Positions 1 to 64,000 of a stretch of 64,000 nt of DNA are shown here, in pieces; position 1 is the stretch's first letter, and each line of letters begins with the position of its first letter. Under the pieces are notes generated by a model, which was not told the origin of the DNA, did not search any database, and was given only the letters and a program-made list of their open reading frames with translations. Origin of the DNA: Sulfitobacter sp. M05 (GTDB taxonomy: Bacteria; Pseudomonadota; Alphaproteobacteria; Rhodobacterales; Rhodobacteraceae); NCBI RefSeq assembly GCF_029285175.1, contig NZ_JABEDH010000005.1, positions 1 to 64,000 on the forward strand, read 5' to 3'. Made by a program: the position numbers and the translations under genes.

Positions 1-62
1 AGTGCCTTAGCGCCGATGGTACTGCGTCTTAAGGCGTGGGAGAGTAGGTCATCGCCAAACCT
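1..62 (+). rRNA. rrf: 5S ribosomal RNA, 3' part
   Basis: The first 62 bases match the 3' half of bacterial 5S rRNA. The segment GCCGATGGTACTGCGTCTTA is followed by the GTGGGAGAGTAGGTC block, and the RNA closes with an ATCGCCAAACCT-like end that would pair with the missing 5' end. The 5' portion lies outside the window, so an rrn operon reading rightward ends here. No tRNA follows in the next 150 bases. The exact 3' end is an estimate. Confidence 0.9.
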
Positions 63-209
63 AATAAAGACTTCAATTCAAAACGTATCTCTCTACGATG
101 AAAAATCAATAATCCAAAATTACCGTAATCATACAACGATGAAACACACACCGCGGGTCAACGGTTTTTGATAATCTCCTTACTGATGGTTGTAGATCCT
201 CCCGAAGGA

Positions 210-464
210 TCACCCGGGCAGGCCCGAGCGATCACGTGCCAACATCCGTGCTTCTGCTGCGGAAAGGGCAAGCAGCGCTTCTTGGGTAGTCAGTCCCTTC
301 GCGCTAAACTTCTTCCACAAACGACGTGCTGATGTAGGCGACCACGGTAGCGTCGCCTGCGACAGCCAGTGCCGCAGTGGTTGGGGCAAGCTGTCATAAC
401 TTTTCATTGGATCTTCTGGCCGAGATTTACGCCGCAGGCTGGTTGCGCCCAAATTCCGGTTCAT
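210..464 (-). CDS. DUF6525 family small protein
   Basis: Predicted 84-residue basic protein of unknown function. The start chosen is the ATG at 464, which overlaps the TGA of the upstream DUF1826 gene (TGATG) and has a GGAGGA ribosome site six bases upstream; a GTG one codon earlier is less likely. The sequence contains DPMKSYDSLPQPLRHWL and a WSPTSARRLW segment, which I recall from the Rhodobacterales DUF6525 family. It is the last gene of the zigA operon. A short hairpin (GATCCT/AGGATC) lies at its stop codon. The family assignment is from memory of the pattern; function unknown. Confidence 0.7.
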   Translation of the reverse strand: MNRNLGATSLRRKSRPEDPMKSYDSLPQPLRHWLSQATLPWSPTSARRLWKKFSAKGLTTQEALLALSAAEARMLARDRSGLPG

Positions 465-1096
465 CACGCGTCCTCCGGATCGGTAATTGGGTCAATCACC
501 AGCACCAACCGGGTTTCGCCCGTTCCCTCAATCGGTGGGGACCGGTGACGCAGACCGCGTGCCGGCGTTGCCGGCCAAAGTGTGCCCCGCAAAAGCACTG
601 GTGCGCCGGTCGGGACAGTGAAAATTCGCTCGGGGTCTGACCGGTCGTTGGAAACCCCATATTGTGTCCCGATACCACGATAGGTGCAGACCAAACGGGC
701 TGTGACAGCATCAATGTGAAATTTCCGACAGGCGTTTGTTGTTACGGCTTGCAGGCGCAAACGCAGATACTGGGTTTCCATAAGATCGGCAAAAACCGCG
801 GCCTGTGTGGTCGCATCGTTGATCAGTTGTTCACGCTCGCGGCATGGCGGCGTTTTGGCGATGTCGCATAACTCGGTCAGCGCCGCACGAAAGGCGCTGC
901 GGTGCAGGATGACCCGACCATTCGGCAGGTTTTCAGGTTGAAGCCCATCAATCCAGGCCTGAAATTCGGGCCGGGGCCGCCTGTGCCAGATTGCGGCGGC
1001 GCAGTCTGGCCGTTTGAACGCGGCCAGACCTTGGCTAGACGGGGTCACGACAACCCCGCCAACGGCCCCTTTGACTTTTTCCGCTACCAGCGTCAT
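464..1096 (-). CDS. DUF1826 domain-containing protein
   Basis: A 210-residue protein whose C-terminal half ([27 protein letters not shown]) is typical of DUF1826, a family commonly found beside COG0523 zinc-homeostasis GTPases. Its ATG overlaps the stop of zigA (ATGA), so the two are probably translationally coupled. No signal peptide or membrane segment is apparent. The HRSPP and GTLWP elements resemble parts of a cupin or 2OG-oxygenase-like sheet, but I do not see a clear metal triad and do not assign a reaction. Context suggests a role under zinc limitation. Confidence 0.75.
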
Positions 1097-2304
1097 GCCG
1101 CTTCCTCGGCCCGGCGCCAGAGCGGAAAAGGATCGGGATAGTCGGGCAAGTTATCAGGGCTGGTTGCCGCAACTGCTGGCACCAAGCAGGCATCCAGCCG
1201 TGCCCTTAATGCCGGCCAGTCAATGCCAGCACCAATGAAAACGATCTCTTGCCGGCGATCGCCCCACGGCTCTTGCCAATGGGCTTGCATATAGGCTTTG
1301 GCACTTTCATGGTCCGGCCAGCTTTCTTTCGGGACCGATGCCCACCATGTCCCCAAGGGCTTAACACTCGACAACGACCCCGCCAGCGAAAATTCAGCGA
1401 CCCAGCCCGGACGGGTGGCAATCCAGAAATGCCCTTTGGCCCGGATAACACCGGGCATATCGCCATTCAGTACCTCCAGAATCCGTTCAGGGATGAACGG
1501 CAGACGCGCGCGGTAAACGAATGACGCGACCCCATACTCTTCGGTCTCCGGAACATGATCGGCAAAGCCATAGAGCTCTTTCGCCCACATCGGATGTTCA
1601 TGGGCCTTTTCGAAATCGAACAAGCCGGTGTCCAGAATGGCTGAAGCGGGGACTTCGGAGTGGTCGACTTCGATAATCTGCGCATCTGCATTCAGGCTGC
1701 GAATGATCTTGCGCGCGGCGTCCACACGCTCGGGGCCGGCATCGGTCACCTTGTTCAGGATCACAACGTCAGCGAATTCGATTTGGTCGGTCAGCAGATG
1801 TACAAGGGTGCGTTCATCCTCTTCGCCTAGCGTCTCGCCCCGATCCCTCAGGAAATCGTGGCTGGAAAAATCATTCAGCAGGTTTGCTGCATCAACGACG
1901 GTGACCATGGTGTCGAGACGGGAAATATCGGCAAGGCTGTTGCCGAATTCATCACGAAAATCAAATGTCGCGGCGACCGGCAAAGGTTCTGAGATGCCTG
2001 TAGATTCGATCAGCAGATAGTCGAATCGCCCCTCATCCGCGAGACGCCGCACCTCTTCCAGCAAATCATCACGCAGGGTGCAGCAGATACAGCCATTGGA
2101 CATTTCAACAAGGGTTTCGTCTGTGCGGCTCAGTTCCGTGTCCGCCCGCACCAGATCGGCGTCGATGTTCACTTCGGACATATCGTTGACAATAACGGCG
2201 ACACGGCGGCCATCACGGTTGTTCAGCACGCGATTGAGCAGCGTGGTTTTGCCCGCGCCAAGAAAGCCGGAAAGGACCGTGACGGGAAGGCGGGTATCTG
2301 ACAT
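1093..2304 (-). CDS. zigA: COG0523 GTPase, ZigA-type zinc metallochaperone
   Basis: A 403-residue G3E-family GTPase. The P-loop GFLGAGKTT is at residues 13-21, the family metal motif C72-I-C74-C75 follows, an LNKVTD guanine-recognition motif lies mid-protein, and a CobW C-terminal domain with [12 protein letters not shown] follows. Such proteins deliver zinc (less often cobalt) to client enzymes and are usually induced by zinc starvation. I chose the ATG at 2304 because GGAG lies six bases upstream; the ATG at 2316 would overlap that site. It leads an operon with DUF1826 and DUF6525 and diverges from an Rrf2 regulator. The metal is inferred from family and neighbours. Confidence 0.85.
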
Positions 2305-2318
2305 GGTTAGCTCCATAG

Positions 2319-2381
2319 GTTGCGTTAAGCATCACGCAACTTACTCAGTTACTAGATCAATGCAACAATAAATGTTACATT
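2319..2381. promoter_or_regulatory. Palindromic sites between zigA and the Rrf2 gene
   Basis: Two symmetrical sites are visible. At 2319-2340 the 7-base arms GTTGCGT and ACGCAAC flank 8 bases, 15 bases upstream of the zigA ATG. At 2371-2381 AATGTTACATT is a perfect palindrome around a central T, 28 bases upstream of the Rrf2 ATG. They could be operators for the Rrf2 protein or for Zur. Neither assignment can be proved from sequence alone. Confidence 0.45.
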
Positions 2382-2408
2382 ACCGCGCGCCTTGGAGAAA
2401 TCACGCCG

Positions 2409-2834
2409 ATGAAACGCAATTCCCGTCTGTCGCTTGCACTGCATACCTTGGGTCATATGGCCGGTGATCCCGATGCCGTGCAGACTTCGGCGGATATTGC
2501 CAGCCATGCGGGCACGAATCCGGTTGTTGTGCGGCGTGTCTTGGGCAAGCTGAGAGAGGCCGGCCTGTTGACCTCGGAAAAGGGCCATGCAGGTGGCTGG
2601 CGGCTTGCCCGGCCCCCCCAGCAGATTACCTTGGCGGATGTTTATCTTGCGCTTGACGAAAGCCTGATTGCGTCCCCCGATGAGATGGAGCCGCCAGATT
2701 GTTCTATCGAGCACGTTTTGCAAAAGAAAGTCGCCGGGGTGATGGCGGATATCGAACGCAGTCTGATTGAGCGGTTGGCCGCGACGACAATTGCCGAGGT
2801 GCGCGAAAGCGGACAGGACGCTCACGTGCATTGA
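2409..2834 (+). CDS. Rrf2 family transcriptional regulator
   Basis: A 141-residue winged-helix regulator. The N-terminus MKRNSRLSLALHTLGHMA and the pattern VVRRVLGKLREAGLL...KGHAGGWRLA are characteristic of Rrf2, with the wing at about residues 55-70. Only one cysteine is seen near the usual cluster position (PPDCSIEHVLQ), so it lacks the three cysteines of IscR/NsrR and probably binds no iron-sulphur cluster. It resembles YwnA-type Rrf2 proteins. Divergence from the zigA operon over shared palindromes suggests it controls that operon or itself. Confidence 0.85.
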   Translation: MKRNSRLSLALHTLGHMAGDPDAVQTSADIASHAGTNPVVVRRVLGKLREAGLLTSEKGHAGGWRLARPPQQITLADVYLALDESLIASPDEMEPPDCSIEHVLQKKVAGVMADIERSLIERLAATTIAEVRESGQDAHVH

Positions 2835-2928
2835 CGGGTTTTGCGCCCCGTATGCACATCCAGATTGTTATGAGACCCTGCTGCCGGCATCATTGCGCTG
2901 CCTATGGAACAGTCCAGCCTAAAGGCCG

Positions 2929-3567
2929 CTACCCCGTCTTGCGCCGCGCCACCAGATAGCGGCTCATGCTGGGCTTGCTGATGGCCTCTATAATCTCGAA
3001 ACCCGCAGCGGTTATCAGCGCCTCAAGGTCTGCAAAGCTCAGCTTGCGCACGAACGGGGCCTTGCCGACAAGCTGCATCACCGGAATCAGGGCACCGAAC
3101 AGAAACCGCTTTATCCCAATGGATGGTTCGCTCAGGCAGGGGGTTTTGGTGATCAGTAAAGCACCGGGTTCTAGTATTTCGGACAGGGAGGCCAGTATGC
3201 CCTCCAGATCCTCAGTGAGATGAAAGATGTTGAACCCCAAAACCACATTCATGCCAGCGGCATCGTGGGCCGCCTGTGCGGCGGTCGCCACATGAAACCC
3301 AAGATTTTGTGCGCCCTGTTCTGCCGCTTTTTCCCGCGCGATCCGCAGCATTCCGGGGGAGATATCAGTGCCGGTGAACTGTGCTACGTTTGGGGCAAGC
3401 AGCAAGGCGGTTGACCCGGTGCCGCACCCGATTTCAAGCACTTTATCCTCCGCATTCAGATACCTGCGGGTTCGTTCAAGCGTATAGGCATAGGCCTGTT
3501 GGTCCCGGATTGGGGCCGCGGCATATTTCAGAGCGTTCTTGTCCCAGAACTTTGAAGCTTGTGACAT
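2929..3567 (-). CDS. Class I SAM-dependent methyltransferase
   Basis: A 212-residue protein with the SAM-binding signature VLEIGCGTGSTAL (about residues 45-57) and the acidic ribose-contact strand FTGTDISPGML. It ends in a RYLVARRK strand typical of the UbiE/Methyltransf_11 group. The start at 3567 has AAGGAAAAC upstream; a longer frame from 3606 lacks a site. The substrate cannot be told from sequence. It is divergent from a LysR regulator with 93 bases between them, so it is a plausible target of that regulator. Confidence 0.8.
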   Translation of the reverse strand: MSQASKFWDKNALKYAAAPIRDQQAYAYTLERTRRYLNAEDKVLEIGCGTGSTALLLAPNVAQFTGTDISPGMLRIAREKAAEQGAQNLGFHVATAAQAAHDAAGMNVVLGFNIFHLTEDLEGILASLSEILEPGALLITKTPCLSEPSIGIKRFLFGALIPVMQLVGKAPFVRKLSFADLEALITAAGFEIIEAISKPSMSRYLVARRKTG

Positions 3568-3625
3568 GAGGTTTTCCTTATTGAGGCACCTCCAACTCAA
3601 TATCAATGTATGGGTGTGGCGAGAA

Positions 3626-3653
3626 TTGACGAAATTTGCAGGCTATATATACG
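3626..3653 (+). promoter_or_regulatory. Candidate promoter of the LysR gene
   Basis: TTGACG at 3626-3631 and TATACG at 3648-3653 are separated by 16 bases. Transcription would begin about seven bases later, at or next to the LysR ATG (3661), which itself has no ribosome site. A leaderless mRNA is therefore possible. Confidence 0.4.
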
Positions 3654-3660
3654 TATTTGT

Positions 3661-4539
3661 ATGGATTTATCGCTGACCGACTGGAACCACCTGCGCGCTT
3701 TTCTTGCCACGGCCGAAAACGGATCCCTGTCAGCGGCGGCGCGGGCATTGGGGCTGACCCAACCAACGTTGAGCCGGCAGATTGCTGCCCTGGAAGCGGC
3801 GTTGGACCTGATGCTGTTTGAACGCAATGGCCGCACCCTGACATTGACCGACGCGGGGCGCGCCCTGTTGATCCATGCGGGAGACATGGGCAGCGCCGCG
3901 CTGCGGTTGTCGCTGGCGGCCAGCGGTCAACGTTCTGAGCTTAGCGGTTTGGTACGGGTCACCGCCAGCGATGTCACGTCGGTTCATGATTTACCGCAGG
4001 TGCTGCGTGCGCTGCGCTTGCGGGCACCGCAGATCAGCGTCGAAGTGGTGGCGTCAAATGACATAGAAAACCTGATGCAGCGTGATGCAGATATCGCCGT
4101 GCGCAATGTTCGGCCCGATCATCCCAACCTTGTCGCGCGCCTGTTGCGAAAACGAAGCGGGTATTTCTATGCGACCACCGCATATCTCGACGCCCGAGGG
4201 CGCCCCAAAACACTGGATGATCTGGCGCTACATGACTGGATTGCCCTCGGGCCGGTGGTGCGGATGCACCGCTATATGGTCGACATGGGCATCCCGATCA
4301 CACCGGAGAACTTTCGCATTATTTCGGAAAATGGTGTCGCCGCATGGGAAATGTGCCGGGCGGGCCTGGGCATCAGTGCGATGGACGCCGAGGTGGCGGC
4401 GAAATCACCCGACCTTGAAAAGATACTGCCGGAACATTTGCATGTGACCTATCCTGTCTGGTTGGTCACCCACCGCGAGGTCCACACCAGCCCGCGCATC
4501 AGGCTGGTGTTTGATCTTCTTGCCGAGGCATTAAGCTGA
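3661..4539 (+). CDS. LysR family transcriptional regulator
   Basis: A 292-residue LysR protein. The N-terminal helix-turn-helix is clear (FLATAENGSLSAAARALGLTQPTLSRQIAALE, quoted in part: LSAAARALGLTQPTLSRQ), followed by an effector domain with VRVTASDVTS. The start at 3661 (MDLSLTDW) fits the family's usual length; upstream codons back to 3610 look like promoter. The gene is divergent from the methyltransferase and ends three bases from the pheT stop, so the two are convergent. Ligand unknown. Confidence 0.85.
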   Translation: MDLSLTDWNHLRAFLATAENGSLSAAARALGLTQPTLSRQIAALEAALDLMLFERNGRTLTLTDAGRALLIHAGDMGSAALRLSLAASGQRSELSGLVRVTASDVTSVHDLPQVLRALRLRAPQISVEVVASNDIENLMQRDADIAVRNVRPDHPNLVARLLRKRSGYFYATTAYLDARGRPKTLDDLALHDWIALGPVVRMHRYMVDMGIPITPENFRIISENGVAAWEMCRAGLGISAMDAEVAAKSPDLEKILPEHLHVTYPVWLVTHREVHTSPRIRLVFDLLAEALS

Positions 4540-4542
4540 GCG

Positions 4543-6942
4543 TTACCCGCGCAGCACGCCACCCGTTGCCTTGGCCACCTTTTCGATGACCTTGGCTCCG
4601 ACTGCCTCGATGTCGGCATCTTTCAGGGTCTTGCCTTCGGGCTGCAATCGGACCGTGATGGCCAGCGATTTTTTGCCTTCGCCCAGGCTGCCACCAATGA
4701 ATTCATCGAAGACGCGAACGTCGGTGATCAACGTTTTGTCGGCCCCCATCGCCGCATTGACCAAAATCAACGCTTCGACATCGGCATCGACAACAAAGGC
4801 AAAATCACGCTCGACTGCTTGCAAATCGCTGATCTTGAGCGCGGGACGTGTGGCACCGGATTTGCGTGGCATTGGCACTTGTTCGGGCCACAATGTGAAC
4901 GCCATCGCAGGGCCTTTCACATCCATCGCCGTCAGAATCTTCGGATGCACTTCGCCGTAGATGCCCAGCACTTTTTTCGGACCCAAACAGATCATACCGT
5001 GGCGGCCCGGATGCCATTCACTCGATGTGCCGCGCAGGATTTGCACCCGCGCAGGTGCGCCCATCGCCGCCAGCACCGCCTCGGCATCTGCCTTGACATC
5101 ATAGACATCAACGGGCCGCGAAGCCCCATGCACATCTTTCGGGCCGGTCCGTCCGATCAACAAGCCACTGACCAGCGCGTGCTGTTCTTTCGGCTCTCCA
5201 CCGTGAAAGGCGGGGCCGACCTCGAATAGGGCCATGTCGGCAAACCCACGCGCCTGATTACGCGCCGCGGCGGCCAGCAAACCGGGCAGCAAGGCAGGGC
5301 GCATATGGCTCATGTCGGCGCTGATCGGGTTTTCCAGACGGGTCTCGTCTGTGCCACCACCGAATAAAGCAGCGGATGCCTGATCAATGAAGCTGTAGGT
5401 AACGCATTCGTTGTATCCCAAAGCCGCCGCTGCCCGCCGTGCGGCCACTTCACGCCGCTGCATCGGTGACAGGATTGGGCGGGGCACACCGGCGCTGAGG
5501 CGCGGCAAAGGCACGCCTTCCAGCTTGGTCAAGGAGGCGATCCGCGCGACTTCCTCTACCAGATCGGCAGAGCCTTGCACGTCGGGGCGCCAGCTGGGCA
5601 CATGGGCCATATCGCCCTCAAGCGTGAAACCAAGGGCCGTCAAGGTCGTCCGTTGGGTTTCTGCCGGAATCGTCATGCCAACCAATGATTGCACACGATC
5701 CGTGTCCAGTTTGTAAGCGCGGCTGGTATCAGGAATGGCACCGGCGACCACCACATCAGAGGCTTCTCCCCCCGCGTGATCCATGATCATCCGCGTTGCA
5801 TGTTCGATGCCATGCGGTGTCCATTCGGGGTCAATACCGCGTTCAAAACGATACCGCGCATCCGAGTTGATCTTGAGCGCACGGCCCGTATAGGCGGTGC
5901 GGACCCGGTCGAAATAGGCTGCCTCAAGGAAGACATTTGTGGTCTCTTCGGTACAACCCGTCGCGAGACCACCCATCACACCACCGATGCTTTCAACGCT
6001 ATTGGCATCGGAGATGATGGTCATACCCTCTGCAAATGTATATTCCTTGTCGTCCAGCCCCATCAGCGTTTCACCCCCTTTGGCGCGGTGCACACGCAGG
6101 GCATTGCCAGCAATCTTATCTGCGTCAAACACGTGCAAAGGCCGGTTGCGGTCATAGGTGAAAAAGTTTGTCACATCGACAAGGAAGGAAATCGGGCGCA
6201 GGCCAATCGCCTGCAACGCATCCTGCAACCACGCCGGCGAGGGGCCGTTTTTCAAGCCTTTGATCACACGGCCATAGAACACAGGACATTGTTCCAGCGT
6301 GTCCTCGTCAATCGTGACGCTAACCGGACAAGGGAAGGTGCCTGCAACCGGTTCGCAATCGCGCGCCTTCAACGTGCCCAAGCCCCGCGCGGCCAGATCA
6401 CGCGCAATGCCGCGCACACCCAGAGCATCGGGGCGGTTCGGGGTGATTGCAATCTCGATCACCGGATCAACCTTGGCCGGATCGTTCAACGCCAGCCAAT
6501 CAACAAAGGACTGCCCAACCTCGCCAGAGGGCAGTTCGATGATGCCGTCATGCTCTTCCGACAGCTCCATCTCGCGCTCGGACGCCATCATGCCAAAGCT
6601 ATCGACCCCCCGAATTTTGCCCACGCCAATGGTTGTATCAATTCCCGGCACATAGACACCCGGTTTGGCGACAACCACGGTGATCCCCGCGCGGGCGTTC
6701 GGTGCGCCGCAAATGATCTGCATCACGCCTTCGTCGGTCTCAACCTGACAGACGTTCAGCCGGTCGGCATCGGGGTGTTTTTCGGCGGATTTGACATACC
6801 CAATGGTAAAATCACGCAGCCGTGCCCCGCGATCCTCGACGCCCTCAACCTCAAGGCCAAGATCGGTCAGGGTTTCGCAGATTTCATCGACCGTGGCCGT
6901 GGTCTCCAGATGGTCTTTCAACCAGGAAAGCGTGAATTTCAT
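4543..6942 (-). CDS. pheT: Phenylalanine-tRNA ligase beta subunit
   Basis: A full-length 799-residue PheT, the beta chain of the (alpha-beta)2 enzyme that charges tRNA-Phe in the cytoplasm. It starts MKFTLSWLKDHL, carries the tRNA-binding domain with IICGAPNARAG near residue 80, a B3/B4 editing region, B5 and the catalytic-like core, and the C-terminal ferredoxin-fold anticodon-binding domain (RDFAFVVD ... LAITVRLQP). GAGGATTGAGAC precedes the ATG. It is separated from pheS by a small membrane protein gene and about 280 bases, unlike the tight pheST operon of many bacteria. Confidence 0.97.
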   Translation of the reverse strand: MKFTLSWLKDHLETTATVDEICETLTDLGLEVEGVEDRGARLRDFTIGYVKSAEKHPDADRLNVCQVETDEGVMQIICGAPNARAGITVVVAKPGVYVPGIDTTIGVGKIRGVDSFGMMASEREMELSEEHDGIIELPSGEVGQSFVDWLALNDPAKVDPVIEIAITPNRPDALGVRGIARDLAARGLGTLKARDCEPVAGTFPCPVSVTIDEDTLEQCPVFYGRVIKGLKNGPSPAWLQDALQAIGLRPISFLVDVTNFFTYDRNRPLHVFDADKIAGNALRVHRAKGGETLMGLDDKEYTFAEGMTIISDANSVESIGGVMGGLATGCTEETTNVFLEAAYFDRVRTAYTGRALKINSDARYRFERGIDPEWTPHGIEHATRMIMDHAGGEASDVVVAGAIPDTSRAYKLDTDRVQSLVGMTIPAETQRTTLTALGFTLEGDMAHVPSWRPDVQGSADLVEEVARIASLTKLEGVPLPRLSAGVPRPILSPMQRREVAARRAAAALGYNECVTYSFIDQASAALFGGGTDETRLENPISADMSHMRPALLPGLLAAAARNQARGFADMALFEVGPAFHGGEPKEQHALVSGLLIGRTGPKDVHGASRPVDVYDVKADAEAVLAAMGAPARVQILRGTSSEWHPGRHGMICLGPKKVLGIYGEVHPKILTAMDVKGPAMAFTLWPEQVPMPRKSGATRPALKISDLQAVERDFAFVVDADVEALILVNAAMGADKTLITDVRVFDEFIGGSLGEGKKSLAITVRLQPEGKTLKDADIEAVGAKVIEKVAKATGGVLRG

Positions 6943-7218
6943 GTCTCAATCCTCGTGCGTGTGCTTGGGTTCAGTCGGTATCGCCAAACGGGGCGGGGAT
7001 CAATGCGGTTTGCTGATTGCACCAACGCGCGCCGTGCCATCGACGGCCCGCGGGGTGGCGATACCACGCTGGTTCTCTGGCAGTTTATGTTTCAGCTGTG
7101 ATGAATTCTATCGAGGTCACTCCCAGCCTCACCAAATCGCCAACCCGATGGGGCGGGTAGGCGATGGCACGGCGGCTGCAAGCAGCCTTGATTCCGTGCT
7201 TGGTGCTCAGATATTGCG

Positions 7219-7515
7219 TTAGTTCTTACCACTACGTTTAATGAGATTTTGAACCTGTTTGGTTCTCCGCCATGCCTTAGTTGCTTTTTCCTGCACTGCA
7301 CTGCGATTCCTAGATGCTGCCAAGTAAGCCGGAACCAGAAGCAATGCCATCACGGGATACAAAACAAGAATCCAGATAGGCGGAACAATCCAGAGAAGAA
7401 ATAGCAGAGGGAATTGCATCAGAAACGTGCCTGCTTCCCACAGAATTGGGTGCCTTGCTGTCCGCCTTACCCACCAATCATAGTAAGCCCCAAGCCAGAC
7501 CCCAATTAGATACAT
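7219..7515 (-). CDS. Small membrane protein between pheS and pheT
   Basis: A 98-residue protein I do not recognise. Two hydrophobic segments (about residues 25-45 and 47-66, FPLLFLLWIVPPIWILVLYP) are followed by a basic tail rich in K and R. The ATG follows the pheS stop directly (TAGATG), so translation is probably coupled. The coding DNA is more AT-rich than its neighbours, which suggests later insertion. The 276 bases between it and pheT hold no gene I can support; they contain a 12-base inverted pair (GCCGTGCCATCG at 7033, CGATGGCACGGC at 7161). Confidence 0.6.
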   Translation of the reverse strand: MYLIGVWLGAYYDWWVRRTARHPILWEAGTFLMQFPLLFLLWIVPPIWILVLYPVMALLLVPAYLAASRNRSAVQEKATKAWRRTKQVQNLIKRSGKN

Positions 7516-8589
7516 CTACCTACTCAAGCCACCATGCAAATTCGGCTGATCCAGCGACGCAAACCCGTAGTGCCGCAACCAGCGCAGATCGCTGTCAAAG
7601 AACGCCCGCAAATCCGGTATCCCGTATTTCAGCATCGCGATCCGGTCGATGCCCATGCCGAATGCAAAGCCCTGCCAGACGTCAGGATCAATCCCGCCCG
7701 CCTGCAACACTTTCGGATGCACCATGCCGGAACCCAGCACTTCCATCCAGCCGTCGCCCTCGCCAATGCGCAACTGGCCGTCGACCCATGAACACTGGAT
7801 ATCAACCTCGGCAGAGGGTTCCGTGAACGGGAAGTGGGAGGCGCGGAAACGGGTTTTGATGCCGTCAATTTCAAAGAACGCGGAAAAGAATTCCTCAAGC
7901 GTCCATTTAAGGTTCGCCATCGAGATGTCTTTGTCGATCGCCAGCCCCTCGACCTGATGGAACATCGGCGTATGGGTCTGGTCATAGTCCGCGCGGTAGA
8001 CGCCACCGGGGCAGATGATGCGCAGCGGCGCGCCCTCGGCCTCCATCGTGCGGATTTGTACCGGCGAGGTATGGGTGCGCAAAACATGCGGCGGGCGGTT
8101 GTCGCCCTCGGCGCGGGCCATGTAGAACGTATCCATCTCTGCGCGGGCAGGGTGGTGGCCGGGAATGTTCAGCGCGTCGAAGTTATACCAGTCGGTGTCA
8201 ATGCGCGGCCCTTCGGCAACGGAAAACCCCATTTCGGCGAAAATCGCGGTCAGTTCTTCGGTGACCTGAGATACGGGATGGATCGTGCCCTGCCGCTGTG
8301 CGCGTACGGGCAATGTCACGTCGAGCCATTCAGAGCGCAGCCGTTCGTCCAGCGCGGCATCGCCAAGGGCGGCTTTTTTCGCAGCCAGTGCTGAATTGAT
8401 CTCGTCTTTCAACGCATTCAGCGCCGGGCCGACGGTCTGGCGTTCTTCCGGCGTCATCTTGCCCAGTTCGCGCATTTTCAACGCGACCTCGCCCTTTTTG
8501 CCCACGGCGGCCAGCCTGATATCTTCCAGACCCGATTCATCCGTCGCATCCGCAATCAGCTTCAGGTATTTTTGCTTGAGATCATCCAT
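7516..8589 (-). CDS. pheS: Phenylalanine-tRNA ligase alpha subunit
   Basis: A 357-residue PheS, the catalytic alpha chain that forms phenylalanyl-adenylate and charges tRNA-Phe. An N-terminal coiled-coil arm (residues 1-85) precedes the class II core: motif 2 at [10 protein letters not shown], then [19 protein letters not shown], and motif 3 at [14 protein letters not shown] near the C-terminus. The length fits the family. It is the first gene of a pheS / small membrane protein / pheT series. Confidence 0.97.
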
Positions 8590-8794
8590 CGGGCACCCTC
8601 GAAATTTGCTTGGTTTGTGCTACTTGCGGTCCTGTGGAAATGCAACCCACCGACAAGGGGCAGAATGGGGGCTTATCCACAGGAAAATCGCGCTGGGCGT
8701 GAAAATGGTGCCTGCTGTCCTTGGCCACGGGCCGCATAGGGTGGTAAGGTTTTGCTGAAACCCAACATATTGCAGAACTCTCAAGGAATCGCCG

Positions 8795-9451
8795 GTGCCG
8801 CCTCCCAGCCCATTCAAACCTGCATCGCGCCATGGTCGTCCGGGCTTGATCCGCGCCTTGGCCAGCGGTGCGATTGCGGTTCTGCTGGGCGTTGGTGCTT
8901 TGACCGCCCTGCGCGTGGCGACCGGTGACGTCGGACCTGATGTGATTGACCGCGCAGCTACACCACAGCGCATTCCCGATCTGGAAATTCTGGCAATGGC
9001 GCGGATGGTGTCTCCGCCGGCACCGGGATCGTTTTCGATTGGCGAAGTACCAGCGCAAGTGTCCCCCGTGGTGCCCCCCTCTGATGACGACTGTGTACAA
9101 ACGCTTCATCAGGCGTTGTCATCTACCATCGTGCGCTTTGACAGCGGCAGTTTTGAAATCACGCCACAGCATATCGCCGGCATGGCGCGGATCAGTGATC
9201 GGATCATGGCCTGTGAAACGGCCTATGTTATGGTGGGCGGACATGCGGATGGGGGCGGTGATGACGCGGCGAACCTTGCGCTGAGCTGGGAACGTGCGGA
9301 CCGGACACTTAATCATCTGCTGTTGCTGGGCGTTGATCCCGCCGCCATCGAGGCCGTGGGCTATGGCGCGCGTGCGCCCCTGTCGCAAGGTTCAAATGAA
9401 GATGACGGCAGCGACCATCGGGTTGATTTCAAGGTGATGCGAAAGCCCTGA
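8795..9451 (+). CDS. OmpA-family C-terminal domain protein
   Basis: A 218-residue protein with a GTG start supported by AAGGAA six bases upstream. One membrane segment (about residues 20-42) is followed by a low-complexity linker and an OmpA/MotB-like peptidoglycan-binding domain: IVRFDSGSFEI, then GHADGGGDDAANLALSWERA, and GYGARAPL. Predicted to sit in the inner membrane or be secreted, with the C-terminal domain in the periplasm gripping peptidoglycan. It is convergent with the GST gene. Confidence 0.8.
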   Translation: MPPPSPFKPASRHGRPGLIRALASGAIAVLLGVGALTALRVATGDVGPDVIDRAATPQRIPDLEILAMARMVSPPAPGSFSIGEVPAQVSPVVPPSDDDCVQTLHQALSSTIVRFDSGSFEITPQHIAGMARISDRIMACETAYVMVGGHADGGGDDAANLALSWERADRTLNHLLLLGVDPAAIEAVGYGARAPLSQGSNEDDGSDHRVDFKVMRKP

Positions 9452-9532
9452 ACACTGTGCGGCAGAATGCCCTAGGATCGTTTGATGTGCGGGCCGCGGC
9501 TATTTCGCAGCGCAGCTGTGGCCCGCAAAGGG

Positions 9533-10231
9533 TTAATCGCGCGGCGGTGTTACCAGCCCTTTTTGCACAGCAGGGCGGGCGGTAAAACGCTCAAGATAGG
9601 CCACGAGGTTCTTGTGATCATCCCAGCCCAGCAGGTCCTTGGCACCGTAGAAATCCAGCGCCCGCAGCCACGGCGCAATCGCCATATCCGCGATGGAATA
9701 TGCGCCAGTGATCCAGTCCTTGCCCGCCATTTCGCCCTCTAGAACAGAAAGCAGACGCTTGGCCTCGGCGACATAGCGGTCTTGGGGGCGTTTATCTTCC
9801 CATTCTGAACCGGCGAATTTGTAAAAGAATCCGAGCTGCCCCAGCATCGGGCCAAGGCCACCCATCTGGAACATCAGCCACTGCTGGGTCTTTGCTTTTT
9901 CACGTGCTGATGTCCCCATGAATTGGCCTGATTTTTCTGCGAGGTAAATCAGGATCGCGCCCGATTCAAACAGACCAAGCGGCGCGCCGTCTGGCCCGTT
10001 CGGGTCAATGATCGCGGGGATTTTGTTGTTGGGGTTGAGGGACAGGAATTGCGCGCTTTTCACGTCGGCATCGGACAGCGTCACTTTATGGGCTTCGTAA
10101 GGAATGCCCATTTCCTCCAGCGCAATTGAAATTTTGACCCCGTTTGGTGTCGGGAACGAATAAAGCTGCAATACGTCGGGGTTCTGTGCGGGCCATCTTT
10201 GCGTGATGGGAAAATTTGAAAGGTCGGGCAT
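9533..10231 (-). CDS. Glutathione S-transferase family protein
   Basis: A 232-residue soluble GST. The thioredoxin-fold N-terminal half carries LYSFPTPNGVKISIALEEMG, the cis-proline motif NKIPAI and the glutathione-contact ESGAILIYL; the helical C-terminal half includes YSIADMAIAPWLRALDF. The TPNG catalytic segment resembles the Nu-class YfcG/YghU enzymes, which act as disulfide-bond reductases. This subclass is an inference. A single gene, convergent with the OmpA-like gene and divergent from mscL. Confidence 0.88.
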   Translation of the reverse strand: MPDLSNFPITQRWPAQNPDVLQLYSFPTPNGVKISIALEEMGIPYEAHKVTLSDADVKSAQFLSLNPNNKIPAIIDPNGPDGAPLGLFESGAILIYLAEKSGQFMGTSAREKAKTQQWLMFQMGGLGPMLGQLGFFYKFAGSEWEDKRPQDRYVAEAKRLLSVLEGEMAGKDWITGAYSIADMAIAPWLRALDFYGAKDLLGWDDHKNLVAYLERFTARPAVQKGLVTPPRD

Positions 10232-10378
10232 TTCTTACTCCAGTGTGGGTTATTGAGATAAAGTAGGTGTTTTTCCCCCGAAAAACAGCCTTACCGATGT
10301 GCGGTGATGTGCTAGGGCATGTGCGGTAACGAGCCGACTGAACAAACAGCGGACGTAAGTGGAAAAAAGGGACAAGTA

Positions 10379-10810
10379 ATGATTCAAGAATTCAAAGACT
10401 TCATCGCCAAAGGCAATGTCATGGACATGGCAGTTGGTATCATCATCGGCGCGGCCTTCACGGCCATTGTGACATCGCTGGTGGGTGATCTGATCAACCC
10501 GATTATCGGTCTGGTTTCCGGCGGTGTTGATTTCACCAACAAATATGCGGTTCTTAGCGGCGAAGTGCCTGCTGGCGCATCATTGGAAGCTGCACGCGAA
10601 ACGGGTGGTGCAATCTTTGCTTATGGTGCCTTCATTATGGCGGTCATCAACTTCCTGATCATTGCATGGGTTGTGTTCATGCTGGTCAAAGCGGTGAACA
10701 AAGCGAAAGACTCGGTTAAGGAAGAAGAGGTTGTCGCCGAGGCAGCCCCAGCTGGTCCAACACAAGAAGAGCTGTTGGCTGACATCCTGAAGGCGCTGCA
10801 AAAGTCCTGA
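10379..10810 (+). CDS. mscL: Large-conductance mechanosensitive channel
   Basis: A 143-residue MscL, the pentameric inner-membrane channel that opens under hypo-osmotic shock. The N-terminal amphipathic helix [20 protein letters not shown] leads into TM1 ([17 protein letters not shown]); TM2 is at about residues 77-100 ([20 protein letters not shown]), followed by a charged cytoplasmic helix. I chose the ATG at 10379 because MIQEFK is the family start; the frame extends upstream without a site. A terminator follows at once. Confidence 0.96.
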
Positions 10811-10831
10811 TAGGGATGTTTGAGAGATCGG

Positions 10832-10868
10832 AAGGGCCTGCCAAATGGTGGGCCTTTCTTGTTTTTGT
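10832..10868 (+). terminator. Rho-independent terminator of mscL
   Basis: A 12-bp stem with three wobble pairs (AAGGGCCTGCCA with TGGTGGGCCTTT) is followed by CTTGTTTTT, starting 22 bases after the mscL stop. Confidence 0.85.
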
Positions 10869-11037
10869 TGTCCGGCCAGCAAAGCTGCGCTAGAAAGCCC
10901 TTGGTTGGCAGTCACCAAGGCGTCGCTGTTTCGCAAGGAAAGCTAAAGCTGCCGTTCACGCTTCATTGATACATCTGTTCAATGCCGCGTCCGTAAGTCA
11001 GCGACCACGGATCTTTTGCGGCACTAAAGGACATGAC

Positions 11038-11571
11038 ATGTCAAAAGAAGCCATTCCGCTGTTGGTGGCGGATATCACCCCCTTTGCGCGATCTTTGTCG
11101 CTTCAGCTCAAGGATACGGATGGAAAACCGTCGCATCTTGCTTTGCTGAACATGCTGGCCCGTGCCTCGGGGTTTCGAAATTACCAACATTTGCGCGCAT
11201 CTGAGGCGGCCAAGGGACGGTTAGCAGACACAGCACCGCAGGCGGATTTCAAACGGGTCGAAAAATGCCTAGAGCAGTTCGACGATGCCGGGCAGCTGAT
11301 CCGTTGGCCGTCGAAACGGTTTGTGCAGGAGTTGTGCCTTTGGGTGCTTTGGTCACACCTGCCACGCGGCGAGGTGATGCAGGAACGCGATGTGAACGGG
11401 CTGTTGAACAAGGCGCATCTGTTTGAGGATGCCGCGATCTTGCGGCGCAGCCTGATCGGGCTCAAACTGGTGTCGCGCAATGCCGACGGGACGGATTACC
11501 GGCGCATTGAACAAACGCCGCCACCAGAGGCCATTGCTGTGATCCGCGAGATATCGGCGCGGCGGTCCTGA
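11038..11571 (+). CDS. DUF2087 domain-containing protein
   Basis: A 177-residue protein. The C-terminal 95 residues match the DUF2087 pattern: an FDDAGQLIRWPSKR entry, a VLWSHLPRGEVMQERDVN middle and DAAILRRSLIGLKLVSRNADGTDY (shown in part: AAILRRSLIGLKLVSR). The N-terminal part is a helical region. DUF2087 resembles a small winged-helix-like module sometimes fused to ArsR regulators; alone its role is unknown. Start chosen at 11038 with AAAGGA six bases upstream. Monocistronic, with a bidirectional terminator shared with ald. Confidence 0.75.
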   Translation: MSKEAIPLLVADITPFARSLSLQLKDTDGKPSHLALLNMLARASGFRNYQHLRASEAAKGRLADTAPQADFKRVEKCLEQFDDAGQLIRWPSKRFVQELCLWVLWSHLPRGEVMQERDVNGLLNKAHLFEDAAILRRSLIGLKLVSRNADGTDYRRIEQTPPPEAIAVIREISARRS

Positions 11572-11578
11572 AAAAATC

Positions 11579-11614
11579 GGCAGGCCGGAATGTGTTGTCC
11601 GGCCTGCCTTTTGT
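11579..11614. terminator. Bidirectional terminator between DUF2087 gene and ald
   Basis: A perfect 11-bp stem (GGCAGGCCGGA / TCCGGCCTGCC) has TTTTGT on the right and, read leftward, a run from AAAAAA on the left. It can serve both convergent genes, but its right flank reaches the ald stop codon. Confidence 0.85.
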
Positions 11615-11615
11615 C

Positions 11616-12734
11616 TTACGCTTTCAACGCGAGTTTTGGTGACAGCACGTCAATACCCAGTGCTTTGCCTACTGCGTGATAAGTCAACTGCCCCGCGTGA
11701 ACGTTCAACCCGTTCAGCAGGTGTTCGTCATCTGCGCAGGCCTGACGCCAGCCCTTGTTGGCAAGGTCAAGCATGAAAGGCATGGTGGCGTTGCCCAATG
11801 CGATGGTCGAGGTGCGCGCAACCGCTCCCGGCATGTTGGCAACGCAGTAGTGCATGATGCCGTCAACTTCATAAACGGGGTCTTGGTGCGTGGTCGCTTT
11901 GGATGTCTCGAAACAGCCACCCTGGTCAATCGCAACGTCCACAAGGGCCGCGCCGGGTTTCAACTCGCTGAGCTGTGCGCGGCTGATTAGTTTCGGCGCT
12001 TCGGCACCGGGAATCAGGACCGCACCGATGATCATGTCGGCCTCGCGGGCCAGTTCGATGGTGTTCTGTGCGGACGCATAGGAGGTCTTGAACGTACCGC
12101 CATAAACGTCATCCAGATAGCGCATCCGGGGCAGAGATCTGTCCAGCACGGTTACATCCGCGCCCATACCGGCCGCGATACGGGCCGCGTGGGTGCCAAC
12201 AACACCGCCACCGATCACCACAACGCGGGCCGGACCAACGCCGGGCACGCCGCCCATCAACACGCCACGCCCGCCGTTTGCTTTCTGCAAAGTCCACGCG
12301 CCAACCTGTGGGGCCAGACGACCCGCAACTTCGGACATCGGTGCCAGCAGGGGCAGCCCGCCGGTACGGTCTGTGACGGTTTCATAGGCGATACATGTGG
12401 CGCCAGAGGCCAGCAAATCCTTGGTCTGTTCTGGATCGGGCGCGAGGTGCAGATAGGTAAAGAGCAACTGCCCTTCACGCAGCATTTTGCGTTCGCCTGC
12501 CTGGGGCTCCTTTACCTTGACGATCATATCGGCAGCGGCAAAGATTTCGGCAGCGGTGCCGATGATCTGGGCACCGGCGGCCTCGTAATCGCTGTCCTCA
12601 AAGCCGGCACCCTGACCGGCACCCGCCTGCACGATCACTTCGTGACCGGCATTGATGGCTTCAAGTGCGGCACTTGGCGTCAGGCCGACGCGGAATTCTT
12701 GGGGTTTAATCTCTGTTGGGCAACCAATTTTCAT
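11616..12734 (-). CDS. ald: Alanine dehydrogenase
   Basis: A 372-residue NAD-dependent alanine dehydrogenase that interconverts L-alanine with pyruvate and ammonia. It begins MKIGCPTEIKPQEFRVGLTP; the nucleotide fold VVVIGGGVVGTHAARIA lies near residues 168-184 and the substrate segment FTYLHLAPD near residue 93. The ATG at 12734 gives the normal family length; the frame runs further upstream without a ribosome site. It is divergent from an Lrp/AsnC regulator, the usual arrangement for alanine-responsive control. Confidence 0.95.
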   Translation of the reverse strand: MKIGCPTEIKPQEFRVGLTPSAALEAINAGHEVIVQAGAGQGAGFEDSDYEAAGAQIIGTAAEIFAAADMIVKVKEPQAGERKMLREGQLLFTYLHLAPDPEQTKDLLASGATCIAYETVTDRTGGLPLLAPMSEVAGRLAPQVGAWTLQKANGGRGVLMGGVPGVGPARVVVIGGGVVGTHAARIAAGMGADVTVLDRSLPRMRYLDDVYGGTFKTSYASAQNTIELAREADMIIGAVLIPGAEAPKLISRAQLSELKPGAALVDVAIDQGGCFETSKATTHQDPVYEVDGIMHYCVANMPGAVARTSTIALGNATMPFMLDLANKGWRQACADDEHLLNGLNVHAGQLTYHAVGKALGIDVLSPKLALKA

Positions 12735-12873
12735 TTTTGCGTCCTTTTGTTCGCATTGTGCCTGATATTTAGGCAGCTTCGACTGCAAAGGGGCACGAAT
12801 AGCCGTGGCGTTTCAGTCCATTTTTCGGATACCTTTGCAAAATAGTGTTAATCCACGCGAGATTTTTGCGCAT

Positions 12874-13335
12874 ATGAGCCTTGATGAGATTGATCGGCGT
12901 ATCCTGCGCGCCTTACAGCGAAACGGCCGGATGTCGAATGCAGAACTGTCTGACGACGTGCATCTGTCCCCCTCCGCCTGTCATCGGCGGGTCCAGCGGA
13001 TGGAGAAAGAGGGATATATCAAGGACTATGTTGCCTTGTTGGATGCCCGTATGTTGAACGTGCCGACAACGGTGTTTGTAGAAATCACCCTGCGCGGGCA
13101 GGCCGATGACATTTTGGATGCATTTGAAAAATCCGTGGCGCGGATACCGGATGTGCTGGAATGTCATCTGATGGCAGGCTCTGCGGATTACTTGTTAAAG
13201 GTGGTGGCGGAAAACACCGAAGATTTTGCACGGATTCATCGGCAATATCTGGCGCGCCTGCCGGGGGTTCAAGGGATGCAATCGAGCTTTGCGCTGCGCA
13301 CCGTGTTTAAAACGACGGCGTTGCCTGTGGTGTGA
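12874..13335 (+). CDS. Lrp/AsnC family regulator, likely of ald
   Basis: A 153-residue Lrp-family protein. The N-terminal HTH (LDEIDRRILRALQRNGRMSN, then LSPSACHRRVQRMEKEG) is followed by the RAM ligand-binding sheet (VFVEITL, LECHLMAGSADYLLKVV). It is divergent from ald across 140 bases, which is the position of the alanine-responsive regulator AldR in many proteobacteria, so ald control is likely but inferred. Start at 12874 is chosen on family length; the ribosome site there is weak and a GTG at 12805 is an alternative. Confidence 0.85.
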   Translation: MSLDEIDRRILRALQRNGRMSNAELSDDVHLSPSACHRRVQRMEKEGYIKDYVALLDARMLNVPTTVFVEITLRGQADDILDAFEKSVARIPDVLECHLMAGSADYLLKVVAENTEDFARIHRQYLARLPGVQGMQSSFALRTVFKTTALPVV

Positions 13336-13388
13336 ACATTGATTGAGTGCCCATTTCGCTTAAGCTGGACTGCTGCTCATTTGCGAAA

Positions 13389-13895
13389 ATGGATATCAAG
13401 CTTCTTTCCATTGGTGCCGCGCAAGACTGTCGTCGGATATTGAAGTCTCTGCCTGAGTGGTTTGGAGACGCCGAGGCTTTGGATATGTACATTGCCCATG
13501 CCGGGCATTCTCCAGTGGTCGTTGCGCGCATGGATGGCGCTGTTGTCGGCTATATTTCTATATCGGAACATTTTGGAAGAAACTGCGAGATTCACTCAAT
13601 GGGGGTGGATAAAGCCAACCATCGCAGTGGCTTGGGAAAAGCTATGGTGCGCCACCTGTTCGATTACGCTACAAATGCGGGTTTTTCATACCTTTCAGTC
13701 AAAACCCTATCCGAGCGGCACGCCGACCCAAACTACGAGGCTACAAGACAGTTCTATAGAGCAGTTGGCTTTGAGCCATTTGAGGAGTTGCCGACGCTTT
13801 GGGGCAAGGATCTGCCTTGTTTGGTGATGCTTCTTCCGCTCGCCTCTCCCCAAATAAAAACCCCCGCAGCCCTCACAGGCCACGGGGGTTCTTAA
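13389..13895 (+). CDS. GNAT family N-acetyltransferase
   Basis: A 168-residue GNAT protein with the acetyl-CoA loop VDKANHRSGLGKAMVRHL and a C-terminal EATRQFYRAVGFEPFEELPT. Start is uncertain: the ATG at 13389 fits the fold, a GTG at 13347 is possible, and neither has a good ribosome site. The DNA is more AT-rich than its neighbours. The last 13 or so codons are the terminator hairpin of rpsU read as protein, so the original stop may have been lost. Substrate unknown. Confidence 0.7.
   Translation: MDIKLLSIGAAQDCRRILKSLPEWFGDAEALDMYIAHAGHSPVVVARMDGAVVGYISISEHFGRNCEIHSMGVDKANHRSGLGKAMVRHLFDYATNAGFSYLSVKTLSERHADPNYEATRQFYRAVGFEPFEELPTLWGKDLPCLVMLLPLASPQIKTPAALTGHGGS
13853..13892 (-). terminator. 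Terminator of rpsU
   Basis: AACCCCCG at 13859 pairs with CGGGGGTT at 13883, and read leftward the stem is followed by TTTTTATTT. It sits about 30 bases after the rpsU stop, inside the 3' end of the GNAT reading frame. Confidence 0.85.
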
Positions 13896-13920
13896 TTCTT
13901 CAGCAAACGCTGGGAATGAT

Positions 13921-14127
13921 TTACATCATACCTTCGCGCTGTGCTTTTTTGCGAGCCAACTTACGGGAACGACGAATCGCTTCCGCCTTCTCACGCGCTT
14001 TTTTCTCTGACGGCTTCTCGAAATGTTGCTTAAGCTTCATTTCACGAAATACGCCTTCGCGCTGGAGTTTTTTCTTCAGAGCCCGAAGGGCCTGATCGAC
14101 GTTGTTGTCACGAACACTAACCTGCAT
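13921..14127 (-). CDS. rpsU: 30S ribosomal protein S21
   Basis: A 68-residue S21, a basic protein near the anti-Shine-Dalgarno region of the small subunit. It begins [20 protein letters not shown] and continues [20 protein letters not shown], both standard. GGTGGTG lies upstream of the ATG. Its neighbour, the COQ9 gene, is divergent; this pairing is frequent in alphaproteobacteria. Confidence 0.97.
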
Positions 14128-14239
14128 GTGGTTTTCACCACCTTTCTAGGATAAAGTTGCAAGGATTTGCAGGAAACCGGCCTATATCAAGGTCAAACCC
14201 GTTTGTCGAGTCTTCCTGACCTGCTGAAAAGGACCAAAT

Positions 14240-14926
14240 ATGTCTGACCCAAAACACCTCTTGCTGGATGCAGCGCTGCCGCATGTGCCCTTTGATGGAT
14301 GGAGCGAGGCCACTTTCGAGGCGGCTGTCGCGGACAGTGGCGTGGAAAAAACGGTGGCCCGCGCCGTTTGTCCCCGTGGGGCGGTCGATCTGGCCGTGGC
14401 CTATCACCAGCGCGGCGATCAGCAGATGTTGGATTCCCTCGGCGATGAAGACCTGAGTGCGATGCGTTTTCGTGACCGGATTGCCCATGCGGTACGCCTG
14501 CGATTGGAAGCTGTTGGTGACAAGGAAGCCGTCCGGCGCGGCACCACGCTGTTTGCCCTGCCGCCCTATGCGCCGGATGGTGCAAAGCTGGTCTGGGGGA
14601 CAGCGGATCATATCTGGGAGGCGCTGGGCGATACTTCGGATGATTTCAACTGGTATTCGAAACGCATGACGCTAAGCGGCGTCTATTCAGCAACGGTGTT
14701 GTTCTGGTTGGGGGACACAAGCGAAGGGCACGCCGCCACCTGGGCATTTCTCGACCGGCGGATCGACAATGTGATGCAGATCGAAAAACTGAAAGCGCAG
14801 GTCAACAAGAACCCGACGCTGGGCAAGCTGATGGCGGGGCCAAATTGGTTGTTGGGCCGGATCAAGGCACCAGTGCGCTTTCCCAAGGGGGATTTTCCCG
14901 GTTCATGGACTGCGCGACGGGACTGA
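14240..14926 (+). CDS. COQ9 family protein
   Basis: A 228-residue COQ9-like protein. COQ9 has a TetR-like all-helical fold that binds lipids and presents ubiquinone precursors to COQ7. Family marks are the N-terminal LLDAALPHVPFDGWSEATF, then FRDRIAHAVRLRLEA, and the conserved GTADHIWEALGDTSDDFNWY with SKRMTLSGVYSATVLFWLGD (given as short parts). AAAAGGACC precedes the ATG. Role in ubiquinone synthesis is inferred from the family. Confidence 0.88.
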   Translation: MSDPKHLLLDAALPHVPFDGWSEATFEAAVADSGVEKTVARAVCPRGAVDLAVAYHQRGDQQMLDSLGDEDLSAMRFRDRIAHAVRLRLEAVGDKEAVRRGTTLFALPPYAPDGAKLVWGTADHIWEALGDTSDDFNWYSKRMTLSGVYSATVLFWLGDTSEGHAATWAFLDRRIDNVMQIEKLKAQVNKNPTLGKLMAGPNWLLGRIKAPVRFPKGDFPGSWTARRD

Positions 14927-14945
14927 ACACCTAGCAACAGTGTTC

Positions 14946-15001
14946 GTCAGGGGGGCTGGCTCCCTTTACTTCATCAGATGACCTGTTAGGCAACGCCTGA
15001 C
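14946..15001 (+). promoter_or_regulatory. Possible structured leader of bioMNY
   Basis: GTCAGG at 14946 can pair with CCTGAC at 14996 around a 44-base interior that holds shorter internal matches, ending four bases before the bioM ATG. No BioR box (TTATCTATAA-like) is seen. It does not match a riboswitch class I know. Confidence 0.25.
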
Positions 15002-15005
15002 CCAG

Positions 15006-15755
15006 ATGATGCGAGACAAGATGCGCCCCCCGACTTCCCCGTTGATTGCCCTGAAAGACTTGTCATACTTGCCGGATGGCAAACCTGTGCTTTCGGGGGT
15101 TACCCTTGAAACAGACGCCAAACGGATCGGGATCGTCGGGCGCAACGGCTCTGGCAAGACCACGTTGGCGCGGATCATCGCCGGGCTGTTGGCACCGGAC
15201 GCAGGCACGGTACGTATTGGCGGTGTCGATGTGGCGCGTGACCGAAAGGCGGCGCTGGGCGCAGTCGGCATCCTGTTTCAAAACCCTGACCACCAGATCA
15301 TTTTCCCAACAGTCGAAGAAGAACTCGCCTTTGGTTTGGCGCAGCTGGGGCAGAACAAGCCCGAGATTGAAACCGCTGTTGCCGCTATGCTGCACCGCTT
15401 TGGTAAGGCCCATTGGGCCGGCGCGGCAATCCATCAGCTGTCACAGGGGCAAAGGCAACTGGTCTGCCTGATGTCGGTGCTGGCCATGGCCCCGCGTGTG
15501 ATTGTGCTGGATGAACCTTTTGCCGGACTGGACATCCCAACGACCCGGCAATTGGCGCGGGTTCTGGACGGTCTCGATGTCTGTCTTGTGCTGATCACCC
15601 ATGATCCCGCCATGCTGGAAGTGTATGACCGCGTGCTGTGGATCGACGAAGGTCGCATTCTACAAGACGGTGATGCGAAACCTGTGTTGCACGCCTTTGA
15701 GCAGCAAATGTTGCGATTGGGAGGTGGCGATGATCTCTCTGACCTCGCCGGTTAG
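15006..15755 (+). CDS. bioM: Biotin ECF transporter ATPase BioM
   Basis: A 249-residue ABC ATPase of the energy-coupling factor type, powering biotin uptake with BioN and BioY. Walker A GRNGSGKT is at residues 45-52, the Q-loop follows FQNPDHQI, the signature is LSQGQRQLV, and Walker B is VIVLDEP with FAGLDIPT. The specific assignment comes from the bioN and bioY genes that follow. Start is uncertain: ATG at 15006 or 15009 (no good ribosome site), or 15021. Its 3' end overlaps bioN by 26 bases. Confidence 0.9.
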   Translation: MMRDKMRPPTSPLIALKDLSYLPDGKPVLSGVTLETDAKRIGIVGRNGSGKTTLARIIAGLLAPDAGTVRIGGVDVARDRKAALGAVGILFQNPDHQIIFPTVEEELAFGLAQLGQNKPEIETAVAAMLHRFGKAHWAGAAIHQLSQGQRQLVCLMSVLAMAPRVIVLDEPFAGLDIPTTRQLARVLDGLDVCLVLITHDPAMLEVYDRVLWIDEGRILQDGDAKPVLHAFEQQMLRLGGGDDLSDLAG

Positions 15756-16326
15756 AACACGAGCCCACGGTTGGCCTGCCGGCCTTAAGCTGGGCGCGTT
15801 ATGCGTTGCCACTGTACTGCTGTTCTCGTTGGACAGCATTTGGTGGCACCTTGGATTTCTCTGTGCCTCCGTGCTGCTCTATGCCCTGCCTGGACGGGTG
15901 TTTTTGCGCAGCGGGATGCGGCGGCTGTGGGGGCTGTGGCCCTTTGTGGCGCTGATTTTTGGCTGGCATGTCGTGATCGGTGATGTTGCCGGTGGGGCGG
16001 CAATCTGTTTCCGGATGCTGACGGCAGTGGGGCTGGCCAATCTTGTTACCATGACAACGCGTCTTAGTGACATGATGTCGGTGGTGCGGGTGCTGATCTC
16101 GCCGGTACGCTGGTTTGGCATTCCACCGCGTCGGATCGAACTTGCGATGGCGCTGGTCATCCGGTTCACCCCCGTGCTTGCCCTGAAAGGCGAGGCACTG
16201 GTCGCGGCATGGCGGGCACGTAGCCCAAAGCGCGCCGGCTGGCGGATTGTCATTCCCTTCGCCGTTTTGGCGATCGATGATGCCGAACGCGTCGCCGAGG
16301 CCCTGCGGGCGCGCGGCGGTGTTTGA
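15730..16326 (+). CDS. bioN: Biotin ECF transporter transmembrane protein BioN
   Basis: A 198-residue CbiQ/EcfT-type membrane protein. The start at 15730 (MISLTSPV) overlaps bioM; the frame runs much further upstream only as a shadow of bioM. It has four or five hydrophobic segments (LGALCVATVLLFSL, LGFLCASVLLYALPG, LWPFVALIFGWHVVIG) and the coupling motif AWRARSPKRAG near residue 170, which matches the Ala-Arg-x motifs that contact the ATPase. It links BioM to the BioY substrate-binding component. Confidence 0.88.
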   Translation: MISLTSPVRTRAHGWPAGLKLGALCVATVLLFSLDSIWWHLGFLCASVLLYALPGRVFLRSGMRRLWGLWPFVALIFGWHVVIGDVAGGAAICFRMLTAVGLANLVTMTTRLSDMMSVVRVLISPVRWFGIPPRRIELAMALVIRFTPVLALKGEALVAAWRARSPKRAGWRIVIPFAVLAIDDAERVAEALRARGGV

Positions 16327-16406
16327 CTGCCACCGCCTCCTTGTTTCACGTTGAACGTGTCGCAGAAACATCTTACCTCTGCGTCAACCAATTTAAGGAA
16401 GTCCTC

Positions 16407-16952
16407 ATGGAACGTTCAGTTGCTCTTATCGCCGTCTTCGCCGCCCTGATTGCGGCCCTTGGCCTCATGCCCACATTGATGCTGGCCTCCGGCATCCCGA
16501 TCACAGCGCAAAGCCTAGGGGTGATGTTGTGCGGCACCGTTCTGGGGTCAAAACGTGGTGGGCTGGCGGCGCTGCTGTTTGTGGCGCTGGTGGCGCTTGG
16601 CCTGCCATTGTTGGCAGGTGGTCGCGGTGGACTGGGTGTCTTTGCTGGCCCCTCTGTCGGGTTTGTCATTGGCTTTCCTGTTGCTGCCTTTGTCACCGGC
16701 CTTGTGATGGAGAAAACCCGCCGGATGCCGATCACACTGGCGGCTGGTGTGGCCTCGGTTATTGGAGGCATTCTGGCGCTTTATTTCTGCGGTGTGCTGG
16801 GGTTCATGCGCGTGCTGGACAAAAGCTTGCTGGAAACACTGGCGATCCTCGGCGTGTATATCCCCGGTGATATCGTCAAGGTTGTTCTGGCGGGCTTGAT
16901 CACCGCCGGTCTGGCCCGCGCCCGTCCAGCGAGTGTTTTCTCGCGCGCCTGA
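16407..16952 (+). CDS. bioY: Biotin transporter BioY
   Basis: A 181-residue BioY, the biotin-binding S component with six membrane helices. Typical are the N-terminal LIAVFAALIAALGLMP, the GIPITAQSLGVMLCGTVLGS motif, and GGRGGLGVFAGPSVGFVIGF (short parts quoted). The start at 16407 has AAGGA upstream. The 80 bases after bioN contain no other gene. BioY can act alone, but the adjacent bioM and bioN indicate a complete tripartite importer. Confidence 0.95.
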   Translation: MERSVALIAVFAALIAALGLMPTLMLASGIPITAQSLGVMLCGTVLGSKRGGLAALLFVALVALGLPLLAGGRGGLGVFAGPSVGFVIGFPVAAFVTGLVMEKTRRMPITLAAGVASVIGGILALYFCGVLGFMRVLDKSLLETLAILGVYIPGDIVKVVLAGLITAGLARARPASVFSRA

Positions 16953-16990
16953 ATTTGGGCAGACACCACGCCATTTGAATAGGAATGACA

Positions 16991-17027
16991 AACCGCGTGC
17001 GCTCCGGCGTGCGCGGTTATATGTTTT
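16991..17027 (+). terminator. Terminator of bioMNY
   Basis: AACCGCGTGCG pairs with CGTGCGCGGTT (11 bp, two wobbles) around a six-base loop, followed by ATATGTTTT. Confidence 0.65.
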
Positions 17028-17054
17028 CCACTAAAGAGATACAGAGGAAACCCG

Positions 17055-18041
17055 ATGACCGACACAATGCGCGCAATTGAAATCACCCAGCCCGGCGGCC
17101 CGGAAGTCCTGCAATTGGTGGAGCGGCCCGTGCCGCAAGCGCAGCACGGACAGGTCGTGATCAAGGTGGCTTATGCTGGGGTGAACCGGCCGGATGCTTT
17201 GCAACGTGCCGGCAAATACGCGCCACCCCCAACGGCCAGCGATCTGCCCGGGCTGGAAGCTTCCGGTGAGGTGGTCAGCATTGGAGCGGGCGTTACAGGG
17301 GTGAATGTCGGCGATCAGGTCTGCGCCCTGTTGCCCGGTGGTGGGTATGCCGAATATGTGGCCACGCCGGCGGCCCACTGCCTGCGCGTGCCTGAGGGAC
17401 TGGGCATGAAAGAGGCCGCATGTCTGCCGGAAACGTTTTTCACCGTCTGGTCCAACGTCTTTATGCGTGGCGGACTAAAGGCGGGCGAGCGGTTTCTGGT
17501 ACATGGCGGATCCTCGGGGATTGGTACAACGGCGATTCAACTGGCCCATGCCTTTGGCGCGCGTGTCTTTGCAACGGCTGGAACGGATGCAAAATGCACC
17601 GCATGTGTGGGATTGGGCGCGGAGGCCGCGATCAATTACCGCGATATGGATTTTGTTGATGTCTTGCGCGCTGAAGGCGGGGCCGACCTTATCCTTGATA
17701 TGGTTGGCGGGGACTATATCGCGCGTAACATCAAAACTCTGGCAGAAGATGGCCGTCTGGTGCAAATCGCTTTCCTGCAAGGCCCGGTTGCCGAGTTGAA
17801 CTTTGCCACGCTGATGACCCGCAGATTGACCATGACAGGGTCGACCCTGCGCCCGCAAAGCGATCTGGCAAAAGCGCGGATTGCGCAGGAGCTGGCAGAG
17901 GCGGTGTGGCCCCTTCTTGACGCAGGGCGTATCGCGCCGGTGATGGACAGCGAATATGCGATGCAGGACGCAAGTGACGCTCATGCCCGTATGGAAAGCA
18001 GCGGCCACATTGGCAAGATTGTGTTGCATATCGGCGGGTGA
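17055..18041 (+). CDS. NAD(P)H-quinone oxidoreductase, PIG3 type
   Basis: A 328-residue zinc-independent MDR-family oxidoreductase. The N-terminal GroES-like domain has MRAIEITQPGGPEVLQL and AGVNRPDALQRAGKYAPPP (PIG3-type), and the Rossmann part has LVHGGSSGIGTTAIQLAHAFGA near residues 146-167 (short parts). It lacks the zinc-binding cysteines of alcohol dehydrogenases. Such enzymes reduce quinones or enones with NADPH. GAGGAAACCCG precedes the ATG. Monocistronic. Confidence 0.9.
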   Translation: MTDTMRAIEITQPGGPEVLQLVERPVPQAQHGQVVIKVAYAGVNRPDALQRAGKYAPPPTASDLPGLEASGEVVSIGAGVTGVNVGDQVCALLPGGGYAEYVATPAAHCLRVPEGLGMKEAACLPETFFTVWSNVFMRGGLKAGERFLVHGGSSGIGTTAIQLAHAFGARVFATAGTDAKCTACVGLGAEAAINYRDMDFVDVLRAEGGADLILDMVGGDYIARNIKTLAEDGRLVQIAFLQGPVAELNFATLMTRRLTMTGSTLRPQSDLAKARIAQELAEAVWPLLDAGRIAPVMDSEYAMQDASDAHARMESSGHIGKIVLHIGG

Positions 18042-18106
18042 CCCAAAGGACGCGGGCAAGCCCGCGACATGTTTCTGAATTCGCCAAACGCCGGCGGGCG
18101 GTGGCA

Positions 18107-18296
18107 GCTGAGAGCGCGGACAGTATTTTAAGCCAAAAAGAGAAACGGTTTGTTAACCAACCTCTGCGTTTATTGAGCCACGGAACAGGCAGCAGTGCCG
18201 ATGACCGTGCCAAGAAGAGAACCTCTGCGTTCTTGTAAGGAGGGGAGAAGCAATTCTCTCCTCTTTTTGGCTTAAAATACTGTCCGCACTTTCAGC
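18107..18296. repeat. 190-bp element bounded by a 37-bp inverted repeat
   Basis: The arms 18107-18143 and 18260-18296 match at 34 of 37 positions, including 27 consecutive bases. The arms read GCTGA and then GCGGACAGTATTTTAAGCC inward. Inside are two copies of CCTCTGCGTT (in AACCTCTGCGTTTATT and AACCTCTGCGTTCTTG) and, beside the right arm, a hairpin (GAGGGGAGAA, loop GCAA, TTCTCTCCTC) followed by TTTTT. No open reading frame with good support and no clear target duplication were found. It could be a miniature inverted-repeat element or a structured RNA. Confidence 0.7.
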
Positions 18297-18315
18297 ACCG
18301 TACCGTCAGTATAGG

Positions 18316-18960
18316 TTACCGCAGCGGTGCAAATCCCGCCTTTTTCAACGTACAGTCACGTAGGACGTCTTGCCCGCAGGGTACCGGGTTCAGGTCTTTT
18401 GACAAACAAATCCGCGCTTCCTGGATCTGTTCGTTGCGGCAGGTGATTGTCACCCCGTCCGCAAACATATCAGGGTTGGACTTCAAAAACGCTTCTTCAA
18501 CCACCGCTGCGGGCAGCAGAACCTTGCGGTCAAGTTTACGAAAGACTGCCGGGCGGGTAACCCGCGCATAGGCTTTGCGTGATAACGCATAATAAGCGGC
18601 AGCTGAAAGGCCGGTACAGGTGCCGTGTTTTTTCCATTGATGCCACGCCAGACCGGAGGTTCCCATGATATCGGCCATTTTTGCAGTCATCCCCCGTGAA
18701 GGTGGGCGTTCGGCTGTTTGGCAGAAAGACGGGTAGCCACGATGAAACTGTGGCCAAAGCCCGTGCATAATCCAGCCATGACCGCTGCCTGTTTCGCACT
18801 GTTCCGAGTTGCGCGCGTCGCCTTCCAGCAGGCACCAGTTGGGGGACCAGCTGAGGGACAGCACGTAGTAGTCGAACACACCGGGCTTGTCGTTTTTGGC
18901 CTGCACACCGGTGGCGACCACGACGAACGCAACCGCGAGGCCGGTAAAGAGCTTGTGCAT
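18316..18960 (-). CDS. Ribonuclease T2 family protein
   Basis: A 214-residue secreted endoribonuclease of the T2/RNase I family, which cuts RNA through 2',3'-cyclic phosphates in the periplasm. A signal peptide (KLFTGLAVAFVVVATGVQA) ends near residue 21. The two catalytic segments are intact: CAS I HGLWPQ at 66-71 and CAS II WHQWKKHGTC at about 106-115, with H66 and H112 as the catalytic histidines. Cysteine pairs for disulfides are present. The 190-bp inverted-repeat element lies directly downstream. Confidence 0.93.
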   Translation of the reverse strand: MHKLFTGLAVAFVVVATGVQAKNDKPGVFDYYVLSLSWSPNWCLLEGDARNSEQCETGSGHGWIMHGLWPQFHRGYPSFCQTAERPPSRGMTAKMADIMGTSGLAWHQWKKHGTCTGLSAAAYYALSRKAYARVTRPAVFRKLDRKVLLPAAVVEEAFLKSNPDMFADGVTITCRNEQIQEARICLSKDLNPVPCGQDVLRDCTLKKAGFAPLR

Positions 18961-19090
18961 TGGGTCTTTCCTTATCTTGTTGCGCTCAGTATAAGCCAGT
19001 CAAGTTCCCCGACAATGGAAACCGTCTCAATCCACTGAGACAGCCTTTTCAGGCGACGGGAAAGTTGTGTTTTGAGAGAGGAGAACCATT

Positions 19091-19858
19091 ATGGCAAAAC
19101 CGATTATGGCCAAGGCAACAGCCGTTTGGCTGGTGGACAACACCACCATCAGTTTCAAGCAGATTGCCGATTTCGTCGGTATGCACGAGTTGGAAGTGCA
19201 GGGCATTGCCGATGGCGACGTGGCCACCGGGGTGAAGGGATTTGATCCTGTGGCCAACAACCAGCTGACGCAGGATGATATTGAAGCTGCGCAGAAAAAC
19301 CCGCTGCACAAGTTGACGTTGAAATTCAACGCTGCCGCGCAGGGCGAGGAAAAACGCCGCGGGCCGCGGTACACACCGCTGTCCAAACGTCAGGACCGCC
19401 CGGCGTCGATCCTCTGGCTGGTCAAGTTCCACCCCGAACTGAGCGATGGTCAGGTTGGCAAGCTGGTGGGCACCACCAAACCGACCATTCAGGCGATCCG
19501 CGAGCGCACCCACTGGAATATCGCCAACATTCAACCAATCGATCCGGTTGCGCTGGGCCTGTGTAAACAGTCCGAGCTGGACGCCGCCGTGCAAAAGGCC
19601 GCTGCCAAGAAAGCAGCCGCTGGCGAAGTGATGAGTGACGACGAACGCCGCAAGCTGGTCAGCACCGAGCAGAGCCTTGGCATGGATGCAGAGCCCAAGA
19701 TTCCCACCGCCATCGAAGGGCTTGAGACCTTTACACTATCCGGTGACGATATGGGCGAGGATGACGAGAAAGACGACAGCAATTATCTGGATGCGGATAG
19801 CTTCTTTTCGCTGCCTGATACGGACGCTGACAAGGACGAGGATGACACCAAGTCCTGA
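19091..19858 (+). CDS. trcR: DUF1013 protein, TrcR-type cell cycle regulator
   Basis: A 255-residue protein of the alphaproteobacterial DUF1013 family, which includes the cell-cycle regulator TrcR. The N-terminus MAKPIMAKATAVWLVDNTTI and the central KRQDRPASILWLVKFHPELS are hallmark stretches; GKLVGTTKPTIQAIRERTHW looks like a helix-turn-helix. The C-terminal 60 residues are strongly acidic (DDMGEDDEKDDSN). GAGAGGAGAACC precedes the ATG. It stands alone with its own terminator. Confidence 0.88.
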   Translation: MAKPIMAKATAVWLVDNTTISFKQIADFVGMHELEVQGIADGDVATGVKGFDPVANNQLTQDDIEAAQKNPLHKLTLKFNAAAQGEEKRRGPRYTPLSKRQDRPASILWLVKFHPELSDGQVGKLVGTTKPTIQAIRERTHWNIANIQPIDPVALGLCKQSELDAAVQKAAAKKAAAGEVMSDDERRKLVSTEQSLGMDAEPKIPTAIEGLETFTLSGDDMGEDDEKDDSNYLDADSFFSLPDTDADKDEDDTKS

Positions 19859-19900
19859 GACGTCGCGCACCGTTTTTAACGGGCCAAGCGATTTGCTTGA

Positions 19901-19940
19901 AACAAAGGGGCGCGGGGGAAACCCTGTGCCCCTTTTGTTG
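19901..19940 (+). terminator. Terminator of trcR
   Basis: AACAAAGGGGC pairs with GCCCCTTTTGTT (one bulged T); the T-run lies in the right arm. It begins 42 bases after the trcR stop. Confidence 0.7.
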
Positions 19941-20303
19941 TCGACGGGAGGCCGCCAGAATGATCAGCGGTTGCATTCTCTCGCCTGCGCGAATCTTTGG
20001 CGCTTTGAGTAGGACGTGGATCACCTGACCCCAGCCTCTCCTTTTGGGTGCGATCAAAAGCTAATGGGGACGACTTTAATTTTACGCGGAAGCCGTTAAA
20101 GCGTCTGGCCCTAAACTTGAGACATCAAAACTCTGCCCACCTACGGCGCTCTCGGGGTATTGGTGGCACGCAATGATCCAAGTTTACGACCGGATTCGTT
20201 CGTCAGGTGTGAACGCCGTGCGAAAGAAGCGAATGCAGGCACCATTGGGCTGTCCTGCGGCAGTGCCGATATTCGTATGAAAAACCACCTTTACAACTGT
20301 CTG
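19941..20303. other. Intergenic stretch, possible decayed coding sequence
   Basis: No gene can be supported here. One + frame is open from about 20118 to 20332 and could start at the GTG at 20164; it reads ARNDPSLRPDSFVRCERRAK and on to a TAA, but lacks a ribosome site and resembles no family I know. It may be a remnant. The stretch lies beyond the trcR terminator and before the candidate RNA described separately. Confidence 0.3.
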
Positions 20304-20329
20304 TTGCATTGCTGGACTAGGATAAGGTA

Positions 20330-20478
20330 ATGAACCGGTGTCGTGGTGCCTATACCAGCGCGTACAGCTTTGTCGGATTTAACGGTTTTCCGCCGCTGGA
20401 TGTCATCGTCCTTTGACGACAACGTCGCGGTCGGAAAGGCCGTCTGCTTTGGGAGGGGCAGGCGGCCGTTTTGTTTTT
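20330..20478 (+). ncRNA. Candidate small RNA upstream of the recR end
   Basis: A strong terminator is at 20438-20478 (GGCCGTCTGC with GCAGGCGGCC, then GTTTTGTTTTT) reading rightward, yet no protein gene precedes it: trcR already has its own terminator 500 bases earlier. A second hairpin (TCGTC / GACGA near 20406-20420) lies just before. TTGCAT at 20304 with TAATGA 18 bases later is a weak promoter candidate. The 5' end is a guess. Confidence 0.35.
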
Positions 20479-20599
20479 AAAGTGTCCGACCACCTCTAGC
20501 CCGACGCATTTCGTATCGCCCATGTCTTGAGTGCGCATGGCGTGGCAGGGAATTTGGGTTTCATGTTTAAGGCTGGGCGCTAAAAGCGCTGGGACACGG

Positions 20600-21193
20600 C
20601 TATAGTTTCTTGCGCGCAAGCATGGCGGCAGTAATGGTGCCGTCATCCAGATAATCAAGTTCGCCACCAATCGGAACGCCCTGTGCAAGGGAGGTCAACT
20701 GTACCCGCCCCTCCAGTTGATCGGCGATGTAATGGGAGGTGGTCTGCCCGTCGATGGTGGCATTCAGCGCAAGAATCACCTCGGTGACGTCTTCGGTGGC
20801 GATGCGGTCGATCAACCGCGGAATACGCAGTTCCTGCGGGCCGATGGCATCAAGGGCGGACAATGTGCCGCCCAGCACGTGATAGCGTCCGTGAAACACG
20901 CCAGAGCGCTCCATCGCCCAAAGGTCCGACACATCCTCGACCACGCAAAGTTCACCATTGGCGCGTTTGTTGGCGGTGCAGATGTCACAGATGTCAGCGG
21001 TGCCGATATTGCCGCAATTCAGGCATTCGCGGGCGGTGGCGGCCACGGTTTGCATGATGTCCGCAAGTGGTGTGAGCAAAAGCGCGCGTTTGCGAATGAG
21101 GTGCAGCACTGCACGGCGCGCCGAACGGGGGCCAAGCCCGGGGAGCTTGGCCATCATGTCGATCAGCGCGTCAATGTCCTGTGTTGAACTCAA
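20600..21193 (-). CDS. recR: Recombination mediator RecR
   Basis: A 197-residue RecR, which with RecF/RecO loads RecA on gapped DNA. It shows the HhH start ([19 protein letters not shown]), the four-cysteine zinc site [16 protein letters not shown] at about residues 57-72, and the Toprim domain ([33 protein letters not shown]). The start is TTG at 21193 with AAAAGG nine bases upstream. It follows ybaB in the usual dnaX-ybaB-recR order. Confidence 0.96.
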
Positions 21194-21257
21194 CTGTCTG
21201 TGCCTTTTGTGAGGGCGGGATTGAGTTTAGGGGCAAGATGAAGCCAGGGCGAGGCGC

Positions 21258-21602
21258 CTAGAATGGCAGTTTCATATCCGCGGGCAGGCCCATGCCTTCG
21301 GTCAGTTTCGCCATTTCTTCCTGCGCCCGCTGGGTGGCTCTGGACTGGGCGTCTTTGATGGCGGCGAGGATCAGGTCTTCGACAACCTCCTTGTCGTCGC
21401 CGTTAAAGATGGACGGATCGATATCAAGTTCTTTCAATTCACCCTTGGCGGTGCAGGTCGCTTTGACAAGGCCGGCACCGCTTTCGCCGGTGACTGTGAT
21501 ATTGGCCATATCGTCTTGCAACTGGGCCATTTTGCCCTGCATTTCCTGCGCTTTTTTCATCATGCCGGCCATATCACCCAGCGCGCCTAATCCTTTGAGC
21601 AT
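21258..21602 (-). CDS. ybaB: YbaB/EbfC nucleoid-associated protein
   Basis: A 114-residue YbaB/EbfC family protein, a small dimeric DNA-binding factor. Standard family segments are MMKKAQEMQGKMAQLQDDMA and the C-terminal LILAAIKDAQSRATQRAQEE (short parts). It lies between dnaX (52 bases upstream) and recR (64 bases downstream), all on the same strand, the conserved bacterial order. Confidence 0.95.
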   Translation of the reverse strand: MLKGLGALGDMAGMMKKAQEMQGKMAQLQDDMANITVTGESGAGLVKATCTAKGELKELDIDPSIFNGDDKEVVEDLILAAIKDAQSRATQRAQEEMAKLTEGMGLPADMKLPF

Positions 21603-21654
21603 TGCTCTCTCCTAATCTGTGTTTGTCTCTATATGCGGTGCGCAAGGAGCGGGT

Positions 21655-23403
21655 TCAACCATCCTCGAAGGGGTCCCATTCGTCTTCCACTTCTGGCAGG
21701 GCTTCGCTGACCGCTGCAGCGGCGATTTGTTCAGGTGTGCGGATGCTGCCGATGCTGGCTTTGGGGAAGGCGGTGATGACCGCTTGCCACAGAGGGTGTG
21801 CTTTTACTTCGGCGATCAGTGCGTTTTGTTTGGCATCCTTGACTTCGGCGATGGTTTCGCCACCGCCTTCGTTCACGATTGTCACCGCCCAGCGGTTGCC
21901 GGTCCAGAGTTGCAGCTTTGCGCCAAGGCGCTGGGCAAGGTCGCGGGGCGCGCGGTCTGTCGGGACAAATTCGATACGCCCCGGTTGATAGGCGGCAAGG
22001 CGCAGGGTGGTTTCGACCTCGACCAGCAGTTTCACATCGCGGTTGGCGCGGATCAGCTCGACCACATGGTCAAAGGTTGGAAAGCGGGCGAGGGCGGCGT
22101 CAAGGTCTTGGGCAAGCGCTGTGGTCTGCCCTGTGCCAGTAGGGTTGGCAGCCATGCGGGTTCGAGCCTGATGAACCGCCTGCGCACCGCCGCCTTGTGC
22201 AGCGCTGCCCCCCCCGCCGGCCGGCGCAGGGGCAGGCGGTGGCGTGGCATTGTTCAACTTGCGCACCAGCTCTTCGGGGCTGGGCAAGTCGGCCACATGG
22301 GTCAGGCGGATGATGGCCATTTCGGCGGCCATCATCGCATTGGGGGCAGAGGCCACTTCGTCCAGCGCCTTGAGCAGCATTTGCCAGAAGCGGGTCAGCA
22401 CGCGCATTGGCAGGGTCTCGGCCATCTGGGTGCCGCGGCTGCGTTCTTCGGGTGAGATGGTGGGATCTTCGGCGGATTCCGGGGTGATTTTAACAACGGA
22501 AACCCAATGGGTGATTTCCGCCAGATCGCGCAGCACTGCCATTGGATCAGCCCCGTCGGCATATTGGCCGGACAGTTCTGTCAGCGCCCCGGCAGCATCC
22601 CCGCGCAGGATCATGTCAAACAGGTCAAGCACGCGGCCACGATCCGCAAGCCCCAGCATTGCGCGCACCTGCTCTGCGGTGGTTTCGCCAGCGCCATGGC
22701 TGATTGCCTGATCCAGCAGGGATGTCGCGTCGCGTACCGATCCTTCGGCAGAGCGGGTGATCAGCGCGAGAGCGTCATCGGCAATTTCGGCCCCCTCGGA
22801 GGTGGCGATTTTGCGCATCAGGGCAATCATCACCTCGGGTTCAATTCGGCGCAGATCAAAACGCTGGCACCGTGACAGCACGGTCACTGGCACCTTGCGG
22901 ATTTCCGTGGTGGCAAAGATGAATTTGACGTGTTCGGGGGGTTCTTCCAGCGTCTTCAGCAAGGCGTTGAAAGCGCCGGTCGACAGCATATGCACTTCGT
23001 CGATGATATAAACTTTGTAACGGGCCGAGGCGGCGCGGTAATGCACTGAATCAATGATTTCGCGGATGTTGGCGACGCCGGTGTTTGATGCCGCGTCCAT
23101 CTCGATCACGTCGACATGGCGGCCTTCCATGATTGCGGTGCAATGTTCGCAGACTCCACAGGGTTCGGTTGTGGGCTTGCCATTCCCATCCGGCCCGATG
23201 CAATTCATGCCCTTGGCGATGATCCGCGCAGTTGTGGTTTTGCCGGTGCCCCGGATGCCGGTCATAACAAAGGCTTGCGCGATCCGGTCTGCCTGAAACG
23301 CGTTGCGCAGGGTGCGCACCATCGCATCCTGTCCCACCAGATCGACGAAGGTCTCGGGCCGATATTTGCGGGCCAATACGCGATAGGCTGAGGTGTCGGT
23401 CAT
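21655..23403 (-). CDS. dnaX: DNA polymerase III gamma/tau subunit
   Basis: A 582-residue DnaX clamp-loader ATPase. Residues 8-19 read RVLARKYRPETF; Walker A GIRGTGKT is at 49-56; zinc cysteines C68, C82, C85, C88; Walker B IIDEVHML; sensor region ATTEIRKVP. The C-terminal third holds the tau-specific domains after a proline/glycine-rich linker (TPPPAPAPAGGGG). The ATG at 23403 is preferred to codons upstream to 23442. I see no obvious slippery A-run for programmed frameshift to gamma. Confidence 0.96.
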   Translation of the reverse strand: MTDTSAYRVLARKYRPETFVDLVGQDAMVRTLRNAFQADRIAQAFVMTGIRGTGKTTTARIIAKGMNCIGPDGNGKPTTEPCGVCEHCTAIMEGRHVDVIEMDAASNTGVANIREIIDSVHYRAASARYKVYIIDEVHMLSTGAFNALLKTLEEPPEHVKFIFATTEIRKVPVTVLSRCQRFDLRRIEPEVMIALMRKIATSEGAEIADDALALITRSAEGSVRDATSLLDQAISHGAGETTAEQVRAMLGLADRGRVLDLFDMILRGDAAGALTELSGQYADGADPMAVLRDLAEITHWVSVVKITPESAEDPTISPEERSRGTQMAETLPMRVLTRFWQMLLKALDEVASAPNAMMAAEMAIIRLTHVADLPSPEELVRKLNNATPPPAPAPAGGGGSAAQGGGAQAVHQARTRMAANPTGTGQTTALAQDLDAALARFPTFDHVVELIRANRDVKLLVEVETTLRLAAYQPGRIEFVPTDRAPRDLAQRLGAKLQLWTGNRWAVTIVNEGGGETIAEVKDAKQNALIAEVKAHPLWQAVITAFPKASIGSIRTPEQIAAAAVSEALPEVEDEWDPFEDG

Positions 23404-23543
23404 GCATGCTCCGGCAAGAAGGGATTCGGCGTTACGCTGCAAAGTAGGCGGTGCGGCGGGGCAGGTAAACCACGCCGTCCGATTGCTTGGAATTCGCCCG
23501 CGACTGGGGCATCATGTGCCAGCGAGTGATACAGGGGTTGAGT

Positions 23544-24386
23544 ATGCGGTTACGTGGCATCAGAAGAAGCAGAAACGTCGAGGTGCGCGGCGGCGGTCAC
23601 AGGCGGCGTGTTGGTGGCAGGGCAGGCGGGATCGGTGTTGTCGGGGTCCTTGCGGTTCTGGCCATCGGCTATTTCACCGGTATCGATGTCAGCCCCCTGT
23701 TGCAGGGCGGCACGCAGACCCAGCAAAGCGTGCCGGTTACAGCAACCGACAACCGCGAAACCGAATTCTCAGCGCAGGTGCTGGCAACAACCGAAGATGT
23801 CTGGACAAAGATTTTCCGTGACCAGCTGGGGCGCGAATATGTGCCGCCAAAGCTGGTGGTGTTCTCCGGCGTTACCCAAAGCCCCTGTGGCGGCGCGTCG
23901 GGGGCGACGGGGCCGTTTTATTGTCCGGCGGACAGTAAGGCCTATCTCGATACCAGTTTTTTCACCATGTTAAGTCAGCAAATGGGCGCCGGCGGTGATT
24001 TTGCGGCCGCCTATGTTATTGCCCATGAGGTCGCGCATCACGTGCAGAACCAACTGGGCATCCTGCCCAAGGTAAACGCCGCGCGCCAACGCGCAAGCAA
24101 GGCCGAGGCGAATCTGTTGACCGTGAAGTTGGAATTGATGGCGGATTGCCTGTCGGGAATTTGGGCGGTAAACGTGCGGGGGCTGATGGAAAAGGGCGAT
24201 TTGCAAGAGGCGTTGAATGCGGCGCGCAAAATCGGCGATGATCATTTACAGCGTCAGGCAGGGCGGGTGCCGCAGCCGCATACCTTTACACATGGCACCT
24301 CAGAGCAGCGGGCGCGGTGGTTTGCTCGCGGGTTCGAAACCGGTGATGTCGGGCAGTGCGACACCTTTGCCGCGCGTCAGCTGTGA
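23544..24386 (+). CDS. Neutral zinc metallopeptidase, YpfJ family
   Basis: A 280-residue protein with a basic N-terminus, one membrane anchor (GGIGVVGVLAVLAIGYFTGI, residues 28-47) and a periplasmic peptidase domain. The zinc motif HEVAHH is at 161-166 and CSP-like GPFYCPADSKAYLD precedes it. These features define the YpfJ/zinc_peptidase family of uncharacterised putative proteases. The start at 23544 (MRLRGIRRS) is preferred; GGGG lies upstream. Its stop overlaps the start of the DUF6404 gene. Confidence 0.88.
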   Translation: MRLRGIRRSRNVEVRGGGHRRRVGGRAGGIGVVGVLAVLAIGYFTGIDVSPLLQGGTQTQQSVPVTATDNRETEFSAQVLATTEDVWTKIFRDQLGREYVPPKLVVFSGVTQSPCGGASGATGPFYCPADSKAYLDTSFFTMLSQQMGAGGDFAAAYVIAHEVAHHVQNQLGILPKVNAARQRASKAEANLLTVKLELMADCLSGIWAVNVRGLMEKGDLQEALNAARKIGDDHLQRQAGRVPQPHTFTHGTSEQRARWFARGFETGDVGQCDTFAARQL

Positions 24387-24733
24387 CGGAGTATGACCGC
24401 AAGTTTGCCGCCGCCTTGGCCGAGCTGCAAGCGACCGACATGTGGGATACCAATTACAATCCGCCGCTTTTGCGGGTGCAGCGCCGGTTAGGGTGGTCGG
24501 CGCGCCCACCACATTATGCCCCTTTCTGGCGAATTTGGTCAGGCTATGCGCTTTGGTTTGGCCTCGTCTGGGGCGTGGCCATGTGGTTTATCATTTGGCG
24601 CGGGCAGGGGTTTTCACCGGCGAGTGCTGCTGGTGCGGCCGCTCTTGCCGGGATTATTTTCGGGGGGCTGATGGCCGGCTATTTCGCACGGGCGCGGCAC
24701 CGCTACAAGCTGAGCAGGTGGGAAGAGTTGTGA
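24383..24733 (+). CDS. DUF6404 family membrane protein
   Basis: A 116-residue protein with GTG start overlapping the upstream TGA (GTGA), which points to coupling with the metallopeptidase. The N-terminal EYDRKFAAALAELQATDMW and NYNPPLLRVQRRLGW, with PPHYAPFWRIW, match the DUF6404 pattern as I recall it. Two hydrophobic helices follow (YALWFGLVWGVAMWFIIW and AAALAGIIFGGLMAGYF). Function unknown. Confidence 0.65.
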   Translation: MTEYDRKFAAALAELQATDMWDTNYNPPLLRVQRRLGWSARPPHYAPFWRIWSGYALWFGLVWGVAMWFIIWRGQGFSPASAAGAAALAGIIFGGLMAGYFARARHRYKLSRWEEL

Positions 24734-24838
24734 GGGGCGTTCCTCGGCGGTTTCTGCGAAAAGACGCTTGACCTCTCGGCAGCATCCCTTGGATGCGCCT
24801 GTCGGTCCTGCGCGTATTTGCTTTGCAAATACGCCAGG

Positions 24839-24935
24839 GTGAGAGATTGATAACGACCCAAGCGGGACTCGTTGTGGCTGCTGCCTTCCGGCTCTGACCA
24901 GGTTGGCGAGGCGCCTGCCCGCACCAACCTCTCAC
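24839..24935 (-). ncRNA. ffs: Signal recognition particle RNA (4.5S type)
   Basis: The reverse strand holds the conserved SRP hairpin tip: CCAACCTGGTCAGAGCCGGA, then AGGCAGCAGCC, which carries the GGAA tetraloop and the symmetric loop bound by Ffh. The ends pair as GTGAGAG with CTCTCAC, giving a 97-nt RNA. It lies between dnaX/DUF6404 and nudC. A perfect 10-bp hairpin (GCGTATTTGC/GCAAATACGC) sits just beyond its 3' end at 24812-24834. Confidence 0.93.
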
Positions 24936-25091
24936 GCTCCATATAGGCCCGCAGAAGATGCAGCGCAAGTATCTGCTTACGCCTGAACTTGAAACCTTGG
25001 GTCACTGACAGTTCTGTTTCATTGGCCGGATTGTGTCCCTGCGCCAGATGCCACACAAAGGGGCAGAGAAGTTCTGGAGAGGGATAGGTTT

Positions 25092-26060
25092 ATGCGTCAC
25101 GCGGAAGAGGTGACTTTTGGAGGGTCCGCATTGGACCGCGCCGGAGAGATTCGCGACAATCCGGCAGTGGTGAAATTTGCCCGTGCCGCCGCAGACAGCC
25201 GTGCCATTGTGTTCTGGCGCGGCAAACCTTTGATTGCCCCTGATCGGCCTGCTTCACTTGTCCGGTTGCCGATGGATCACCCGGTCCTTGCGGACGCTAA
25301 GGAGGAACCGATCTTGCTGGGCCGTGAAGACGGGGCTGCGCGGTTTGCTTTTGATTTGTCGGCGTGGCAGCCGGAGGGGTTGGACGAGGTTGAACTCGGC
25401 GCATTTCTTGATCCAAGCGAACAGCGCCACCCGGATTTGCCCGAGGGGATGGTTTTTGCCGAATTGCGCCGCGTGATGACATGGCTTGATCCGCGGGATG
25501 CCGAACTGGCCGCAACCGGAAAAGCGATCCTCAGCTGGCATGAAAGCCATGGCTTTTGCGCAAAATGCGGGGCGAAATCCCATATTGGCCAAGCGGGATG
25601 GCAGCGCCAGTGCCCAGTGTGCAAAACCAGCCATTTCCCGCGCACTGATCCTGTTGTGATCATGTTGATCACCCGCGGCAACTCTGTGTTGATGGGCCGC
25701 TCACCGGGGTGGCCGCGCGGTATGTTCTCGCTTTTGGCGGGGTTTGTGGAACCGGGAGAAACGCTGGAGGCCGCTGTCCGGCGCGAGGTGTTCGAGGAGG
25801 CCGGCGTGAAGGTCGGCGCGGTCAGCTATCTTGCCAGCCAGCCCTGGCCGTTTCCTGCCTCGCTGATGATGGGCTGCCACGGCGAGGCAACCAGCGAAGA
25901 AATCAACATTGATCCGGTGGAGATCGAACATGCCATGTGGGTCCCGCGTGAGGAAATGATGGAGGTCTTTGCCGGCAACCACCCGGTTATCCTGCCCGCA
26001 CGCAAAGGTGCAATTGCCCACTTTTTACTGGAAAACTGGCTTGCGGATCGGCTGGAATGA
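25092..26060 (+). CDS. nudC: NAD(+) diphosphatase / RNA deNADding enzyme
   Basis: A 322-residue NudC. The zinc ribbon uses C156, C159, C174 and C177; the Nudix box GFVEPGETLEAAVRREVFEE runs from residue 217, complete through A-G at 237-238; and the NADH-specific signature SQPWPFPAS is at about 249-257. NudC hydrolyses NAD(H) to NMN(H) and AMP and removes NAD caps from RNA. The N-terminal NUDIX-like domain is present. Start at 25092 follows a GGAGAGGG stretch. Confidence 0.95.
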   Translation: MRHAEEVTFGGSALDRAGEIRDNPAVVKFARAAADSRAIVFWRGKPLIAPDRPASLVRLPMDHPVLADAKEEPILLGREDGAARFAFDLSAWQPEGLDEVELGAFLDPSEQRHPDLPEGMVFAELRRVMTWLDPRDAELAATGKAILSWHESHGFCAKCGAKSHIGQAGWQRQCPVCKTSHFPRTDPVVIMLITRGNSVLMGRSPGWPRGMFSLLAGFVEPGETLEAAVRREVFEEAGVKVGAVSYLASQPWPFPASLMMGCHGEATSEEINIDPVEIEHAMWVPREEMMEVFAGNHPVILPARKGAIAHFLLENWLADRLE

Positions 26061-26136
26061 CGCGAGTGTCGGTTAACAGAGGGTTAACGACGGCAAGTTG
26101 GCAAACATAAGCCAGCAGGATCGGTAGGACACAGAG

Positions 26137-26604
26137 ATGAAATTTTCCACCAACGAGGATATCGAAGCCCCCGCAGAAGCGGTTTTCGAAATGCTCTGCG
26201 ACTTTGAGGGGTTCGAGCGCTCCGCAATGCGTCGCGGTGCAGAGGTGCAGCGCCTTGATCAGCTTCAAAAGCCTGGTGTCGGTATGATGTGGCAGGCCAC
26301 TTTTGCCTTGCGCGGCAAGCAACGGCAGATGGACGTTGAGATGGTGACTTTCGAGCGCCCCAACGAGATTGTTCTCGAAAGCACCTCGCCGGGGTTACTG
26401 GCCACCACCGGGTTTGAATTGATCGCTCTGTCGCGCAGCAGTACGCGGGTCAAGGTCGAGTTGGAAATCAAACCCCTGAACCTCTCGGCGCGGCTCTTGG
26501 TGCAGTCGCTTAAGCTGGCGAAAACCTCCCTGACCAAGAAGTTCAAGCAGCGCGTGTCGGAATATGGCAGAGGAATGGAAGACAAATACAAACGCCTTGC
26601 CTAG
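26137..26604 (+). CDS. SRPBCC family protein
   Basis: A 155-residue START/Bet v1-like protein. It opens MKFSTNEDIEAPAEAVFEML with a DFEGFER helix, then IVLESTSPGLLATTGFELIA and a long C-terminal helix (LKLAKTSLTKKFKQRVSEYG). This fits the polyketide-cyclase-like SRPBCC superfamily, which binds small hydrophobic ligands. No catalytic residues can be named. An inverted repeat starts at the last base of its stop codon. Confidence 0.78.
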   Translation: MKFSTNEDIEAPAEAVFEMLCDFEGFERSAMRRGAEVQRLDQLQKPGVGMMWQATFALRGKQRQMDVEMVTFERPNEIVLESTSPGLLATTGFELIALSRSSTRVKVELEIKPLNLSARLLVQSLKLAKTSLTKKFKQRVSEYGRGMEDKYKRLA

Positions 26605-26634
26605 GGTCAGGACCCATAATTTCGATCCTGACCC
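26604..26634. repeat. Perfect 9-bp inverted repeat
   Basis: GGGTCAGGA (26604-26612) and TCCTGACCC (26626-26634) flank 13 bases between two convergent genes. There is no T-run on either side, so a rho-independent terminator is doubtful; an element end or a protein site is possible. Confidence 0.5.
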
Positions 26635-26665
26635 CAGCAAGGCCTGCGTAGTTTGTCGCACTTTG

Positions 26666-27034
26666 CTATTTTGACGTAAGCACCTTGCCCTTTTTGGCCG
26701 ACGGGACCTTGCCCTTGGTCTGCTGGAGGACATGAGACAGTTCATGTGCCAAAAGTTTGCTGTCTTTCGCATCGCCGGATTTTGCCAGAAAGATATCCGA
26801 CCCGCTGATGAAAGCTTTCGCACCTAGTGTTTTGCACGCTTCGGTGGCTTCGGCACCAACGTGAACTTTTACCGTGGACAGTTTCGCTGACGGGAATTTC
26901 TCACTCATCGCTTTGATGACTTCGGTCGGCAGTTTTCTGGATTTGGTGTCTGTTGGTATCTTATCCAGCGTTTTGGTTTTGGCGCGTTTCCCGTCAGTTT
27001 TTTCAAGCACTTCTGTTAACTTATCTTTGGCCAT
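26666..27034 (-). CDS. Small lysine-rich DUF4157-like protein with HExxH
   Basis: A 122-residue basic protein. Residues 97-105 read HELSHVLQQ, and GAKAFISGSDIFLAKSGD precedes it, a layout like the DUF4157 (eCIS core) domain, in which the HExxH is metallopeptidase-like. The rest is lysine-rich with no signal peptide. I chose ATG 27034, with AGGGG about ten bases upstream, over a TTG at 27043. No contractile-injection or toxin genes lie nearby, so it is an isolated copy. Function unknown. Confidence 0.65.
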   Translation of the reverse strand: MAKDKLTEVLEKTDGKRAKTKTLDKIPTDTKSRKLPTEVIKAMSEKFPSAKLSTVKVHVGAEATEACKTLGAKAFISGSDIFLAKSGDAKDSKLLAHELSHVLQQTKGKVPSAKKGKVLTSK

Positions 27035-27146
27035 TTGAGGCAATCCCCTAGATCAATGCGTTTTTTCAATGCTTGATCTGTAGCACAGAAGGGGTAATCC
27101 CCCTAGGAATGCCTTGGGGGGCGGTTTGCCACGCTGTTACCGGGTG

Positions 27147-27989
27147 TTAGCCGCGAACGGGGTGGGCCGGATAGACCCCCAGAATATCAAGCGCCTTGGT
27201 GAAATACCCCAGTTCGTCCAGCGCCAGCTTTACATTGGCATCCTCGGGGTGTCCTTCGATGTCTGCGTAAAACTGTGTGGCGGTAAACGAGCCGTCCACC
27301 ATATAGCTTTCCAGTTTGGTCATGTTGATACCGTTGGTCGCAAAACCGCCCATTGCCTTGTAGAGGGCGGCCGGAATGTTGCGGACCTCGAACACAAAGG
27401 TGGTCAGCATTTTGCCGCCACGCCGCGAAAGATCAATATCGGGTGCCATCAGCAGAAACCGAGTGGTGTTGTGGTCGAGGTCTTCAATGTCCCGCGCCAG
27501 CACATCAAGACCGTGAATATCTGCCGCCACTTCGCCGGCCAGCACACCCTCGACCGAGCCTTGGGTCCGCGCCAGATCTGCGGCGGCCCCAGCGCTGTCG
27601 GTGGCGGCTTCAAAGGTGATGCCCTGCGCATCCAGATAGCTGCGCGCTTGTGGAAGCAGGACCATATGGGCGCGCACATGTTTGACCTGATCCAGCGTGA
27701 TGCCGGGCCGGGCCATCAGCGCGATGCGCACACGCACAAAGGCTTCCTCGATGATGTGTAACCCGCTTTGTGGCAACAAGCGATGAATGTCAGCCACGCG
27801 GCCGTAGGTTGTGTTTTCGACCGGCAGCATGGCCAGATCGGCACGCTCTTCGCGCACGGCACGGATCACCCCTTCGAAGGTTGTACAGGGGACAGGAATC
27901 ATCTCGGGGCGGGCTTGCAGGCAGGCTTCGTGGCTATAGGAGCCCAAGGCACCTTGAAACGCGATACGGGGTGTGCTGTTGTCAGACAT
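27147..27989 (-). CDS. pheA: Prephenate dehydratase
   Basis: A 280-residue monofunctional prephenate dehydratase, converting prephenate to phenylpyruvate in phenylalanine synthesis. It begins with RIAFQGALGSYSHEACLQA; the catalytic TRF motif appears as NTTRFLLM near residue 178; a C-terminal ACT domain (TKLESYMVDGSFTATQFYAD in short parts) binds phenylalanine for feedback control. AAGGA lies eight bases before the ATG. It is divergent from the cytochrome c gene. Confidence 0.95.
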   Translation of the reverse strand: MSDNSTPRIAFQGALGSYSHEACLQARPEMIPVPCTTFEGVIRAVREERADLAMLPVENTTYGRVADIHRLLPQSGLHIIEEAFVRVRIALMARPGITLDQVKHVRAHMVLLPQARSYLDAQGITFEAATDSAGAAADLARTQGSVEGVLAGEVAADIHGLDVLARDIEDLDHNTTRFLLMAPDIDLSRRGGKMLTTFVFEVRNIPAALYKAMGGFATNGINMTKLESYMVDGSFTATQFYADIEGHPEDANVKLALDELGYFTKALDILGVYPAHPVRG

Positions 27990-28116
27990 CTATGCAATCC
28001 TTGGTATTTCTGCACCCTCGGGCGTTTGGTCGCGGTAACTACACCTTGCTTGCAATAAGGGAAAGCAATAGATACGCCGCTGAAACGCATCAAATGACAG
28101 ATACGGACCCAAACCT

Positions 28117-28614
28117 ATGTTCGACACAATGACACTTACGAAAATTGCCGCCGGGCTTTTTGGCGCTTGGTTAATCCTGTTGCTTGGCAAATGGGCCGGC
28201 GAGGTACTGTATCATGCGGACGCACATGGCGAACCCTCTTATGTGATCGAGGTTGCCAGCGCTGGAAATGATGAGCCTGCCGAAGAACTTGATCTGGTTG
28301 CGCTGATGGCTGGTGCCGATCTGGACAAAGGATCAAAAGTATTTCGTAAGTGTACCGCCTGCCACAAGGTTGATGGGACCGATGCCGTTGGTCCACACCT
28401 GAACGGAGTGGTTGATCGTGAAATCGCAGCGGTTGGCGGGTTCGGATATTCCGGCGCATTAAGCGGCCTTGAAGGAAGCTGGACCGTTGAGGCGTTGATG
28501 GGCTTTCTGGAAAGCCCCAAGAAATACGCACCCGGGACAACAATGGGTTTCGCGGGTCTGAAAAAGCCGGCTGATCGGGCGAACGTCATCGCCTATCTGC
28601 AAAGCCTGAACTAA
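28117..28614 (+). CDS. Membrane-anchored cytochrome c, CycM/c552 type
   Basis: A 165-residue c-type cytochrome. An uncleaved N-terminal anchor (AAGLFGAWLILLLGKWAGEV, residues 11-30) leads to a short acidic linker and a class I cytochrome domain: heme site C79-T-A-C82-H83, GPHLNGVVDR, and axial methionine M143 in TTMGFAGL. Such membrane cytochromes shuttle electrons from the bc1 complex to terminal oxidases. Exact partner inferred. A strong terminator follows. Confidence 0.9.
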   Translation: MFDTMTLTKIAAGLFGAWLILLLGKWAGEVLYHADAHGEPSYVIEVASAGNDEPAEELDLVALMAGADLDKGSKVFRKCTACHKVDGTDAVGPHLNGVVDREIAAVGGFGYSGALSGLEGSWTVEALMGFLESPKKYAPGTTMGFAGLKKPADRANVIAYLQSLN

Positions 28615-28637
28615 GCAGACCCCATTTCACGACCTCA

Positions 28638-28663
28638 AGCCGCCCTTTCGGGGCGGCTTTTTC
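28638..28663 (+). terminator. Terminator of the cytochrome c gene
   Basis: AGCCGCCC and GGGCGGCT form a stem around a short TTTC-type loop, followed by TTTTTC, 24 bases after the stop. Confidence 0.9.
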
Positions 28664-28768
28664 ATGTGTGTTTCACGAGATAACATATTCGCAACTTGTC
28701 TCTTGGCACGCTGCACCGTTAGCTTACATGAAACGTATTCGTGTCTTGCGACCTAAAGGATGTGCCTG

Positions 28769-30721
28769 ATGATCAACGCCCTGAAAGCCGAAGGTAAACC
28801 GCAGGCTGTCCAGCCAAAACCAACAGGCAAGTGGCGCAGCCAGCTGGCCGCCCTGTGTGTTGCATTGGGAGGGATCGCCGGCAGCGCGGTGATGGCCGAA
28901 GAAGAGATTATCGTTACCCACGGCTACAACTTTTACGGAAATCTGAGCTATCCTGCGGATTACGAACATTTCAATTATGTGAACCCGAATGCTCCCAAAG
29001 GCGGGGAAATGTCGGTCGGTGTTGTTGGTACTTTTGATTCCATGAACCGCTATGCGCGCAAAGGGAATCCCGATGGTCTTGCCAATATCGGCTATGAAAG
29101 CCTGCTGGCTGATGCGCCTGCCAGCAACCCGTTTGTGTCGTTGCCGGCAGATGTTTACGGCGAATACTATGGCCTGCTGGCCGAGCGACTTGAGTATCCC
29201 GCGACCAAGGACTGGGTGATCTTTTATATGCGCAAAGACGCGCGTTTTTCTGACGGTACGCCGGTCACCGCGCATGATGTGGAATTTAGCCATAACCTGT
29301 TTCTGGATCAGGGGTTGAAATCCTATGGTGAAGCGGTGCGCAGACGTATTCCAAAGGTCGAAGTGATTGATGATCACACGATCAAATTTTACTTTACCAA
29401 AGGAATATCCCGGCGGTCCCTGATTGATCAGGCTGGCGGGGTTCCAGTCATGTCAAAAAAATGGTTTGAAAAAACCGGCGCGCGTCTGGATGAAAGCCGC
29501 TTGGACATCTCGCCCGGTTCAGGGCCCTATGTTCTCGATCACTTCGATATCAACCGGCGGGTCGTATACAAACGCAACCCGGATTATTGGGGCTGGCATT
29601 TGCCGATCAACAAGGGTCGGCACAATTTTGATTCAATCCGGCTTGAGTATTTCACAGATCCGACCGCGTCTTTCGAGGCTTTCAAGGCGGGGGTGTATAC
29701 GTTTCGCCGTGAGGGGAGTTCAAAGATCTGGTCGACCGGATATGATTTCCCCAAAGCGCAAAGTGGTGCGATTGTGAAAGAAGTCCTGCCAGATGGTGAT
29801 ATCCCGCAGTCGTCGGGTTTCGTGTTCAATCTTGGCAGTGCGGTGATGCAGCAAAAAGACGTCCGGCGCGCGCTGGGGCTGGCCTATAATTTCCAGTGGA
29901 CCAATGAATCATTGCAATACGGATTGTTCAAGCAGCGCCGTTCCTTTGTTCAGGGGACGGACCGGATGGCATCGGGCAAGCCTGAAGGCGCTGAGCTGGC
30001 ATTTCTTAAAGGGCTGGGGGATGTAATCCCCTCCTTTATCTTTGATGAGGACGTGCCCGAACCGCATGTTTCCAAACCAGAGCGCCTGGCGGACCGGCGC
30101 AACATGCGCAAGGCAACCAAGCTGTTGGATGGGGCCGGTTGGGCAGTGGGTGACGATGGCATCCGGCGCAATGCAGACGGGGATAAGCTGACGGTCAATT
30201 TCCTGATTAGTTCCGCTGGTTCACCGACCGGGCGCGCGATTGTCGAAAACTATATCTCGAACCTCAAGACGTTGGGCGTTGATGCGGTGCTTGAAGCTGT
30301 GGATTCTGCACAATTCTCTTCGCGGCGTCAGGACCGGGATTATGATATGATTCTTGGTGCCTACCTCGATTTCCGCGAGCCGGACACTAACCTCGAACAG
30401 ATGTTTGGTTCCGAAGCCGCTTCTTATAGCCTGTTCAACCCTGCCGGTATCTCAGACCCTGCGATTGATGCCATTATCTCCGCCTCGCTGGCCGCTGAAA
30501 GCCTTGAGGAAGAGGCTGCATCCATTATGGCGCTGGACCGGGCGCTGCGCCATCAGGTTGCAATGATGCCAGTGTGGTATCTTTCGGATCACTGGGTGGC
30601 CTATTACGATCAGTTCGAACACCCCGAAACGATCCCGCCGCTTGATCTGGGGTATCTCGATTTCTGGTGGTACAATGCTGATAAGGCTGCCAAGCTGCGT
30701 GCCTCTGGCGCGCTGAGGTAA
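28769..30721 (+). CDS. yejA: YejA-type peptide ABC transporter substrate-binding protein
   Basis: A 650-residue periplasmic SBP_bac_5 protein with a signal sequence ending near VMA-EEE (about residue 43). Family features include THGYNFYGNLSYPADYEHFN, VNPNAPKGG, SDGTPVTAHDVEFS and the late YLSDHWVAYYDQFEHP, all typical of the YejA group that takes up oligopeptides and microcin C. The ATG at 28769 has AAAGG at a proper distance; the ATG at 28760 abuts it. First gene of yejABEF. Confidence 0.9.
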   Translation: MINALKAEGKPQAVQPKPTGKWRSQLAALCVALGGIAGSAVMAEEEIIVTHGYNFYGNLSYPADYEHFNYVNPNAPKGGEMSVGVVGTFDSMNRYARKGNPDGLANIGYESLLADAPASNPFVSLPADVYGEYYGLLAERLEYPATKDWVIFYMRKDARFSDGTPVTAHDVEFSHNLFLDQGLKSYGEAVRRRIPKVEVIDDHTIKFYFTKGISRRSLIDQAGGVPVMSKKWFEKTGARLDESRLDISPGSGPYVLDHFDINRRVVYKRNPDYWGWHLPINKGRHNFDSIRLEYFTDPTASFEAFKAGVYTFRREGSSKIWSTGYDFPKAQSGAIVKEVLPDGDIPQSSGFVFNLGSAVMQQKDVRRALGLAYNFQWTNESLQYGLFKQRRSFVQGTDRMASGKPEGAELAFLKGLGDVIPSFIFDEDVPEPHVSKPERLADRRNMRKATKLLDGAGWAVGDDGIRRNADGDKLTVNFLISSAGSPTGRAIVENYISNLKTLGVDAVLEAVDSAQFSSRRQDRDYDMILGAYLDFREPDTNLEQMFGSEAASYSLFNPAGISDPAIDAIISASLAAESLEEEAASIMALDRALRHQVAMMPVWYLSDHWVAYYDQFEHPETIPPLDLGYLDFWWYNADKAAKLRASGALR

Positions 30722-30730
30722 GCGGCACCC

Positions 30731-31822
30731 ATGGCGGCCTATATCCTTCGACGTTTGTTGCTGATTATTCCCACTTTGCTGGGCATAATGTTGATCAACT
30801 TTGCGCTGGTGCAGTTTGTGCCCGGCGGTCCGGTGGAACAGGCCATTGCCCGTGCGCAGGGGGGTGGTGACGTATTTGGTGGATTCGCTGGAGCGGGAAA
30901 TGACGCGGGCGACCTGTCACTCGATTCCGGATCAAACAGCAGTTACATCGGCGCACGTGGCCTGCCGCCCGAGTTCATTGCCGAGCTGGAAAAGGAATTC
31001 GGTTTCGACAAACCGCCGGTTGAACGGTTTGTCAGCATGATCTGGAACTACATGCGTTTTGATTTCGGCGAGAGTTACTTCCGCTCTATTACAGTCATTG
31101 ACCTGATCAAGGAAAAACTGCCGGTGTCGATCACGCTGGGGCTTTGGTCGACACTGATTGCCTATCTGGTGTCGATCCCGCTGGGTATCCGCAAGGCGGT
31201 GCGGGACGGGTCGCGGTTTGACACATGGACGTCCGGCGCGATCATTGCCGCCTATGCGATCCCGGGTTTCCTGTTTGCGATCCTGCTGCTGGTGATGTTC
31301 GCGGGGGGATCCTATTGGCAAATCTTCCCGCTGCGCGGTCTGACCTCGGATAATTTTGACCAACTCAGCCCGCTGGGTAAGGTTGCGGATTATTTCTGGC
31401 ACATCTCCCTGCCGGTGCTGGCCTCTACCATCAGCGCTTTTGCCACGCTCACATTGCTGACCAAAAACAGCTTTCTCGACGAGATCAAGAAACATTATGT
31501 CATGACCGCCCGCGCCAAGGGCTTGTCTGAACGTGCGGTGCTTTATGGCCATGTATTTCGCAACGCCATGTTGATTGTCATCGCCGGTTTTCCTGCGGTG
31601 TTTATCGGGGTGTTCTTTGGTGGATCATTGATCATCGAAACCATCTTCAGCCTTGATGGGCTGGGCCGGTTGGGGTTCGAGGCGGCAGTGGCACGTGACT
31701 ATCCGATCGTTTTTGGCACCCTGTTTATCTTTGGCCTGATCGGGCTGGTTGTCGGTATTCTGTCTGACCTGATGTATGTCTTGGTTGATCCGCGGATTGA
31801 TTTCGAGCGGAGGGAAGGTTGA
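30731..31822 (+). CDS. yejB: Peptide ABC transporter permease YejB
   Basis: A 363-residue permease of the DppB/YejB type. TM1 ([23 protein letters not shown], short part) and the conserved [10 protein letters not shown] start are followed by a long periplasmic loop and a five-helix core. The EAA loop for ATPase contact reads [20 protein letters not shown] with FRNAML. The stop overlaps the yejE start (TGATG). Confidence 0.92.
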
Positions 31823-32928
31823 TGGCCCTGTCCCCGTTGAACCAACGCCGCTGGCGCAACTTTAAACGCAACAAACGTGCCTTGTGGTCGCTTTGGATTT
31901 TCGCTGTGCTGTTCGCCATTTCGCTGTTCGCCGAGTTTGTCGCCAACGATAAACCGATCCTCGTGAATTATCGCGGCGACTATTATATGCCGATCTTCAG
32001 CTTTTACCCCGAGACCGCGTTCGGCGGGGATTTCCAGACTGAAGCCGTATATCGCGATCCGGAAGTCAAATGCCTGATTGCGACCGGCGGGCTGGACCTG
32101 TGTTTCGATGACCCCGATGCCTATATCGAGGATGCGCAGGACGGCGTGATCGAGGGCGAAGAGATCAGCAAAGGCTGGGCCATTTGGCCGATCATTCCCT
32201 ATAGCTTTAACACCGCAGTTGATCGGCCCGGTGCCGCCCCTCTGCCGCCGAATGCACAGAACTGGCTGGGCACCGACGGGACCAAGCGTGATGTTATGGC
32301 GCGGGTCATTCACGGGTTTCGACTATCGATCCTGTTCACGCTGATCGTCACTGGCCTTGCCTCGCTTATCGGCGTTATTGCAGGCGCGGTGCAGGGGTTC
32401 TTTGGCGGTTGGACCGATCTGATTTTCCAGCGGGTGATCGAGATCTGGTCCTCCACCCCGTCACTCTATGTGATCATCATCATGTTCGCGATTCTGGGGC
32501 GCAGTTTCTGGCTGCTTGTGTTTTTGCTGGTGCTGTTCAGCTGGACATCTTTGGTTGGTGTGGTGCGTGCGGAATTCCTGCGTGCGCGTAACCTTGAGTA
32601 CGTCCGCGCGGCGCGGGCATTGGGCGTCAGCAACGCCACAATCATGTTCCGCCATATGTTGCCCAATGCGATGGTGGCGATGCTGACGATGTTGCCGTTT
32701 ATCATCACCGGCACAATCAGCACTTTGGCGATCCTCGACTTTCTGGGGTTTGGCTTGCCGTCCTCGGCACCGTCGCTGGGCGAGTTGACCTTGCAGGCGA
32801 AACAGAACCTGCAAGCACCGTGGCTTGCTTTCACCGCCTTCTTTACCTTTGCGATCATGTTGTCGCTTCTGGTGTTCATCTTCGAAGGCATCCGTGATGC
32901 CTTTGATCCGCGAAAGACGTTTTCCTGA
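31822..32928 (+). CDS. yejE: Peptide ABC transporter permease YejE
   Basis: A 368-residue second permease. The N-terminal NQRRWRNFKRNKRALWSLWI and an extended periplasmic region are YejE traits; the motif LGTDGTKRDVMARVIHGFRL and the EAA loop YVRAARALGVSNATIMFRHM (short part) lie in the DppC-like core. ATG overlaps the yejB stop, and its own TGA overlaps the yejF ATG, so the three are translationally coupled. Confidence 0.92.
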   Translation: MALSPLNQRRWRNFKRNKRALWSLWIFAVLFAISLFAEFVANDKPILVNYRGDYYMPIFSFYPETAFGGDFQTEAVYRDPEVKCLIATGGLDLCFDDPDAYIEDAQDGVIEGEEISKGWAIWPIIPYSFNTAVDRPGAAPLPPNAQNWLGTDGTKRDVMARVIHGFRLSILFTLIVTGLASLIGVIAGAVQGFFGGWTDLIFQRVIEIWSSTPSLYVIIIMFAILGRSFWLLVFLLVLFSWTSLVGVVRAEFLRARNLEYVRAARALGVSNATIMFRHMLPNAMVAMLTMLPFIITGTISTLAILDFLGFGLPSSAPSLGELTLQAKQNLQAPWLAFTAFFTFAIMLSLLVFIFEGIRDAFDPRKTFS

Positions 32929-34505
32929 TGCCCTTGCTTGAAGTCAAAGACCTGTGTGTCGGGTTCCGTCAGGATGGCAAACTGTCCGAAGCGGTCAAAG
33001 GCGTCAGTTTTCACGTGGAACGTGGCGAGACCGTTGCGCTTGTGGGCGAATCCGGTTCCGGCAAATCCGTGTCTGCCCTGTCCACGGTGTCATTGTTGGG
33101 CGACAGTGCCGAGGTGTCGGGCTCTGTCACCTATGACGGGCAACAGATGATTGGGGCGGATGACGCTCTGCTGCGCAAAGTGCGTGGCAACGACATCAGT
33201 TTCATTTTTCAGGAACCGATGACCTCGCTGAACCCGCTGCACACCATCGAAAAACAACTGGCAGAAAGCCTTGCCTTGCATCAGGGGCTTGTTGGTGGGG
33301 CGGCCCGTGTGCGTGTTCTTGAGCTGCTGGAGCAGGTGGGTATCAACGAGGCCGAAAGCCGGCTTGGGGCCTATCCGCACCAGTTGTCTGGCGGGCAACG
33401 TCAGCGCGTGATGATTGCCATGGCCTTGGCCAATGGGCCTGACGTTCTGATTGCCGATGAACCGACAACGGCTCTGGATGTGACCATTCAGGCGCAAATC
33501 CTCGATTTGTTGAAAGACCTCAAGGACCGGATGGGCATGGGGCTTTTGTTTATCACTCATGATCTGGGCATTGTGCGTCGCATCGCGGACCGTGTTTGCG
33601 TGATGCAGCATGGCGAGATCGTAGAGCAAGGGCCAACGCAAGAGATTTTCGAGAATCCGCAACACCCTTACACAATCAAACTGCTGGGGGCCGAACCGAC
33701 CGGACAGCCTGATCCAGTGGCAGAAGATGCCGCTGAGATCGTGCGTACGGAAAACCTGAAGGTCTGGTTTCCAATCACCCAAGGTCTGCTGCGCCGGACT
33801 GTCGGCCATGTGAAGGCGGTCAATGACGCGAGCATTCGCGTGCGCGCGGGTGAAACCCTTGGGATTGTGGGGGAAAGCGGCTCTGGCAAGACGACGATGG
33901 CGCTGGCGATTATGCGTCTGATTGCCTCTGAGGGGGGCATCACCTTTATGGATCAGGACGTGCGGCAATGGTCTACCCGCGAGTTGCGCAAGCTGCGCTC
34001 GGAGATGCAGATCGTGTTTCAAGATCCTTTCGGATCATTATCGCCGCGCATGACCTGTTTCCAGATCATTGCCGAGGGGCTGACAATTCATAATGTCGAT
34101 CCAAATCGTGATCAACGCGAGCTGGTCCAAGAGGTGATGATTGAGGTCGGCCTGGACCCCAAAACGATGGACCGCTATCCGCATGAGTTTTCCGGCGGAC
34201 AACGGCAACGGATTGCGATTGCCCGTGCCATGGTCCTACGCCCGCGTTTGCTGGTGCTGGACGAACCGACATCGGCGCTGGATATGACAGTACAGGTGCA
34301 AATCGTCGAATTGCTGCGCGATCTTCAGGCCAAATACGGGCTGGCCTATCTGTTCATCAGTCACGACCTTAAGGTGGTGCGGGCGATGTCGCATCAGGTG
34401 ATGGTGATGAAGCGCGGCGATGTGGTGGAATACGGGCTGACGGCGGATCTCTATGAGCGGCCGAAATCCGACTACACCCGCAGCCTTTTGCAAGCGACAA
34501 GCTAG
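32928..34505 (+). CDS. yejF: Dual-domain ABC transporter ATPase YejF
   Basis: A 525-residue protein with two fused ABC ATPase domains. Each has Walker A (GESGSGKSV in the first, GESGSGKTT in the second), a signature (LSGGQRQRV, FSGGQRQRI) and Walker B (LIADEPTT, LVLDEPTS). This is the DppD-DppF fusion characteristic of YejF. It energises the YejB/YejE pore. The gene is the last of the coupled set. Confidence 0.94.
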   Translation: MPLLEVKDLCVGFRQDGKLSEAVKGVSFHVERGETVALVGESGSGKSVSALSTVSLLGDSAEVSGSVTYDGQQMIGADDALLRKVRGNDISFIFQEPMTSLNPLHTIEKQLAESLALHQGLVGGAARVRVLELLEQVGINEAESRLGAYPHQLSGGQRQRVMIAMALANGPDVLIADEPTTALDVTIQAQILDLLKDLKDRMGMGLLFITHDLGIVRRIADRVCVMQHGEIVEQGPTQEIFENPQHPYTIKLLGAEPTGQPDPVAEDAAEIVRTENLKVWFPITQGLLRRTVGHVKAVNDASIRVRAGETLGIVGESGSGKTTMALAIMRLIASEGGITFMDQDVRQWSTRELRKLRSEMQIVFQDPFGSLSPRMTCFQIIAEGLTIHNVDPNRDQRELVQEVMIEVGLDPKTMDRYPHEFSGGQRQRIAIARAMVLRPRLLVLDEPTSALDMTVQVQIVELLRDLQAKYGLAYLFISHDLKVVRAMSHQVMVMKRGDVVEYGLTADLYERPKSDYTRSLLQATS

Positions 34506-34580
34506 GGGTAACTCCTATGCGGTGGGGCGACTTGATCCAGATCAATTTACCCTCGCTGTTTTCCGCGCAATACTGAGCGG

Positions 34581-35351
34581 ATGAATAACAGACCCCATGG
34601 TGCGCCCGAGCTGCGCAACCCGACATTCACTGATCTGCGCCAAAGCCTGGCTGCCGGTTTCCGCGATTTTCTGGCCGCACCGGGCCCGGATTTGTTTTTC
34701 GCCAGTTTCTATGTGATTGCCGGCCTTGTGATGGGGGCGATTACCTATGCCACAGGCACGACGTTCTGGCTGATCCTTGCTGTGATGGGCTTTCCGCTGA
34801 TTGGTGCTTTGGCAGCCTTGGGGTTTTACGAGGTCAGTCGCCGGCGCGCGGCACAAGAGCCGCTAGAACTGTCCAAGGTGGCCGCGGTGGTTTGGTTTCA
34901 CCGCGGTGAACAACTGCCTTGGCTGGCGGCGATCATTATCGTGGCGTTCTTGTTTTGGTTCTTTCTGGGGCACATGATTTTCGCGCTTTTTCTTGGCTTG
35001 TCGCCGATGACCAATGTGTCGACCTCACTAGAGGTGTTTCTGACCTCCGAAGGTCTGATGATGTTGGGCTTTGGCACGGTTGTCGGTGCGGGGTTTGCGC
35101 TTTTTGTTTTTGCTATCAGTGTTATGGGGATGCCCATGTTGCTGGACCGTGACGTTGATTTCATCACGGCGCTGCTGCGTTCGATAGCGGCGGTGCGCGC
35201 GGCACCGCTGGTCTACCTGTGCTGGGGCGGTGTGATCGGGATGTTTACCCTTTTGGCGATGCTGCCGATGTTCCTCGGATTGTTTGTGGTCATGCCCCTG
35301 TTGGGCCATGCCACCTGGCATTTGTACCGCACCCTGTCTGGGCAGGCCTAG
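34581..35351 (+). CDS. DUF2189 integral membrane protein
   Basis: A 256-residue membrane protein with six hydrophobic segments. The N-terminal TFTDLRQSLAAGFRDFLAAP and PDLFFASFYVIAGLVMGAIT, with FPLIGALAALGFYEVSRR, correspond to DUF2189 as I know it. No enzymatic motif is visible. It lies 75 bases after yejF and may be part of that transcript or separate. Function unknown. Confidence 0.78.
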   Translation: MNNRPHGAPELRNPTFTDLRQSLAAGFRDFLAAPGPDLFFASFYVIAGLVMGAITYATGTTFWLILAVMGFPLIGALAALGFYEVSRRRAAQEPLELSKVAAVVWFHRGEQLPWLAAIIIVAFLFWFFLGHMIFALFLGLSPMTNVSTSLEVFLTSEGLMMLGFGTVVGAGFALFVFAISVMGMPMLLDRDVDFITALLRSIAAVRAAPLVYLCWGGVIGMFTLLAMLPMFLGLFVVMPLLGHATWHLYRTLSGQA

Positions 35352-35358
35352 AGAGCGT

Positions 35359-35446
35359 CCCGCCTTAAACATCAATCGCTTGTTCGCGGCCTCTCTCTTT
35401 GCTCAAACGTGAAAAGCGATAGATGATGGCTCAGGTTAATGGCGGG
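35359..35446. repeat. Structured convergent intergenic region
   Basis: Nested inverted matches: CCCGCC (35359) with GGCGGG (35441), and ATCGCTT (35375) with AAGCGAT (35414). Together they could form a long stem between the convergent DUF2189 and DUF6552 genes, possibly acting as a two-way terminator. Confidence 0.4.
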
Positions 35447-35451
35447 ATGCT

Positions 35452-35709
35452 TTAGGCGGCGCTGGCAAGCCCGGCAATCATGGCCGCCAAAGCGACGATA
35501 TGGATCAACATAATCGCCCTGTCGTTCCACAACAGGCCCACGGTAAACCACCCGACCAGCCCCACCAGAAACAGATAGATATTCAATGGGGTCATGCCGA
35601 ATGCCGTGGCGGTATAGCCAAGGATCTGGACAATAGACGCCGCCCATTTCAAAAGGAAAACCACCTTCGCTCGGTCAAGTTTTGCCATTTGTTCAACGGA
35701 TTGTTGCAT
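35452..35709 (-). CDS. DUF6552 family small membrane protein
   Basis: An 85-residue protein with an N-terminal amphipathic stretch and three short hydrophobic helices (FLLKWAASIVQILGYTATAF, LNIYLFLVGLVGWFTVGLLW, IMLIHIVALAAMIAGLA). The pattern matches what I recall of the Rhodobacterales DUF6552 family. It starts within the last codons of the isochorismatase gene (17 bases overlap) with GGGGA upstream, so the two are probably coupled. Function unknown. Confidence 0.65.
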   Translation of the reverse strand: MQQSVEQMAKLDRAKVVFLLKWAASIVQILGYTATAFGMTPLNIYLFLVGLVGWFTVGLLWNDRAIMLIHIVALAAMIAGLASAA

Positions 35710-36220
35710 AGGACATCCCCAATGGACCAAAGAATGCGGCCTGTACCTGCGCCGCGGTTAATTCAACACCACCAAAGCTTTGCGCCTTGGCCCCACAGGC
35801 ATCTGCCACCAAGGTGACGTCAAACCCGAAGTCACGTGCCGCCCGTGTTGTGGCATCGATACACATCTGCGTCATGGCCCCGACAATTGTCACTTCTGTA
35901 ATGCCCGCTGCTCTCAGGCGGGCGTGCAGATCGGTTTCGTGAAAGCTGTTCGGACGGTGTTTCAGGATTACCGCTTCGTCCGGCAGAGGAGCGACGCTGG
36001 CATGGATTTGCGCGCCCTCTGTGCCGGGTCGAAAGAACGGTGCCTTGTCGCTTGTTGCCTCGTGATAGACGTGGATGATCAGGTCGCCCGCTGTTCGTGC
36101 ATCTTGCAGAACCCGGCAGGCGGCCTCGGCAACCTGCGCCATGTCATCGACCGGCCAAAGCCCGCCTGTGAAGTAATCGTTCTGAATATCGACCAGAACC
36201 AGCGCTTTGTTCGTCGTCAT
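35693..36220 (-). CDS. Cysteine hydrolase, isochorismatase family
   Basis: A 175-residue isochorismatase-like hydrolase. The catalytic triad is visible as D11 (LVLVDIQNDYF), K87 (AVILKHRPNSF) and C120 (GAMTQMCIDAT). Such enzymes hydrolyse amides or vinyl ethers, for example nicotinamidase or N-carbamoyl substrates. The exact substrate is not clear. Start at 36220 is chosen on the MTTNKALVLVDIQ family start. It sits between a 48-residue gene and the DUF6552 gene, divergent from a LysR regulator. Confidence 0.87.
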   Translation of the reverse strand: MTTNKALVLVDIQNDYFTGGLWPVDDMAQVAEAACRVLQDARTAGDLIIHVYHEATSDKAPFFRPGTEGAQIHASVAPLPDEAVILKHRPNSFHETDLHARLRAAGITEVTIVGAMTQMCIDATTRAARDFGFDVTLVADACGAKAQSFGGVELTAAQVQAAFFGPLGMSYATIR

Positions 36221-36228
36221 CACGTTGC

Positions 36229-36375
36229 TCACAGCTTGGCCGGATCGATGCAGATTTCCTCGCGGCGCGAGAACCAACGGCGGCGTTTGGGCGCGTTGCC
36301 AGAGGGAGCCGCACGCAGGCGGACACAGCCGGAGCGGGTCGCCGTCATCATGGATTGTGCGTAGATACTTAACAT
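36229..36375 (-). CDS. 48-residue basic protein, first gene of the isochorismatase operon
   Basis: The reverse strand encodes a 48-residue peptide starting MLSIYAQSMM and ending RREEICIDPAKL, with an arginine-rich core (PKRRRWFSRRE). The ATG at 36375 has GGAAAGGAA five bases upstream, an excellent ribosome site, and the stop lies eight bases before the isochorismatase ATG. I see no signal peptide. It has not been assigned to a family. The good start signals and operon position are the main evidence that it is real. Confidence 0.6.
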   Translation of the reverse strand: MLSIYAQSMMTATRSGCVRLRAAPSGNAPKRRRWFSRREEICIDPAKL

Positions 36376-36474
36376 TTCAGTTCCTTTCCGCGTTGACTTG
36401 ATGCTTATAAATATGAGGAAGTGGTGCGAATACGCGAGTCATTGAAAATCTGAATATGTAAGTTGAGGTTAAAT

Positions 36475-37365
36475 ATGGAATGGCGCAAGCTACCGCCCTT
36501 ATCGGCGCTGCGGGCATTTGCCGCTTTTGCCGAGACCCGCAATGTGGTCGCGGCAGGGGACGCATTGGGCGTCAGCCATGCTGCCATCAGCCAACAGCTG
36601 CGGGCCTTGGAAAGCCATTTGGATGTTGCCCTGCTAGACCGCTCGGGGCGCAGCCTTGTCCTGACCATCGCGGGTGAACGCTTGGCCACAGCTTTACAGG
36701 CCGGTTTCGCCGGTATGATTGAGGCCACGGATGAAATCACCGGCCAGCAGGAGATTCGTCCCTTGCATATCTCGACGACGCCGACCTTCGCGGCGTCATG
36801 GTTGATGCCACGCCTGCCCAGCTTTCGCGAAGCCCACCCGGAGATAGACCTGATGATCGACCCCTCGCCACTGGTTGTGACGCTGGAGAACAGCGGGATT
36901 GACGTCGCGGTCCGCTATGGTGCCGGGGTCTGGCCGAAAGTCGAAACCGAGATTTTGTTTCATTCGCCGATGGTTGTTGTCGCGGCACCGTCTCTGGTCG
37001 GGGATCTGCCGTTCGGGAATTTGAGTGCCATCGCGGAATTTCCCTGGCTGGAAGAGTTCAGCACCTCGGAAGCCACCAATTGGTTCAAGCGCATCGGCGT
37101 GCCCAAGGCCAAGCTGGGGATGATGAAGGTGCCGGGTAACCTGATGTTGGATGGCGCGCGCGACGGGCAGGGGGTCGTGGTGACCGTGCGTGAATTCGTC
37201 GCCCGGGATATTGCGGCGGGCCGGTTGCGCGAATTGCATATCGAAAAACGGGAGGGGGAAGGATACTATATCGTCACCCGTCCCGGTGTGCAGCGCAAAT
37301 GGGTCAAAGCATTTACCAGTTGGCTGCGCCGCGAGGCCGCGTCTGTTAACCCGGCCCGATCATAA
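36475..37365 (+). CDS. LysR family regulator, GcvA-like
   Basis: A 296-residue LysR regulator. The N-terminus WRKLPPLSALRAFAAFAETR and HAAISQQLRALESHL form the HTH; the effector domain begins PLHISTTPTFAASWLMPRLP, and GIDVAVRYGAG is the GcvA-type signature. ATG 36475 has GAGG upstream. It diverges from the isochorismatase operon and probably controls it. Its 3' end overlaps the convergent dac gene by 20 bases. Confidence 0.88.
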   Translation: MEWRKLPPLSALRAFAAFAETRNVVAAGDALGVSHAAISQQLRALESHLDVALLDRSGRSLVLTIAGERLATALQAGFAGMIEATDEITGQQEIRPLHISTTPTFAASWLMPRLPSFREAHPEIDLMIDPSPLVVTLENSGIDVAVRYGAGVWPKVETEILFHSPMVVVAAPSLVGDLPFGNLSAIAEFPWLEEFSTSEATNWFKRIGVPKAKLGMMKVPGNLMLDGARDGQGVVVTVREFVARDIAAGRLRELHIEKREGEGYYIVTRPGVQRKWVKAFTSWLRREAASVNPARS

Positions 37366-38845
37366 AGCAGCTGACCTTGCGCGCGGCAAGGCGGCGGCAG
37401 GCTAAATCAGCGGTTTCACGGCTCATGCCCAGAAAGTTAGCGTCATAACCTTGTGGGCGGCGGACGACTTTGCGCAGCGAGCCGTCCAGCGTCGACATTT
37501 CGGCAAGCGCCGTTTTCAAGAGAACTTTTTCGGCGGCATAGCGGCTGGGATAGCGGCCCACGTTCACGCCCCAATGACGTCCGCCAGAGGTGGAAACCCG
37601 GGTCACGATTTCCTGCTCAACCGCGCGTTTTTTGCGTGTTACAGCGGTCTTGCGGGCTGTTTTCGGGCGCAAGGTTGGGCGGATTGAGCTGCTGGCTGCG
37701 GCAAGTGTTACGTTTGGCGGCGTTGCGGCCATCTGTGGTGCGGGGCCGGGGGCCGGTTGTGGCGCGGGTGTTTTCACGGCCTCTTTCAGTGCGGCGGTGA
37801 TATCCGCATTGGTGATCAGCGGCTCCTGAACCGCAGCCACCAAAACAGAAGCCGGTGCGGTGGGGCGCTGTCTGGGGCGTTTGGAGTTCTTTACAGCGCC
37901 GACAAGGCGAATGGTTTTGCCCGCGCCACCAGCCACTGATCCGGGGTTTGTGCTGGGCCTGCTGGGGGCGGTTTCGACGTCGGCGTATACTGGTTTTTGT
38001 GGCTTGCGCAGCGGCGCGCGCGAGGGGGCGCGGCGGAACCCGAGGTCCATCAGCTTGGCCACCTGCGCGTTGCGCGAAGTTGTGGATTTACCGCCAAAGA
38101 CGGTCACGATGATCCGTTCATTGCCCCGTTCGGCAGAGGCTGTCAGGTTGAAGCCCGCGGCGCGGGTATATCCGGTCTTGATCCCGTCTGCCCCTTTATA
38201 GGAGTTCAGAAAACGCCGGTTGGTGTGGCTGACCTTGCGCACACCGGCATCCGCCGTGACCCGCGAGAACAGGTTGTAATATTCAGGGAAATCATAGAGC
38301 AAATGCCGTCCCATGATCGACATGTCATGTGCGGTAGACAGGTGGCCGGCCTCTGTCAGGCCATGCATGTTCTTGAACGTTGTACGGTGCATTCCCAATG
38401 CTTTGGCTGTGCGGTTCATGCGGCGGGCAAAGCGCGCCTCGGTTCCGCCAATCGCTTCGCCGATGGCAGTGGCTGCATCATTGGCCGACTTCACCGCTGC
38501 TGCGCGGATCAGATAGCGCAGCGCAATGCGTTGACCCGGACGCAGGCCCAGCTTGCTGGGGGGCTCTGACGCAGCTTTTTTGGAGATCTTGACCTTGGTG
38601 TCCAGCGAAATCTCGCCACGCTTGATCGCCTCGAAGGCGATGTAAAGCGTCATCATCTTGGTAAGCGAGGCGGGGTGCAGCCGGGTGTTGGCGTTTTGTG
38701 CATGAATAACCTTGCCCGTGCGCGCATCCATCACATAGGCGGCATAGGGGGCTGCCATCGCGCTTAGCGGCACGATAACGATCAACCAAAAAGCCGTGAT
38801 GAAATACAACCCCAATCGGGCTGACGAAACGCTTCGCGCTCTCAT
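37346..38845 (-). CDS. D-alanyl-D-alanine carboxypeptidase with SPOR-like C-terminus
   Basis: A 499-residue secreted penicillin-binding protein of the S11 family (DacF/PBP5 type). Signal sequence ends near AMA-APYA (residue 31). Active-site motifs are S60-L-T-K63, S120-A-N122 and K223-T-G225. A proline-rich linker (about 265-420) leads to a C-terminal SPOR-like domain (WGVNVGRYPSRYAAEKVLLK) that would bind denuded septal glycan. It trims the terminal D-Ala of peptidoglycan stem peptides. ATG 38845 with AAGG eight bases upstream is preferred to the TTG at 38869. Confidence 0.93.
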   Translation of the reverse strand: MRARSVSSARLGLYFITAFWLIVIVPLSAMAAPYAAYVMDARTGKVIHAQNANTRLHPASLTKMMTLYIAFEAIKRGEISLDTKVKISKKAASEPPSKLGLRPGQRIALRYLIRAAAVKSANDAATAIGEAIGGTEARFARRMNRTAKALGMHRTTFKNMHGLTEAGHLSTAHDMSIMGRHLLYDFPEYYNLFSRVTADAGVRKVSHTNRRFLNSYKGADGIKTGYTRAAGFNLTASAERGNERIIVTVFGGKSTTSRNAQVAKLMDLGFRRAPSRAPLRKPQKPVYADVETAPSRPSTNPGSVAGGAGKTIRLVGAVKNSKRPRQRPTAPASVLVAAVQEPLITNADITAALKEAVKTPAPQPAPGPAPQMAATPPNVTLAAASSSIRPTLRPKTARKTAVTRKKRAVEQEIVTRVSTSGGRHWGVNVGRYPSRYAAEKVLLKTALAEMSTLDGSLRKVVRRPQGYDANFLGMSRETADLACRRLAARKVSCFMIGPG

Positions 38846-39081
38846 GATTACTGCCTTGTTCTGCCTCAAGACCGCCGATTTTTCGGCTGGCCATACTTTT
38901 TATAGAACAACACTAACATAGGTCTAAACTTCGATAAACCCTATGTTTCTTGGGATTTGCGGGAAAACGCCGGCTTTGCTTGTCCACATTTGGGGGCTGT
39001 TGGGCATCGCCATACTAAGGGGAGGATTGTGGCAGGAATGTGGCGGGAATTGGGCCTGTTTGCCCAGATTCCTTTGGCGTT

Positions 39082-39798
39082 TCAGGCCAGTTGCTTGGCA
39101 GGGAGGTTGCGAATGAATTCCGGCAAGGCAGCCAGGCGGTCGATCTGACCGAAACGGGCGGTGTCGTGGGGTGTTTCAGCGTCTTCAATTGCCCAGGTCA
39201 GCCCGTGAGGAACAAGGACGCCCCAGCCCCCCGCCCGGATCATCGGCACCACGTCGGACGCCATGGAGTTGCCTGCCATCAGCCCCTGATCCGCGCCGGT
39301 TCCGTGGCGATCAAAAATGTCGAGATAGGCGGCGGGTGTCTTGTCCGACACGATTTCTACCGCATCAAAATGGTCGCGCAGGCCCGATTGCGCCAGTTTG
39401 CGCTCTTGGTCCAGCAGGTCGCCCTTGGTGATCAGCAGTAATTTGAAATCGTGTTTCAGTGCATTCAAAGTGGCTTTGACATCTGGCAGTAATTCGACGG
39501 GATGGGACAGCATATCGCGCCCTGCATCAAGGATTTCAGCAATGACCGCAGCGGGCACATTGCCGTCCGTCACCTCAATTGCGGTTTCTATCATCGAAAG
39601 AGTGAAGCCTTTGATTCCAAACCCATAGTGCGGCAGGTTCCGACGTTCGGCAGCGAGGAGCCGCGTCATCAGGTTGTCGTTGTCTGAATACTCCCGCAAC
39701 AGGTCAGAAAAGTGGCTTTGAGTCAGAGCAAAGAACCGTTCGTTGTGCCAAAGCGTGTCATCCGCATCCAGTCCGATTGTCGTGAGTATAACGTTCAT
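39082..39798 (-). CDS. HAD family hydrolase
   Basis: A 238-residue haloacid-dehalogenase superfamily phosphatase. Motif I is [12 protein letters not shown], motif [10 protein letters not shown], and motif III/IV region [15 protein letters not shown]. The cap is helical. Such proteins usually hydrolyse small phosphate esters; substrate unknown. ATG 39798 is chosen because AGAGG is at proper distance, unlike the ATG at 39807. A 5-plus-5-bp hairpin downstream (GGAATTGGGC/GCCCAGATTCC near 39048-39075) may terminate it. Confidence 0.85.
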
Positions 39799-39888
39799 TT
39801 GCGGCATACCTCTTTCAAAAATCGGTTATCGGGTTATATAACGGCTCTCGCGACTCACAATCGTTCACTCAAACCCGCCGGAGCAGTA

Positions 39889-40230
39889 ATGCGCCTTGAT
39901 GATTTCATGATGGCAGACCGTTCGGACGACGAAAACGATACCGAACTGCTGACCAAAACCAAACCGAAAACCGCGCGCCCTCCTTTGTACAAGGTGATGC
40001 TGCTGAACGATGATTTCACACCGATGGAATTTGTCGTTCTGGTGCTGGAGCGCTTCTTTGGGCTGAACCATGCGCAAGCCTTCGAAATTATGCTGACAGT
40101 GCATAAAAAGGGGCTGGCGGTTGTCGGGGTCTTCAGTCACGAGATTGCGGAGACCAAGGTGGCGCAGGTGATGGATTTTGCCCGCCGCCATCAACACCCG
40201 CTGCAATGCACTATGGAAAAAGAAGAATAA
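39889..40230 (+). CDS. clpS: ATP-dependent Clp protease adaptor ClpS
   Basis: A 113-residue ClpS, which delivers N-end-rule substrates to ClpAP. Hallmarks are [18 protein letters not shown], the helix with [19 protein letters not shown], and the terminal [11 protein letters not shown]. Residues 1-25 are the flexible ClpA-engaging tail. Start at 39889 has GGAG upstream. It is followed three bases later by the methyltransferase gene. Confidence 0.96.
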
Positions 40231-40233
40231 CGC

Positions 40234-41232
40234 GTGATTGACGCTCGTTTGCAACTGGCGCTTGACGGCGGCGGCCTTGAGCTGCCCGCCGAGGGGCGTA
40301 TCGCGGTGTTTCGGGCACCGGTTGACGCTGATTTGCGGGGGGTGGACGTAGACCGCTGTGATATCATCCATGACTTCAAACCATTTCATAACAGTTGGGA
40401 GGCCCGCGGCTATTCTGTTTTGCACGCCCCTGAGGGCCGCTATGCTGCTGCCATCGTTTGCCTGCCGCGCGCCAAGGCCGACGCCCGCACCCTGATTGCG
40501 CAGGCCTGCGCGGTGACTGATGGTGTCATTGTCATTGATGGCCAGAAAACCGACGGGGCAGATTCGTTCCTCAAGCAGATGCGCGGCCGTGTGACCGTGA
40601 ACGGTCCGATCTCCAAGGCTCATGGCAAGCTGTTCTGGATTTCCGAACTTGCCGCCGATTTCTTTGCTGATTGGGTCGAGGGGCCATCCCAAACGCCGGG
40701 CGGTTTCTGGACTGCCCCGGGGGTATTTTCAGCGGACGCGGTTGACCTCGCTTCGGCCTTGCTGGTGGATGCCCTGCCTGAAAAATTAAGCGGTACGGTT
40801 GTTGATCTGGGGGCCGGCTGGGGTTTCCTGTCGGCACATATTCTGACCCGTCCGGCGGTGAAGCACGTGCATCTGGTCGAGGCGGGCCATCTGGCGCTGG
40901 AATGTGCGCGGCGCAATGTCACTGATGCGCGGGCAGAATTCCACTGGGCCGATGCAACAGAGTGGCAGCCCCCCAACAGGGTGGATGCCGTGGTGATGAA
41001 CCCCCCGTTCCATCAGGGACGCGCAGCAGAACCCCAGATCGGGCAGGCCTTTGTGGCCGCTGCGGCGCGCATTTTATCGCCGAGTGGCGGGTTATGGATG
41101 GTTGCGAACCGCCATTTGCCCTATGAGGCGGAGCTAAAGACGCGCTTTGCTCAGGTCTCCGAGATCGGCGGCGACGCGCGGTTCAAGCTGTTTCACGCCG
41201 CCCGCCCTCTGAGGGGCAAGCGCAGGGGATAA
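40234..41232 (+). CDS. RsmC-like rRNA guanine-N2 methyltransferase
   Basis: A 332-residue protein with the two-domain layout of RsmC/RlmG: an N-terminal non-catalytic methyltransferase-like half and a C-terminal SAM domain with VVDLGAGWGFLSAHIL and the N6/N2-amine motif AVVMNPPFHQGR. Such enzymes form m2G in 16S or 23S rRNA. GTG start at 40234, three bases after clpS. Target position is inferred from the family only. Confidence 0.85.
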   Translation: MIDARLQLALDGGGLELPAEGRIAVFRAPVDADLRGVDVDRCDIIHDFKPFHNSWEARGYSVLHAPEGRYAAAIVCLPRAKADARTLIAQACAVTDGVIVIDGQKTDGADSFLKQMRGRVTVNGPISKAHGKLFWISELAADFFADWVEGPSQTPGGFWTAPGVFSADAVDLASALLVDALPEKLSGTVVDLGAGWGFLSAHILTRPAVKHVHLVEAGHLALECARRNVTDARAEFHWADATEWQPPNRVDAVVMNPPFHQGRAAEPQIGQAFVAAAARILSPSGGLWMVANRHLPYEAELKTRFAQVSEIGGDARFKLFHAARPLRGKRRG

Positions 41233-41244
41233 GGAGGCACATCG

Positions 41245-42045
41245 ATGTCTTTCTCGGTCAAAGGTAAAACGGTGATTGTGACGGGGGCCGCCAACGGGAT
41301 TGGTCTGGCTGTTGCCCGGCATATGGCGGACAAGGGCGCAAACGTGATGTGCGCCGACGCCCACGAAAAGAAACTGGCCGAAGAATTCGGTGCCGCCCCC
41401 GAAGATGGCAATATCCGCACTTTCGCCGGGGATCTGCGCCAACGGCTGACGATTGCCAATTTGATTTCCGCCACCATTGATGCTTTTGATCAGGTGGATG
41501 TTCTGGTTAATGCGTCGCGCCAACTGTTGCCCACGGACGCGCTGGATGTTGAAGACACGTCGGTGCAAACCTTGCTGGATCAGAACCTGATGACCGCCCT
41601 GCATCTGACGCAATATGTTGCCAAACGGATGATCAAACAGGCCGAAGAACAGGAAGAGGGGCAGATCGGCTCTATCATCAACTTCAGCTCGATTGCGGCC
41701 AGCCAGATCCAGCCAGAGCTGATGGGATATGCCATTGCCGCGGGTGCAGTGCAGCAGATGACCCGTTCCATGGCGCTGACGCTGGCACCGCATCGCATCC
41801 GGGTTAATGCGATTTCCTTCGGCTCAGTGATGAGCGGCTCGCTTCGGGTGTCGGTTGCGGAAAACCGCGAATGGCGGGAAGACATCCGCAAGCATACGCC
41901 GCTAGGGCGGATCGCTGCCCCAAACGAACTGTGTGACACAGTGCAATATCTGGCTGCTGACAGCTCAAGCTTTATGACCGGCGAAGTGCTGGTCGTGGAT
42001 GGGGGCCGCAGCCTGCTGGATGTGGTGCGCGCACCGGCACATTAG
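41245..42045 (+). CDS. SDR-fold protein lacking the catalytic lysine
   Basis: A 266-residue short-chain dehydrogenase-like protein. The nucleotide motif TGAANGIG is at 13-20, the NAG position reads NAS (89-91), Ser is present in INFSSIAAS, and Tyr162 is in MGYAIAAGAV. The YxxxK lysine is replaced by Ala166, so normal SDR catalysis is unlikely unless another residue serves. The C-terminus DSSSFMTGEVLVVDGGRS is classical. AAGGAGG lies upstream of the ATG. Confidence 0.85.
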   Translation: MSFSVKGKTVIVTGAANGIGLAVARHMADKGANVMCADAHEKKLAEEFGAAPEDGNIRTFAGDLRQRLTIANLISATIDAFDQVDVLVNASRQLLPTDALDVEDTSVQTLLDQNLMTALHLTQYVAKRMIKQAEEQEEGQIGSIINFSSIAASQIQPELMGYAIAAGAVQQMTRSMALTLAPHRIRVNAISFGSVMSGSLRVSVAENREWREDIRKHTPLGRIAAPNELCDTVQYLAADSSSFMTGEVLVVDGGRSLLDVVRAPAH

Positions 42046-42339
42046 GCGCATGGGACACTGGTGGCGACGGACCTGAGATTCGGCGCGACAGGGTTTTGAG
42101 CGCCCGAACCGAGAAACACCTGAAAATTCCCGGATCAGACGGCGTACGTCAGGGGGCAGCTGGGGGCGAACCGGTAACGAGCAACACATTTTCTATTTTG
42201 CCCCGCAACACGTCGAATTTCCCATGTAAACAGCGTTTTCGGAACGGATCAGGACGGTGAGCCGGTGTTTTCATCCTTCCATTATCAAAGTTAATTTCGC
42301 GAAAGCGGTGCGGCTTTAACATTCAAAGAGGTTTTAGGC
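42046..42339. other. Gene-free stretch before the tRNA
   Basis: About 290 bases follow the SDR stop. No reading frame with a ribosome site, no family match and no convincing hairpin was found. It leads into the tRNA promoter. Confidence 0.6.
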
Positions 42340-42368
42340 TTGACCGCGCCCAAGGGCTGGCTTAATCG
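42340..42368 (+). promoter_or_regulatory. Promoter of the tRNA gene
   Basis: TTGACC (42340-42345) and TAATCG (42363-42368) are 17 bases apart, ten bases before the tRNA 5' end. Confidence 0.6.
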
Positions 42369-42378
42369 ACGCGGCGAC

Positions 42379-42455
<77 letters not shown>

Positions 42456-42678
42456 CATTTCCTCGCAAAATATCCGTCTTGGTTCCGGCTCAAGCCGGGG
42501 GCAGGTTGGCTGAGCCGTTAGATGGTCTTGCCCTCTATGTTATCGACGTGGTCGGGATGAAAGCCTGCTTTAAAGACAGGATGGGATGTGATTTGTCTGA
42601 CGCAGCATCACACGCCAAGAATTCCGATACGAAACAAGGGTATGCTTGTGCATGCCGCAACAGATAGAAAGCACTGAC

Positions 42679-43329
42679 ATGCGTGCCACCGACGCCCTGA
42701 AAAACGCGGTCCAAAGTGACTGGGATGCCGCAACGGACCATCCCTTCTGTAAAGAACTGGCCGAAGGAACATTGCCGCTGGAAAAAATGCGGTGGTATCT
42801 GGTTCAAGACTACAAATTTATCGACGAGTTCGTCCGGCTTTTGGCGACGGCAATTGCACATGCGCCAACCTTAGCTGATGGGGTTCCCATGGTGCAGTTC
42901 CTGGGCCTCGTGACCAGTACCGAAAATACATATTTCTTGCGCAGTTTTGTGGCGCTGGATGTCTCCCCAGCCGATCAAAATGCCCCCGCAGCGTCTGCGA
43001 CCCGCGCGTTTCAGGAATTGATGTCCATTGCGCGCACTTCTGGTCGTTACGAACAAATGTTGGCGGTTCTTGTTGTGGCTGAATGGAGTTATTTGACTTG
43101 GGCGAACCGCTACAAAGCCTACGACCCCGATTTACCATTTTGGTTCTCAGAGTGGATTGATTTGCACGTTGGGGATGGTTTTGAGGGCGTTGTGGGGCAT
43201 CTGCGAGACCAGCTGGACAGGGTCTGGAATGAATTGAGCCATGATCGCCAGCTTGAAGCAACGACGATATTTCACGACGCAGTTCTTTGCGAGCGCGCGT
43301 TCTTTGACGCCGCATATGTCGCCCAATAG
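42679..43329 (+). CDS. TenA family protein (TenA_E-like)
   Basis: A 216-residue all-helical TenA/Thi-4 family protein. Marks are HPFCKELAEGTLPLEKMRWY, LVQDYKFIDEFVRLLA and FWFSEWIDLHVGDGFEG. The catalytic cysteine of Bacillus TenA, expected near the AVLVVAEWSYLTWANRY segment, is absent, so it belongs with TenA_E proteins that salvage thiamin breakdown products by other chemistry or act otherwise. Starts at 42652 and 42679 are both possible. Confidence 0.8.
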   Translation: MRATDALKNAVQSDWDAATDHPFCKELAEGTLPLEKMRWYLVQDYKFIDEFVRLLATAIAHAPTLADGVPMVQFLGLVTSTENTYFLRSFVALDVSPADQNAPAASATRAFQELMSIARTSGRYEQMLAVLVVAEWSYLTWANRYKAYDPDLPFWFSEWIDLHVGDGFEGVVGHLRDQLDRVWNELSHDRQLEATTIFHDAVLCERAFFDAAYVAQ

Positions 43330-43735
43330 GCAAAACGGAGACACCTTATCGGATATCTAAGCCGGTAAGGTTCGCGTTGCGGACATTTCTGCGGAACGAA
43401 GCAAAGGTTCGGTTTGGGTCATATGTGCTTGACGCTTGGGTAAATATTTCCCGCCCTTCCAGCAAATCAGATCCAGAAAATACACGCCATCGAGGCAAAA
43501 ATAACGGATGTTACACAAGTGACCAGCGTAGCAGGTTCTTGTGCCGCTCGAGGTTGGATTTGTATCTGGCGACTGCTTGATGGTTACAATTTCTGATGGT
43601 TTGGTGCAGGTTAATCAGGCTGCCAATCAACTTGTCATTGATTGACGGCACAGGGCAACTGATATCTGATTGTCCGGGGATTATCATGTTGATCACTCGC
43701 AATACGGGTGGCACAGCGACAAATGGGAGAAGTCG
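43330..43735. other. Regulatory region upstream of the TRAP operon
   Basis: About 400 bases without a gene. A 10-base inverted pair with one mismatch (ACCTTATCGG at 43343, CCGGTAAGGT at 43362) after the TenA stop may form a terminator without T-run. GATGGTT occurs twice near 43580-43600. No TGCATTAWAGTGC-type site like those upstream of the ligase gene and boxC was found. Confidence 0.5.
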
Positions 43736-44770
43736 ATGATTTTACGTAGAACTTTGATGGGGGTTGCAGGTGCTGCTGTTGCTGCGACCCTGATGGCGAC
43801 CACTGCCATGGCGCAGGAAGTCACGTTGCGCATGCACCAGTTCCTGCCACCGCAGGCCAATGTGCCAAAGCTGGTGCTGGACGTTTGGGCTGACAAGGTT
43901 GAGGCCGCAAGCGAGGGCCGCATCAAGATCGAGCGCTACCCCTCCATGCAGTTGGGTGGCAAGCCGCCGGAACTGATGGATCAGGCCATCGACGGCGTTG
44001 CAGACATCGTCTGGACCGTGGTTGGTTATACGCCGGGCCGTTATCCATCGACAGAGGTCTTCGAACTGCCGTTCATGATGACCAATGCCCGGGCAATGTC
44101 TTCTGCCTATTGGCAGATGTTTGAAAAGCACATGAAAGACAGTGAATTCAAGGATGTGCATATCCTCGGCACATGGGTACACGGCCCTGGCATGATTCAC
44201 GTCAACAAAGAGGTGAATGCCCCCTCCGACATGGAAGGCCTGAAAATTCGTGGTGGCTCCCGTCTGGTGAACCAGCTGCTTGAGAAGGTTGGCGCAACCC
44301 CGGTCGGTATGCCCGTGCCTGCGGTTCCAGAAGGTCTGTCAAAAGGTGTGATCGACGGCACAACCATCCCTTGGGAGGTCACCGCGGCCCTCAAGGTGCC
44401 AGAGTTGGTATCAAACCACACCGAATTCGAAGGCAACGCGCTTTATGTGCTGACCTTTGTTCTGGCGATGAACAAGGACCGCTATGAAGGTCTGCCAGCA
44501 GAACTGCAAAAGGTAATCGACGACAATTCCGGTCTGGAGTTTTCGATCTTTGCAGGTGGCACACAGGCTGACAGTGACATTCCGGCCCGTCAGGCAGCTG
44601 TGGATCGTGGCAACACCATTGTGACCGTTAGCGGCGACGATGTGCAGGCATGGCGTGATGTGGCCCAGCCGATCTATGACGAATGGATCGCGGACATGAA
44701 AGGCAAAGGCATCGACGGTCAGGCATTGATCGACGAAGCCCGTAGCCTGATGGAAGCTTACGACAAGTAA
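43736..44770 (+). CDS. TRAP transporter substrate-binding protein (DctP family)
   Basis: A 344-residue periplasmic DctP-type binding protein. Signal peptide (RRTLMGVAGAAVAATLMATT) ends at AMA-QEV. Domain markers are LRMHQFLPPQANVPK, the conserved QLGGKPPELMDQAIDGVADI and MEGLKIRGGSRLVNQLLEKV (short parts). The arginine for carboxylate binding is likely in the IRGGSR segment. Position before the box cluster suggests that it imports benzoate or a related aromatic acid, an inference. Confidence 0.9.
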   Translation: MILRRTLMGVAGAAVAATLMATTAMAQEVTLRMHQFLPPQANVPKLVLDVWADKVEAASEGRIKIERYPSMQLGGKPPELMDQAIDGVADIVWTVVGYTPGRYPSTEVFELPFMMTNARAMSSAYWQMFEKHMKDSEFKDVHILGTWVHGPGMIHVNKEVNAPSDMEGLKIRGGSRLVNQLLEKVGATPVGMPVPAVPEGLSKGVIDGTTIPWEVTAALKVPELVSNHTEFEGNALYVLTFVLAMNKDRYEGLPAELQKVIDDNSGLEFSIFAGGTQADSDIPARQAAVDRGNTIVTVSGDDVQAWRDVAQPIYDEWIADMKGKGIDGQALIDEARSLMEAYDK

Positions 44771-44788
44771 GCGCTGATCCAACAAAAG

Positions 44789-44823
44789 AACCTGCGTCGG
44801 CGCCAGGCCGGCGCAGGTTTTTT
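44789..44823 (+). terminator. Attenuating terminator within the TRAP operon
   Basis: AACCTGCGTCGG pairs with CCGGCGCAGGTT (12 bp) and is followed by six T. It lies between the binding-protein and permease genes and probably lowers permease expression relative to the binding protein. Confidence 0.8.
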
Positions 44824-44841
44824 ACGACAAGTGAGTTTCCT

Positions 44842-45423
44842 ATGCACCGCGCCGTTCAAACCCTCGCCCGTTTTACTGCATTGACGGGGGGCTTCGTCTT
44901 AATTGCGTTGATTGTGCTGGCCTCCCTTTCGATTGTCGGGCGGTCCATCAACAAAGCCCTGCACAACGACTTTTTCCAACAGACCTTTGCTGGCGGTGCG
45001 CAGTGGCTCCTTGATCTGGGCGTGGGCGAAATTAACGGCAATTATGAAGTTTTAGAGGCCGGCGTCGCCTTTGCGATTTTCTCGTTTCTGCCGATCTGCC
45101 AGTTCTACGGCGCCCATGCGACGGTGGACATCTTTACCTCGATGATGTCACGCGGCGTCAACAGGTGGATTGCCGCGTTCTGGGAGGTGGTGCTGGCCGC
45201 CGCAATCCTGCTGGTGATCTGGCGTCTCTATGAGGGCATGTTGCGCTATCTTGGAAATGGCGAAACCACGTTGTTCTTGCAGTTCCCAGTGTGGTGGGCC
45301 TATGCCGCCAGTTTTGGCGCGGGAGTTGTGGCCTGTATCGTCGCGGTCTATTGCGCGGCTGTGCGGATAATCGAAGCGCTGGGCAATCGCGATATCCTGC
45401 CGTCCGAGCATGGGGAACACTGA
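44842..45423 (+). CDS. TRAP transporter small permease (DctQ)
   Basis: A 193-residue four-helix membrane protein of the DctQ family: TM1 FTALTGGFVLIALIVLASLS with VGRSIN, a conserved helix near FCQFYGAHATVDIFTSMM (as ICQFYGAHATVDIF), then AAFWEVVLAAAILLVIWRLY. It pairs with the large permease for sodium-driven uptake. Its stop is one base from the DctM ATG at 45425. Confidence 0.9.
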   Translation: MHRAVQTLARFTALTGGFVLIALIVLASLSIVGRSINKALHNDFFQQTFAGGAQWLLDLGVGEINGNYEVLEAGVAFAIFSFLPICQFYGAHATVDIFTSMMSRGVNRWIAAFWEVVLAAAILLVIWRLYEGMLRYLGNGETTLFLQFPVWWAYAASFGAGVVACIVAVYCAAVRIIEALGNRDILPSEHGEH

Positions 45424-45424
45424 G

Positions 45425-46744
45425 ATGAGCAACCTTGAACTAGGCTTTTATTCATTCCCCGTCCTGTTGTTGATGGTGTTTCTGCGTGCGCCTATTGGCC
45501 TTGCCATGCTGCTGTGTGGTTTTGGCGGTTGGTACTTTGCCATGGGAGGCAACCCCACGCCGTTGCTCGCCAAGATGAAATCCGAAACCTACACGACCTT
45601 TTCCAGCTATTCGCTGAGCATCATTCCGATGTTCCTGCTGATGGGGCAGTTCGCAACCCTTTCGGGCATGTCACAAGCCTTGTTCAAAGCCGCAGAAGGG
45701 TTCCTCGGCCATCGGCGCGGCGGCGTTGCGATGGCGGCAGTTGGTGCCTGCGCGGGTTTTGGTGCGATTTGCGGATCGTCCTTGGCCACGGCTGCGACCA
45801 TGTCCAAGGTCGCCTTGCCCGAACTCAAGCGCTACGGCTATTCAGGCGGCTTCTCGACGGCAACGCTGGCCGCTGGTGGCACGCTTGGCATTCTGATCCC
45901 GCCGTCGGTCATCCTTGTGATTTACGCCATTCTGACCGAACAGAATATTGCCAAACTGTTCCTTGCCGCCTTTATCCCCGGCATCTTGGCGGCTGTTGGC
46001 TATATGCTGACCATTTCCATTTATGTTCGCCTGCATCCTGATGCGGCCGGCACCCGCGCGCCGATCCCGATGGCGGAACGGTTCCGCGCCCTGGCGGATT
46101 GTTGGCCGGTTCTGACGATTTTTATTATCGTTGTTGGGGGCATCTATGCTGGATGGTTTACCCCAACCGAAGGTTCCGCCATTGGGGCGGCGGGCACCGG
46201 GCTGGCGGCATTGCTGTCGGGCAGCCTGAGCTGGAAGGTTCTGGGTGAAAGCCTGTTGGGCACTGCGCGCACCACCGGCATGATCTTTTTCATCGTATTG
46301 GGAGCAGGGTTCTATAACGGCTTTCTTGCCCTGTCTGGTGTGCCGCAATTCATGGCCGGCTGGGTGGTTGAGCAAGGGTTTTCCCCGTTGCTGGTGTTAT
46401 GTGTGATCCTTGTTTTCTATGTGGTCTTCGGGTGTTTGATGGACAGCCTGTCGATGATCCTGCTGACAGTGCCGATCTTTTTTCCGGTCATTATGGCGAT
46501 GGATTTCGGCATGTCACCAGAACATCTGGCGATCTGGTTTGGCATCCTTGTGCTGATCGTGGTCGAAGTTGGGCTGATCACGCCACCGGTGGGGATGAAC
46601 CTGTTCATCATCAATTCGATGGACCGCGAAACCCCAATGTCTCAGACCTATCGCGCCGTGATGTATTTTGTCGGCTCTGATCTGGCGCGGGTCGTGCTTT
46701 TGGTGTTGTTCCCTGCGATCACGCTGTTTCTCTTGCCGGACTGA
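45425..46744 (+). CDS. TRAP transporter large permease (DctM)
   Basis: A 439-residue DctM-type membrane transporter with about twelve helices. Conserved segments are LRAPIGLAMLLCGFGGWY, the PMFLLMGQFATLSGMSQ helix hairpin, ICGSSLATAATMSKVALPEL, and GTLGILIPPSVILVIYAI. It forms the sodium/substrate symport channel. Start at 45425 has GGGGAA upstream; an ATG at 45410 is possible. Confidence 0.93.
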   Translation: MSNLELGFYSFPVLLLMVFLRAPIGLAMLLCGFGGWYFAMGGNPTPLLAKMKSETYTTFSSYSLSIIPMFLLMGQFATLSGMSQALFKAAEGFLGHRRGGVAMAAVGACAGFGAICGSSLATAATMSKVALPELKRYGYSGGFSTATLAAGGTLGILIPPSVILVIYAILTEQNIAKLFLAAFIPGILAAVGYMLTISIYVRLHPDAAGTRAPIPMAERFRALADCWPVLTIFIIVVGGIYAGWFTPTEGSAIGAAGTGLAALLSGSLSWKVLGESLLGTARTTGMIFFIVLGAGFYNGFLALSGVPQFMAGWVVEQGFSPLLVLCVILVFYVVFGCLMDSLSMILLTVPIFFPVIMAMDFGMSPEHLAIWFGILVLIVVEVGLITPPVGMNLFIINSMDRETPMSQTYRAVMYFVGSDLARVVLLVLFPAITLFLLPD

Positions 46745-46752
46745 TTGTCCCC

Positions 46753-46766
46753 TGCATTAAAGTGCA
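46753..46766 (+). promoter_or_regulatory. Candidate BoxR operator before the benzoate-CoA ligase gene
   Basis: TGCATTAAAGTGCA is a TGCA-N6-TGCA site 69 bases before the ligase ATG. TGCA repeats are the known target type of BzdR/BoxR regulators. It resembles the sites before boxC. Confidence 0.55.
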
Positions 46767-46834
46767 TGCGCGCAGTTGTAATGTTGCGGCAGGCCCCTCA
46801 AGCTGCACAGTGTTGAAAACAGCGGAGGGGTCTG

Positions 46835-48382
46835 ATGCTATCTGTTAAGGCAAATGCGGCGCAGTATTTTGTGGATCGTCACATCACCGAAGGGCGGGGC
46901 AGTAAGACCGCCTATGTCGAGGCCGAGACGGGGCGTGAATTGGATTTTGCGCAGATGGCAACAGGTGCGGGTCAGGTTGCTGGCGCGTTGGGCAAGGCAG
47001 GTATCCGCCCGGAAGAACGCGCCGCGGTATTGGTGCTGGACCAGATCGAGTTTCCACAGATTTTCTGGGGTGCATTGAAATGCGGTGTGGTGCCGGTGCC
47101 TTTGAACACCTTGCTGGCCACGCCCGTCTATGATGCGATCCTGCGCGATAGCCGAGCCGCCATCCTTTTTGTTTCCGCCCCGCTTTGGGAGGTTGTCGCC
47201 CCAGCGCTGGCTGATAACCCTTATATCCGTCAGGTGGTTGTGATCGGTGATGCGCCTGCGGGGACGATGGATTTCAACGCCTTTATCAATGACGCCCCGG
47301 TGCATGAGACCATGGCGGTCAGCAGCGACGAGGTTGCCTTCTGGCTCTATTCCTCCGGCTCTACCGGTCAGCCCAAAGGGGTGGCGCATGTCCATTCCGC
47401 GCTTCAGGCCACCGCCGATACCTACGGGGCGCAGGTTCTGGGCATCCGCGAGGATGACAGGGTGCTTTCCGCCGCCAAGTTCTTTTTTGCCTATGGTCTG
47501 GGCAACGAGATGACCTTTCCGCTATCGGTCGGTGCCACCACCGTGTTGTTTACCGGGCGGCCAACGCCGGCGGGGATGATCGAAACGATTGCCAATCATC
47601 AGCCGACAGTTTTTTGCGGTGTGCCCACGCTTTACGCCGCGATGGTTGCCGAAATGGACAAGGTTGGCGTGCCGGCCTCTCCGATACGGGTCTGTATTTC
47701 TGCGGGTGAAGCTTTGCCCGAAGATATCGGCAAGCGCTGGGAAAAACACACAGGTATCGGCATTCTCGACGGGGTCGGCTCGACAGAGATGCTGCATATT
47801 TTTCTGAGCAACCAGCCCGGAGATATTGTCTACGGCACCTCGGGTATTGCGGTGCCGGGCTACGCGCTGCGACTGGTGGATGAACAGGGGCAAGAGGTGG
47901 GCACCGGAGAGATCGGTGAGTTGCTGGTCAATGGGGCATCAGCGGCAAACGGGTATTGGAACCAGCGCGCCAAAAGCCGCGCCACCTTTGAAGGGGCTTG
48001 GACCCGCACCGGTGACAAATATGAACGCCGCGCTGATGGACGATTGGTGTACTGCGGGCGGACCGACGACATGTTCAAGGTTTCCGGCATCTGGTTGTCC
48101 CCGTTTGAGGTCGAAAGCGCCATCGTCGACCACCCGCGTGTGCTTGAGGCGGCTGTGGTTGCCCAACGTGATGCAGACGGGCTGGAAAAACCCAAAGCCT
48201 ATGTGGTGATGCAATCGGGAGAGGCGGATCAAGCGTTGGTGGACGAATTGAAAGCCCATGTGAAACAAAAGATAGGCTTGTGGAAATACCCCCGCTGGAT
48301 CGAGGCCGTGACCGATTTGCCCAAAACCGCGACGGGTAAAATCCAACGCTTCAAACTGCGGCAGGATACGCAACAGCGATGA
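46835..48382 (+). CDS. bclA: Benzoate-CoA ligase
   Basis: A 515-residue acyl-adenylate-forming enzyme that activates benzoate to benzoyl-CoA with ATP, the first step of the box pathway. The ANL P-loop is YSSGSTGQPKG near residue 171, followed by AKFFFAYGLGNEMTFPL, the aryl-CoA-ligase motif, and the C-terminal lysine in KTATGKIQRFK. GCGGAGGGG precedes the ATG. Benzoate specificity is inferred from family resemblance and adjacent box genes; 4-hydroxy- or 2-aminobenzoate are alternatives. Confidence 0.92.
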   Translation: MLSVKANAAQYFVDRHITEGRGSKTAYVEAETGRELDFAQMATGAGQVAGALGKAGIRPEERAAVLVLDQIEFPQIFWGALKCGVVPVPLNTLLATPVYDAILRDSRAAILFVSAPLWEVVAPALADNPYIRQVVVIGDAPAGTMDFNAFINDAPVHETMAVSSDEVAFWLYSSGSTGQPKGVAHVHSALQATADTYGAQVLGIREDDRVLSAAKFFFAYGLGNEMTFPLSVGATTVLFTGRPTPAGMIETIANHQPTVFCGVPTLYAAMVAEMDKVGVPASPIRVCISAGEALPEDIGKRWEKHTGIGILDGVGSTEMLHIFLSNQPGDIVYGTSGIAVPGYALRLVDEQGQEVGTGEIGELLVNGASAANGYWNQRAKSRATFEGAWTRTGDKYERRADGRLVYCGRTDDMFKVSGIWLSPFEVESAIVDHPRVLEAAVVAQRDADGLEKPKAYVVMQSGEADQALVDELKAHVKQKIGLWKYPRWIEAVTDLPKTATGKIQRFKLRQDTQQR

Positions 48383-48858
48383 GGAAGGACAGCCGTCCGA
48401 CACCCCGGCTGTCAGATATGGCCGCGCCGATACCCATGCCGCCACATGCCTATGTGCCCGGTCTAAACCCGCGCCTACCGGAAGACTGGTTTGACGCGAT
48501 CAAGAGCACCGTACAGGTCGGGGTTTCACTGGCGGATCTTCAGCACACACAGGCGTTTCGGGCTGGATTGGCATATCTCGACGCGGGATATTACTGGGAA
48601 TGTCACGAGGTGCTTGAGGCGGTCTGGATGCAGACCCCAGAAGGCACGGCGGAGCGCGAGATGGTGCAGGCCTTGATCCAGCTGGCCAATGCACAGTTAA
48701 AGGTTCGTATGGGACGCCCCCGTGCGGCAACAAGACTGTGCGACATGGTGCAGGACCATTTGCAGAACTGTACGGAAGGACAGCCGATTCTCGGCCTGCG
48801 GTCTAAGGCGGTGCTGGCGCAGGTGGAAACGCTGCGGGCATATCTAGCCAACGAATAG
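48379..48858 (+). CDS. DUF309 domain-containing protein
   Basis: A 159-residue protein whose ATG overlaps the ligase stop (ATGA). The DUF309 signature is DAGYYWECHEVLEAVWMQTP and a following EREMVQALIQLANAQLKV helix, with the conserved E-C-H-E. The fold is a small helical bundle of unknown function. The tight coupling ties it to benzoate activation. An ATG at 48418 is an alternative start. Confidence 0.85.
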   Translation: MRKDSRPTPRLSDMAAPIPMPPHAYVPGLNPRLPEDWFDAIKSTVQVGVSLADLQHTQAFRAGLAYLDAGYYWECHEVLEAVWMQTPEGTAEREMVQALIQLANAQLKVRMGRPRAATRLCDMVQDHLQNCTEGQPILGLRSKAVLAQVETLRAYLANE

Positions 48859-48860
48859 CT

Positions 48861-48940
48861 GCATTATAGTGCGGAAAATACCCGTAATTTGCAGTATATG
48901 CCATGTTGGCCTCATCCTTGAGTGAATTATAGTACGTAAA
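48861..48940 (+). promoter_or_regulatory. Candidate BoxR operator array before boxC
   Basis: Three related sites: TGCATTATAGTGC (with ATTATAGTGCGGAAA at 48863-48877), GCAGTATATGC at 48891-48901 in spacing variant, and ATTATAGTACGTAAA at 48926-48940. The first and third share 13 of 15 bases. They precede the boxC ATG by 30-110 bases. Confidence 0.55.
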
Positions 48941-48969
48941 GATACTCCAGAACCAAGGGGAGCCTTTGC

Positions 48970-50628
48970 ATGACCAAGGTGATTGATTTTCAAACGGATC
49001 CATCCAGATACCGCCACTGGGGCATCGAATATGATGGCCCGATTGCCTGGCTTTCGATGGATGTGGACGAGAGTGGCGGGTTGTTCGAGGGGTACGAGCT
49101 GAAGCTGAACAGCTATGATCTTGGGGTGGACATCGAACTTGCCGATGTGGTGCAGCGGATGCGGTTCGAACATCCGGAGGTCAAGGTCGTGGTCATGCGC
49201 TCGGCCAAGGAAAAGGTGTTCTGCGCTGGTGCCAACATCCGAATGCTGGGCGGCGCGGCGCACGCGCATAAGGTCAATTTTTGCAAATTCACCAATGAGA
49301 CCCGCAACACCTATGAGGCAGCGCTTGCCGACAGTGGGCAGAATTATATCTGTGCAATCAAAGGGGCCTGCGCGGGCGGCGGTTACGAGTTGGCGCTGGC
49401 GTGCAATCACCTGATGCTGACCGACGATTCCACCTCTTCGGTGGCACTTCCAGAGGTGCCGTTATTGGCCGTTCTGCCCGGTACTGGGGGCCTCACGCGC
49501 GTGACGGACAAACGCAAAGTGCGCCGCGATCTGGCGGACGTCTTCTGCTCTATTGAGGAGGGGGTGAAGGGCAAACGCGCTGTGCAATGGCGGTTGGTCG
49601 ATGAAGTTTTTGCGAATTCCAGCTTTGACGAAAAAGTCGCTGAACGCGCTGCGGAATTTGCCAGTGCCTCGGCCAAACCCGACGTGACTCAGGGTATCGC
49701 ACTCTCCCCGATTAACCGGCAGTTTGCCACAGACGCAGTGACTTATTCCTCTGTCGAGGTCGGTTTGAACCGTGCCGAAAGCCGTGCTGTGATCACTGTT
49801 AAGGGGCCGGAAACAACGGCGCCGGCAGATATGGATGCCTTTACCGCAGAAGGGGCGCAGGCATGGATGCTGCGTTGCGCGCGCGAGTTGGACGACGCAA
49901 TCCTGCATTTGCGCAACAATGAGAAACATCTGGGGCTGATCGAGTTCCAGACACAGGGTGATCCCGAATTGGTGATTGCACATGAGGCCCTGCTGCTGGC
50001 CCACAAGGATCACTGGCTGGCGAACGAGGTGCTGCACTATTGGAAACGTGTGTTGAAACGGATCGACATGACGTCACGCTCGCTGGTGGCGATGGTGGAG
50101 CATGGAAGCTGCTTTGCCGGACCACTTGCGGAACTGCTTTGGGCGGTTGATCGCAGCTATATGATGCTGGAAGAGTTTGACGGCGACAACCGCCCCTTGG
50201 CCCGCGTAACACTGTCAAACGGGAATTTTGGCACCTATCCGATGGGCAATGACCTGACGCGGCTTGAAACCCGGTTCCTAGGCACGCCGGAACAGGTGGA
50301 AGAGCTGAAAAATTCGGCTGGTGCGGCGTTGGAAGCGGAGGCCGCTGAAGAGCTTGGCCTAATCACCTATGCCTACGACGATATTGATTGGGAGGACGAG
50401 GTGCGCCTGTTCATGGAAGAGCGTGCCAGTTTCAGCCCGGATGCAATGACCGGCATGGAAGCCAACCTGCGTTTTGCTGGCCCCGAAACCATGGAAACAC
50501 GCATTTTCGGGCGCCTGACCGCCTGGCAGAATTGGATTTTCCAACGCCCCAATGCGGTAGGCCCCGAAGGCGCGCTGCAACGCTACGGCACTGGTGTGCG
50601 CGGAAAATACGACATGGAACGTGTGTGA
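48970..50628 (+). CDS. boxC: 2,3-epoxybenzoyl-CoA dihydrolase (benzoyl-CoA-dihydrodiol lyase)
   Basis: A 552-residue BoxC of the enoyl-CoA hydratase superfamily, opening the ring of 2,3-epoxybenzoyl-CoA with loss of formate to 3,4-dehydroadipyl-CoA semialdehyde. Crotonase features: FCAGANIRMLGGAAHAHKVN, IKGACAGGGYELALACNHLM and LPEVPLLAVLPGTGGLTRVT (short parts). The long C-terminal half with MLEEFDGDNRPLARVTLSNG is specific to BoxC. AAGGGGAGCC precedes the ATG. Confidence 0.95.
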   Translation: MTKVIDFQTDPSRYRHWGIEYDGPIAWLSMDVDESGGLFEGYELKLNSYDLGVDIELADVVQRMRFEHPEVKVVVMRSAKEKVFCAGANIRMLGGAAHAHKVNFCKFTNETRNTYEAALADSGQNYICAIKGACAGGGYELALACNHLMLTDDSTSSVALPEVPLLAVLPGTGGLTRVTDKRKVRRDLADVFCSIEEGVKGKRAVQWRLVDEVFANSSFDEKVAERAAEFASASAKPDVTQGIALSPINRQFATDAVTYSSVEVGLNRAESRAVITVKGPETTAPADMDAFTAEGAQAWMLRCARELDDAILHLRNNEKHLGLIEFQTQGDPELVIAHEALLLAHKDHWLANEVLHYWKRVLKRIDMTSRSLVAMVEHGSCFAGPLAELLWAVDRSYMMLEEFDGDNRPLARVTLSNGNFGTYPMGNDLTRLETRFLGTPEQVEELKNSAGAALEAEAAEELGLITYAYDDIDWEDEVRLFMEERASFSPDAMTGMEANLRFAGPETMETRIFGRLTAWQNWIFQRPNAVGPEGALQRYGTGVRGKYDMERV

Positions 50629-50635
50629 AAGGGCG

Positions 50636-50680
50636 CGGATTTTTTTGAAAAATCCGGTCCAAAATCGTCAAAAGATTTTG
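50636..50680 (+). repeat. Tandem intercistronic hairpins between boxC and boxB
   Basis: CGGATTTTT-TTG-AAAAATCCG (50636-50656) is a perfect 9-bp stem, followed by CAAAATC/GATTTTG (50660-50680), a 7-bp stem. They lie just before the strong boxB ribosome site and could be an RNA-processing or attenuation element. Confidence 0.6.
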
Positions 50681-50699
50681 CTCCCGAAGGAGGAAGCTA

Positions 50700-52151
50700 A
50701 TGCTCGACCTAATTAACGTAAGTTATGACACCCAAATCCCGAACAATGTCGGCCTGTCCGAGGACAAGAAGGTATTGAAGGCGCTGGAAAAATGGCACCC
50801 CGGTTATATCAACTGGTGGAATGATTTGATCCCGCAGAACTTTCAGGAAAGCATGGTTTACCTGCGCACCGCCGTCAGTGTTGATCCAAAAGGCTGGGCG
50901 AAATTCGACTATGTGAAGATGCCGGAATACCGCTGGGGTGTTTTGTTGGCCCCGGCGGTTGAGGATCGTAAAATCCCGATGGGCGAACATATGGGCGAAC
51001 CGGCATGGCAGGAAGTGCCCGGTGAATACCGCAATATGCTAAAGCGGTTGATTGTCATTCAGGGCGATACCGAACCGGGCTCAGTGGAGCAGCAACGCTT
51101 TCTCGGGCTGACCGCGCCGTCGCTTTATGACATGCGCAATCTGTTTCAGGTGAACGTCGAAGAGGGGCGCCACCTTTGGGCGATGGTATATCTGTTGCAA
51201 AAGTATTTTGGCCGCGACGGGCGTGAAGAAGCAAACGATATGCTGGTGCGCTCATCAGGTGACGAAGATGCGCCGCGTATGTTGGGGGCATTTAACGAGG
51301 AAACGCCAGACTGGCTGTCGTTTTTCATGTTCACTTATTTCACTGACCGCGACGGCAAGATGCAGCTTGAAAGCCTTGCACAATCGGGTTTTGATCCTTT
51401 GTCACGCACCTGCCGCTTTATGCTGACCGAGGAAGCGCACCACATGTTTGTCGGGGAAACCGGTGTGGGTCGTACCATTCAGGCAACGCTTGAGGCGATG
51501 GCCAAGGCTGGCATCACGGATCCATACGACATCAATAAAATCCGCGATCTGGGGGTGATCGACCTGCCTACGATCCAGAAGAAGCTGAATCTGCATTACA
51601 CATTGTCGCTTGATCTGTTTGGTCAGGAGGTATCGACCAACGCCGCCAACGCCTTTAACGCCGGGGTCAAAGGGCGTTACATGGAGCAGCGGATCGATGA
51701 TGATCACCAGCTCAAGGATGACACCTATCCCGTGACCTCGATTAAAGAAGGCAAGATCCTGACCGAAGACGTGCCTGCGTTGACCGCGATCAACATGCGC
51801 CTGCGGGATGATTATGTGCGCGATGCCGCGGGGGGCGTGGGCCGTTGGAACAAGCTGATTGCCAAATCCGGTATCGAATTTGAGTTGAAGCTGCCGCATG
51901 AAGGTTTCCACCGCCAGATCGGTGTCTTCTCGACTGTGGCGGTAAGCCCGGCGGGGGATGTAATTTCAGCAGATGAATGGCACCAGCGTCGTGATGAATG
52001 GCTGCCGACCAAGGCAGATGGGGATTTCATCCAGTCGTTGATGGTGCCCTGTTTCGAACCTGGCAAATATGCCTCGTGGATTGCGGCCCCGAAAGTCGGG
52101 ATCGACAATAAACCGGGTGATTACGAATACGTCAAACTGCACATGGCTTAA
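50700..52151 (+). CDS. boxB: Benzoyl-CoA 2,3-epoxidase oxygenase subunit
   Basis: A 483-residue BoxB, the di-iron monooxygenase that epoxidises benzoyl-CoA with electrons from BoxA. Carboxylate/histidine ligand helices are seen at VNVEEGRHLWAMVYLLQKYF and LTEEAHHMFVGETGVGRTI (short parts), matching the class I di-iron fold. GAAGGAGGAAGC precedes the ATG, the strongest site in the cluster. Length is normal. Confidence 0.96.
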   Translation: MLDLINVSYDTQIPNNVGLSEDKKVLKALEKWHPGYINWWNDLIPQNFQESMVYLRTAVSVDPKGWAKFDYVKMPEYRWGVLLAPAVEDRKIPMGEHMGEPAWQEVPGEYRNMLKRLIVIQGDTEPGSVEQQRFLGLTAPSLYDMRNLFQVNVEEGRHLWAMVYLLQKYFGRDGREEANDMLVRSSGDEDAPRMLGAFNEETPDWLSFFMFTYFTDRDGKMQLESLAQSGFDPLSRTCRFMLTEEAHHMFVGETGVGRTIQATLEAMAKAGITDPYDINKIRDLGVIDLPTIQKKLNLHYTLSLDLFGQEVSTNAANAFNAGVKGRYMEQRIDDDHQLKDDTYPVTSIKEGKILTEDVPALTAINMRLRDDYVRDAAGGVGRWNKLIAKSGIEFELKLPHEGFHRQIGVFSTVAVSPAGDVISADEWHQRRDEWLPTKADGDFIQSLMVPCFEPGKYASWIAAPKVGIDNKPGDYEYVKLHMA

Positions 52152-52228
52152 GGCATCGCCGCTCCCCGTTTGGCATGGCCTGCGGGGGGCAAGCGTTACC
52201 GACCAGCCGAAAAAAGGGAGTTCCTTTC

Positions 52229-52399
52229 ATGCACGCTCAACAAGCTATCGGCTATGCGCCCCGCACCCGGGCGCTGGCCCGCGACCTTGAGGCCCAGCAC
52301 ATGGTCTGCGTCGGGTGTGACGATTGTAGGGGCATCTGCCAGGCGCTTTTGGATTCGATCTTGATCCCGAATCTGATCCTGAAAGACCGCCGCCCATGA
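52229..52399 (+). CDS. 56-residue four-cysteine protein between boxB and boxA
   Basis: A 56-residue protein starting MHAQQAIGYA. C27, C30, C33 and C37 form C-x2-C-x2-C-x3-C, the spacing of half a bacterial ferredoxin; this could bind one [4Fe-4S] cluster or zinc. The ATG has AAAAAAGGGAG upstream and the stop overlaps the boxA ATG (ATGA). It could be an electron-transfer or assembly partner of BoxA/BoxB. I do not recognise the family; the real-gene call rests on the motif, start site and coupling. Confidence 0.75.
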   Translation: MHAQQAIGYAPRTRALARDLEAQHMVCVGCDDCRGICQALLDSILIPNLILKDRRP

Positions 52400-53565
52400 A
52401 CCAGCCCGTCAAACAGCACCTGATCGACCCCGAGATTTGTATTCGTTGTTATACATGCGAAATGACCTGCCCGATTGGCGCGATTGAACATGACGATATG
52501 AATGTCGTGGTGAACGCCGACATTTGCAATTTCTGCATGGACTGCATCCCCGTCTGCCCGACCGGCTCGATCGACGAATGGCGCGTTGTGGCAGAGCCTT
52601 ACACGCTGGCCCAGCAATACGAGATGGAAGAGTTGCCAGAGCAGGAGGATATTGAAGTGGCCGCCGAGAGCGGCGCAGATGATCCGATTGAGACCTTGCT
52701 TGCTGAAGCGCACAAGGGGGCGGGCGGCAAGGCCAAACCACCGGCGTCAGCAAGCAAACCTGCGATCAATATGTACACCCTTGGCAAGCCGGCAACCCTG
52801 AAGGTGCAGGGCAATTACCGGCTGACCGATGATCCCGAACACGACGTGCGCCACATCATCCTTGATCCCGGTGCCCTGCCGTTTCCGGTGCTGGAGGGGC
52901 AATCCGTGGGCATCATCCCGCCCGGCAAGGATGCGGATGGCAATGCCCATCTGCCACGGCTCTATTCCGTTTCCAGTCCACGCGATGGCGAGCGGCCCGG
53001 CTATCATAATATTTCGCTGACGGTGAAACGCGAAGACAAAGGGCTGGCCTCGAATTTTCTGTGTGATCTGAAACTGGGCGACAGCGTTGATGTCACCGGC
53101 CCGTTTGGCGCGACCTTTCTGATGCCTTCCACACCCGACGCGCACCTGCTGTTGATCTGCACCGGCACGGGATCGGCCCCGATGCGGGCCTTTACCATGC
53201 AGCGCCAGCGCAGTGGGGCAACGGGCGGCATGACAATGTTCTTCGGGGCGCGCAGCCCAGAAACCCTGCCCTACTTTGGGCCGCTCAAGAAAATACCCGA
53301 CAGCCTACTGAAAAAGCATCTGGTTTTCAGCCGCCTGCCGGATCAGGATAAGGAATATGTGCAGGACCGGATGATTGCCGAACAGGACAGCATTGCGGAA
53401 ATCCTGCAAGATGAAAAAACCCATATCTATATCTGCGGTTTGCGCGGGATGGAGGAGGGGGTGGAGCTTGCCCTGACCTCAATTGCAGAGAGCATGGGGC
53501 AACAGTGGACAGCCCTGCGCGACGCCATGCGCGAAGACGGACGTTATCACGTGGAGACCTATTGA
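52396..53565 (+). CDS. boxA: Benzoyl-CoA 2,3-epoxidase reductase subunit
   Basis: A 389-residue BoxA, the NADPH-dependent reductase that feeds electrons to BoxB. The N-terminal 2x[4Fe-4S] module uses C15, C18, C21, C25 and C44, C47, C50, C54; the rest is a ferredoxin-NADP reductase with FAD site RLYSVSSP and the NADP motif LLICTGTGSAPMRAF. A linker at about 75-120 joins them. It overlaps the 56-residue gene and is directly followed by the thioesterase gene. Confidence 0.96.
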   Translation: MNQPVKQHLIDPEICIRCYTCEMTCPIGAIEHDDMNVVVNADICNFCMDCIPVCPTGSIDEWRVVAEPYTLAQQYEMEELPEQEDIEVAAESGADDPIETLLAEAHKGAGGKAKPPASASKPAINMYTLGKPATLKVQGNYRLTDDPEHDVRHIILDPGALPFPVLEGQSVGIIPPGKDADGNAHLPRLYSVSSPRDGERPGYHNISLTVKREDKGLASNFLCDLKLGDSVDVTGPFGATFLMPSTPDAHLLLICTGTGSAPMRAFTMQRQRSGATGGMTMFFGARSPETLPYFGPLKKIPDSLLKKHLVFSRLPDQDKEYVQDRMIAEQDSIAEILQDEKTHIYICGLRGMEEGVELALTSIAESMGQQWTALRDAMREDGRYHVETY

Positions 53566-53988
53566 ATGAGCGCGCCATTTGTCCATCCGATCAATGTGAC
53601 ATGGGGGGATTGTGACCCTGCGCGCATCGCTTACACGGCGCGGCTGCCGTATTTCGCGCTGGATGCCATCAACGCATGGTGGGAGGCGCATTTTGACGGC
53701 GAAGGCTGGTTTCAAATGGAGATCGACCGTAATGTCGGCACGCCGTTTGTACGGATGGAGTTGAACTTTCGCAGTCCCGTCACCCCACGCCATACCTTGA
53801 TCTGCGAGACATTCCCGACCAAGCTGGGCAATAAATCAATCACCTTTGCGGTCAGGGCCTCGCAAGATGGTGTGTTAAGTTTCGAGGGCAGTTTTACTTG
53901 TGTGTTCACCATTGCTGATCAGTTCAAAAGCCGGAGCGCGCCAGACTATATGCGCCAGATCATCGAGCCGTTGATCCGTGATGTGTGA
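53566..53988 (+). CDS. Hotdog-fold acyl-CoA thioesterase
   Basis: A 140-residue 4-hydroxybenzoyl-CoA-thioesterase-like protein. The key motif WGDCDPARIAYTARLPYFA contains the catalytic aspartate (D17 type) of the 4HBT family. It would release CoA from stalled aryl-CoA or dead-end products. The ATG follows the boxA TGA directly, so it is in the same operon. Exact substrate inferred from context. Confidence 0.87.
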   Translation: MSAPFVHPINVTWGDCDPARIAYTARLPYFALDAINAWWEAHFDGEGWFQMEIDRNVGTPFVRMELNFRSPVTPRHTLICETFPTKLGNKSITFAVRASQDGVLSFEGSFTCVFTIADQFKSRSAPDYMRQIIEPLIRDV

Positions 53989-54021
53989 ACCGCAAGACCG
54001 TTCAGCGTGGTGTCGTGCAAT

Positions 54022-54933
54022 ATGAGTCCGCCGGTTGCAAAGATGAATGCCCCCTCGGACCAATCAATGGATGCCGGATCCAGATTGATCCGCACCCTCG
54101 CGGTCAAGGTTGCAGCCCTGCGCAAACAGCGCGGATTGTCGCGCCGTGTCCTGTCAGAGATGTCGGGTGTCTCCCCGCGCTATCTGGCGCAGCTTGAGGC
54201 CGGCGAGGGCAATATTTCTGTATTGCTGTTGCAGCGGGTGGCAGGGGCGCTTGATGTGCGCATCGAGGCCTTGTTGACCGAACAGGCCCCATTGGATCAC
54301 GACGTCCTGCGGGTGGCGGCCCTGTATCATCAGGCCCCCGAGGATGTGCAGCAACGCGTGTGCAGTATGCTGGCCCCGCAAAACCCGCGCCTGTTGCGGG
54401 CGGGGCGCATCTGTTTGATCGGATTGCGCGGGGCCGGTAAGTCAACGCTGGGCGCAAGAGCGGGGCAGGCGCTGGGCATCCCCTTTGTCGAATTGAATCG
54501 CGAGGTCGAGGCCGCAGCGGATATGCCGCTGGCCGAGGTGATGGCGTTTTATGGCGAGGCGGGATATCGCAAGCTGGAGGCCGAAGCCCTGGAACGGGTC
54601 GGTACCCGCCATGATCGGGTCATTCTGGCCGTGGCTGGCGGGATCGTGGCGGAAGAAGCCACGTTTTCGCATCTGCTGGAGCGGTTTCATACGGTCTGGG
54701 TCAGAACCAGCCCGGCCGAACATATGCAGCGCGTGCGCGGGCAGGGGGATCACCGCCCGATGCAGGGCAACCCTGCGGCGATGGCCCATCTCAAGGACTT
54801 GCTTCAGGCCCGTTCGCCATTTTATGCGCGGGCCGAAGCGCAGGTCGATACGTCCAACCGCACGGTTGGATCGTCGCTGAACACCCTGCTTGCCGCTGTG
54901 GCCAAGCATCGGTTTCTAGAACCCGGACTATGA
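54022..54933 (+). CDS. boxR: BoxR, benzoyl-CoA-responsive regulator (HTH + shikimate-kinase-like)
   Basis: A 303-residue regulator: XRE-type HTH at about 30-85 (LSEMSGVSPRYLAQLEAGEG) joined to a shikimate-kinase-like domain with Walker A GLRGAGKS at 134-141 and FVELNREVEAAADMPLAEVM. This HTH/shikimate-kinase fusion defines BzdR/BoxR, which represses benzoate genes and is relieved by benzoyl-CoA. Starts at 54007 (GTG) and 54043 are alternatives. Its stop overlaps the next ATG. Confidence 0.93.
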   Translation: MSPPVAKMNAPSDQSMDAGSRLIRTLAVKVAALRKQRGLSRRVLSEMSGVSPRYLAQLEAGEGNISVLLLQRVAGALDVRIEALLTEQAPLDHDVLRVAALYHQAPEDVQQRVCSMLAPQNPRLLRAGRICLIGLRGAGKSTLGARAGQALGIPFVELNREVEAAADMPLAEVMAFYGEAGYRKLEAEALERVGTRHDRVILAVAGGIVAEEATFSHLLERFHTVWVRTSPAEHMQRVRGQGDHRPMQGNPAAMAHLKDLLQARSPFYARAEAQVDTSNRTVGSSLNTLLAAVAKHRFLEPGL

Positions 54934-55433
54934 TCAGGAACGATGCGGTGCGGGCCGTGCAGGATCTGTTCTGGCAGGCGGGTGAACGGCTGATGTATCA
55001 CCACACCAATCCTTGGGAGCTGGACGCGGCGCTGTGCGCTTGGGGATATGATTTGGGGGTTTGCGAGGCGCAGGATTTACTGGGGTTGGACAAGGTGCTG
55101 GCGCGTGTGCCTGAACGGGCAGTTCCGATCCTGTCGCGCATGGTGGCCGAGGGGCGGATTGGCAAAGTCGGTGGTGTCGGATATTTTCGCTATCCTGGTG
55201 GTGGCGGGGCGGTGATTGATCCGTTGATCGAGGATTTGATTTTAGAAGAAGCGTGGTTCGGCAAGGTCACCCGGTCGGACCTGCCTGATGACGCGCTTGT
55301 TATCGCAATGCACCACGCGTTGCATCCGATCTGTGCCGAATTGCGCAACGCGGGGGCGGATAAAACTGAGGTGACGCATCTTTTGCACCGCGCCATCCAT
55401 TTCCCATTGAACAAGATGCCCGACTGGCTCTGA
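54930..55433 (+). CDS. Stand-alone 3-hydroxyacyl-CoA dehydrogenase C-terminal domain
   Basis: A 167-residue protein resembling the 3HCDH_C region of FadB/FadJ: GVCEAQDLLGLDKVL, GRIGKVGGVGYFRYPGGGG and DPLIEDLILEEAWFGK, then a partial second repeat. The NAD-binding and hydratase domains are missing, so it cannot act as a dehydrogenase alone. The ATG overlaps the boxR stop. It may be a binding subunit or regulator in the box operon. Confidence 0.75.
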   Translation: MIRNDAVRAVQDLFWQAGERLMYHHTNPWELDAALCAWGYDLGVCEAQDLLGLDKVLARVPERAVPILSRMVAEGRIGKVGGVGYFRYPGGGGAVIDPLIEDLILEEAWFGKVTRSDLPDDALVIAMHHALHPICAELRNAGADKTEVTHLLHRAIHFPLNKMPDWL

Positions 55434-55471
55434 CGCGGTTGGCCGATCCCTGTCCCGGCTGGCGCAAAAGA

Positions 55472-55499
55472 AAAGGGCCGCGCGATGCGCAGCCCTTTC
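55472..55499 (-). terminator. Terminator of the orphan binding-protein gene
   Basis: AAAGGGC and GCCCTTT, with inner GCGC/GCGC and a one-base mismatch, form the stem; read leftward it is followed by TTTTCTTTTG. It also lies 40 bases after the convergent box operon end. Confidence 0.8.
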
Positions 55500-55518
55500 C
55501 CAAGATTTCAAACCTGAC

Positions 55519-57183
55519 TTAGGTCCATGCCATCCGTGCAGGGTGGTATTCGAACCCGATGTGGTGACCTGCACCAACAAGACCTTCTTTGGTGTGGTTA
55601 TAGAGCGAGCGCCAGTAAGGCTGGATCGTAACGCCGTCTTCCTGCATCAACGCCTGACCTTTGGCCATAATCGCGCGGCGTGCTTCCACGTCGGCAGTGG
55701 CAAGAGCTTCGGTCAGAATGCTGTCGAACTCCTCGCTTGCATAACCGGCCTCGTTCCATGCTTCGCCAGAGCGATATGCGAGAGCCCAGATCTGCACGCC
55801 CAAAGGACGGGCGTTCCAGTTGGTTGAGGAGAACGGATACTTTGTCCAGTCGTTCCAGAAGGTGGAACCCGGCAGGATCGTCCGCTTGACCTTGATACCT
55901 GCGTCACGCAGCTGGGCTGCGACCGCGTCGGTGGTATCCTTGCGCCAAGCATCGTCAATCGAGAACAGTTCATGCTCGTAGTCGCCCATGCCGGCCTCGT
56001 CCATCAAGGCTTTGGCCGCTGCGGGATCAATCTTGCGAGGTGGGATTTCCGCAAACTCGGGGTGCATCGGGCCAACGTGATGGTTGTCGGCAACAATACC
56101 GCGACCGGCATAGCCAAGCTCCAGCAGCACCTCGTTGTCCACGGCCATTGCAAGGGCCTGACGCACACGTTTGTCTGCATAAGGGTTCTTGCCGTCTACC
56201 TCGGCCAGCTGGTTAGGGCGGATCACAATTGTCGCAGCGGTGGCGATGGAGTTTTCGACCCAACCGTCCAGCGTTGACATGATGTCGATGTATTCACCTT
56301 CCATCGAGTAATGCGCATCGACCTCTTCAGCTTCGGATGCTGCGATCCATGCGGAGGGGTCGGTGCCGTAGTCGATATATTCCAGACGGTCGATGTAGGG
56401 TCCGCCGTAAACCTCGGTGCCCCACCATGTGTGATCGGTGTTCTTGACCAGCACACCTTTTACCCCCACTTCCAGTGACTCTGGCAGATAGGGGCCGGTA
56501 CCGACCGGGTTTTCCACCATCTTCTCGGCATCAAAAGAACTATGTGTGATTGCCGCCGGATAATCCGCCATGCCGGGGATCAGGGTAATGTCAGAGACCG
56601 GCAGTTTGAGGGAAACCGTGTGGCTGTCTGTTGCTGTAATTGCGCCTTCGATGGCCTGACCGGTGGCTTCGTCGACGAGGGTCGCGAAACGGCCCGCCAT
56701 TGAGTTGCCTTCCAGTGACTTGTCACACCAGCCTTTGATGTTGCGCACAACGTCATCCGCGGTGAAGTCGTCACCATTGTTCCATTTGACACCCTTGCGG
56801 ACGTTCAAAGTGTATTCGGTTGCGTCATCGTTGATTTCCCAGCTTTCCAGCAGGCCGGGGGTAAAGGTACCGTCGTTTTCCCAGATGGCAAGATACTCGA
56901 GCCAGCCGCGGGAAAAGTTGGCGATTTGTGACCAGTCATAGGTGCGCGGGTCCTTCAGGGCACGCACTTCCATCTGGAACCGGACGGTGCCGCCTTCCTT
57001 GTGGCCTGCCGCCTGTGCCGGTGCGGGCATGCCGATCATCGCATAGGCCGTTGCGGTTGTTGCACCAAAGGCGCTGGCAAGAGCCAGAAACTCGCGGCGG
57101 TTTACCGGATCGTTCTTTGCGGCTTGGGCAGAGTCCACAACGGATTGTGGCAGGGGGGTCCCGTTACGTGTCAAAAAACTCAT
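55519..57183 (-). CDS. Peptide-type ABC transporter substrate-binding protein, Tat-exported
   Basis: A 554-residue SBP_bac_5 protein. A twin-arginine leader [20 protein letters not shown] is at about residues 28-47 with cleavage after QAA. The body has [40 protein letters not shown] and [20 protein letters not shown] (short parts), as in dipeptide/opine binding proteins. No permease or ATPase follows or precedes, so it is an orphan in this window. ATG 57183 is chosen because codons upstream to 57291 lack a site. Confidence 0.87.
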
Positions 57184-57647
57184 TATATATCTTCCTCTTC
57201 TGTTGTCGCGGTCCCTTTGGGCCACAGGTAGGTGATGCGGTTTCTCCGCCATTATTGTTGTGTTTCGTCTGGAAACATCTTGGACAGTCAATCACAGTGA
57301 GACCACAGGTCAACCCTACTGCGCAAAGTTAACGCGGTGCCGGTCCAGTACGACATCAGCGGAGTCTGCATGCGGGCTAAGGGTGACCAAGCCGTATTTT
57401 CGTGTGAAATCAGAGATTAACCAATCCGCGCCCTTTGGTCCAGTCACGATGTCGTTTCCAGACAAGCATCGCCGGGGAACACTGCCAGTGCGGATGATAA
57501 GGCGGAAAGGGGAAGGGGAATGGCCGGCGTTCAACAATCAGTATGAACGCCGAAATTTGGCTGGTTTGCGTGTCATGCAAATATCGCGTGACAACCGGCC
57601 GATCAATTGCCGCCGGAAACGAATCCCCGGCGGCTTTGGTGGTGGCC
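57184..57647. other. Gene-free region between the orphan SBP and the MBL gene
   Basis: About 460 bases. No supported reading frame was found. It holds the palindrome described at 57570-57592. The SBP promoter should lie in the left part. Inverted GCCGGC-type matches are weak. Confidence 0.55.
57570..57592. promoter_or_regulatory. 23-bp imperfect palindrome
   Basis: TGTCATGC (57570) and GCGTGACA (57585) are inverted with one mismatch around seven bases, about 390 bases upstream of the SBP start and 55 bases after the MBL stop. Possible operator. Confidence 0.35.
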
Positions 57648-58598
57648 TTATCCCTGAAGGGCTGCCCACATTTCCAGATCACGTTTGTCTGTCCAGATGC
57701 GGGGGTGCGCAATGCCGCGCGCCTCGTCGTAGGCACGGGCAACGTTGAAGGGCAGACAATGCTCATAGATGGCGTAATCTTTGAACTTGGGGTCACATTC
57801 GGCGCGTACCGCATCCCATGCCTCTTTCAAGGAGCCGCCCCGTGCCGCTACACGCGCTGCGGGCGCATAGGTGCTGTTGACGAAATCGCGGGTGGATTCA
57901 ATCGCGCGGGCCACGGCATCCTTGCCGATCAACGCACCACCGCGTCCGGGTGCAATTGCGTCAACGTCATATGCCATGATCCGGTCCAGGGTCTGGCCCC
58001 AGTCGCCGAAATACCCGTCGCCGCAATAACAGGCAGAGTGATCTTCGACGATATCGCCGGTGAACATCACGTTTTCATCCGGCACATGGATGACGGCATC
58101 CCCTGCGGTATGGGCGCGGCCAATCTGTTTGATGTCGACACGGCGTTTGCCGAGATAGACCGTCATGCTGTCGCTGAAGGTGGTGGTTGGATAGGTCAGG
58201 CCGGGGATAGACTCATGGCCTTCGAACAGGCGCGGGAAGCGCTGGAATTCGCTGTCCCAATCTTCCTGTCCGCGTTCTTCGACCATGCCACGGGCGACGT
58301 CGGACATGATGATCTGATCGGCCCCATAGGCCGATGCACCCAGCACCCGCACCGCATGGTAGTGGGTCAGCACAAGATGGGTGATCGGTTTGTCGGTAAC
58401 TTCGCGGACCTTTTCGATGACCTTGTTGGCAAGGCGCGGGGTGGCCTGGGCCTCGACGATCATCACACTGTCGTCACCGATGATAACGCCAGAGTTGGGG
58501 TCACCTTCGGCAGTAAATGCCCAGAGGTCGCGGCCGACCTCGTCAAAGGTGATTTTCTTTTCGGTCAGGTCGCCCTGGGAGGCAAATGCTTTGGCCAT
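57648..58598 (-). CDS. MBL-fold hydrolase with degenerate metal motif
   Basis: A 316-residue metallo-beta-lactamase-fold protein, last gene of the homogentisate operon. The usual HxHxDH reads H79-Y-H81-A-V83-R84, so the Asp and third His are replaced; H163 (GRAHTAGD) and D182 (TGDIVEDH) remain. This pattern predicts a mononuclear or non-hydrolytic site. A C-terminal helical region follows (FVNSTYAPAARVAARGGSLK). AGAAAGAACATCC precedes the ATG. Role in aromatic breakdown inferred only from position. Confidence 0.85.
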   Translation of the reverse strand: MAKAFASQGDLTEKKITFDEVGRDLWAFTAEGDPNSGVIIGDDSVMIVEAQATPRLANKVIEKVREVTDKPITHLVLTHYHAVRVLGASAYGADQIIMSDVARGMVEERGQEDWDSEFQRFPRLFEGHESIPGLTYPTTTFSDSMTVYLGKRRVDIKQIGRAHTAGDAVIHVPDENVMFTGDIVEDHSACYCGDGYFGDWGQTLDRIMAYDVDAIAPGRGGALIGKDAVARAIESTRDFVNSTYAPAARVAARGGSLKEAWDAVRAECDPKFKDYAIYEHCLPFNVARAYDEARGIAHPRIWTDKRDLEMWAALQG

Positions 58599-58670
58599 TG
58601 GATGTTCTTTCTAATGGGGTGCGCGGGGTTGGCGCAGGAGTGAGTTTAAGGGCAAGATGAAAGGGGCAGA

Positions 58671-59924
58671 TCAGGGAAATTCAACAGCCGGAACGATTTT
58701 GCCGGCGCAATCGCCAAAGCCGATGCGAAAGCCGTCTCCCTGTGCGTGGCCGCTCAGGGTTAATGTATCGCCGTCTTCGATAAAGGTGCGGGTTTCGCCG
58801 GTGGTCAGGGTGAACGGGTCACGCCCAGCCCAAGAGATTTCCATAAGCGATCCGTATTCGCCGGCAACCGGACCTGAGATGGTGCCTGAGCCAAGCAGGT
58901 CGCCGGGGTTCATGCCGCAGCCGCCGACGGCATGGTGGCACAGTTGTTCCGCGGCGGAATAATACATCCGGTTATAGTTGGTTTTCGTGATCGTGGTCGC
59001 CGCTACAGCGCCTTCAGGTTGCATCGATACGGTAAGTTCGATGTCATAAAGGCCGTCGACCGTACTGTCCAAATAGGGCAGCAGCTGTTTTTCACGTGGC
59101 GGTGTTGGCGTGCGGAATGGATCCAATGCGGCAGCTGTGACGATCCACGGGCTGATCGTTGTGCCAAAGGCCTTGCCCTGAAACGGGCCAAGCGGCTGGT
59201 ATTCCCAGCCCTGAATGTCACGGGCGGACCAGTCGTTCAGCAGCACATAACCAAAGATCAGCGCATCTGCTTCGTCGACGGTGATGGGGTGGCCCATGGG
59301 GGTGCCGGTGCCGACGATTGCGCCCATTTCCAGCTCGATGTCCAATCGTGTGGACGGCCCAAAGCTTGGCATTTCGGCGTCGGGTGCTTTGCGTTGCCCA
59401 TTGGGGCGGTTGATCTCTGTGCCTGAAACAACAACTGAGGAGGCGCGTCCGTTGTAACCGACAGGAATGTGCAGCCAGTTGGCTGGCAAGTCGGGCGATC
59501 CACGCAATATCGCGCCCATGTTTTTTGCGTGCTGCATCCCGGCATAGAAATCAGTGTATTCAGATACCGCGATGGGAAGGTGCAGTTCCGCCTCTGACAA
59601 TGGCACCAGATGCGGGGCGACTTTGGCCTGTTCGGGGGCATCGGTGATCAGCAGTTCAATCAGCCGCGCGCGCAAGCTGGCCCAGGTGTCAGACCCCATT
59701 TCCATCACATCGTTCCAGTAGGGCACGTCAAATACCGGATCATCGCCGATCGTCACGATACCCGCCTCTTCCAACGCGGCCATATCAAGCACCATATCGC
59801 CAATGGCCACGCCACACCGCGCTTCAAGGCGGTTGGTTGAGAACACCCCATACGGCAGGTTGTTCAATGGGAAGTCGGTGTCGGCGGAATTGGCGCTTTC
59901 GACCCATGATGTCAGTCGTGTCAT
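58671..59924 (-). CDS. fahA: Fumarylacetoacetase
   Basis: A 417-residue fumarylacetoacetate hydrolase, splitting fumarylacetoacetate to fumarate and acetoacetate, the last step of tyrosine/homogentisate breakdown. N-terminal domain begins with SWVESANSADTDFPLNNLPY; catalytic domain has YTDFYAGMQHAKNMG, LDIELEMGAIVG, LLNDWSARDIQGWEY and GCGMNPGDLLGSGTISGP (metal and catalytic Asp/Glu/Lys conserved). ATG 59924 has GAGAGGACAAAG upstream. Confidence 0.95.
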   Translation of the reverse strand: MTRLTSWVESANSADTDFPLNNLPYGVFSTNRLEARCGVAIGDMVLDMAALEEAGIVTIGDDPVFDVPYWNDVMEMGSDTWASLRARLIELLITDAPEQAKVAPHLVPLSEAELHLPIAVSEYTDFYAGMQHAKNMGAILRGSPDLPANWLHIPVGYNGRASSVVVSGTEINRPNGQRKAPDAEMPSFGPSTRLDIELEMGAIVGTGTPMGHPITVDEADALIFGYVLLNDWSARDIQGWEYQPLGPFQGKAFGTTISPWIVTAAALDPFRTPTPPREKQLLPYLDSTVDGLYDIELTVSMQPEGAVAATTITKTNYNRMYYSAAEQLCHHAVGGCGMNPGDLLGSGTISGPVAGEYGSLMEISWAGRDPFTLTTGETRTFIEDGDTLTLSGHAQGDGFRIGFGDCAGKIVPAVEFP

Positions 59925-59996
59925 TCTTTGTCCTGTCCTCTCGGAGCGGGCCATTGGCCCAATGTTCGCTGTAATGGCTGGTTGCCAGTGATCTGA

Positions 59997-60167
59997 TTAA
60001 TCGGGGCGGTCCCATTGTCCCCGTTCAGGGCCGCGTAACTCGTGGCCGGGACCCTTGCCATATCTGTCCGGGCGCTGGTTGACAAATTTCTGCCACCAGG
60101 CCCAGAGAATAAAGCACAGGACAAACGCCAGAAATACCAGCATCAAGACGCCCAAAAATTCGATCAT
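59997..60167 (-). CDS. 56-residue single-pass membrane peptide between hmgA and fahA
   Basis: A 56-residue protein starting [20 protein letters not shown] with one membrane helix (residues 3-23), then [20 protein letters not shown] and a charged tail ([11 protein letters not shown]). The ATG overlaps the hmgA TGA (ATGA), so it is translationally coupled. The fahA ATG is 72 bases further on. I do not recognise the family. It may anchor pathway enzymes or aid transport. Confidence 0.65.
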
Positions 60168-61525
60168 TTCTGTCCCGGTGTACCGTCGAATTTCTTTTCG
60201 ATGTCACTCCAGCAGTCGATGTAATCGTCCTGAAGCGGCGCCTCTTTTGCGGCAAATTCGGTCAGGTGCTGGGGGAAACGGGTTTCGAACATAAAACTCA
60301 TGGTGTTGTCGAGCTTTTCCGCTTCGAGCTTTGCGTTTGAAGCACCTTCAAAAGCGTTTTTGTCCGGCCCATGTGGCAACATCATATTATGCAGCGACAT
60401 GCCGCCGGGCACGAAACCTTGCGGCTTGGCGTCATACTGGCCGTAGATGTTGCCCATCATTTCGGACATGACGTTCTTATGATACCATGGCGGGCGGAAG
60501 GTATCCTCGGCGACCATCCAACGTTCCCGAAAGAGCGCAAAGTCTATGTTTGCTGTGCCTTCCACACCAGAAGGCGCTGTCAGGACGGTAAAGATCGACG
60601 GATCAGGGTGATCGAACAGGATCGCGCCCACAGGGCAATAGGTGCGCAGGTCGTATTTCACCGGCGCGTAGTTGCCATGCCATGCGACCACGTCCAGCGG
60701 GGAGTGGCCGATGTGGGTTTCGTGAAACTGGCCGCACCATTTGATTGTCACTGTGGACGGGACCTCGCGATCCTCAAACGCTGCCACGGGGGTTTTGAAG
60801 TCGCGCCGGTTGGCCATGCAGTTGGCCCCGATCGGGCCACGGCCCGGTAACTCGAATTTCTGTCCGTAGTTTTCACAGACAAAGCCACGCGCCGGCCCCT
60901 CAAGTACCTCGACACGGTAGAGCAAACCACGGGGCAGAACGGCAATTTCCTTGGGTTCCAGATCAATCACACCCAGCTCGGTGCAGAACCGCAAACGGCC
61001 CTCTTGTGGAACCACAAGCAATTCGGAATCTGCGGAATAGAAATAGCTGTCGACCATGCTTTCGGTCACCAGATAGATGTGGCTGGCCATGCCGACCTGC
61101 GTGTTCACGTCGCCGGCGGTGGTCATGGTGCGCATGCCGGTCAACCATGTCAGTGGGGCGTCAACATGCGGTACCGGATCCCAACGGTATTGGCCCAGGC
61201 TGGTCACATCCTCGGGGATATGCGGCGCTGATTTCCAATAAGGCAGGTCAATCCGTTCGTAGCGATGGGAATGCTTCACTGATGGGCGGATGCGGTAGCA
61301 CCATGTGCGTTCGTTCTGGTGCGAGGGGGCGGTAAAGGCCGTACCGGTAAGCTGTTCGCCATAGAGGCCATAGTTTACCTTTTGCGGGGAGTTCATCCCT
61401 TGAGGCAGGGCGCCGGGCAGGGCCTCTGTTTCAAAGTCGTTCCCGAAGCCGGGCATGTAGCCTTCATGCGTGCCCATCGGTGTGGTGGCAGTGGTCAATT
61501 CGCTTGGCGTCAGCTGACGGTTCAT
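60164..61525 (-). CDS. hmgA: Homogentisate 1,2-dioxygenase
   Basis: A 453-residue HmgA, the Fe(II) enzyme that opens the ring of homogentisate to maleylacetoacetate. Family features: [32 protein letters not shown], the iron-ligand segment [20 protein letters not shown] (histidine and glutamate) and [11 protein letters not shown]. Length is standard. It is first in the operon with the membrane peptide, fahA and the MBL gene; no maleylacetoacetate isomerase (maiA) is present in the window. Confidence 0.96.
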
Positions 61526-61559
61526 CTCTGGCTCCCCAATGGCCTCTTTTCATACTCGG

Positions 61560-61571
61560 TTGCATATGTAA
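61560..61571. promoter_or_regulatory. Candidate operator between hmgA and the MarR gene
   Basis: TTGCATATGTAA is a 12-base near-palindrome (one mismatch). A second partial match, GGTT...AACC, follows at 61573-61588. The divergent position fits a MarR-type operator. Confidence 0.45.
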
Positions 61572-61603
61572 TGGTTGTTTTTGTAACCAACAACAGGCTT
61601 CCA

Positions 61604-62053
61604 ATGATGCAACGCAATTTCGACCTGCAGTCTTTTCTGCCCTATCTGTTGAACCAAGCTGCCGAGGTCAGCTCGCTATCGTTCCAACAGGTCTACAAGG
61701 ATCGCTATGGCATGTTGCGCACAGAGTGGCGGGTGCTGTTCCATCTGGGGCTTTATGGACAGATGTCGGCAAGTGAAATTGGCAGCCGTGCCAAGACCCA
61801 CAAGACCAAGGTCAGCCGCGCAGTGCAGCGCCTGACTGAGCGCCGTTTTGTTGAGCGTGCGCTGGACAGTGTCGACCGGCGGGTGACACATCTGACGCTG
61901 ACAAAACGGGGGCAGGCGGCATATGACGATTTGCGCAGCGTGGCGGAGAGTTACGAAGAAACACTGCTGAAACAGCTGGAACCGGACGAGGCGGTCATCT
62001 TGCGCCGCGCGTTGCTTAAATTGGGTGGTGTGGCCCCATGCGACTTTACGTAG
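61604..62053 (+). CDS. MarR family regulator of the homogentisate operon
   Basis: A 149-residue MarR protein: N-terminal dimer helices, winged helix ASEIGSRAKTHKTKVSRAVQ with LTERRFVERALDSVDRRVTH (short parts), then the TLTKRGQAAYDDL wing end. ATG 61604 was chosen over the long frame from 61319, which is a shadow of hmgA. Divergence from hmgA over a palindrome suggests that it represses hmgA-fahA in response to homogentisate, by analogy with HmgR proteins. Confidence 0.86.
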   Translation: MMQRNFDLQSFLPYLLNQAAEVSSLSFQQVYKDRYGMLRTEWRVLFHLGLYGQMSASEIGSRAKTHKTKVSRAVQRLTERRFVERALDSVDRRVTHLTLTKRGQAAYDDLRSVAESYEETLLKQLEPDEAVILRRALLKLGGVAPCDFT

Positions 62054-62079
62054 ACGGATTTTCCCGTCACGGGTAGGGC

Positions 62080-62946
62080 ATGACTGATCAGGCAAAAGGT
62101 GTGTGGATTACGTTGATGGGTGTCCTTTTTGTGGTGCCCGATTCGTTGTTCGTGCGGCTGATTGCTGCGGACGCCCTGACGGTTGCCTTCTGGCGTTTGT
62201 TGCTGGCCGGCGGGCTGTCTGCGCTTTGGATACTGGCCAGCGCCGGCACCGGGCCATTTCGCGCCGTATTACGCACGGGCCGCTATGGTGCCGTCTATAT
62301 GGCGGGTGTGGGGGCAAGTGGGGTTCTATTTGTACTGGCGGTCAGCCTGACGTCGGTGGCCAATGTGGTGTTCATCATCGCCTCGCTTCCGGTTTTTGCC
62401 TCGCTGTTCAGCCGCGTTTTCCTGTCAGAGCCTTTTGGGTTGCGCACATGGCTGACCATTGCGGCGGTTGTGCCAGGGCTTTCCATCATCGCTTATGGAT
62501 CTGGGGAAACCCAGAATGCCAGCCTTGCCGGTGATCTGCTGGCGCTTGGCGTTTCTGCCCTGTTCGCCGCCGCGCTGACTGCCGCGCGCCATGTGCGCAG
62601 GGTTTCAATGGTGCCCGGTGTGGCGATGGGATACCTTTTGGCGGCATTGGTGATCGCTCCCTTTTCAGCGCCGCTGACGATGCCTTTGGATCAATCCGCG
62701 CTGGTGTTGGCACACGGGCTGTTCATCCTCGCCAGCTCGATCCTGCTGGCCATTGGGCCCCGTTACATCACCTCGGCAGAGGTGGGGTTGCTTGTCCTGC
62801 TGGAATCCGTGTTGGCACCCTTGCTGGCCTGGGCCGTGGTCGGCGAAGACCCTGGACGCTATACGCTGCTGGGCGGCGCAATCGTGATCTGCGCCTTGCT
62901 GGTTTCAAATCTTGTGTTGTTGTTGCGGCAACGCCGTAGCGTCTAG
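62080..62946 (+). CDS. EamA/DMT-family transporter
   Basis: A 288-residue ten-helix drug/metabolite-type transporter. Two EamA repeats are visible: WITLMGVLFVVPDSLFVRLI to about residue 140, and ALGVSALFAAALTAARHVRR to the end, with LLVLLESVLAPLLAWAVVGE in the second (short parts). It lies 26 bases after the MarR gene on the same strand. Substrate unknown; export of amino acids or aromatic compounds is possible. Confidence 0.87.
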   Translation: MTDQAKGVWITLMGVLFVVPDSLFVRLIAADALTVAFWRLLLAGGLSALWILASAGTGPFRAVLRTGRYGAVYMAGVGASGVLFVLAVSLTSVANVVFIIASLPVFASLFSRVFLSEPFGLRTWLTIAAVVPGLSIIAYGSGETQNASLAGDLLALGVSALFAAALTAARHVRRVSMVPGVAMGYLLAALVIAPFSAPLTMPLDQSALVLAHGLFILASSILLAIGPRYITSAEVGLLVLLESVLAPLLAWAVVGEDPGRYTLLGGAIVICALLVSNLVLLLRQRRSV

Positions 62947-62956
62947 AGGCAGGACT

Positions 62957-63766
62957 CTAGAAATTCGGCGTCACACCGGGCAGGTTCAGAGCCTTGAGCA
63001 AATCGCGCAATTCCTGTCGCGCAGCGACGTTTGAAATGTTCAACTGCTTGACGCCGATGTCCTTGAGATCCAGCAAAGTCAGGCCACGCGGGAACAGCTC
63101 GCGGAAGATAACCCGTTCGTTAAAGCCCGGTGCGACGCGAAAGCCGATCCGCTTTGACAGGTTCTTGATCGCCTTTTCCATCTTGTCCTTGTTAACCATC
63201 CGCTGCGCCCCCATCCGGTTGCGCACCACAACCCAGTCGATCGGTGCCAAACCGGCTTGCGCACGCAACTGTCGGGCGGTCCAGACCATTTCGGAATAGA
63301 CCGACGGGCCGGTAATCTTGTCCCCCATGGCATCGGTGTGGGCCAGCAGGTCAAAATCAACAAAGCTGTCGTTCAGTGGCGTCACCAAAGTATCCGCAAG
63401 GGAATGCGCCACCTGTGACAGGCGGGTGTGCGAACCGGGGCAATCGATCAGAATGAAATCACTGTTTGGTTCCATCGCCGCCACCGCAGCGCTCAAACGG
63501 TGGTCATAGACGTTTTCACCCGGTTTCAGGCTGTCGGCTTCAATCTCTGGTAGCTCACACAAGGTGGGGCTGGCCAGTTCAAGATTTGCCTGCTTTTTAA
63601 AGGCGTTGCGGTTGTCCACGTAGCGCCCGAATGTGCGTTGCCGCAGGTCCAGATCAAGGCCACTGACCCGATGGCCCATCCGCGCAAGGGCTGTCGCCAG
63701 ATGCATGGAGACGGTGGATTTCCCCGCGCCGCCTTTTTCGTTTCCAACGACGATAATATGCGCCAT
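62957..63766 (-). CDS. mipZ: Division-plane positioning ATPase MipZ
   Basis: A 269-residue ParA/MinD-type ATPase. Deviant Walker A KGGAGKST is at residues 11-18, preceded by HIIVVGNE; LDLDLRQRTFGRYVDNR and IDCPGSHTRLSQVAHSLADT are typical MipZ; FRELFPRGLTLLDL closes the family pattern. MipZ forms bipolar gradients around ParB and blocks FtsZ except at midcell. Convergent with the EamA gene. Confidence 0.95.
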   Translation of the reverse strand: MAHIIVVGNEKGGAGKSTVSMHLATALARMGHRVSGLDLDLRQRTFGRYVDNRNAFKKQANLELASPTLCELPEIEADSLKPGENVYDHRLSAAVAAMEPNSDFILIDCPGSHTRLSQVAHSLADTLVTPLNDSFVDFDLLAHTDAMGDKITGPSVYSEMVWTARQLRAQAGLAPIDWVVVRNRMGAQRMVNKDKMEKAIKNLSKRIGFRVAPGFNERVIFRELFPRGLTLLDLKDIGVKQLNISNVAARQELRDLLKALNLPGVTPNF

Positions 63767-63793
63767 TTACGCGTCCCTCTGCCCGCCTGCTGT

Positions 63794-63976
63794 TTATGCA
63801 GGATATTGTTGAACGCCACTATATGTGGGGTTTGCGGGTTTGGGAAGTGGCAGAGAGGAGAAGGCGTCGGTGAAAATCACCTGCTGCAAAAATTTTGGTG
63901 CCAAAGTCTGTTCAATGTCCGATTTTCGCCGGGCTGCAATGCAGCGAACCGCACCGACGAAACTCTCTGCTGTCAT
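63794..63976 (-). CDS. Hypothetical 60-residue protein
   Basis: A small frame starting MTAESFVGAVRCIAARRKSD, no recognised family, ending 28 bases before mipZ. Its ATG overlaps the stop of the partial gene beyond (ATGA), which is the only support. It may be real or may be a chance frame. Confidence 0.35.
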   Translation of the reverse strand: MTAESFVGAVRCIAARRKSDIEQTLAPKFLQQVIFTDAFSSLPLPKPANPTYSGVQQYPA

Positions 63977-64000
63977 TTCGCCAGAAAGGCATCGATCTCT
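63973..64000 (-). CDS. 3' end of a further gene (partial)
   Basis: The last 28 bases read on the reverse strand as EIDAFLAK then TGA, in a frame that overlaps the start of the 60-residue gene. Too short to identify; the rest lies beyond the window. Confidence 0.4.

Follow-up and report, generated by a model that had tools for sequence, protein, structure and literature searches.

The 64,000-nucleotide stretch of DNA analysed here, hereafter the window, carries on its forward strand a gene cluster for aerobic benzoyl-CoA (box) metabolism in the order dctP-dctQ-dctM, benzoate-CoA ligase, DUF309, boxC, boxB, microprotein, boxA, thioesterase and regulator. The TRAP transporter genes dctP (43670-44770, PF03480), dctQ (44842-45423, PF04290) and dctM (45410-46744, PF06808) are followed by the benzoate-CoA ligase (46835-48382, TIGR02262), the DUF309 gene (48379-48858, PF03745), which is a frequent member of box clusters, boxC (48970-50628, TIGR03222), and boxB, encoding the diiron benzoyl-CoA epoxidase (50700-52151; TIGR03225, 903 bits, above the cut-off). 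The boxA reductase gene (52396-53565; TIGR03224, 505 bits, above the cut-off) encodes FAD/NAD-binding domains recognised by Pfam and two Cx2Cx2Cx3C motifs starting at residues 15 and 44. A 4HBT-type thioesterase (53566-53988, PF13279) comes next, and then an HTH plus shikimate-kinase-like regulator (54007-54933) that matches NF006015, the anaerobic benzoate catabolism regulator, and which we take to be of the BzdR/BoxR type. After the regulator, also on the forward strand, an open reading frame of 167 aa (54930-55433) gives a weak match, just below the curated cut-off, to a 3-hydroxyacyl-CoA dehydrogenase C-terminal domain, and genes for fumarylacetoacetase and homogentisate 1,2-dioxygenase on the reverse strand (58671-61525) represent another aromatic pathway, downstream of the box genes and close to them.

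The microprotein gene occupies positions 52229-52399 of the forward strand, and its translation, read from the sequence and aligned with 54 homologues, is MHAQQAIGYAPRTRALARDLEAQHMVCVGCDDCRGICQALLDSILIPNLILKDRRP, 56 aa followed by a stop. The first-pass annotation had described a 56-residue reading frame with a Cx2Cx2Cx3C motif at residues 27-37 between boxB and boxA, preceded by a ribosome site of its own and overlapping boxA in ATGA, and the translation and the TIGR03225 and TIGR03224 neighbours bear this description out. The cysteines are residues 27, 30, 33 and 37, within the segment CVGCDDCRGIC located by translation and motif scan (codons 52307-52339); the likely ribosome-binding site AAGGGAG (52214-52220) lies 8 nt 5' of the ATG; and at 52396 the microprotein stop overlaps the boxA start in ATGA. 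An alternative in-frame start at 52175 would lengthen the protein and is possible, but the spacing in homologues, most of which have a Met 25-26 residues N-terminal to the first Cys (15-22 in a minority), mostly matches the shorter 52229 start. The window's own genome gave no second copy, either at E 1 with the sequence or at E 0.001 with the profile.

This microprotein is a genuine, conserved and selected gene of an undescribed Rhodobacterales family. The motif Cx2Cx2Cx3C occurs three times in the window, once in the microprotein and twice in the BoxA ferredoxin domain, and not once in any of 20 mononucleotide shuffles of the window, so its presence is not a matter of chance. In alignment A1 (45 rows), M1, the four cysteines, G35 and P47 are invariant, and in alignment A3 (55 rows) the same positions plus L40 are invariant. 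The A1 rows were chosen by a pattern that fixes the cysteines and limits position 35 to G or K, and in the scan used for A3, G-x-C and a good part of the helix after it were fixed, while P47, C27, C30 and C33 were free. A3 excludes L188, which is frameshifted, and L164, for which no start codon stands at the listed start. Because these alignments were partly selected for cysteines, the boxB-boxA gaps provide a freer check of conservation. There are 40 gaps of more than 190 bp. An intact homologue is present in 37; of the other three, G017 has a divergent four-Cys reading frame, G009 a frameshifted copy and G109 a degenerate one. The four-Cys ligand pattern is thus kept in 38/40 long gaps and in 55/55 aligned rows, the motif being in part selected for, and broken copies are few (frameshifted in G009 and in G143, which is L188, and degenerate in G109). 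The aligned homologues are 47-74 aa long, mostly 54-58.

The protein is also under purifying selection, as measured by pooled pairwise dN/dS (NG86). The ratio is 0.21 for the window copy with four copies of the window's genus (n = 5), 0.139 (about 0.14) for 4 Sulfitobacter-type box-linked copies, 0.10 for 4 Mameliella copies and 0.31 for 8 more divergent box-linked copies. Pfam and NCBIfam have no model for this family, and the accessible portions of the box-cluster literature (PMC5489048, PMC4498308, PMC9873259) make no mention of a protein like it.

Across genomes, the family is confined almost entirely to Rhodobacterales, the window's own group, whose members are mostly aerobic. In 295 genomes of the window's family, a single-sequence search at E 0.01 found the microprotein in 47, with some doubt about the weakest match, and profile A1 found it in 49 at E 0.001, or 47 after removal of the chance matches G001 and G093, the retained 47 including the two frameshifted copies G009 and G143. 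The order sample gave 53/292 genomes by profile (G356 marginal), with all matches inside the window's own family, while in the class sample (289 genomes, profile, E 0.001) the only matches besides the window were two, at E 6e-4 and 9e-4, treated as chance. A pattern scan of titled records yielded at least 59 loci with the microprotein; among the matches listed, most are titled as Rhodobacteraceae, Rhodobacterales or their genera, three as Alphaproteobacteria only, and one is a box-linked copy in a Rhizobiaceae-titled MAG. A plasmid search with one relative as the query gave no match at E 1e-4.

The association with the box locus within the family is strong. Both boxA and the microprotein are found in 40 of the 295 family genomes, boxA alone in 18, the microprotein alone in 7 and neither in 230 (Fisher p = 3.6e-28, with genomes treated as independent and relatedness not corrected). 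In other words, the microprotein is present in 40/58 genomes with boxA, a count that takes in the frameshifted G009, vs. 7/237 without it, a count that takes in the frameshifted G143 as well as G220 (75% complete, with boxB present and boxA not found). The remaining 18/58 boxA genomes have no microprotein at E 0.001, and among them is G017, with its very divergent four-Cys reading frame in the same place. Apart from G119, a boxA fragment that was left out, 57 boxA loci were examined, and the count of adjacency to boxA placed an intact homologue in the boxB-boxA gap of 37 of them, with the same 4-base overlap in 28/37. The other loci comprise 15 with a gap of at most 116 bp and no copy, the three already mentioned (G009, G017 and G109), and two, G080 and G213, in which boxA stands apart. 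The window's genus itself includes G055, whose box cluster has a gap of 83 bp and in which no microprotein was found at E 0.001. Homologues do lie beside boxA, their cysteines are constant and frameshifts are few, so that neither of the findings which the first-pass annotation named as refuting it was made. In four Mameliella genomes (L177, L178, L180 and L187, near 6001-6165; further loci L242, L244 and L245) a BzdR-like regulator adjoins a copy of the microprotein, and in L177 this copy is preceded by an SDR and an acyl-CoA synthetase (NF009232-like); 3/4 of these genomes also showed a boxB-boxA copy, whereas the fourth, G524, has a contig that stops past boxB.

This location would suit a dedicated electron-transfer partner, that is, a half-ferredoxin which takes electrons from the reductase BoxA and passes them to the diiron site of BoxB, and the strong linkage with boxA and boxB, the 4-base overlap and the ferredoxin-like motif all speak for it. 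BoxA and BoxB are described as a two-protein system in which BoxA, a reductase with two [4Fe-4S] clusters, makes no more than transient contact with BoxB and acts in small amounts (PMC4498308), so that a mobile carrier is conceivable. Against a dedicated partner, the microprotein is missing from 18/58 boxA genomes of the family and from the boxB genomes elsewhere in the class sample: boxB is present in 54/289 genomes of the class sample, 52 of them outside the window's family, and the microprotein was found at E 0.001 in 0/52 of these; likewise, no such reading frame was seen in 28 outside-family boxB loci read with 1.5-kb flanks. In 19/28 of those loci boxA was not found either (tblastn E 1e-8, about 1.5 kb of flank; L213, L214, L217-L233). 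Moreover, BoxA retains both of its own Cx2Cx2Cx3C motifs intact in 37/37 loci with an adjacent microprotein, and therefore the microprotein is no substitute for a lost BoxA motif. Both ferredoxin motifs are kept in 54/57 of the BoxA sequences as a whole; in the other three, those of G169, G095 and G069, which have no microprotein, the second motif is altered, its second Cys being replaced and three cysteines left (e.g., CDHEMACLGPC; L081 3267-, L085 2803-, and L086 on the minus strand, oriented 1416-).

Where boxA and boxB are separated, the microprotein follows boxB and not boxA, which also counts against a carrier belonging to BoxA: in G080 and G213, boxA is on a separate contig from boxB and the microprotein stays with boxB. 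In these two genomes the separate boxA adjoins boxC or the benzoate-CoA ligase (L099 5758-7853 and L053; L100 7013-8791 and L075). The gene order, with the microprotein remaining beside boxB when boxA is elsewhere, speaks for a factor in maturation or iron-sulphur assembly that serves BoxA or the diiron enzyme BoxB, a reading that we nevertheless consider very unlikely, since many BoxA/BoxB pairs exist without the microprotein and its constraint persists in genomes that have neither protein.

Among 50 chosen handles, 23 have neither BoxB (none at E 1e-40) nor BoxA (none at E 1e-60), which, minus 3 duplicates (G106=L143/G513, G193=L151/G519 and G143=L188/G526, each counted once) and minus 1 frameshifted copy, leaves 19 distinct genomes with an intact copy; the handles were picked for their orphan look, and 19 is a count of cases and not a frequency. 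Four of the 19 (L142, L144, L149, L179) are metagenome assemblies, for which the absence of box genes is less sure. The set includes seven Leisingera and one MAG of the Leisingera clade, and also Sedimentitalea arenosa, Pseudodonghicola xiamenensis, Marinibacterium profundimaris and the pair G266/G311. Box-bearing relatives were found in S. xiamensis, P. flavimaris, and G341 plus five others of the genus of G266, in which the six other tested members keep the box genes; in those relatives whose loci were read, the microprotein lies between boxB and boxA. Furthermore, 15/19 of the box-less loci adjoin a YcaQ-LacI gene pair, and the same pair flanks several box clusters. On a YcaQ+LacI tree (24 rows, quick method), the box/box-less label changes at least 4 times, with G266/G311 additional. 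The tree itself cannot tell loss from gain, and loss of the box genes is the simpler reading because they stand on both sides in the gene order.

The box-less copies could then be decaying remnants left by deletion of the box genes, and thus uninformative on function. The YcaQ-LacI neighbourhood fits such an origin, frameshifts do exist, both without box genes (G143/L188) and beside boxA (G009), and the orphan pair L149/L151 has a dN/dS of 0.59, which indicates weaker constraint. Against decay, the 8 Leisingera-clade copies have intact cysteines and a dN/dS of 0.132, close to the 0.139 of the Sulfitobacter-type box-linked copies, compared with 0.047 for the neighbouring thioesterase and 1.5-1.7 for the microprotein DNA in its other two frames; the other comparisons involving orphans give 0.13-0.33, although several have a saturated dS (>1) and are rough. 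In addition, G266 and G311 retain, among the genes found, only the TRAP, DUF309 and microprotein genes of the cluster (DUF309 at L246 4453-4848 and L240 8601-9041); no ligase or boxC was seen in the stretch read, nor any BoxA or BoxB in the genome. For the Leisingera clade the remnant reading is already disfavoured, and as a general account we regard it as highly improbable. Given these low ratios, most orphan lineages seem to have retained the protein under purifying selection, and because it is kept in relatives that have neither BoxA nor BoxB, its function is probably a separate one.

These genomes also bear on what the first-pass annotation had made of the protein, namely a new component of the epoxidase system, serving BoxA and BoxB in electron transfer or cluster assembly. 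The location supports the idea of a new BoxA partner in part and the distribution weakens it: the enrichment with boxA (40/58 vs. 7/237) holds, yet the gene is missing in 18/58 boxA genomes and kept in 19 box-less ones. A dedicated role in electron transfer or assembly is not supported, in view of the 18/58 and 52/52 genomes that do without the microprotein, the 19 orphans and a gene that follows boxB, and an electron-transfer partner proper seems to us quite unlikely. Nor does the microprotein depend on BoxA/BoxB to the point of being lost with them, since intact copies survive in the 19 box-less genomes with a Leisingera dN/dS of 0.13.

What surrounds the box-less copies differs from lineage to lineage. 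In the Leisingera clade a thioesterase is directly 3' of the microprotein; dctM is the next gene upstream in that clade and in L143, L144, L149 and L151, and G266 and G311 also have it upstream, separated from the microprotein by DUF309. None of the neighbours was found to be constant across these orphan loci: the TRAP, thioesterase, DUF309 and regulator genes are each missing from some of them. Two candidates were rejected in particular. The TRAP transporter is not a constant partner, given that, in a check of G507, G520, G523, G239, G217 and G143, the two genomes G217 and G143 (the latter with the frameshifted copy) had no DctM at E 1e-100, and the link is unspecific, with DctM in 17/20 control genomes that lack boxA and the microprotein. 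PaaA, the phenylacetyl-CoA epoxidase and a relative of BoxB, is not a general partner either: it is present in 13/18 orphan handles (12/17 distinct genomes, as G193 = G519) vs. 49/100 of the family, and is missing in G217, G266, G311, G520 and G523.

The putative metal site is judged here from the resemblance of the protein to known ones. The window protein matches no Pfam family at E 1, and its two weak NCBIfam matches are both Fe-S proteins. When the profile was compared with PDB sequences, the top matches were only [4Fe-4S] segments, the best being PsaC (E 4.5e-5 with A1, about 0.005 with A3), a score that sums two half-motif matches of E 0.15-0.23 each alone where shown. Fer4_18 and Fer4_2 each match 12/55 members, and none of the 55 gives a significant match to a curated Fer4 model (best E 0.0021). 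Of the families weakly matched by the 55 members in Pfam, 7/11 are of Fer4 type, and no family name among them points to zinc; exceptions outside the Fe-S proteins among the weak Pfam and NCBIfam matches include DUF2112, RRM_10 and a CobW-related selenoprotein model. The ferredoxin-like cysteine motif claimed in the first-pass annotation is in this way supported, by weak profile, Pfam and NCBIfam matches to Fe-S segments. The likeness appears to lie mainly in the 15-17 residues around the cysteines and does not amount to membership, and any Cx2Cx2Cx3C peptide would score against Fe-S proteins.

The microprotein shares its cysteine spacing, with C-[VIL]-G-C usually opening the motif, with the ferredoxin/Fer4 half-motif, as in PsaC and the BoxA N-terminus. 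Unlike a ferredoxin with two cluster motifs or a remote cysteine, it has a single cluster motif, mostly no proline after the fourth Cys (residue 38), where ferredoxins normally have one, and helical flanks in a low-confidence model. This AlphaFold model, built with 55 sequences, predicts helix 11-22, a cysteine loop and helix 38-51 (mean pLDDT 62.5, pTM 0.29). The LdhH-type Fe-S subunit (NF045670) is matched weakly by 25/55 members, the window copy aligning over residues 22-52 and hence beyond the motif, but E is 0.0047 at best against a 706-position model, and the window copy scores 11.8 bits vs. a cut-off of 800. An origin from the BoxA ferredoxin domain is not supported, hhalign aligning only 15 columns with a probability of 1.9%.

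The scarcity of the ferredoxin-type proline also lends some weight to a Zn- or thiol-based regulator of the locus, such as a small adaptor or redox switch with no Fe-S cluster. Copies that sit beside uptake or regulator genes where the oxidase genes are absent would agree with it, as would the second Mameliella copy beside the acyl-CoA synthetase, the SDR and the BzdR-like regulator. However, C-[VIL]-G-C-x2-C-x3-C is a pattern similar to that of Fe-S sites, and the weak Pfam matches lean to Fer4-type families, with no zinc family by name, and so we hold such a regulator to be rather unlikely. On sequence resemblance, the candidate metal is more likely [4Fe-4S] than Zn.

Our tentative preference, at somewhat less than even probability, is that the microprotein is a small metal-binding protein, probably half-ferredoxin-like with a [4Fe-4S] cluster, which serves aromatic-acid loci in an accessory redox or sensing role and is not a subunit of BoxAB. 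The four cysteines would hold one metal centre, probably [4Fe-4S], between the two short helices, and the protein may form a homodimer with two clusters. With some putative partner, it would either be a small redox carrier in an accessory role or sense redox state, iron or oxygen, in a task that would serve aromatic-acid uptake and CoA-ester breakdown. Its usual home would be the boxB-boxA gap of the box cluster, with a role not limited to BoxA/BoxB, and it would not belong to the epoxidase as a stoichiometric component. Beside the published BoxA/BoxB system the microprotein is common, yet it is missing from many box genomes and present without box genes.

The closest concept found in print is that of the semidoxins, or half-ferredoxins. 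Designed semidoxins are reported to dimerise and bind two clusters, and the natural peptide PD1 (protodoxin-1) to bind Fe-S in a mixture of monomeric and dimeric forms; natural semidoxins are reported to appear rare, to be about 30 aa long and to come so far only from thermophilic anaerobes, their functions being untested (PMC12648291). As far as that description goes, the microprotein is similar in being free-standing, very short (56 aa) and provided with one [4Fe-4S]-type motif. The semidoxins of about 30 aa are, however, modelled as beta-alpha-beta, whereas the microprotein family has 47-74 aa and a helix-loop-helix predicted at low confidence (pLDDT 62.5), and the rarity of semidoxins in thermophilic anaerobes differs from a family common in Rhodobacterales; the two are set apart here by description. 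It is possible, if doubtful, that we are dealing with a natural half-ferredoxin family of oxygen-respiring bacteria, with one [4Fe-4S] cluster per chain and two per homodimer, functioning as a minimal carrier or an oxygen or iron sensor in aromatic-acid metabolism.

It is moderately surprising to find in aerobes an undescribed microprotein family that is under selection and resembles a half-ferredoxin. If its cysteines hold an Fe-S cluster, it would be a naturally conserved half-ferredoxin in aerobic bacteria. As a family of semidoxin type, if true, it would be the first outside the anaerobes to offer a genomic context together with broad conservation and selection that can be measured. The pairs of box-bearing and box-less relatives, such as Sedimentitalea xiamensis vs. 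S. arenosa, and the Leisingera clade, make its role separable from that of BoxA/BoxB. Should the Fe-S reading be true, many benzoate clusters would have had an unrecognised accessory gene added to them.
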